IMG/VR virus record: IMGVR_UViG_3300010354_000763
Location: 1 to 22,081 of that record
Origin: a virus
Reading direction: 5' to 3' (one strand)
DNA length: 22,081 bases
Below are positions 1-22,081 of this stretch, one piece after another. The first letter of the stretch is position 1. Every line of letters begins with the position of its first letter. A model generated the notes under the pieces. That model ran no database searches, was not told where the DNA came from, and saw nothing but the letters and a program-made list of their open reading frames with translations. The position numbers and the translations under genes were made by a program.

Positions 1-1
1 A

Positions 2-3000
2 GGTTTTCAAGGAATCACCGGGAGCACCGGATTCCAGGGAAATCAAGGAGATCGAGGTAACGCTGTTTTAAATGGCTCAGCGGCTCCGAGCAGCGGCACA
101 GGCACAAACGGCGACTTCTTTATCGACACGTCTGAGTGGTCGATTTACGGACCCAAACAGAGTGGTTCTTGGCCGGGATCGAGTACGTCCTTAATCGGTC
201 CGCAGGGTGCAAAAGGCGACATCGGTCCTCAAGGTTTTACTGGCGTTCAGGGTGTTATAGGGCCGCAGGGATTTACCGGTCATCAAGGATTTACTGGTGC
301 TCAGGGTGTTACCGGCGTTCAGGGTTTCACCGGCGTTCAAGGCGCGATCGGACCCCAAGGATTCACCGGTAATCAAGGATCAATTGGCCCTCAAGGCTTT
401 ACCGGTGTTCAGGGATTCACGGGTGTTCAAGGTGCATTAGGTCCTCAAGGTGTCACCGGTTTCCAAGGACTGACGGGAGCTCAAGGAACTTTCGGAAACT
501 TTGGCGGTGATTCCCTTAAATACGTCTTTAAAAGCTACAGCGGCTCTCCTGGAACCGTAGCCGGAGATTGCGTTTTCAACAACGCATCAAACGCGTTAAC
601 AGACAAGATATACTTAGCCAAAACTGACGCTCAGTCTATCGCTGTATCTGCGTGGTTATTATCGCTGGATGACTCCTCTAATCCTGTTAAAGGATCCCTG
701 CGCATCTCGAAGGAGTACGCATCCGCAACGTTCACCGACTTCACCATAAATGGTGTTTCTGACAACACCGGATACGTTGATATATCGGTAACTAACGTAA
801 TCGCCGGAAGTGCATTTTCGAGCGGGGACAACGTAATTATTTCGTTTGCTCGAGCCGGTAATATCGGTTCTCAAGGTGTTGTTGGTCCTCAGGGCTTTAT
901 CGGAGCTCAGGGTATAATTGGACCTCAAGGACTTTCAGGCCCTCAAGGATTTACAGGAATTCAAGGACCAATCGGTCCTCAAGGTAATCGCGGTAATTCC
1001 GTCCTTAATGGCTCTGCGACGCCAAGTAGCGGTGACGGCACGAACGGGGATTTCTGGATTGATACGTCTGAGTGGTCAATCTACGGACCCAAGCAAAGCG
1101 GATCGTGGCCCTCTCCAGGCACCTCACTAATCGGACCTCAAGGTGCTAAAGGTGCGCAGGGCGCAACCGGCGCTCAGGGCGCTACTGGAACACAAGGCGC
1201 AGCCGGTGCGCAGGGCGCAACTGGCGCTCAGGGAGTATCCGGACCGCAAGGATTCACAGGCGTGCAGGGCGCGGTCGGGCCTCAAGGATTTACAGGAACT
1301 CAGGGATTTACGGGAGTTCAAGGTGCGTTAGGTCCTCAAGGGTTTACCGGCACACAAGGTATAATCGGGGTTCAAGGTTATCAGGGAACTTTCGGAAACT
1401 TTGGCGGCGATTCTCTTAGATATCAAGTTAAGGCATTCTCCGCCGCAGCGGTTGGAACCGGTGGTCTTGCGTTTAACGATACCGATGTAAACACCACTAC
1501 TAAGATCTATTTACACAAAACTGATGCTCAGAGCGCCACGGTTTCAGCCTGGCTTCTTGCACTCGACGACAGTACAAACGCGATCAAAGGATCGTTGAGA
1601 ATATCTCGAGAGTACGAATCGTCAACATTTGTTGATTATCAAATTACGTCGATTGTTGATACGACTAACTACGTTGAAGTGTCGGTAACTTACGTCATCG
1701 ACGCAGGTGATTTGACCGTCAACGATTACGTCGTAGTTTCGTTCGCACGCGCAGGTAATATCGGCTCTCAAGGCGTCTCTGGCGCACAAGGAGCGGTGGG
1801 CCCTCAGGGCTTTACGGGCGTGCAGGGTTCTGCGGGTGCTCAGGGAGTATCCGGACCGCAAGGATTCACAGGCGTTCAAGGATTCACGGGTGTTCAGGGC
1901 TTTACCGGTGCCCAAGGCGCGGTTGGTCCCCAAGGCTTTACTGGTGTTCAAGGATTTACAGGCGTTCAAGGCTCGATTGGTCCGCAAGGATTTACAGGCG
2001 TACAGGGATTTACAGGTGCTCAAGGCGCGCTTGGTCCGCAAGGAAATACCGGTAACGCCGTTCTCAACGGAGCTGCGGCCCCGGGCGGTGCTAACGGAAC
2101 TAACGGAGATTTCTGGATAGACACATCTGAGTGGACTATCTACGGGCCTAAGCAGAGCGGATCGTGGCCATCTCCGGGAACATCCTTAATCGGACCTCAG
2201 GGAGCTAAAGGATCTCAAGGCGCAATCGGACCGCAAGGTTTCACCGGTGCTCAAGGCTTTACCGGCGCACAAGGATCTACAGGGTCACAAGGATTTACCG
2301 GCGTTCAAGGCGCAACCGGTTCGCAAGGATTCACGGGTGTCCAAGGATTTACGGGCGCTCAAGGTGTTATTGGTCCTCAAGGCTTCACCGGAGTACAAGG
2401 ATTTACCGGTGTTCAGGGCTCAATCGGGCCACAAGGTTTCACCGGAGTACAGGGCGCTTTAGGCCCTCAAGGCTTTACCGGAGTACAAGGATTTACGGGT
2501 GTGCAAGGCGCGCTTGGTCCTCAGGGGTTCACAGGCGTTCAAGGCTTTACAGGCGCGCAGGGATTTACCGGTGCTCAAGGATTTACCGGCGTTCAAGGCG
2601 CGCTCGGACCCCAAGGTTTTACGGGGGTTCAAGGATTTACGGGCGCGCAAGGCGCAATTGGTCCGCAAGGTTTCACAGGAGTTCAGGGTTTCACCGGCAC
2701 GCAGGGGCCGATAGGGCCGCAAGGTTTCACCGGAACTCAGGGAACGTTTGGCAACTTTGGCGGCGATTCGCTGAAGTACACGTTTAAGGGTTACAGCGGT
2801 TCGCCGTCAACAGGGGCCGGGGATTGCACGTTCAACGACACTACGAACGCGCTTACGTCTAAAATCTATTTCGCAAAGACGGATGCGCAGTCCACGGCTG
2901 TAGCGGCATGGCTGCTCGCGCTCGACGATTCAACAAATACGGTAAAGGGTTCGCTCCGCATCTCCAAAGAGTATGCGTCGGCCACCTACACGGACTTCAC

Positions 3001-3859
3001 GATCAGCAGCGTGACGGATCAGACGGGCTACGTTGAGGTTGTCGTATCAAACGTAGTGGCGGGCAGCGCGTTCACCGCGCTTGATAGCATTATTGTATCT
3101 TTTGCTCGGTCTGGTGACGTTGGGCCGCAAGGTGCGAAGGGTGCTCAAGGCGCTATCGGTCCTCAAGGCTTCACGGGTGTTCAGGGCTTTACGGGTACTC
3201 AAGGCGCGCTTGGTCCCCAAGGATTTACGGGTGTCCAAGGCTTTACCGGTGTTCAGGGTGCAATAGGTCCTCAGGGTTTCACCGGAGTTCAGGGGTTCAC
3301 GGGCGTTCAAGGCTCAACGGGACCCCAAGGATTTACAGGCGTACAGGGCTTTACAGGCGTACAAGGCGCGATAGGACCCCAAGGCTTTACTGGTGTTCAG
3401 GGATTCACCGGTGTGCAGGGCGCCATTGGACCCCAAGGATTTACAGGCGTTCAGGGTGCAATCGGTCCGCAAGGCTTCACCGGTGTTCAAGGAGCGATTG
3501 GACCTCAGGGAGCTCCGGGTACAACAGATCACGGCGCGCTTACCGGCTTAGGTGACGACGACCACACGATCTACGCGGCCATAACGCCCACTACATCTAG
3601 CCGAAATATTATTCGCGGATCCACTTCCGGCGTCACCGGACTTACGATTAGAAACGCTTCGTCCGGCGACTTCATATTAGAACTAAGGAACGCCGCAAAT
3701 ACCACCGTAGTATCTGTTACGGACGACGGCGTAATGAAGGCGAAGGGGTTTAACTCGGACTCGCAAAAGGTGATCAACGTTTTAGATCCTACGGCAAACC
3801 AGGATGCGGCGACGAAGTATTACGTGGACAACGTGACAATTGACGGCGGAACCTACTGA
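2..3859 (+). CDS. Collagen-like phage tail fibre protein (5' end outside window)
   Basis: The frame is open from base 2 to the TGA at 3857-3859, giving 1285 residues in the window with the N-terminus missing. A GTG at 1262 lies in the middle of the repeat and is not a credible start. Most of the protein is uninterrupted Gly-X-Y triplets, chiefly GFT, GVQ, GAI/GAL and GPQ, which should form a collagen triple helix. The triplets are broken by two globular modules, each present three times and listed separately. The C-terminal ~115 residues are typical of phage fibres: DHGALTGLGDDDH, then a beta-rich part, then LDPTANQDAATKYYVDN just before the end. Lysine in the Y position (GAKG) is seen only directly after modules. 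By family it is a virion surface fibre, probably used for host attachment. The fibre call is firm; which fibre it is remains unknown. Confidence 0.9.
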   Translation, partial: GFQGITGSTGFQGNQGDRGNAVLNGSAAPSSGTGTNGDFFIDTSEWSIYGPKQSGSWPGSSTSLIGPQGAKGDIGPQGFTGVQGVIGPQGFTGHQGFTGAQGVTGVQGFTGVQGAIGPQGFTGNQGSIGPQGFTGVQGFTGVQGALGPQGVTGFQGLTGAQGTFGNFGGDSLKYVFKSYSGSPGTVAGDCVFNNASNALTDKIYLAKTDAQSIAVSAWLLSLDDSSNPVKGSLRISKEYASATFTDFTINGVSDNTGYVDISVTNVIAGSAFSSGDNVIISFARAGNIGSQGVVGPQGFIGAQGIIGPQGLSGPQGFTGIQGPIGPQGNRGNSVLNGSATPSSGDGTNGDFWIDTSEWSIYGPKQSGSWPSPGTSLIGPQGAKGAQGATGAQGATGTQGAAGAQGATGAQGVSGPQGFTGVQGAVGPQGFTGTQGFTGVQGALGPQGFTGTQGIIGVQGYQGTFGNFGGDSLRYQVKAFSAAAVGTGGLAFNDTDVNTTTKIYLHKTDAQSATVSAWLLALDDSTNAIKGSLRISREYESSTFVDYQITSIVDTTNYVEVSVTYVIDAGDLTVNDYVVVSFARAGNIGSQGVSGAQGAVGPQGFTGVQGSAGAQGVSGPQGFTGVQGFTGVQGFTGAQGAVGPQGFTGVQGFTGVQGSIGPQGFTGVQGFTGAQGALGPQGNTGNAVLNGAAAPGGANGTNGDFWIDTSEWTIYGPKQSGSWPSPGTSLIGPQGAKGSQGAIGPQGFTGAQGFTGAQGSTGSQGFTGVQGATGSQGFTGVQGFTGAQGVIGPQGFTGVQGFTGVQGSIGPQGFTGVQGALGPQGFTGVQGFTGVQGALGPQGFTGVQGFTGAQGFTGAQGFTGVQGALGPQGFTGVQGFTGAQGAIGPQGFTGVQGFTGTQGPIGPQGFTGTQGTFGNFGGDSLKYTFKGYSGSPSTGAGDCTFNDTTNALTSKIYFAKTDAQSTAVAAWLLALDDSTNTVKGSLRISKEYASATYTDFTISSVTDQTGYVEVVVSNVVAGSAFTALDSIIVSFARSGDVGPQGAKGAQGAIGPQGFTGVQGFTGTQGALGPQGFTGVQGFTGVQGAIGPQGFTGVQGFTGVQGSTGPQGFTGVQGFTGVQGAIGPQGFTGVQGFTGVQGAIGPQGFTGVQGAIGPQGFTGVQGAIGPQGAPGTTDHGALTGLGDDDHTIYAAITPTTSSRNIIRGSTSGVTGLTIRNASSGDFILELRNAANTTVVSVTDDGVMKAKGFNSDSQKVINVLDPTANQDAATKYYVDNVTIDGGTY
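56..208 (+). repeat. Fibre module A, copy 1 (51 residues)
   Basis: This is the first of three 153-bp in-frame copies inside the collagen-like gene. It runs from GNAVLNG through GDFFIDTSEWSIYGPK to SLIGPQG. The core, a GDFW-IDT followed by IYGPK pattern, is a small module often seen between collagen-like stretches of phage fibres. Its function is unknown; it may act as a trimer-registering knot between helical rods. Confidence 0.8.
488..868 (+). repeat. Fibre module B, copy 1 (127 residues)
   Basis: This is the first of three copies of a ~126-residue beta-rich module. It starts with TFGNFGGDSLKY and ends with ISFARAGNIG, with conserved KIY..KTDAQS and W-LL-LDDS-N--KGSLRIS in between. Collagen triplets lie on both sides. 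It looks like a beta-sandwich inserted into the rod. I cannot assign it to a named family. Confidence 0.8.
992..1144 (+). repeat. Fibre module A, copy 2
   Basis: This second 153-bp copy begins GNSVLNGSATPSSGDGTNG and ends SLIGPQG. It has the same length as copies 1 and 3 and starts 936 bp after copy 1. It is followed immediately by a GAKG triplet, as are the other two copies. Confidence 0.8.
1388..1765 (+). repeat. Fibre module B, copy 2
   Basis: This second copy (126 residues) begins TFGNFGGDSLRYQVK and ends SFARAGNIG. It is one residue shorter than copies 1 and 3 and visibly more diverged in its middle, for example KIYLHKTDAQSATVSAWLL and the SIVDTTNYVEVSV stretch. The ends are nearly identical to the other copies. 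Confidence 0.8.
2051..2203 (+). repeat. Fibre module A, copy 3
   Basis: This third 153-bp copy begins GNAVLNGAAAPGG and ends SLIGPQG, again followed by GAKG. After it comes the longest uninterrupted collagen stretch in the window, about 180 Gly-X-Y triplets running to module B copy 3. Confidence 0.8.
2744..3124 (+). repeat. Fibre module B, copy 3
   Basis: This third copy (127 residues) begins TFGNFGGDSLKYTFKGYSG, closely like copy 1, and ends SFARSGDVG. It is followed by GPQGAKG and about 130 further collagen triplets that lead to the C-terminal fibre tip domain. Confidence 0.8.
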
Positions 3860-3876
3860 GCTAGAATAGGCATCAT

Positions 3877-4230
3877 ATGGCTAACAGAATTGTCCTTCGT
3901 AGATCGACGGTATCCAACACAGCGCTTCCGACGAGCGGCGTTCTTGTGGGCGAGATCTTCGCAAACACCGCCGATCTTAAGTTATTTTTAGGGACCGGCA
4001 CCACCACTACCGCAGAGATAGCCTATGTCGGATTTTCAGAGTACACCGCATTAGGTACTTTGCTTATAGGCGATGGTGGTGGCAACGTTACAAAAATACA
4101 AACCGACAACGCGACGGATGGCGATGTACTAACCTACGACGCCAACAACGACCCTCCGATATTCTGGGCCACACCCACCGGAGGTGCCGGGTCCGACGAA
4201 ACCGCCATAGCCTGGTTCCTAGGAGTCTGA
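3877..4230 (+). CDS. Small fibre protein, Mtd N-terminal-domain-like
   Basis: This 117-residue protein starts at ATG 3877, 17 bp after the collagen-like gene. Its first ~45 residues, with MANRIVLRRST, a GVLVGEIFANT stretch and KLFLGTGTT, resemble the N-terminal beta domain found on many phage fibre and tropism-determinant proteins (pattern RR.T...P..GE......KL..G). The rest has a glycine-rich turn (GDGGGN) and an acidic linker ending FLGV. It probably acts as a fibre adaptor or short virion attachment protein. The family assignment is by eye. The next gene begins 2 bp after its stop, so the two are probably co-translated. Confidence 0.6.
   Translation: MANRIVLRRSTVSNTALPTSGVLVGEIFANTADLKLFLGTGTTTTAEIAYVGFSEYTALGTLLIGDGGGNVTKIQTDNATDGDVLTYDANNDPPIFWATPTGGAGSDETAIAWFLGV
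4221..4225 (+). promoter_or_regulatory. Shine-Dalgarno for the LRR fibre gene
   Basis: AGGAG lies 6 nt before the ATG at 4232, inside the last codons of the preceding gene. It supports that start. Confidence 0.7.
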
Positions 4231-4231
4231 T

Positions 4232-6877
4232 ATGCCAAGTCGTGGCAATAACGGATATATTGGTGGTGTTGATCCGAGAAGCAAGGGAGAGTCGGCTGAC
4301 GCTATATTTAATTCTAGAGATCACGCATTCTGCGTGAGTTCTGGGGATGTGGCGCCGATCGACAGCTTTGAGTACGACGACCCCTACGTAGCACCTACAA
4401 ACGGCGGGGGATCTGGCGCAACTGCTACCGTCTCTTTAAAGAACGGATCAGTATCGTCTGTCGTAATGACTAACTTAGGAACTGGCTACACATCTGATCC
4501 TACTGTGTCGTTCAGCGGCGGTGGCGGCTCAGGTGCCGAGGGTTACGTAACAAGATCACAGACAAACCAAAACATAACCGCGGTAAACAACTACTACCAA
4601 ATTTACGACGTTGAAATCTTGTACGGAGGCGAAGGCTACACCTCGGCTCCGACGATAACATTTTCTGCTCCTGCTGCTGGCGGAACCACGGCAACCGTAA
4701 CAAGCACCACAATTACTGGCGGCGTCCTTACCGGCATTACGTTTGGCACGACAGGAACTCGATATACCGGTCACCCGACAATAACAATATCAACATCGGG
4801 AAACACAAAACCAGCTCAGGTTATTACGAAGATTCGAAACGGATCTGGCTACACATCGGCACCTAACGTCGCATTTAGCGGAGGTAACGGAGCTAACGCC
4901 GCGGCCACGGCGTATATTCAAGCTGAACTAGATACTGTTACTATTACAGCAAACGGCTCCGGATACACGTCCGCGCCTACGGTAACTATACCGGGAATGA
5001 ACGAAGCTGCGACCGCGACTGCGACTATTTCTGGCGGACAAGTAACAGCCATATCGATAAGTAACTGTACTAATTTATACATGGAGCCGCCGACAATAAC
5101 GATAGGCGGTTGGCCTGCCCTTCCCTCTGTTTCTAACGGAGATCAGAAGTTTGTAGGAGCTTACGCAGTATTTAACAATAATTCAAACTTCGTGGCTGTT
5201 CAATGTCAAGGCGCGTACACAGTGGACTGGGGCGACGGAACATCTAGTAATGCCACGTCAAATACGGTAGCCTATAAGCAATATACGACCACAGAATATG
5301 CTGCTATATCGGGACAAAGCGCATTTAGAGGTTATAAGGTTGTAATAATTACCATAACGCCGCAAGCTGGCTCAAATCTTACTTCTATTAGTCTTAATGT
5401 AAAACATAACCAAGCTGGATTAGCTGATTATATTTCTGGCTGGTTAGACATAAAAGTTGCTGGTCAGAATTTAACTGCGTTGACGATCGGGGGAACCAAC
5501 ACTGCGGTCAGATCCGGCATGCTTGAAAGATTTGAGTTTGTAGGGACAAATACAGGATTTGTCAGTTGGACTTATCTATTTGAATATTGCTATAATCTAA
5601 GAAAAATTGTATCGCTTCCTCCAGGAACTCCTACAAATCTCACAGAGGCATTTTTAAATTGTTCTTCGCTAAGAACAATCCCTAATTTTACAACTTCCGG
5701 GATAACTACGTTATCTAATACATTTTCCGGCTGCGGCGCCCTGAGAAGGGTTCCACCGATAACGTCAACAACGATAACCACCTTTGCTTCAGCGTTTAAT
5801 AACTGTAAATCTCTGGAGGTAGCGCCGGTAATAATAACGTCGTCAGCGACAAACATAACCAGTGCGTTCACTAATAACTACAAGCTTCAAAGGTTGCCCC
5901 CGATGGACACTATAAATGTCACGTCGGCAAATAGTGCCTTTTCTAATTGCTACTCTATTTTAGAAGTTCCAGACCTAGATCTCAGAAGCTGCACAAATAC
6001 GACTAGCATGTTTTCAGTTTGTCCTCGGTTAAAATCAGTTGGTTATTTAAATACTTCTGCCGCGACTAATATGAGCGGTATGTTTTCGGCTTGCTATAAT
6101 CTAAAAAAAGTAGCGTATATAAATACGTCAAAAGCGACGTCACTCTTTGGATTATTTAGCGGCTGTTACTCGCTCGAAGAGGTCCCGCCGATTGATGCGA
6201 CCAGCGCGACGTCGATCAACAGCATATTTTCTTCGTGCTACTCTTTGAAGTCCGTCTCTATATTAAACACCACCAGATGCAGCGAGTTCGGTTCCGCGTT
6301 TTCTCAGTGTCAAAGTCTGTCGGATCCGCCCTGGTTCGATACGTCAAGAGCGACAAATGTAAGTAGTATGTTCGATAGCTGCGTTTCTCTTAAAACAATT
6401 CCTCAATACAGCTTTGTTTTAACAACATCACTCGCTAGTGTGTACGGCAACTGCACGTCACTCTCGCTTATCCCAAAAATAATAGCCACTAAAGCAACAG
6501 ACCTTTCGAATGTTTTTTATAACGATCAAACCATCACTCTTATTGACGGCATCACACTTGGCGCGGCCACAACTGCCGGTCAGATGTTTTTTGGTAATAC
6601 AAGCTTAACTCAGATGCCTATTTTAGATTTAAGCACGATCACCTCTGGTGCCACATCTTTTTGCACAAACAACAATGTTCGATCAGGTTATACGACAGGA
6701 ATGCGATACGGGCATTCTTATCAAAACTGCAAATTAGCTGCCGCCGAACTTGACACTATTTACACAAATTTAGGAACTGCGGTGGGATCTCAAACCATCA
6801 CGGTTACGGGCAATTGGGGGACCGCGACGGATACTCCCTCTATTGCAACTGCAAAAGGATGGACGGTAAGTGGCTGA
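4232..6877 (+). CDS. Phage fibre protein with beta repeats, PKD-like segment and BspA-type LRR array
   Basis: This 881-residue protein starts at ATG 4232 behind a good AGGAG. Residues ~1-50 are a unique N-terminus, perhaps for virion attachment. Residues ~55-295 hold glycine-rich beta repeats around a GSGYTSAPTVTI-like core. Residues ~305-395 contain YTVDWGDGT, the signature turn of PKD-like domains. Residues ~469-804 are fourteen 24-residue repeats of the BspA/DUF285 surface-protein type (F..C.SL..VP.ID...-T). Residues ~810-881 form a C-terminal cap. BspA-type LRRs are known from bacterial surface and adhesion proteins, so a receptor-binding role is likely but inferred. GC content drops within the gene, from ~57% in the beta repeats to ~35% in parts of the LRR, suggesting domain acquisition. 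Confidence 0.82.
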   Translation: MPSRGNNGYIGGVDPRSKGESADAIFNSRDHAFCVSSGDVAPIDSFEYDDPYVAPTNGGGSGATATVSLKNGSVSSVVMTNLGTGYTSDPTVSFSGGGGSGAEGYVTRSQTNQNITAVNNYYQIYDVEILYGGEGYTSAPTITFSAPAAGGTTATVTSTTITGGVLTGITFGTTGTRYTGHPTITISTSGNTKPAQVITKIRNGSGYTSAPNVAFSGGNGANAAATAYIQAELDTVTITANGSGYTSAPTVTIPGMNEAATATATISGGQVTAISISNCTNLYMEPPTITIGGWPALPSVSNGDQKFVGAYAVFNNNSNFVAVQCQGAYTVDWGDGTSSNATSNTVAYKQYTTTEYAAISGQSAFRGYKVVIITITPQAGSNLTSISLNVKHNQAGLADYISGWLDIKVAGQNLTALTIGGTNTAVRSGMLERFEFVGTNTGFVSWTYLFEYCYNLRKIVSLPPGTPTNLTEAFLNCSSLRTIPNFTTSGITTLSNTFSGCGALRRVPPITSTTITTFASAFNNCKSLEVAPVIITSSATNITSAFTNNYKLQRLPPMDTINVTSANSAFSNCYSILEVPDLDLRSCTNTTSMFSVCPRLKSVGYLNTSAATNMSGMFSACYNLKKVAYINTSKATSLFGLFSGCYSLEEVPPIDATSATSINSIFSSCYSLKSVSILNTTRCSEFGSAFSQCQSLSDPPWFDTSRATNVSSMFDSCVSLKTIPQYSFVLTTSLASVYGNCTSLSLIPKIIATKATDLSNVFYNDQTITLIDGITLGAATTAGQMFFGNTSLTQMPILDLSTITSGATSFCTNNNVRSGYTTGMRYGHSYQNCKLAAAELDTIYTNLGTAVGSQTITVTGNWGTATDTPSIATAKGWTVSG
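4400..5115 (+). repeat. Glycine-rich beta repeats (GSGYTSAPTVTI type)
   Basis: There are about five imperfect in-frame copies: GTGYTSDPTVSFSG, GEGYTSAPTITFSA, GTRYTGHPTITIS, GSGYTSAPNVAFSG and GSGYTSAPTVTIPG, with a degenerate last one ending EPPTITIGG. Stretches of GGSGATATV type separate them. Such repeats are common in phage tail and fibre proteins. Confidence 0.75.
5636..6643 (+). repeat. Fourteen tandem 24-residue BspA-type leucine-rich repeats
   Basis: The array starts NLTEAFLNCSSLRTIP and keeps a strict 24-residue period with no indels, each unit ending in T or S. The consensus is xxSxxFSxCxSLxxVPxIxTSxAT. The Cys at position 9 is present in most units and lost in units 4, 13 and 14 (TNNYKL, YNDQTI, FGNTSL). 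Confidence 0.8.
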
Positions 6878-7145
6878 TACAGATTTTAACTCCTACAAAC
6901 CGGACGGCTTCTTTAAGTCGTACGAAACGTACATCGCGCACGGCCCGAACTTCGTGAAGCACAAAGATTTCGAGCTCTACCGCGACGAGAAGGATTCGTA
7001 TACGCTGCCCATCGACGGGTGGTACTGGTTCGATTCCGAGGAGGAGGCGTGCACCTTCTTTGGATTTCCCTACGTGCCGTACGAAGATCGGCAAGGATGG
7101 GAACTTGGAACCGTGCCGCCTGGATATCAATTTCCGAGTAACTAA
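6870..7145 (+). CDS. Small conserved-looking phage protein, unknown function
   Basis: This 91-residue, acidic and aromatic-rich protein starts with GTG at 6870, overlaps the previous stop by 8 nt, and has an AAGGA upstream. It shows DGFFKSYETYIAHGP near the N-terminus, DGWYWFDSEEEACTFFG in the middle and a short Pro/Gly tail. There is no signal peptide or membrane segment. The dense aromatic core suggests a compact folded domain. Position between a fibre gene and a beta-sandwich virion protein suggests a structural or fibre-associated role, but I do not recognise the family. Confidence 0.6.
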   Translation: MADTDFNSYKPDGFFKSYETYIAHGPNFVKHKDFELYRDEKDSYTLPIDGWYWFDSEEEACTFFGFPYVPYEDRQGWELGTVPPGYQFPSN

Positions 7146-7468
7146 TGGCTAACACATTTAAAAGTTCAGGCGTCAAGCTAAGCTCGACCACGGCGACGAA
7201 TCTTTACTCGGTCCCCGTGTCCACGACCGCGGTTGTTAAAAGCGTGTACGTAGCAAACATACACGTCTCAGCAACGGCCACGATCGACGTGTACTACACA
7301 CGCAGCTCGGTAGACTACTACATCATCAAGGGCGCCACGGTGCCGGTATCCACGACTCTTCAGGTTGTGACCGAGTCGTTGGTGCTTCAGGCGTCAGACG
7401 TCCTTAAGGTGAAGGCATCGGCGGCAGATAGATTAGATTGCACGGCGTCGTATCTTGAAATAACCTGA
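7145..7468 (+). CDS. Small beta-rich virion-type protein
   Basis: This 107-residue protein starts at ATG 7145, whose A is the last base of the preceding TAA (TAATG coupling). The sequence is Ser/Thr/Val-rich alternating beta strands: SGVKLSSTTATNLYSVPVST, then VKSVYVANI, YYIIKGATVPVSTT and a C-terminal LDCTASYLEIT. This layout (…TTA..LY.VP..TTA.VKS…, …LEAGD.LKV.AS…SYLE) matches small proteins common near fibre genes of tailed phages, probably a beta-sandwich. A virion-surface role is inferred from that and from the location. Confidence 0.6.
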   Translation: MANTFKSSGVKLSSTTATNLYSVPVSTTAVVKSVYVANIHVSATATIDVYYTRSSVDYYIIKGATVPVSTTLQVVTESLVLQASDVLKVKASAADRLDCTASYLEIT

Positions 7469-7476
7469 TCGACATG

Positions 7477-7501
7477 GTAAGAACTCTCTGCGAGGGCTTA
7501 C
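7477..7501 (+). promoter_or_regulatory. RNA hairpin overlapping the ribosome-binding site of the first glycosyltransferase
   Basis: GTAAG (7477-7481) can pair with CTTAC (7497-7501), and CTC (7484-7486) with GAG (7492-7494), across two A-G mismatches and a 5-nt loop. The likely Shine-Dalgarno GAGGG (7492-7496) lies inside the structure and the GTG start is at 7503. It may restrict translation initiation. There is no U-tract, so it is not a typical terminator. Confidence 0.35.
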
Positions 7502-7502
7502 C

Positions 7503-8615
7503 GTGTATAAAGTGCTTCTTGTAGTTCCTGGCGATCAGCTGGCGGCGGCCGTTCAAGCACGAGAGGCCGCCGTTGAAATTCTCGGAAGTGTGAAGCTGAC
7601 GATCGTGTCTCAATTAGAGCCCTTCGCCGACAATCGAATTCCTGATGCCATAATAAGCGTCGCCAACTGCGAGTACGATAAGTTGGCGGCGCTTCCTTAT
7701 TGGGTGAGGCGGCGCTGGATTAATCCTCAGGCTGTTCCTTCGGTGCGCGATATCATCGAGTCAGTAAAGCAAATCTATTGGAGCTATACCGATCCTCGAC
7801 AAGACGGAATTCCAAAAGTTTCCATCTTCACGCCCACGCACAACTCGGCGAAGTTTATCGCAGAAACCTGGGAAGCCGTACGCGACCAAACTTATTCAAA
7901 CTTCGAGTGGGTGATCGTCGATGATGGATCGACCGACAACACCGTAAAGATATTAAAAGAGTTTCGAGCCGCTGATCCGCGCATTAAAATCTTCGAGTTC
8001 CCGCCTATAAATCGAATCGGTTATCTGAAGAAGGCCGCGACGGGTTTGTGCACCGGTAATTTTTTAGTTGAACTCGATCACGACGATTGGTTGACGCCTA
8101 ACTGCTTGGAGCGAGTGGTCCAGACCTTTGCCTTAGATCCAAAGATCGGCATGGTCTACAGTAATTCCGCAGAATACTATCCGGAAACTGGGTTGTGTAA
8201 CGTGTACGGTGCGCCGTATTGGCGTTATCGAAAAACCGAATGGCGCGACATGTTCGTCGACGAGGCCCTTAGTTGGGACGTAAACGGAACGTATACCGAC
8301 GGGTTTAACGTATGGAACGTTATCGACGCTATGAACGTCTGCCCTAATCACGTACGCGCTTTCCGTGCCCGCGCGCTTTCGGATATCGGCGGTTATCGTG
8401 ATTTGGTCTGGGCCGATGACTATGATGTCATGATTAGGATGTTCTTGAGACATGAGATAAAGCTCATACCTGAACTACTTTATGTTCAGCGGATGGGCAC
8501 AAACACATGGACAAGAAATACCGAATTATTGTGGCCGTGCTTCGGGGAAATACGCAAACAATACGGATACGAGCTGAATTTGAGAATACAGGAGAAGCAA
8601 CATGCGATTAAATGA
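7503..8615 (+). CDS. Glycosyltransferase family 2 protein
   Basis: This 370-residue protein starts with GTG at 7503, preceded by GAGGG. Residues ~1-100 are an N-terminal region I cannot assign (MYKVLLVVPGDQL…). The GT-A catalytic domain starts near residue 104: PKVSIFTPTHNS, then VIVDDGSTDNT at ~138-147 (nucleotide-sugar binding aspartates) and the metal-binding DHDD at 192-195. Acidic residues WADDYD further on fit the usual catalytic-base region. There is no membrane helix, so it is a soluble cytoplasmic enzyme that transfers a sugar from an activated donor to an unknown acceptor. It begins a three-gene glycosyltransferase run directly after the fibre genes; modification of a virion protein is the simplest inference. 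Confidence 0.88.
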   Translation: MYKVLLVVPGDQLAAAVQAREAAVEILGSVKLTIVSQLEPFADNRIPDAIISVANCEYDKLAALPYWVRRRWINPQAVPSVRDIIESVKQIYWSYTDPRQDGIPKVSIFTPTHNSAKFIAETWEAVRDQTYSNFEWVIVDDGSTDNTVKILKEFRAADPRIKIFEFPPINRIGYLKKAATGLCTGNFLVELDHDDWLTPNCLERVVQTFALDPKIGMVYSNSAEYYPETGLCNVYGAPYWRYRKTEWRDMFVDEALSWDVNGTYTDGFNVWNVIDAMNVCPNHVRAFRARALSDIGGYRDLVWADDYDVMIRMFLRHEIKLIPELLYVQRMGTNTWTRNTELLWPCFGEIRKQYGYELNLRIQEKQHAIK

Positions 8616-9306
8616 TTATTTTGATCAGGTTTACTGCTTATCGCTTCCACACTCGGTAGAGCGCCGAGCTTTTATGAATAAGAAGGCGGCGGCTTTTGAC
8701 CTTTCCTTCGGCTACTACCCAGGAATCTACGGTTCCCTATTAGCTAATGTGCATAAGGTGTTTTCTAAAAACACGGAAACTCGGATATCTAGCCCTAACT
8801 ATATGGGCTGCGCTTTGGCACATTTGTCCATATATAAAGACGCCTTAAGCCGCGGCCGAAAACAGATTCTAGTATTAGAGGACGATCTTCTATTTCATCG
8901 AGATCTAAATAAGAGATTTGATGATATCTGCCCTGAAATCCCCGAAAATTGGAATTTACTCTACTTAGCGTGGATTCCGCTATCCGATGATCTGAGTATG
9001 TGGGACTACAACGTCATCACACCAAACATAATCACACCGAATATTGTTCGGGCTAAGAATATGTGGTCGTGCATGGCTTACGGGATATCGGAGACTGCGA
9101 TGCAGAAGACGCTCGAGTCCTTCGATTTTTCAAAAGAAATCGATCGCTTCTTCGTGGAGGATATTCAACCTAATTATCCCTGCTACGGAATAAGGCCCCA
9201 GTTATTTGCGGGCTACGACAATTTAAGTAATAATACAGGTAACTACGACTCCATATTCCGGAAGAGCTACGACGCGCGCGTCGCTGGCCCACTCGACTAC
9301 GTATGA
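8602..9306 (+). CDS. Glycosyltransferase family 25 protein
   Basis: This 234-residue protein starts at ATG 8602, overlapping the previous gene by 14 nt, with GGAG upstream. Family GT25 features are present in order: a QVYCLSLPHSVERR start with the ERR of the donor site (~20-22), GCALAHLSIYKDAL (69-82) matching the family's GC..SH-type segment, and ILVLEDDLLF (89-98) with the acidic metal-binding motif. GT25 includes bacterial lipooligosaccharide galactosyltransferases and the animal collagen galactosyltransferases. Length fits the bacterial members. The acceptor is not shown by the sequence. The adjacent collagen-like fibre makes a protein acceptor attractive; host cell-surface glycan modification is the alternative. 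Confidence 0.85.
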   Translation: MRLNDYFDQVYCLSLPHSVERRAFMNKKAAAFDLSFGYYPGIYGSLLANVHKVFSKNTETRISSPNYMGCALAHLSIYKDALSRGRKQILVLEDDLLFHRDLNKRFDDICPEIPENWNLLYLAWIPLSDDLSMWDYNVITPNIITPNIVRAKNMWSCMAYGISETAMQKTLESFDFSKEIDRFFVEDIQPNYPCYGIRPQLFAGYDNLSNNTGNYDSIFRKSYDARVAGPLDYV

Positions 9307-9944
9307 TCTTACCGGACGTTTACATCATAACCCCCACTTATCGCCGCGATCTCAAGACGATCGAGAGGTGCATAGCTTGCGTCCGGTCTCAGGTCTACGA
9401 GGGAAATATTCATCACATTATCTGCTCGGATGGTGATCGGGAAGATTCGCTAGCCGCCCTCCAGGACATCAAGAAACAGACCGGTTCGGATAACCGGATT
9501 CTCAAATATTGCTGGACCGACGCACACACGAACAGCTGGGGCGCGGGTGTTCGGCAGTACGTACTGAACGACATTCCCGTCGTTGAGGGGGCGTACGTCG
9601 CCCACGTAGACGACGATAACATTATCTTCCCCCACTATGTGCGGGATCAGGTAATGGCTCTTGAGGCGCACCCGGAGTGCGGGTTCTCTATCTGCCAGAT
9701 TATTCACGATGGTCCGTTGCCGGATCACCTAGGCCGACCGCCGGCGATTATTACGGGTATACCACCCCGGATTCAAAACATCGACACCCTTCAGGTTATG
9801 GTACGGATTGAGGCTATGCGCAACTGCGGTTGGATCTGTGAGACCGGGTCTACAGGATACCTGAATGACGGTAGAACGTATGAAAAATTAGGGAAGCTTT
9901 TTAAGTATATCGAGGTGCCTGATATTTTAGGCGTACACCTTTGA
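9303..9944 (+). CDS. Glycosyltransferase family 2-like protein
   Basis: This 213-residue protein starts at ATG 9303 in an ATGA overlap with the GT25 gene. It has the GT-A layout: VYIITPTYRRDLKTIERC at the start, IICSDGD (39-45) in place of the usual VDDGS, a GAGVRQYVLN segment, and AHVDDDNIIFPHYV (100-113) as the DXD metal site. It is shorter than typical GT2 enzymes, with little C-terminal to the acceptor region. It lies in the same transcription unit as the other two glycosyltransferases, so the three probably build a short glycan in sequence. Donor and acceptor are unknown. Confidence 0.8.
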   Translation: MILPDVYIITPTYRRDLKTIERCIACVRSQVYEGNIHHIICSDGDREDSLAALQDIKKQTGSDNRILKYCWTDAHTNSWGAGVRQYVLNDIPVVEGAYVAHVDDDNIIFPHYVRDQVMALEAHPECGFSICQIIHDGPLPDHLGRPPAIITGIPPRIQNIDTLQVMVRIEAMRNCGWICETGSTGYLNDGRTYEKLGKLFKYIEVPDILGVHL

Positions 9945-9970
9945 CGGATGTTTGACTAATTAAACTATAT
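9941..9970 (+). promoter_or_regulatory. Weak candidate promoter before the 590-residue gene
   Basis: The 52-bp gap at 9945-9996 is one of the few in the window and is AT-rich. It has two overlapping TTGAC boxes (9941-9945 and 9952-9956) and a TATAT (9966-9970). Spacing from the first box to TATATC is 19 bp and the second gives no good -10, so the match is poor. A phage sigma factor could use another sequence. Confidence 0.2.
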
Positions 9971-9996
9971 CTAGGTTAACTACGTCGAGGTTACTC

Positions 9997-11769
9997 ATGA
10001 AAATGGACACGCATTTTGATCCGTCGCCCTTGTTTGTCTCCAAGCCGGCCTATCAGCCGATGGAGAAGATCGCCGCTATTACCCTTGGCCGTGACGCCAA
10101 TAACTGGGAGCAGGAGATCTCTCAGGCGCTCCATAAGGAGCACCCGTTCATCCAAGAACACAACATAAACATTTTCATGACTAAGACCGACCCGGAGACG
10201 GGTACGGCGATCGGGTCACTTCAACTCGACAGTAAGATCTTAATCCCGATTATCATCGACAAATTCAAGTTGGCGCCGCTTGATCTGTTTTATTATCAAG
10301 GCAAGCTGTACCCGCTTACCAGGGCATCGCTCGAATCCGTTCTCCAGGACACATCTCTCGGAACGCCAGAGGCTCCGGGCCAAGGTGAGATGTCGGACGT
10401 CTCGCTTTATGGTCGCGTACAACCGCCCTTCGACGGCAAGTACACCTACGCGTCGTCGTTCGCCGATGTTACGACCCCGACCGTTTTTGGCTCGGCGCTT
10501 TACGCCGCCTTGGGTGGCGAGGATCTTCTGAAGCACGAATTGAGCACTAACGAAACCTTCTTCAAAGTAGCGGAGATGTATTGCTCCTCCGACTATCAAG
10601 ATAAACCTGAGAAGAAGGCCAAGATGAAGAAGAAGGCCGGGCTCTCCCTACGTACTCACGCCTCGTTTGATAAGGTTGCTTCTCACGGTCTGTTCGAGAT
10701 TTCCTCCACAAACGGGAGAGTTCCGGCTCTTATTTTCGATTCGGTAATGGGCCTGGATGGATCTATGAGGGAAGGCCGGGGATTTGCTCTTGGTCTGACC
10801 AAAGAGGCTCACTACGCGTATTTAGAACCCGGCCAAGAAGTCGCCGGCCGCAAAACGACCGTGTCCGGCACGATTGATATCGGTACGCCGCTTTCCAAAA
10901 CCGCCGGGGTCTTCTTCAAGATGACTAAGCAGGCCGGGATCTGCACCGATCCGATCTTTATTGATCACGTTGTCGGCCAGGACGAGTGGGTTTGCCACGA
11001 CAGCTACGGCCAGCGCTTCCGCATGCAGAAGACTGCCGAGATCAAAGCCCCGGTATTCGGCGGCGGCGTTCTCTCGATTCCGGCTGATTGGACGTGGGGC
11101 GACATCAAGACCAAGACGGACGTAATGACCGTTAAAGAAGCCGCGCTCACAGAACCTCACTCCTCGGCGTATTTCAGCGTCTCCAATTTCGGAGGCCGAT
11201 ATACAGTTCGTGGTTTGGATGGCTTTGCCTCGGATGGTGACGATATTGAGAAGACCGCCACCGCGCTTAATGAGCGATTCGAGACTAGAGATGTCGTCGC
11301 GCTGCTTAACAACATGAGCCACGGTGACACCGTTTATGTTTGTGTTAATCCGGTAGACACCGAGTTTGAAAATGTTTACGAGCAGATGGGCAAATTAGCC
11401 GGCGCTCACGGCGTGAACTTTATCAAGGAAGCCACGTACGTGCGCCCATGCAGCGAATTTTCGTTCAAGGCCCTTCCTTGGGGCGCTATTAAAATCGCCG
11501 CAGTTACGGATGACGACGCTAAGCAAACAGTAGATGCCATCCTGGGTCTCAACTTCCTTAACCCAGAGAATCTTTACAAATTCGCGGATAAGGTTACATT
11601 GATCGAGGATGCGAAAGAGGCTGTTGCCAAACTTCTGCTGGCGTCTCGACTTGGGCTCGATCTCGATTCCAGGCCGCTGCGCACGTCGATGTTTGCTCTA
11701 GAATCTGTCGCCCAGGATCTGCGCGAACTTCAAAATGCCGTCGAAGTCCAATCTCAATCCGAAGTGTGA
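9997..11769 (+). CDS. Unrecognised 590-residue phage protein, probably structural
   Basis: This protein starts at ATG 9997 with GAGG (9987-9990) six nt upstream. I do not recognise a family. Visible features: residues ~60-120 contain LQLDSKILIPIIIDKFKLAP and YYQGKLYPLT, which read as a compact alpha/beta domain. There is a lysine cluster KKAKMKKKAG near 205-215, a glycine/beta-rich middle, then an alternating beta/helix C-terminal third ending in a helical QDLRELQNAVEV tail. No signal peptide, transmembrane helix or nuclease motif is evident. It sits immediately before the terminase genes in the late block, where portal, capsid-associated or other virion genes are expected, so a structural role is likely but not shown. 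Codon use is more GC-rich (~55%) than in the neighbouring GT25 gene. Confidence 0.75.
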   Translation: MKMDTHFDPSPLFVSKPAYQPMEKIAAITLGRDANNWEQEISQALHKEHPFIQEHNINIFMTKTDPETGTAIGSLQLDSKILIPIIIDKFKLAPLDLFYYQGKLYPLTRASLESVLQDTSLGTPEAPGQGEMSDVSLYGRVQPPFDGKYTYASSFADVTTPTVFGSALYAALGGEDLLKHELSTNETFFKVAEMYCSSDYQDKPEKKAKMKKKAGLSLRTHASFDKVASHGLFEISSTNGRVPALIFDSVMGLDGSMREGRGFALGLTKEAHYAYLEPGQEVAGRKTTVSGTIDIGTPLSKTAGVFFKMTKQAGICTDPIFIDHVVGQDEWVCHDSYGQRFRMQKTAEIKAPVFGGGVLSIPADWTWGDIKTKTDVMTVKEAALTEPHSSAYFSVSNFGGRYTVRGLDGFASDGDDIEKTATALNERFETRDVVALLNNMSHGDTVYVCVNPVDTEFENVYEQMGKLAGAHGVNFIKEATYVRPCSEFSFKALPWGAIKIAAVTDDDAKQTVDAILGLNFLNPENLYKFADKVTLIEDAKEAVAKLLLASRLGLDLDSRPLRTSMFALESVAQDLRELQNAVEVQSQSEV

Positions 11770-12817
11770 GTCGCGGTTCTTAACGCGAACTGCGATCTTA
11801 CGCGAATACGGTGTGTCCGATCAGACGCTTCGGCGTCTGATTGACTCTCTGGGATTGGTAACGCTTCCTGCTGTTACTGAACACGGGAAGGTTCTGTACG
11901 AAATTAACAAAGAATCTGATTTTGGACTTCGATTAGGCGGTCTGTGCCCATTTTCGTTTACAGAGTTTCGACCTCCCATGCTGCGATTTATTCAAATCTC
12001 CAGCATCACCGGAACTTTAGAAGAGACCATAGCCAGTCTTAATGATCGAAAGATTGTAAATCGTTCTATCGAATTAGACGAGCTCAGCGGTATTTACGAC
12101 CAGCTCCTGGCAGCAGTACCGGAAGAGCTGTACGAGCTATTTAAGGAGCGGCGCGCCCCGAAGACGGAGGATGAATCAGCTGCCTACGCCGCAGCCCTCG
12201 CAGTTATGGGCGTGTCATCGGTATATCAATCTCCGGACGTGTTGGAGCAGTTTTACTTTCACGACGACAATCTGCTCCATCTTGTTCATCAAGTCAGCTG
12301 GACGCATTCCTCGTCTGCGGAGACCAAAGCCGCGGTGATCAATCAGGCCGTAGGGTCTCAAGTAATTACGCCGGAGGGCCTGCTTCTGTATTCGCATATA
12401 TTCCACGATAACGAATTTATGCGTGATACGGATTTATCAAAATACTGCGTCGGGTTGCCGCCTAAGTACCGAACAGCCTACAGAAAAGCCTTGACTCTTA
12501 CGACCGAAGCGTGGTTGGTCGAGGCGCAGCTTGCGCAGGATACTCTTACGGAACTTGTTCACATCAATCGGCAGTGTCGTGCTAAGATACGGGAGCTTAT
12601 GGCATCGGCCGATCCTACTGCTCGTATCGAAGGTGCGCGCCTTCTCACGACGGCTCTCAAACTTGACGATCATATCGGCAAGGTTCGTCCCGACGCCGCT
12701 AATAAGAAGATGCCCGAACACCTTAAGACGATTACGCCAGAGCCGTATCGGTTTGAAGAGTTGTTCCAATTACCGGCGGAATTGAACCCGAAAGATTCTG
12801 AATCCGATGTTGGGTGA
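11735..12817 (+). CDS. HTH protein before TerL, candidate small terminase subunit
   Basis: This 360-residue protein starts at ATG 11735, overlapping the previous gene by 35 nt with only a weak Shine-Dalgarno. Residues ~16-41, LTRTAILREYGVSDQTLRRL, form a helix-turn-helix resembling the MerR/Nu1-type winged HTH of lambda-like small terminases. The middle and C-terminus are mostly helical, including a dense region NRQCRAKIRELM followed by a possible helix ending LKLDDHIGKV. It overlaps the large terminase gene by 11 nt, the standard place for the DNA-recognition subunit. It is about twice the length of lambda Nu1 (181 residues), so it may carry an additional function or be a different DNA-binding protein. 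The terminase role is inference from position and the HTH. Confidence 0.6.
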   Translation: MPSKSNLNPKCESRFLTRTAILREYGVSDQTLRRLIDSLGLVTLPAVTEHGKVLYEINKESDFGLRLGGLCPFSFTEFRPPMLRFIQISSITGTLEETIASLNDRKIVNRSIELDELSGIYDQLLAAVPEELYELFKERRAPKTEDESAAYAAALAVMGVSSVYQSPDVLEQFYFHDDNLLHLVHQVSWTHSSSAETKAAVINQAVGSQVITPEGLLLYSHIFHDNEFMRDTDLSKYCVGLPPKYRTAYRKALTLTTEAWLVEAQLAQDTLTELVHINRQCRAKIRELMASADPTARIEGARLLTTALKLDDHIGKVRPDAANKKMPEHLKTITPEPYRFEELFQLPAELNPKDSESDVG

Positions 12818-14732
12818 GCGCGTTCCGCTTATAAGAACCAACAATCTGTGTAATACAGCCGCTGCCCGAAATGGGTTCGGTGAGATAGATCGTTGCTTAG
12901 CCCATTACTCAAATTTGACATCGGATCGATTTTCCGATCAATTTAAGTACGGCGAATTTGTAGGCAATCCGGAGACCGTTATAAATCCAGAGCGTACTGA
13001 GGAAGAAGAGCGCGAACTTCGACTCGCCGCAGACAAGGCTCTAAACGACCCTCGCGGAGCCGGCGCCGCGTACACGCAGAGCATGCTCTCGCTCATAGAG
13101 AAGTTTATCTACGTCGATTCCAAACCATTCAAATTTATATCCAAAGAAGGCGCAGCAACTTACGATCGGTCGTACCTTAAACCATTGTATGATTTCTGCG
13201 CAGATTATCCGATCGGATGCCGCAATCAGATCTGGCACACAGGTCGTCAGGTAGAGAAGTCTACGACTCAATCTGGTAAGGCGATCACGCTAGGCGCGAT
13301 GTTTCCGGCGTATAAGAGTCTCTACGTCGCTCCGCGATTTGATCAGGTAACAGTGTTCTCGAGCCAGCGCTTCCGTCCGATGGCGGAGGACAGTCCTGCT
13401 CTTACGGAATCGCTCGTTCGCCCGTCGAAGACGCTGTGGCAAGTCGGAGCTAAAGAGTTCACAAATCGCAGCTTCTTTAACTTCAGATCGTGCTACATGA
13501 CGGCCGACGGCTGCCGCGGTATTTCGGCGCATCACCTGATGATCGACGAGATTCAGGACATTCTCAGCGACAACATCCCGGTATTGGAAGAGTGCCAATC
13601 TCACTACGGTTGGGAAACCGGCCTTCGTGTTCGCAGCTACGCCGGAACTCCTAAGACAAACAATAATCCGATCACTCGTAGATATAAGCTATCGTGCCAA
13701 TTCGAGTGGATGACTAAATGCCACGCGTGTAATCACTGGAACTTCCCAGATGAGACCATGATAGGCCCGACTTCTTATATCTGCACGCGCTGCGCGAAAC
13801 CGATATTCCCCCAGCAGCACGGTATGTGGGTCCCGCAGAATCGTGCGGCTTTAGATAAGTGCTGGGGATTCCGCCTGCCTCAAATGGTGGTGCCGTTTAA
13901 AACGCACGCGGATATCTTAGAGAAGAAAAATGATCCCAATATCTCCAGGCTCAAATTCTATAACGAGTGTTTAGGTTTGTCCTACGACGAGGGCGAAGTT
14001 GTTCTCAACGAGAACGATTTACGCGCTGCCTGTGAAGACGGCGATCGGATGATGACTCCGGAACAGATCCGGATATTAGCGAACAATGGTGTTCCAATAT
14101 TTGCGGGCTTGGATCACGGAACTGGCGAAGGAGATCACCCTTCTTACACCGTGTTATCCATAGGACACTTCATACCGAGTACGCCGACGTTTGTAATTCG
14201 ATATATAAAGAGATTTGTCGGCAAAGAGTCCGAGCTTGTAAATCAGCCGCAGCTGATAAGCGAAATTTGTGAACGCGCTGGTGTGCGGATGATGATGGCG
14301 GACTGGGGATTCGGCGCATACCAAAATGCTCGAATGGTCGCCGATTTTGGTTGGAGCTGGACTCAGGGTAAACGCGTGCTTATGCAGGCAATGTACGTGC
14401 GGCAACGAGATAAGTGTCGATTTGATCCGGTGTCCATGAAATATCTGATTGATCGAAATCAATCTATGATCGATTGCATCGATGCGATCAAACGACGGAT
14501 CCTTCGGTTCTTCTCATTCGAAGATTTTCAACACTTCACCAACGATTTCACGACAATCTATCTAGAATACAACGATCGTTATGGGACATCGAAGTACGAT
14601 CACGTTGATCCGGATGACTGCTTCCACGCGGTTAATTACGCCTTCATGGCCGGTCAACAATACTTCGGTCAGCTCGTCAAGTCTTCGCTCCCGGATATCA
14701 GCAAGCTGGATACGGACGATTTAGGCTACTAA
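12807..14732 (+). CDS. terL: Large terminase subunit (lambda GpA-like) with zinc ribbon
   Basis: This 641-residue packaging ATPase/nuclease starts at ATG 12807, overlapping the upstream stop. The ATPase domain has a deviant Walker A at 145-152 (TGRQVEKS), Walker B LMIDE with D247 E248, and a YAGTPKT coupling segment at 278-284. A zinc ribbon follows: C305-x2-C308 and C326-x2-C329, then GMW and a WGFRLPQM stretch, as in the GpA family. The RNase H-like nuclease has acidic residues D436 (GLDHG), D499 (MADWGFG) and D603/D604 (DPDDCFHA). The protein cuts concatemeric DNA and drives it into the procapsid through the portal. The glutamate at 150, where the Walker glycine normally sits, is odd. Confidence in the terminase call is high; the GpA subfamily is by motif layout. 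Confidence 0.93.
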   Translation: MLGERVPLIRTNNLCNTAAARNGFGEIDRCLAHYSNLTSDRFSDQFKYGEFVGNPETVINPERTEEEERELRLAADKALNDPRGAGAAYTQSMLSLIEKFIYVDSKPFKFISKEGAATYDRSYLKPLYDFCADYPIGCRNQIWHTGRQVEKSTTQSGKAITLGAMFPAYKSLYVAPRFDQVTVFSSQRFRPMAEDSPALTESLVRPSKTLWQVGAKEFTNRSFFNFRSCYMTADGCRGISAHHLMIDEIQDILSDNIPVLEECQSHYGWETGLRVRSYAGTPKTNNNPITRRYKLSCQFEWMTKCHACNHWNFPDETMIGPTSYICTRCAKPIFPQQHGMWVPQNRAALDKCWGFRLPQMVVPFKTHADILEKKNDPNISRLKFYNECLGLSYDEGEVVLNENDLRAACEDGDRMMTPEQIRILANNGVPIFAGLDHGTGEGDHPSYTVLSIGHFIPSTPTFVIRYIKRFVGKESELVNQPQLISEICERAGVRMMMADWGFGAYQNARMVADFGWSWTQGKRVLMQAMYVRQRDKCRFDPVSMKYLIDRNQSMIDCIDAIKRRILRFFSFEDFQHFTNDFTTIYLEYNDRYGTSKYDHVDPDDCFHAVNYAFMAGQQYFGQLVKSSLPDISKLDTDDLGY

Positions 14733-14746
14733 TCCCGCCACTATCA
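14733..14746. other. Convergent junction of the rightward and leftward gene blocks
   Basis: Only 14 bp separate the TAA of the terminase gene from the stop of the leftward sigma factor gene. I see no stem-loop with a U-tract here or in the flanking ~30 bp on either strand, so transcripts may read into the opposite block or end at a factor-dependent site. Confidence 0.6.
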
Positions 14747-15562
14747 TCACTCAGAAAGCAACAACCAAAGTCGGCGCAGTGCGTGATTCTCTCGTTGCCG
14801 AATTCGCTCGCGACTGAGATTAAACGTCTTAGCTATCTCATCGTACGTCTCGCCTGCGACGTAGTGCGACATCAACAAGTACACATCATCGAACGATAAC
14901 TTATCCAACGCGCGATTAAGATTGACGACCGATTCCTCTTGTAGGATTTTGGAAGATGGCTCTATTTCGTTGTCGTACCCTTCTGGAACCGAATCTATAG
15001 GAACAACGCGCTTATCCTGATCGGATTTAAGTTTGTTTATTTTAGCGTCGCTCCAATTACACTCCGCTCGCAGATAATCGTAAACCGCGTTATCGTCAAT
15101 ATTGATGTCGGAGTATTGATCAATTAAAAGTTCGCGAGTCTTCTTGAATTGATCGTGATATGACTTGTGCCTGATAATCTTGGAGTCGTAGTTAGAGAGC
15201 TCTTCGCGAATCATGGACTGAATCCACCACATGCCGTAGGTGGAGAAGCGGAAATACTTACCGTTCAGGCCGGCTTTTATATTGAACTTATCGATGCCCT
15301 TTATAAGTCCCAGCGTACCCACAGAAACCAAATCCATCATACGTGGGTCGCCCTCAAATACGAATCGGCGAACCCCCGCCAGCACGAGCTTCATATTTCT
15401 TTTTATGAACTCGTCTCGAGCCGGACACGCGTGATTGTGAACGTGCTTGTTCCCATCACACTCCAAATGAATCATGCATAATAAGTTGCGCTCCTCCTCG
15501 GCGGTTAAGAGAGGCTGCGCAAGATCGGAAGAATCGAAATAGGATTTTAACTCGTCGCTCAC
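14747..15562 (-). CDS. Sigma-70 family RNA polymerase sigma factor
   Basis: This 271-residue protein starts with GTG at 15562 in a GTGA overlap with the upstream gene. Region 2 is clear: FIKRNMKLVLAGVRRFVFEG, DLVSVGTLGLIKGIDKFN and FRFSTYGMWWIQSMIREEL, covering core binding and the -10 recognition helix. Region 4 near the C-terminus has LDKLSFDDVYLLM, then YDEIAKTFNLSRERIRQREN, a helix-turn-helix for the -35 element. Between residues 29 and 46 there is an unusual Cys/His cluster (C29, H32, C35, H40, H42, H44, C46) where most sigma factors have a short linker. It presumably redirects host RNA polymerase to phage promoters, perhaps the late genes that converge on it; that timing is inference. 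Being last in the leftward block fits accumulation late in early expression. Confidence 0.92.
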   Translation of the reverse strand: MSDELKSYFDSSDLAQPLLTAEEERNLLCMIHLECDGNKHVHNHACPARDEFIKRNMKLVLAGVRRFVFEGDPRMMDLVSVGTLGLIKGIDKFNIKAGLNGKYFRFSTYGMWWIQSMIREELSNYDSKIIRHKSYHDQFKKTRELLIDQYSDINIDDNAVYDYLRAECNWSDAKINKLKSDQDKRVVPIDSVPEGYDNEIEPSSKILQEESVVNLNRALDKLSFDDVYLLMSHYVAGETYDEIAKTFNLSRERIRQRENHALRRLWLLLSE

Positions 15563-15987
15563 GTGTTCGCCTGCTGGAGAGCCTCTCTCATAGTTTTTAT
15601 GGCGAGCGACTTCAACTCATTAACTCGAATAGTAGGAATTCCCCACGCGATAAAGTCCCACTGATTTCGATACAGCGGACTCTCCGAAGCCTCTACGCGC
15701 ACATTTGTAGGGAGGCTGTGCAGTACCTTAATGCAGTAGTCGTACATGGCTTTTCCGAGGATGGCCATGTTGTTTGCCGATATATTTTTGACGTGAAATA
15801 TCAACTTAGATGTTTCGGGGAAATGATCGATTGCGCACGATATCACGAGGTTAGGGTCATATCGCAAACCGGTTACGGCGATATCCTCGAATTTTATAGC
15901 CATGCCCGCGGCTGTTTTATCTGCCGCGGCTGTTAGGGCCTTAGTAGCCGCTTCGGTGATGCTGCTCAGCTTATTAGGCGTCGTCAT
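15559..15987 (-). CDS. Unrecognised 142-residue protein upstream of the sigma factor
   Basis: Its ATG at 15985-15987 overlaps the upstream gene by 14 nt and its stop overlaps the sigma factor start by 4 nt, so it is translated within the leftward operon. Residues ~1-30 are Ala/Thr-rich and helical (TEAATKALTAAADKTAAG). The rest alternates strand and helix: FEDIAVTGLRYDPNLVISC, KLIFHVKNIS, a helix with KAMYDYCIKVL, then VRVEASESPLY and a final helix. M29 is a possible later start. I do not recognise the fold. Translational coupling to the sigma factor allows, but does not show, a regulatory link such as an anti-sigma or co-factor. Confidence 0.6.
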   Translation of the reverse strand: MTTPNKLSSITEAATKALTAAADKTAAGMAIKFEDIAVTGLRYDPNLVISCAIDHFPETSKLIFHVKNISANNMAILGKAMYDYCIKVLHSLPTNVRVEASESPLYRNQWDFIAWGIPTIRVNELKSLAIKTMREALQQANT

Positions 15988-16432
15988 TTAATATTTTGTC
16001 CGTGATATCGTCGGCATTTCGCAAAACCTGAATAAGTTTCTCGATGTCGGCGATAGTTAGAAACTGGGTTACGGTATTAGCCAGCCACTGATTGCGGCTG
16101 AGTTTATGATCCCACGCGAGCTGTGTCAAGGTATCTCGATATCGCAAAGTAGGTCTAAGAGCGATCTTGCGATCTTTCTTGACCGGTCGCTCGCGGTAAA
16201 GATAGCCAAACCAAGTCCGATGCTCAACCGCCATTTTCAACAAATCAATATTACAGCGACCGCTCTTCTTAAGTACATCGCGCCATAGTTTGTGGGTGTC
16301 GTTGTCCACCCACACCTCGATCATGTGTCCGCAGTGCGGGTTGTCTACCCGTTTTGATTTTGACCCGGCCACCACTCGACCGGAACCCACTTTTGCAACT
16401 TGCATTTTTCGCATTTTATCAGTTGTTGCCAT
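15974..16432 (-). CDS. Ribbon-helix-helix-like protein, candidate regulator
   Basis: This is a 152-residue frame from ATG 16432. Residues ~89-125, KIALRPTLRYRDTLTQLAWD followed by SRNQWLANTV, read as a ribbon-helix-helix: a beta strand, a helix with conserved L..LA, the S-N-W turn and a second helix. Residues 37-75 (MIEVWVDNDTHKLWRDVLKK, then a helical NIDLLKMAVEH) could be a second, degenerate copy. The first 36 residues are basic and low in hydrophobics. They overlap the 59-residue zinc-ribbon gene by 88 nt, so the true start may be the ATG at residue 37 (16324), which removes the overlap. Two genes upstream of the sigma factor, it could be a transcription regulator; the family call is by eye. 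Confidence 0.55.
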   Translation of the reverse strand: MATTDKMRKMQVAKVGSGRVVAGSKSKRVDNPHCGHMIEVWVDNDTHKLWRDVLKKSGRCNIDLLKMAVEHRTWFGYLYRERPVKKDRKIALRPTLRYRDTLTQLAWDHKLSRNQWLANTVTQFLTIADIEKLIQVLRNADDITDKILNDDA

Positions 16433-16524
16433 GAACCATCAGGCATCTGTTTATCGCGAATCACCGAAGTATTGTGGCTGCCACACAAGCACTGAACATT
16501 TCCGTACTTAACGAACTCGTTCAT
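16345..16524 (-). CDS. 59-residue zinc-ribbon protein
   Basis: I read this frame directly on the minus strand from ATG 16524 to TAG 16345-16347. It begins MNEFVKYGNVQCLCG and contains C12-x-C14 and C38-x2-C41 (IKCEKCK), separated by 23 residues, followed by a Trp-rich tail (KWVPVEWWPG). This is a four-cysteine zinc-ribbon layout with one irregular CxC half. It begins 11 nt after the stop of the RuvC gene, filling an otherwise empty gap of about 100 bp, with a weak GGA upstream. It overlaps the start of the ribbon-helix-helix-like gene in another frame. Phage genomes often encode such small zinc ribbons; function is unknown. Real-gene status rests on the cysteine pattern and the tight packing. 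Confidence 0.6.
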   Translation of the reverse strand: MNEFVKYGNVQCLCGSHNTSVIRDKQMPDGSWQQLIKCEKCKLQKWVPVEWWPGQNQNG

Positions 16525-16535
16525 GGTTTTCCAGA

Positions 16536-17060
16536 CTAAAATAAATGCCCGACCATCGCCAGGGCTACGGCGTCTGAAACGTCGTCCTCCGAATCGGCCA
16601 ATCCGTCCGGGTGCCCTAACTTAGCTAAGTCGGCCTTAAATAGTTTATTCACCATTTCCCGAACTTCCTGCTTAACGATATCCCGCTTTTTACCCTTTAT
16701 TGCCAGCTTTGAGCGGGCTTGTACGGCCATTACCTCGACCGGTTTGATTCCACACTCATGTGCCGCTATGGAAGCCGCCTCCTGGGCTCTCACAGCCGCC
16801 AACATGGCATCCATGTTCCGGCCTCCCATATTGACCCGGATCTTCTCTATGCAGACTATATGAGGCTTGTGAAGCTTAATTAAATCTCGAACTATCTCGA
16901 ATAGCTGGTGAGTTCGCTCCGGCATCTCCATTCGGCTGTAGGGAACAACATCTAGCCGGATATGCTTGATGTAGATCAATTCACGATTTTTATCAGAGGT
17001 ATCGATTATGGCGATACCGGCGCGGCGAGTTCCAGAATCTATTCCCATTACATGTGGCAT
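16536..17060 (-). CDS. ruvC: RuvC-like Holliday junction resolvase
   Basis: This 174-residue protein matches RuvC in length and motif order. D8 lies in MGIDSGTRRAGIAII, E72 in VCIEKIR, and the C-terminal pair D160/D163 in EDDVSDAVALAM, which are the four acidic metal-binding positions of the RNase H fold resolvases. The frame starts at ATG 17060; M5 is an alternative start with the same motifs. RuvC-type enzymes cut four-way junctions symmetrically; phages use them to resolve recombination intermediates and debranch DNA before packaging. The gene ends 11 nt before the zinc-ribbon gene. The family call is confident; a general branched-DNA endonuclease is the functional alternative. Confidence 0.9.
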   Translation of the reverse strand: MPHVMGIDSGTRRAGIAIIDTSDKNRELIYIKHIRLDVVPYSRMEMPERTHQLFEIVRDLIKLHKPHIVCIEKIRVNMGGRNMDAMLAAVRAQEAASIAAHECGIKPVEVMAVQARSKLAIKGKKRDIVKQEVREMVNKLFKADLAKLGHPDGLADSEDDVSDAVALAMVGHLF

Positions 17061-17083
17061 ATTATGTTCTCAAATCGGGCAGA

Positions 17084-17512
17084 TCACATCCCTATATCCA
17101 TGTCCTCAGGCGGCGTTCGGCCAGTGGTTCCTTCTTTCTTTCGAAGCCCCTCTTCGAGTTTCTTGCGGCGGGACGGTGGTATCTTGTGAAGCGGTACGTT
17201 AAGCGGCGCTTTTGGAACCTTTTTGAAGGGACGACCGAATACGTACTCCAGAGCTTCCACAATACCTTCAGATGTTATCTCGCCAATTTTAGTATTGGGG
17301 TTTAAAAAAGATTTTAAGTCTAATGTGACCGGCTGGGCCTCCGACGTCAGGTACTCGAAAGAGAGTACCTGGGTCGGGACCCCACCGGTGCTTACATCAG
17401 TGATGACCTCGCGGCGACAATATATGAACCAACCTGTTACTGAGGCTGACGTCGAGCTGACTTCGAAGCCTTTGATGAGGAAGTTCCAGAATTCGTCGCG
17501 CTTGGTATCCAT
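17084..17512 (-). CDS. Unrecognised 142-residue protein between RNase H and RuvC genes
   Basis: It starts at ATG 17512, overlapping the end of the RNase H gene by 76 nt, and ends 23 nt before the RuvC start. The N-terminal ~90 residues alternate helix and strand (DEFWNFLIKGFEVSS, GWFIYCRREVITD, VLSFEYLTSEAQPVTLDL). The C-terminal ~45 residues are basic and proline-rich (KKVPKAPLNVP, PPSRRKKLEEGLRKKEG), probably disordered and able to bind nucleic acid or protein partners. I see no catalytic motif. Position between two nuclease genes suggests DNA metabolism, by context only. Confidence 0.6.
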   Translation of the reverse strand: MDTKRDEFWNFLIKGFEVSSTSASVTGWFIYCRREVITDVSTGGVPTQVLSFEYLTSEAQPVTLDLKSFLNPNTKIGEITSEGIVEALEYVFGRPFKKVPKAPLNVPLHKIPPSRRKKLEEGLRKKEGTTGRTPPEDMDIGM

Positions 17513-17982
17513 TTATATAACCCTTCCAATTGCGTTACAGCGGCTGCGGCCAGCCTGTGCGCGGGATTTTTATGTCGCGCGATCTTCTGAATAGACCAGC
17601 CAGCAATATAGCCGGGGCCCTTCGGTCGATCAATACGAACATCATCCCACGCTTTTCTGGCTCGTTTTGCCAAAGTACGCAGATTTGGTTCCTTGATTCG
17701 CTCACATAACTCGATTGCCCTGACGGCCGCAGCGGAATCGGTTTTAAGAATGATGTACTCATCCTCAAGCCGTGTGTTCGAGTTAATAAGGTGTAAGAGA
17801 TTAACAAATATATCGGCTGCCCGATGTATTACGATAACCTCCGCTTCGTTCGGTGAGTCGATCTTACCAAGGGGAAGGGACAAGTCAATAGGCTTTAAAG
17901 TGTCGGAGCCGAGATCAATTCTGATCCCGGCTCCGGCAGTTACCTTACCTATTGACGCGTCGAGGTAGACGCAGATAGGCAT
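17437..17982 (-). CDS. RNase H-like nuclease (RVT_3 / RNase HI type)
   Basis: This 181-residue protein starts at ATG 17982. The RNase H fold residues are in order: D8 in VYLDASIG, E48 in SPNEAEV, D82 in ILKTDSAAAV, and near the end IARHKNPAHRLA with H137. The fourth acidic position of RNase HI (Asp134 in E. coli, within an AD.LA motif) is His142 here, as is common in RVT_3/plant-type relatives. Residues ~157-181 are a Ser/Lys-rich tail (SGTSSSKASKSARR) that overlaps the next gene. RNase HI enzymes cut RNA in RNA-DNA hybrids; in phages they remove replication primers. Activity is likely but the substitution makes it less than certain. Confidence 0.8.
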   Translation of the reverse strand: MPICVYLDASIGKVTAGAGIRIDLGSDTLKPIDLSLPLGKIDSPNEAEVIVIHRAADIFVNLLHLINSNTRLEDEYIILKTDSAAAVRAIELCERIKEPNLRTLAKRARKAWDDVRIDRPKGPGYIAGWSIQKIARHKNPAHRLAAAAVTQLEGLYKWIPSATNSGTSSSKASKSARRQPQ

Positions 17983-17984
17983 AG

Positions 17985-18036
17985 CTTTACGATTTATACA
18001 TCATGGTTGACGCAACTAGTCGTAACTTTACGATTT
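17985..18036 (-). repeat. 11-bp direct repeat bracketing the largest leftward intergenic gap
   Basis: CTTTACGATTT occurs at 17985-17995 and 18026-18036 (AAATCGTAAAG on the leftward strand). The upstream copy contains the stop of the 536-residue gene and the downstream copy lies just before the RNase H start. The 45-bp gap between the genes (17983-18027) is otherwise plain. It could be a protein-binding pair or the trace of a small duplication. Confidence 0.35.
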
Positions 18037-19638
18037 CACAAGCTTCTTGCAGAACATGGCGGTGCTGTGCATGGCTAATGCTTTCTGCTCAGCGCCCTCC
18101 CATCCAGCAGAAGACGCGTGCGATAACGCTTCGTCGTAGTGCGGTTTGATCTTACCGGCCAGCTCATTCTTGCCCTGTTCGACAAGTTCAGCGCCGACCC
18201 GTTGGACCTCTTCGCGATTCTTTTCCAAGTCCTTGATAGCCTCCGTGACATCTACGTTGATATCCACGGAGGTATCGGATTTGGGCTTACGACCGCGCTT
18301 TTTAGGCGCGTCGTCAGACTTAGGCGCTGGCGCATCGTCACCAACCGTAAGTACGGCAGCGAACGGTACTGACCGCGGACGACCGCGACCGGCTTTCACA
18401 CGCACGATCTGAGCACTCATCTCAACTTCCGAGATGATGCCCGTTCCCTGCGTGATGTTGCCCTCCTTGTCCTTGAGATTGTAAGTTACTTGCTTATTAA
18501 CGTCATTTTCAGTGATATTCGCCACGACAGTCTCCTGAACTACAGGTTCAGAATCGGAATCGTCGTCGGATGTCTCCGCGGCCGCATCCTGTACAACTAC
18601 GTCACGAATTAAACCACCCTCAAACTGCACCTCCGGCATTAGTTCCGGGGAGAGTATCAGGTCGAATTCGCGGACGCTATCTACCGGGATGCCGAGAGTT
18701 TCAGCCGCTGCGGCCCGATTAGCCGCTAAGCAGAAGCTCCCGAGATTCTTATCCGTGCGGAAAGATCCGTAGACCTTGTTGACGACGTGAACCCCGAGTT
18801 TTTCGTAGGTAGCATCGTTCGCCGTAGAATACATAATCGGAACTACGGGCGCAAGGCGAGCCATCATATTTATTAAGCCGGTGAGGCCCATAACGGTCGT
18901 CTGCTTGGTGGCGTCTTCGATGGTGGCGGCAGCAGCCAGAGTGAGTGCTCTGAAAATTGCCGCACCATCGGACTCTACCTTGCAGGACTCCTTGAAGACC
19001 TCGAGAGTCTCGACAAATCCGGGCGCCTCATCGCCGCCCAGTTTGAACGAGAATCGCTTATCAGCGGCCGCCTTCTCAGGGTTTTCCGGATTAACCCTGA
19101 GCTCGCGGAGCCGAGTCTCGATGATGGAACGTGTCGCCGCGCCCTCGCCGCCCTTACGGAGCAGCGGTAACCACTCGGCAATATTCTTTTTGTCGATCGC
19201 GCCGTCCGAAATAGCCCGGCTGAGCAACTTGAACTTACCGAACATGACGCCCTGAGCACCGGCAAGGATACCCGGCTTGAGACCGAGTTCCAGGAACTGC
19301 TGCCAGTTGCTGACCATCGCGCGAGCCTTTGGCCCGGAAATGGAGAGCTCGCCCTCGGCGTACTCGCTGAGATTCGAATAGCTGTGCTGCAGGTATGCAC
19401 GCTGCTCAGCCAGCTTGTGCAGAATTGCCGACAGCTCGACCTCGTTGGTCTCGCGACCGTCGTTCAGCTCACGAGCGCGTTCAGCTAAGTCGTGGAGATC
19501 GTCGGTAAGGGTGAACGGATCTTTGACGTCAGCCTCGATCAGCTCCTTACCAATTTTCCGCAACGCAGCCTTCGACAGCTCCGTTTCGCGAACGGCCATC
19601 GGAGAATTTGCGAGAGGTACTAAATCCTTCTTCGTCAT
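18028..19638 (-). CDS. 536-residue protein with HTH-like and AT-hook-like motifs
   Basis: It starts at ATG 19638 behind a strong AGGAAG. Residues ~18-85 are helical and charged. Residues ~86-110, YSNLSEYAEGELSISGPKAR, followed by a helix, resemble the HTH segments of phage and plasmid DNA-binding proteins. The middle (~120-355) is helical with an Ala-rich stretch. Residues ~360-375 are very acidic (TSDDDSDSEP), linking to a beta-rich part. Two AT-hook-like elements follow: GRGRPR at 417-422 and KKRGRKPK at 446-453. The last 80 residues are a helix-rich, perhaps coiled, segment. It was probably made for DNA binding or organisation in the replication block. The family is unrecognised; the nucleic-acid role is inferred from the motifs. 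Confidence 0.7.
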   Translation of the reverse strand: MTKKDLVPLANSPMAVRETELSKAALRKIGKELIEADVKDPFTLTDDLHDLAERARELNDGRETNEVELSAILHKLAEQRAYLQHSYSNLSEYAEGELSISGPKARAMVSNWQQFLELGLKPGILAGAQGVMFGKFKLLSRAISDGAIDKKNIAEWLPLLRKGGEGAATRSIIETRLRELRVNPENPEKAAADKRFSFKLGGDEAPGFVETLEVFKESCKVESDGAAIFRALTLAAAATIEDATKQTTVMGLTGLINMMARLAPVVPIMYSTANDATYEKLGVHVVNKVYGSFRTDKNLGSFCLAANRAAAAETLGIPVDSVREFDLILSPELMPEVQFEGGLIRDVVVQDAAAETSDDDSDSEPVVQETVVANITENDVNKQVTYNLKDKEGNITQGTGIISEVEMSAQIVRVKAGRGRPRSVPFAAVLTVGDDAPAPKSDDAPKKRGRKPKSDTSVDINVDVTEAIKDLEKNREEVQRVGAELVEQGKNELAGKIKPHYDEALSHASSAGWEGAEQKALAMHSTAMFCKKLVKS

Positions 19639-19886
19639 TTCTTCTTCCTTCTTCTAGGTCTCGGTTTACGAGGTTCCTCAATAATAGATGTAAGACCTAA
19701 CAATTTTTCCAAACTTACGATATGCAGCGTTTCGTTAATTACGAAGTAATTATCGGTCTTATCGCGCGTACCGTCCGGAAGCTGTCTTGCCACGGTTTCC
19801 AGCTCGACTAAGCGAAGCGTACATCCCGGCAAAACGCTCCAATGTTTTTGGTTGTTTAGAAACACAACCCACTGCCTCTGCTTCAT
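19635..19886 (-). CDS. Small basic-tailed protein, unknown
   Basis: This 83-residue protein starts at ATG 19886, with 4-nt ATGA overlaps at both ends, so it lies in a translationally coupled trio with the RecB/Cas4-like nuclease and the 536-residue protein. The body reads as a small beta-rich domain (QWVVFLNNQKHWSVLPG, TLRLVELETVARQL, NYFVINETLHIVSL). The C-terminus is strongly basic (RKPRPRRRKKK) and likely touches nucleic acid. The Shine-Dalgarno of the downstream gene is encoded within that tail. I do not recognise a family. Confidence 0.65.
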   Translation of the reverse strand: MKQRQWVVFLNNQKHWSVLPGCTLRLVELETVARQLPDGTRDKTDNYFVINETLHIVSLEKLLGLTSIIEEPRKPRPRRRKKK

Positions 19887-21034
19887 ACAATATAGTCCAC
19901 CACGTTTTTCTTCTCGTCTTTATACGGGAAACATACGGTCTGCCACGGACAAACCAGCGCTTTGAAGTCCGTTCTCGACGAGCATCCCGGAGGTAATGCC
20001 GCCAACACCATGCTTCGATTATTCTTCAACCGTGCCTTAACCTTTTCAGGTTCAGTGCTTGTGTCAGAATCAGCAGCATTAACTACGGACATGATACGCG
20101 TGATGGAATCTACCGCCGCGTTGTAATCCGCCTCCGACGCCTCGCGCAAGAACGCTTTAACGTCCAAGGTATCGCGATTAACGTAGAGGAAGAACGTACC
20201 AGCGTGATTACGCGGATTCAACGGAACCTTCTGCTCCCATGCCGCCTTAAGCAGCAGTTGCGAGTAGATGCTCCCCTGACTCACGTGATTTGCACGCGGC
20301 AACGCATTACGCGAGCGCATCAAAACCGTAGCCCCATCAAGTTCCGTACCTTTAAGGGCGGGGAACTTCTTAAGGTTTATCTTTGTTGGTGTCAGCTCGT
20401 TGAACACATCGGGCGAGGTGCTTTTAATCTCGATCGTGTACCAGTCGTGATTATCAGAGTCTTTGTCAATAATCACGCCGTCAACGCGACCGGAGATATT
20501 CAGCTCATCGTGGCCGACGCGTAACTCCTCATATAACCAGCGCGGCCGTCCCGACCTATCAGCATCTTCTTGATATTCAGCACACTTAATAATGATCTTC
20601 TTTTCCGGGTTAGTCGGAGTCTCGGTCAGTTCAAGTGTTATTGAATTTGAGCAATAAGATGATGGATATGTCTTAAATCGATGACCTACTTGTCGACAGT
20701 TAGGGCAGCGCCAATCACCGTACAGGAGTCCCGACAACGCTAGATAATTATCCTGAACTAGTCGATGAATAAGGACGCCGGTATCGGCGACTCTTACGCG
20801 ACTAGGAAGTTCAGGAAGCTTGTCAGTGAATATCCGCTCTATGCGGCTAAGCGCCTGCTTCCGCTCGCAGTCATAGGATGAGTTTATCGAGGACGGCCAA
20901 AATTTATCAGTTCTTCTACGAATTGGCCTACTAGCTACGACATTATCTATAACTCTGTTAAAGTCGATTACGTCGTCAGCATTTCGGCCTGAGAGAGCGC
21001 GTATAAACTCTCCCAGCGTATCAAACAGATGCAT
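19883..21034 (-). CDS. RecB/Cas4-like PD-(D/E)XK nuclease with Fe-S and zinc-type cysteines
   Basis: This 383-residue protein starts at ATG 21034 with GGGAG six nt upstream. The nuclease core shows H90 in TGVLIHRLVQ, D185 in SGRVDGVI, E202 and K204 in YTIEIKS, and Q253-x3-Y257 in SQGSIYSQLL, the full RecB/Cas4 signature. C56 in YDCERKQ plus C351, C362 and C368 near the C-terminus (CPWQTVC) match the split four-cysteine Fe-S site of Cas4/AddB nucleases. A further set C110-x2-C113, C128 and C151 lies in an insert before the active site and may bind zinc. Phage relatives act as exonucleases in recombination, replication or host-DNA breakdown. No other cas gene is present, so a CRISPR role is not supported. 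Confidence 0.88.
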   Translation of the reverse strand: MHLFDTLGEFIRALSGRNADDVIDFNRVIDNVVASRPIRRRTDKFWPSSINSSYDCERKQALSRIERIFTDKLPELPSRVRVADTGVLIHRLVQDNYLALSGLLYGDWRCPNCRQVGHRFKTYPSSYCSNSITLELTETPTNPEKKIIIKCAEYQEDADRSGRPRWLYEELRVGHDELNISGRVDGVIIDKDSDNHDWYTIEIKSTSPDVFNELTPTKINLKKFPALKGTELDGATVLMRSRNALPRANHVSQGSIYSQLLLKAAWEQKVPLNPRNHAGTFFLYVNRDTLDVKAFLREASEADYNAAVDSITRIMSVVNAADSDTSTEPEKVKARLKNNRSMVLAALPPGCSSRTDFKALVCPWQTVCFPYKDEKKNVVDYIV

Positions 21035-21290
21035 TGAGCAGCTCCCGCAACTTTGCGGCTAGATCGCTAGACCTTGAGAGCGCAACCCACTCAGCTTTAG
21101 GTTTAGTTATTACAGAGATGTCGCCGGACGGGGTCAGAAACGAAATCGTCACCTGTTGCGTAGTCGGGTTGTCACTCGTTGGCGACGACACAACGAGACG
21201 AATCATCCAATTGAGATCTCGCGCCGCTTGGCTTATTAAACCAATCGTCGTAGACTCGTTTGAATCATTTGCCATGAATTCAGAGATCAT
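21021..21290 (-). CDS. Unrecognised 89-residue protein
   Basis: The ATG at 21290 has AGGA seven nt upstream, which favours it over the internal M6 (21275). It overlaps the upstream nuclease by 11 nt and the downstream nuclease by 14 nt. The sequence has a polar N-terminus (MANDSNESTT), a helix (IGLISQAARDLNWMIRLVV), a beta hairpin (TQQVTISFLTPSGDISVITK) and a C-terminal helix (SSDLAAKLRELLNA). It is a compact soluble domain with no catalytic motif. Lodged between two PD-(D/E)XK genes, it may be a nuclease accessory, by context only. Confidence 0.6.
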   Translation of the reverse strand: MISEFMANDSNESTTIGLISQAARDLNWMIRLVVSSPTSDNPTTQQVTISFLTPSGDISVITKPKAEWVALSRSSDLAAKLRELLNASV

Positions 21291-21867
21291 GCAGATTTCC
21301 TATTTTTGTTGGGGTTAAGAAAACTTCTGGAACGAAAAACAATTTGATATTTGCGGCAGCAAACAGCACAGAGAAGCAATCTCCGACGTCGTTTGATTGT
21401 TTAAGCTCAAACGTCTTTTTTGCTGTTTGACATGCTGGGGCTGGTAGGCCCAGTTTTAAGAAATCGTCCTCAGCCATGCCAACCCACCGCAGGTGCTGGA
21501 TAGCCGGATCTAGACGATGCATGAACGCGACCTGCAAAAGCACCACCTTTTTACGGCGTTGATGTGCTTGAGCGGTTGCTTTTAAATACCAATCCGAATC
21601 TATCCGCATTTTATCGCCGCGGCAGGATTTTGCCTCGACGTGAAAGCGAGATCCAGAACCAAGGTCGCCCTTCTCCAAGAGACCGCAACCGGAACCCCGA
21701 GTCTGTTTAAGACCCAAGATTCCGGATGCAATCTTCTCGTTGGCGTCGCCTTGGTCCCTATTTGCCGCGGAGTCAGTCTTCGGAGGTTTCTTCGCCAGAT
21801 CCGGCAGCGGTTGGTTCTGGTGCCGCTGTGCGAGCTTGTCGAAGATTGTAACCGATTTTCTTTTCAA
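21280..21867 (-). CDS. Hjc-like PD-(D/E)XK endonuclease
   Basis: This 195-residue frame appears to start with TTG at 21867 behind only a weak upstream signal; the next Met is residue 87, inside the core. Residues ~1-40 are basic and probably a flexible arm. The nuclease core has E44 in NEKIASGILGLKQTRGSG, D68 in EKGDLG, E78 and K80 in FHVEAKSCRG, then SDWYLKATAQAHQRRKKVVL. This matches archaeal Hjc and phage Holliday-junction resolvase-type enzymes (GSG…KGD…E.K…W..K...A). It could resolve or nick branched DNA. The leading 95 nt overlap the gene upstream, so the true start may be different. A second, unrelated resolvase (RuvC-like) lies in the same operon. Confidence 0.75.
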   Translation of the reverse strand: MKRKSVTIFDKLAQRHQNQPLPDLAKKPPKTDSAANRDQGDANEKIASGILGLKQTRGSGCGLLEKGDLGSGSRFHVEAKSCRGDKMRIDSDWYLKATAQAHQRRKKVVLLQVAFMHRLDPAIQHLRWVGMAEDDFLKLGLPAPACQTAKKTFELKQSNDVGDCFSVLFAAANIKLFFVPEVFLTPTKIGNLHDL

Positions 21868-22081
21868 GCTTGGTTACCAGTTTAAGCGCGGGGTCGTTTT
21901 CGAACGGGCTATAAGCAAATCGTTGAGCTTTAAGATTCATGCGCGCAGACACCGGAAGCGTATCAGCATACAGCGCGAAGCGGAGCATGTATCTTATATC
22001 GTCACGACGCAGAAAACTAGCGACGTCTCGCACTTTTTTGAACGGGCGACCGAGTAACCAGTACGCCTTGACGCCGCCGGA
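21773..22081 (-). CDS. Unrecognised gene, 5' end beyond the right edge
   Basis: A leftward frame is open from the window edge (22081) to its stop at 21773-21775, giving 102 residues. A GTG at 22033 could be a start, but the upstream codons encode a plausible continuation (KAYWLLGRPFKKVRDV), so I read this as the C-terminal part of a longer protein. It is helical and basic (ASFLRRDDIRYMLRFALYAD), with a Pro/Ala/Glu tail ending SGEETSED. The tail overlaps the Hjc-like gene by 95 nt. No family is recognised. Confidence 0.55.
   Translation of the reverse strand, partial: SGGVKAYWLLGRPFKKVRDVASFLRRDDIRYMLRFALYADTLPVSARMNLKAQRFAYSPFENDPALKLVTKLEKKIGYNLRQARTAAPEPTAAGSGEETSED

What the first reader, a model, noticed from the sequence alone, without database searches (positions are those of the whole stretch)
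7503..9944. Three glycosyltransferases, one of family GT25, beside a collagen-like fibre: a possible phage fibre-glycosylation system
Seen: GT2, GT25 and GT2 genes overlap in one run (14 and 4 nt) directly after the fibre genes. The collagen fibre's most common triplet is GFT, with Thr in the Y position, and GAKG occurs after all three A modules and after B copy 3. Known: GT25 includes the animal collagen galactosyltransferases; Thr in Y positions is glycosylated in the Bacillus BclA collagen-like spore protein and in Riftia cuticle collagen. Inference: the trio adds a short glycan to Thr (or Lys) of the fibre, stabilising the helix without hydroxyproline or shielding it. No lysyl or prolyl hydroxylase is visible in the window, so Thr is the more likely acceptor.
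Basis: partly seen in the sequence, partly recalled or inferred. Interest (0 to 1): 0.75.

Follow-up and report, generated by a model that had tools for sequence, protein, structure and literature searches.

The report
Phage sugar-adding enzymes beside collagen fibre
A virus of bacteria carries three sugar-adding enzymes in the same gene run as a collagen-like tail fibre, and relatives of the first enzyme sit next to collagen-like genes again and again in other phages and bacteria, so the trio probably decorates the fibre with sugars.

Summary
In detail: GT2, GT25 and GT2 genes (7503-9944) overlap by 14 and 4 nt in an all-plus-strand late run from a collagen-like fibre to TerL. The first gene (GT2a) belongs to a GT2 subfamily (VELDHDDxL...PNHVRA) tied to collagen-like genes: 59/80 bacterial loci have one within 5 kb (47/80 within 1 kb; same-strand cases: 31 with the GT downstream, 1 upstream), against 0/40 ordinary GT2 loci in ten of those genomes. 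In phages, GT genes occur in 23/235 collagen-fibre loci versus 1/107 collagen-free S74-fibre loci. GT25 is the weaker clue: its predicted fold is nearest COLGALT1 (Z 22.2) and mimivirus R655, but five of six phage records with its closest relatives hold no collagen. Thr at position Y does not track GT presence, so the acceptor stays open. The closest GT2a relatives sit in DNA-metabolism or housekeeping runs, and the exact trio was found nowhere else. Best model: GT2a starts and GT25/GT2b extend a short O-glycan on the fibre; confidence about 0.6.

The parts
2..3859 (+). collagen-like tail fibre (1285 aa, 5' end off the contig), probable acceptor
   Evidence: PF01391 3e-100; PHROG tail-fibre families; 51 of 233 triplets are GFT
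3877..4230 (+). 117-aa protein, weak resemblance to a baseplate wedge family
   Evidence: phrog_32294 6e-4
4232..6877 (+). 881-aa virion-type protein with DUF285 repeats, second possible acceptor
   Evidence: PF03382 1.6e-18; PHROG virion structural families
6870..7145 (+). 91-aa ORF, unknown, in the same run
   Evidence: no family match
7145..7468 (+). small protein of a family annotated as virion structural in other phages, ends 34 nt before GT2a
   Evidence: phrog_1276 7.6e-11; up to 42% identity to annotated structural proteins of marine and Rhizobium phages
7503..8615 (+). GT2a: GT-A glycosyltransferase of the collagen-associated GT2 subfamily, with a ~100-aa N-terminal domain
   Evidence: PF00535 1.6e-27; family neighbourhood; model pLDDT 83.5, nearest folds K4 chondroitin polymerase and SpsA
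8602..9306 (+). GT25: single-domain family 25 glycosyltransferase
   Evidence: PF01755 1.4e-14; COLGALT1 Z 22.2, R655 18.8, beta-1,4-GalT 17.6
9303..9944 (+). GT2b: short GT2 glycosyltransferase
   Evidence: PF00535 2.9e-10; SpsA the best PDB sequence match, 2.7e-4
9997..11769 (+). 590-aa protein of unknown function, next gene in the run
   Evidence: no family match; no match in the phage collection
12807..14732 (+). terminase large subunit, end of the plus-strand run
   Evidence: phrog_675 7.7e-53

Best explanation
The three genes are a small late-expressed protein-glycosylation module for a virion protein, most likely the collagen-like tail fibre. GT2a, from a subfamily repeatedly encoded beside collagen-like proteins, probably adds the first sugar from a host nucleotide sugar to Ser/Thr side chains in or next to the Gly-X-Y segments, in the cytoplasm as the fibre is made. 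GT25 and GT2b probably extend it to a di- or trisaccharide. The glycan would hydrate and stiffen a triple helix that lacks hydroxyproline and shield it from proteases or other binders. Shown here: gene order, fold and family, the statistical tie between this GT2 subfamily and collagen-like genes, and the enrichment of GTs at phage collagen fibres. Inferred: activity, acceptor residue, sugar, order of action and benefit.
For: (1) One plus-strand run from fibre to TerL with short gaps or overlaps, the early-type genes being on the other strand; no promoter-like site in excess of chance. (2) The GT2a family in bacteria: collagen-like ORF within 1 kb in 47/80 loci and within 5 kb in 59/80; same-strand cases within 1 kb are 31 with the GT downstream against 1 upstream. 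Ordinary GT2 loci (PF00535, +-5 kb) of ten of these genomes: 0/40. The collagen label needs about 29 changes on the tree, at least 20 on well-supported branches, so the pairing recurs. (3) Phages: GTs in 13/120 and 10/115 collagen loci against 1/107 collagen-free S74-fibre loci, pooled p = 0.002. Direct collagen-to-GT2 joins occur in L110 (overlap), L425 (4-nt overlap) and L053 (28 nt). (4) The GT25 model is nearest COLGALT1. (5) Precedent: the C. difficile GT SgtA, encoded beside bclA3, adds GlcNAc to Thr in its collagen repeats (PMC7157674). (6) No strongly hydrophobic segment in the three GTs, unlike membrane GtrB enzymes (own knowledge).
Against: The closest GT2a relatives (47-55% identity) are not in collagen operons: in T4-like phages they follow SbcCD-like recombination genes and converge with collagen genes (L374, L375), and in L453-L455 they have no collagen ORF in the held flanks. 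L014/L015 have none either. GT25 relatives mostly lie in phages without collagen. Thr in Y does not track GT presence. Four genes separate fibre and GT2a. The exact trio was found nowhere else. L002 has a GT25-GT2-GT2 run inside a glycan-synthesis cluster. No biochemical evidence exists.
Confidence: 0.6

Rival explanations
1. The enzymes remodel a host surface glycan (LPS, capsule or teichoic acid) during infection, to block superinfection or free progeny.
For: GT25 was named for LPS synthesis (PF01755). L002 has GT25-GT2-GT2 among sugar-nucleotide genes and no collagen in the held contig. GT25 relatives in LR756508 and LR756501 also lie among glycan-type genes.
Against: No GtrB-like membrane segments and no sugar-nucleotide, flippase or anchor genes in the window; late plus-strand run with virion genes; the GT2a subfamily tracks collagen genes.
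Confidence: 0.2
2. The trio glycosylates another virion protein (for example the DUF285 protein, capsid or tail tube), as in mycobacteriophages, and lies beside the collagen fibre by chance of layout.
For: The DUF285 and phrog_1276-type proteins are nearer to the GTs than the collagen gene. Glycans at the C-termini of capsid and tail-tube proteins of mycobacteriophages are reported (PMC12619734 citing Freeman 2023).
Against: The association of the GT2a family in bacteria, outside any phage setting, is with collagen-like genes.
Confidence: 0.15
3. The enzymes add sugars to hypermodified bases of the phage DNA.
For: Phage GTs that modify DNA are known (own knowledge; also stated in PMC12619734); the closest GT2a relatives in T4-like phages follow SbcCD-like recombination genes.
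Against: No hydroxymethylase, base kinase or other base-modification gene in the window, though it is a fragment; late run with virion genes.
Confidence: 0.05

Closest known systems
Clostridioides difficile SgtA-BclA3 (GT-A glycosyltransferase beside a collagen-like spore protein)
   Same: A soluble GT-A enzyme encoded beside a collagen-like gene; Thr-containing Gly-X-Y repeats as acceptor (PMC7157674)
   Different: SgtA has C-terminal TPR repeats; GT2a has an N-terminal domain and no TPR match; spore coat, not virion; SgtA sequence not compared here
COLGALT1 procollagen galactosyltransferase (GT25)
   Same: GT25 fold, Z 22.2 over 196 residues, 21% identity; EDDL motif
   Different: Single 234-aa domain; no lysyl hydroxylase seen in the window; 21% identity cannot show substrate
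Mimivirus collagen-modifying enzymes (L230, R699, and the putative R655)
   Same: A virus that encodes both collagen-like proteins and GTs; R655 is the second fold match (Z 18.8)
   Different: Eukaryotic virus with hydroxylases; R655 activity not proven in the paper read (PMC9546862)
Mycobacteriophage virion glycosylation
   Same: Phage-encoded GTs that modify virion proteins, as reported in PMC12619734
   Different: Capsid and tail tube, not a collagen fibre; sequences not compared
LgtB-type bacterial beta-1,4-galactosyltransferases (GT25)
   Same: Same fold family (Z 17.1-17.6)
   Different: Further from the GT25 model than COLGALT1; act on lipooligosaccharide (own knowledge)

Membership tests
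Glycosyltransferase family GT25 (PF01755) | profile match over the curated cut-off | tested here: met
   54.9 bits against a cut-off of 24
Glycosyltransferase family GT25 (PF01755) | ExD metal-binding motif and GT25 fold | tested here: met
   E93 and D95 invariant in ten phage GT25 domains; Z 22.2 to COLGALT1 on a model of pLDDT 71.9
COLGALT-type collagen galactosyltransferase | two glycosyltransferase domains in one chain | tested here: not met
   The phage protein is a single 234-aa domain; COLGALT1 aligns from residue 335 on
COLGALT-type collagen galactosyltransferase | hydroxylysine acceptor made by a lysyl hydroxylase | tested here: inconclusive
   No 2OG oxygenase match in the window, but the contig is a fragment
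GT2 subfamily of window GT2a (VELDHDDxL, PNHVRA) | both motifs and full-length alignment | tested here: met
   placed in the tree of 167 members
GT2 subfamily of window GT2a (VELDHDDxL, PNHVRA) | neighbouring collagen-like gene (typical of the family, not universal) | tested here: met
   Collagen fibre in the same run, but 3.6 kb and four genes away, beyond the under-1-kb spacing commonest in bacteria
SgtA-type collagen O-GlcNAc transferase | C-terminal TPR repeats | tested here: not met
   No TPR match in GT2a; its extra domain is N-terminal
SgtA-type collagen O-GlcNAc transferase | Thr in Gly-X-Y repeats as acceptor | not testable with these tools
   GFT repeats are present, but comparative data do not single out Thr
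GtrB-type O-antigen conversion enzyme | C-terminal transmembrane helices | tested here: not met
   Highest 19-residue hydropathy 1.15 for GT2a, 0.79 for GT25 and GT2b
Mycobacteriophage-type virion glycosylation | glycan found on a virion protein | not testable with these tools
   needs virions

The most novel reading that the evidence does not exclude
A GT2 subfamily, defined by VELDHDDxL and PNHVRA motifs, is a dedicated collagen-glycosylating family shared by phages and bacteria; the window's trio is a phage fibre-maturation module built on it. Separately, some phages use collagen + 2OG oxygenase + GT4-GT25 proteins (L061, L261), a parallel to animal collagen hydroxylation and glycosylation.
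Probability: 0.45. Interest if true: 0.8.

Novelty: new variant of a known kind. Interest (0 to 1): 0.62.

Why it matters
Prokaryotes generally lack the hydroxyproline that stabilises animal collagen, and how phage collagen fibres are made stable and protected is open. A glycosyltransferase subfamily that tracks collagen-like genes across phages, Actinobacteria, Bacillota and other groups gives a testable handle: express it with any adjacent collagen-like protein and look for sugar. If right, it gives a genomic marker for glycosylated collagen-like proteins and possible tools for making glycosylated collagen in bacteria.

Tried and rejected
Close relatives of the whole contig: TerL, sigma factor and the GT run have only distant or no matches, and 9997-11769 and 19883-21034 have none in the phage collection. 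A first GT25 alignment was too diverse to scan viral contigs. Thr as predictor of GT presence: rejected. GT25 as collagen-specific: rejected. Promoter and terminator scans: counts no higher than about one standard deviation above shuffles. The first control with +-1.5 kb flanks was replaced by +-5 kb flanks. Papers: no report of a phage collagen-fibre glycosylation system in the held library; this does not show that none exists.

Full report
Observation. The contig is a 22,081-base virus record. A plus-strand run goes from a collagen-like fibre (2-3859) through an 881-aa DUF285 protein and a phrog_1276-type protein to the GTs, a 590-aa and a 360-aa protein of unknown function and the terminase large subunit. 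From 14747 on the genes lie on the other strand (sigma factor, RuvC, nucleases). Gaps are short or negative, so co-expression with virion genes is likely (inference). GFT is the commonest triplet and GAKG occurs four times. The collagen gene and GT2a are 3.6 kb and four genes apart.

Relatives of the phage. TerL is at most 28% identical to known phages; the GT run has no DNA match; 9997-11769 has no match in the phage collection. The phage is far from anything held.

GT25. Its best PDB sequence matches are human COLGALT1 (3.7e-5) and mimivirus R655 (0.009). A model from six sequences (pLDDT 71.9) is closest to COLGALT1 (Z 22.2, 196 residues, rmsd 2.7), then R655 (18.8), then bacterial beta-1,4-galactosyltransferases (17.1-17.6). 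But GT25 genes occur in Lak and other huge phages, and whole-record searches for PF01391 find no collagen in LR756504, LR756508, Lak-B5 and Lak-A1, nor in the L002 contig; LR756501 has many. In L002 a GT25-GT2-GT2 run lies in a glycan-synthesis cluster. GT25 alone is therefore no sign of a collagen system.

GTs at phage collagen fibres. Viral contigs were scanned with a Thr-type collagen pattern (120 loci), a Pro/Gln-type pattern (115 further loci) and a Peptidase S74 fibre motif as control (120 loci; 107 without collagen). With profiles for GT2, GT25 and GT4, GTs were found in 13/120, 10/115 and 1/107 (pooled Fisher p = 0.002). In 13 of 22 loci with a measured nearest collagen gene the GT is on the same strand and downstream; 11 of 22 gaps are under 600 nt. 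Thr in Y does not differ between collagen loci with and without GT (p = 0.37), nor does GT presence differ between Thr-type and Pro/Gln-type sets (p = 0.66). The contigs are not fully independent, and the profiles were grown from sequences that include collagen-linked loci, so these numbers are approximate.

GT2a family. A scan with GT2a gave L014-L018; a wider scan gave 80 viral loci, of which 36 have a collagen-like ORF in the held flanks (30/79 within 5 kb against 13/120 S74 loci, p = 8e-6). The bacterial scan was striking: 47/80 within 1 kb and 59/80 within 5 kb, the same-strand cases within 1 kb being 31 with the GT downstream and 1 upstream. Forty ordinary GT2 loci from ten of the same genomes had no collagen ORF within 5 kb (p = 1e-16). 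On a tree of 167 members the collagen label needs about 29 changes (at least 20 on well-supported branches; 56 in shuffles), so the pairing has arisen or been kept many times. Spot checks by Pfam confirmed the collagen calls in L425, L464, L483, L452 and L110; one (L457) was not confirmed in the frame tested. Loci include Paenibacillus, Streptomyces, Frankia, Thiothrix and a Lokiarchaeota contig. The seeds of the scan included a few collagen-linked phage loci, but both motifs are in the window's GT2a itself.

Counter-evidence. The clade around the window holds T4-like phages in which the GT follows SbcCD-like genes and converges with collagen genes, and planctomycete contigs with no collagen in the flanks. 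So the window's own branch is not the best example of the pairing. GT2a-adjacent collagens vary in Thr (18 of 62 under 2% in Y) and nine of 62 have under 5% Ser/Thr triplets, so the acceptor may differ or lie outside the helix.

Mechanism. I commit to fibre O-glycosylation: GT2a first, GT25 and GT2b extending. The nearest experimental precedent is SgtA, which adds GlcNAc to Thr of BclA3 collagen repeats and is encoded beside bclA3 (PMC7157674). Bacterial collagen-like proteins use Thr and Gln for hydration networks in place of hydroxyproline, and glycans are thought to add to this (PMC8968730). Host-surface remodelling is the main rival.

By-product. L061 and L261 carry, directly or one gene after a collagen-like fibre, a fused protein with GT4 and GT25 domains, an oxygenase domain in L061 by Pfam and in L261 by a local profile only, and a further 2OG oxygenase gene. 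DUF6445 genes occur in seven of the 235 collagen loci, all of which also have a GT.

Noticed in passing
L061:2436-5844 and L261:2726-5736: Phage collagen-like fibre genes followed by fused GT4-GT25 proteins with oxygenase parts and a separate 2OG-Fe(II) oxygenase gene, recalling animal PLOD/COLGALT and mimivirus L230.
   Followed up: partly
L031, L061, L277, L298, L304, L333, L335: All seven DUF6445 loci among 235 phage collagen loci also have a GT gene (hypergeometric 3e-8); DUF6445 may be a hydroxylase.
   Followed up: partly
window 4232-6877: 881-aa protein with DUF285 repeats, a family named from Mycoplasma proteins, here in a phage virion-gene run.
   Followed up: no
L425-L427 and L472: A collagen gene overlaps or closely precedes a GT2a-family gene and further GT2 genes follow, a layout much like the window.
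   Followed up: partly
window 14747-21867, minus strand: Block with a sigma-70-like factor, RuvC and PD-(D/E)XK-type nucleases, several genes without any family match.
   Followed up: no
GT2a-adjacent collagens: Median Pro in X is 0.10 against 0.32 in pattern-selected phage collagens; biased by the patterns, but GT-linked collagens may be poor in Pro.
   Followed up: no
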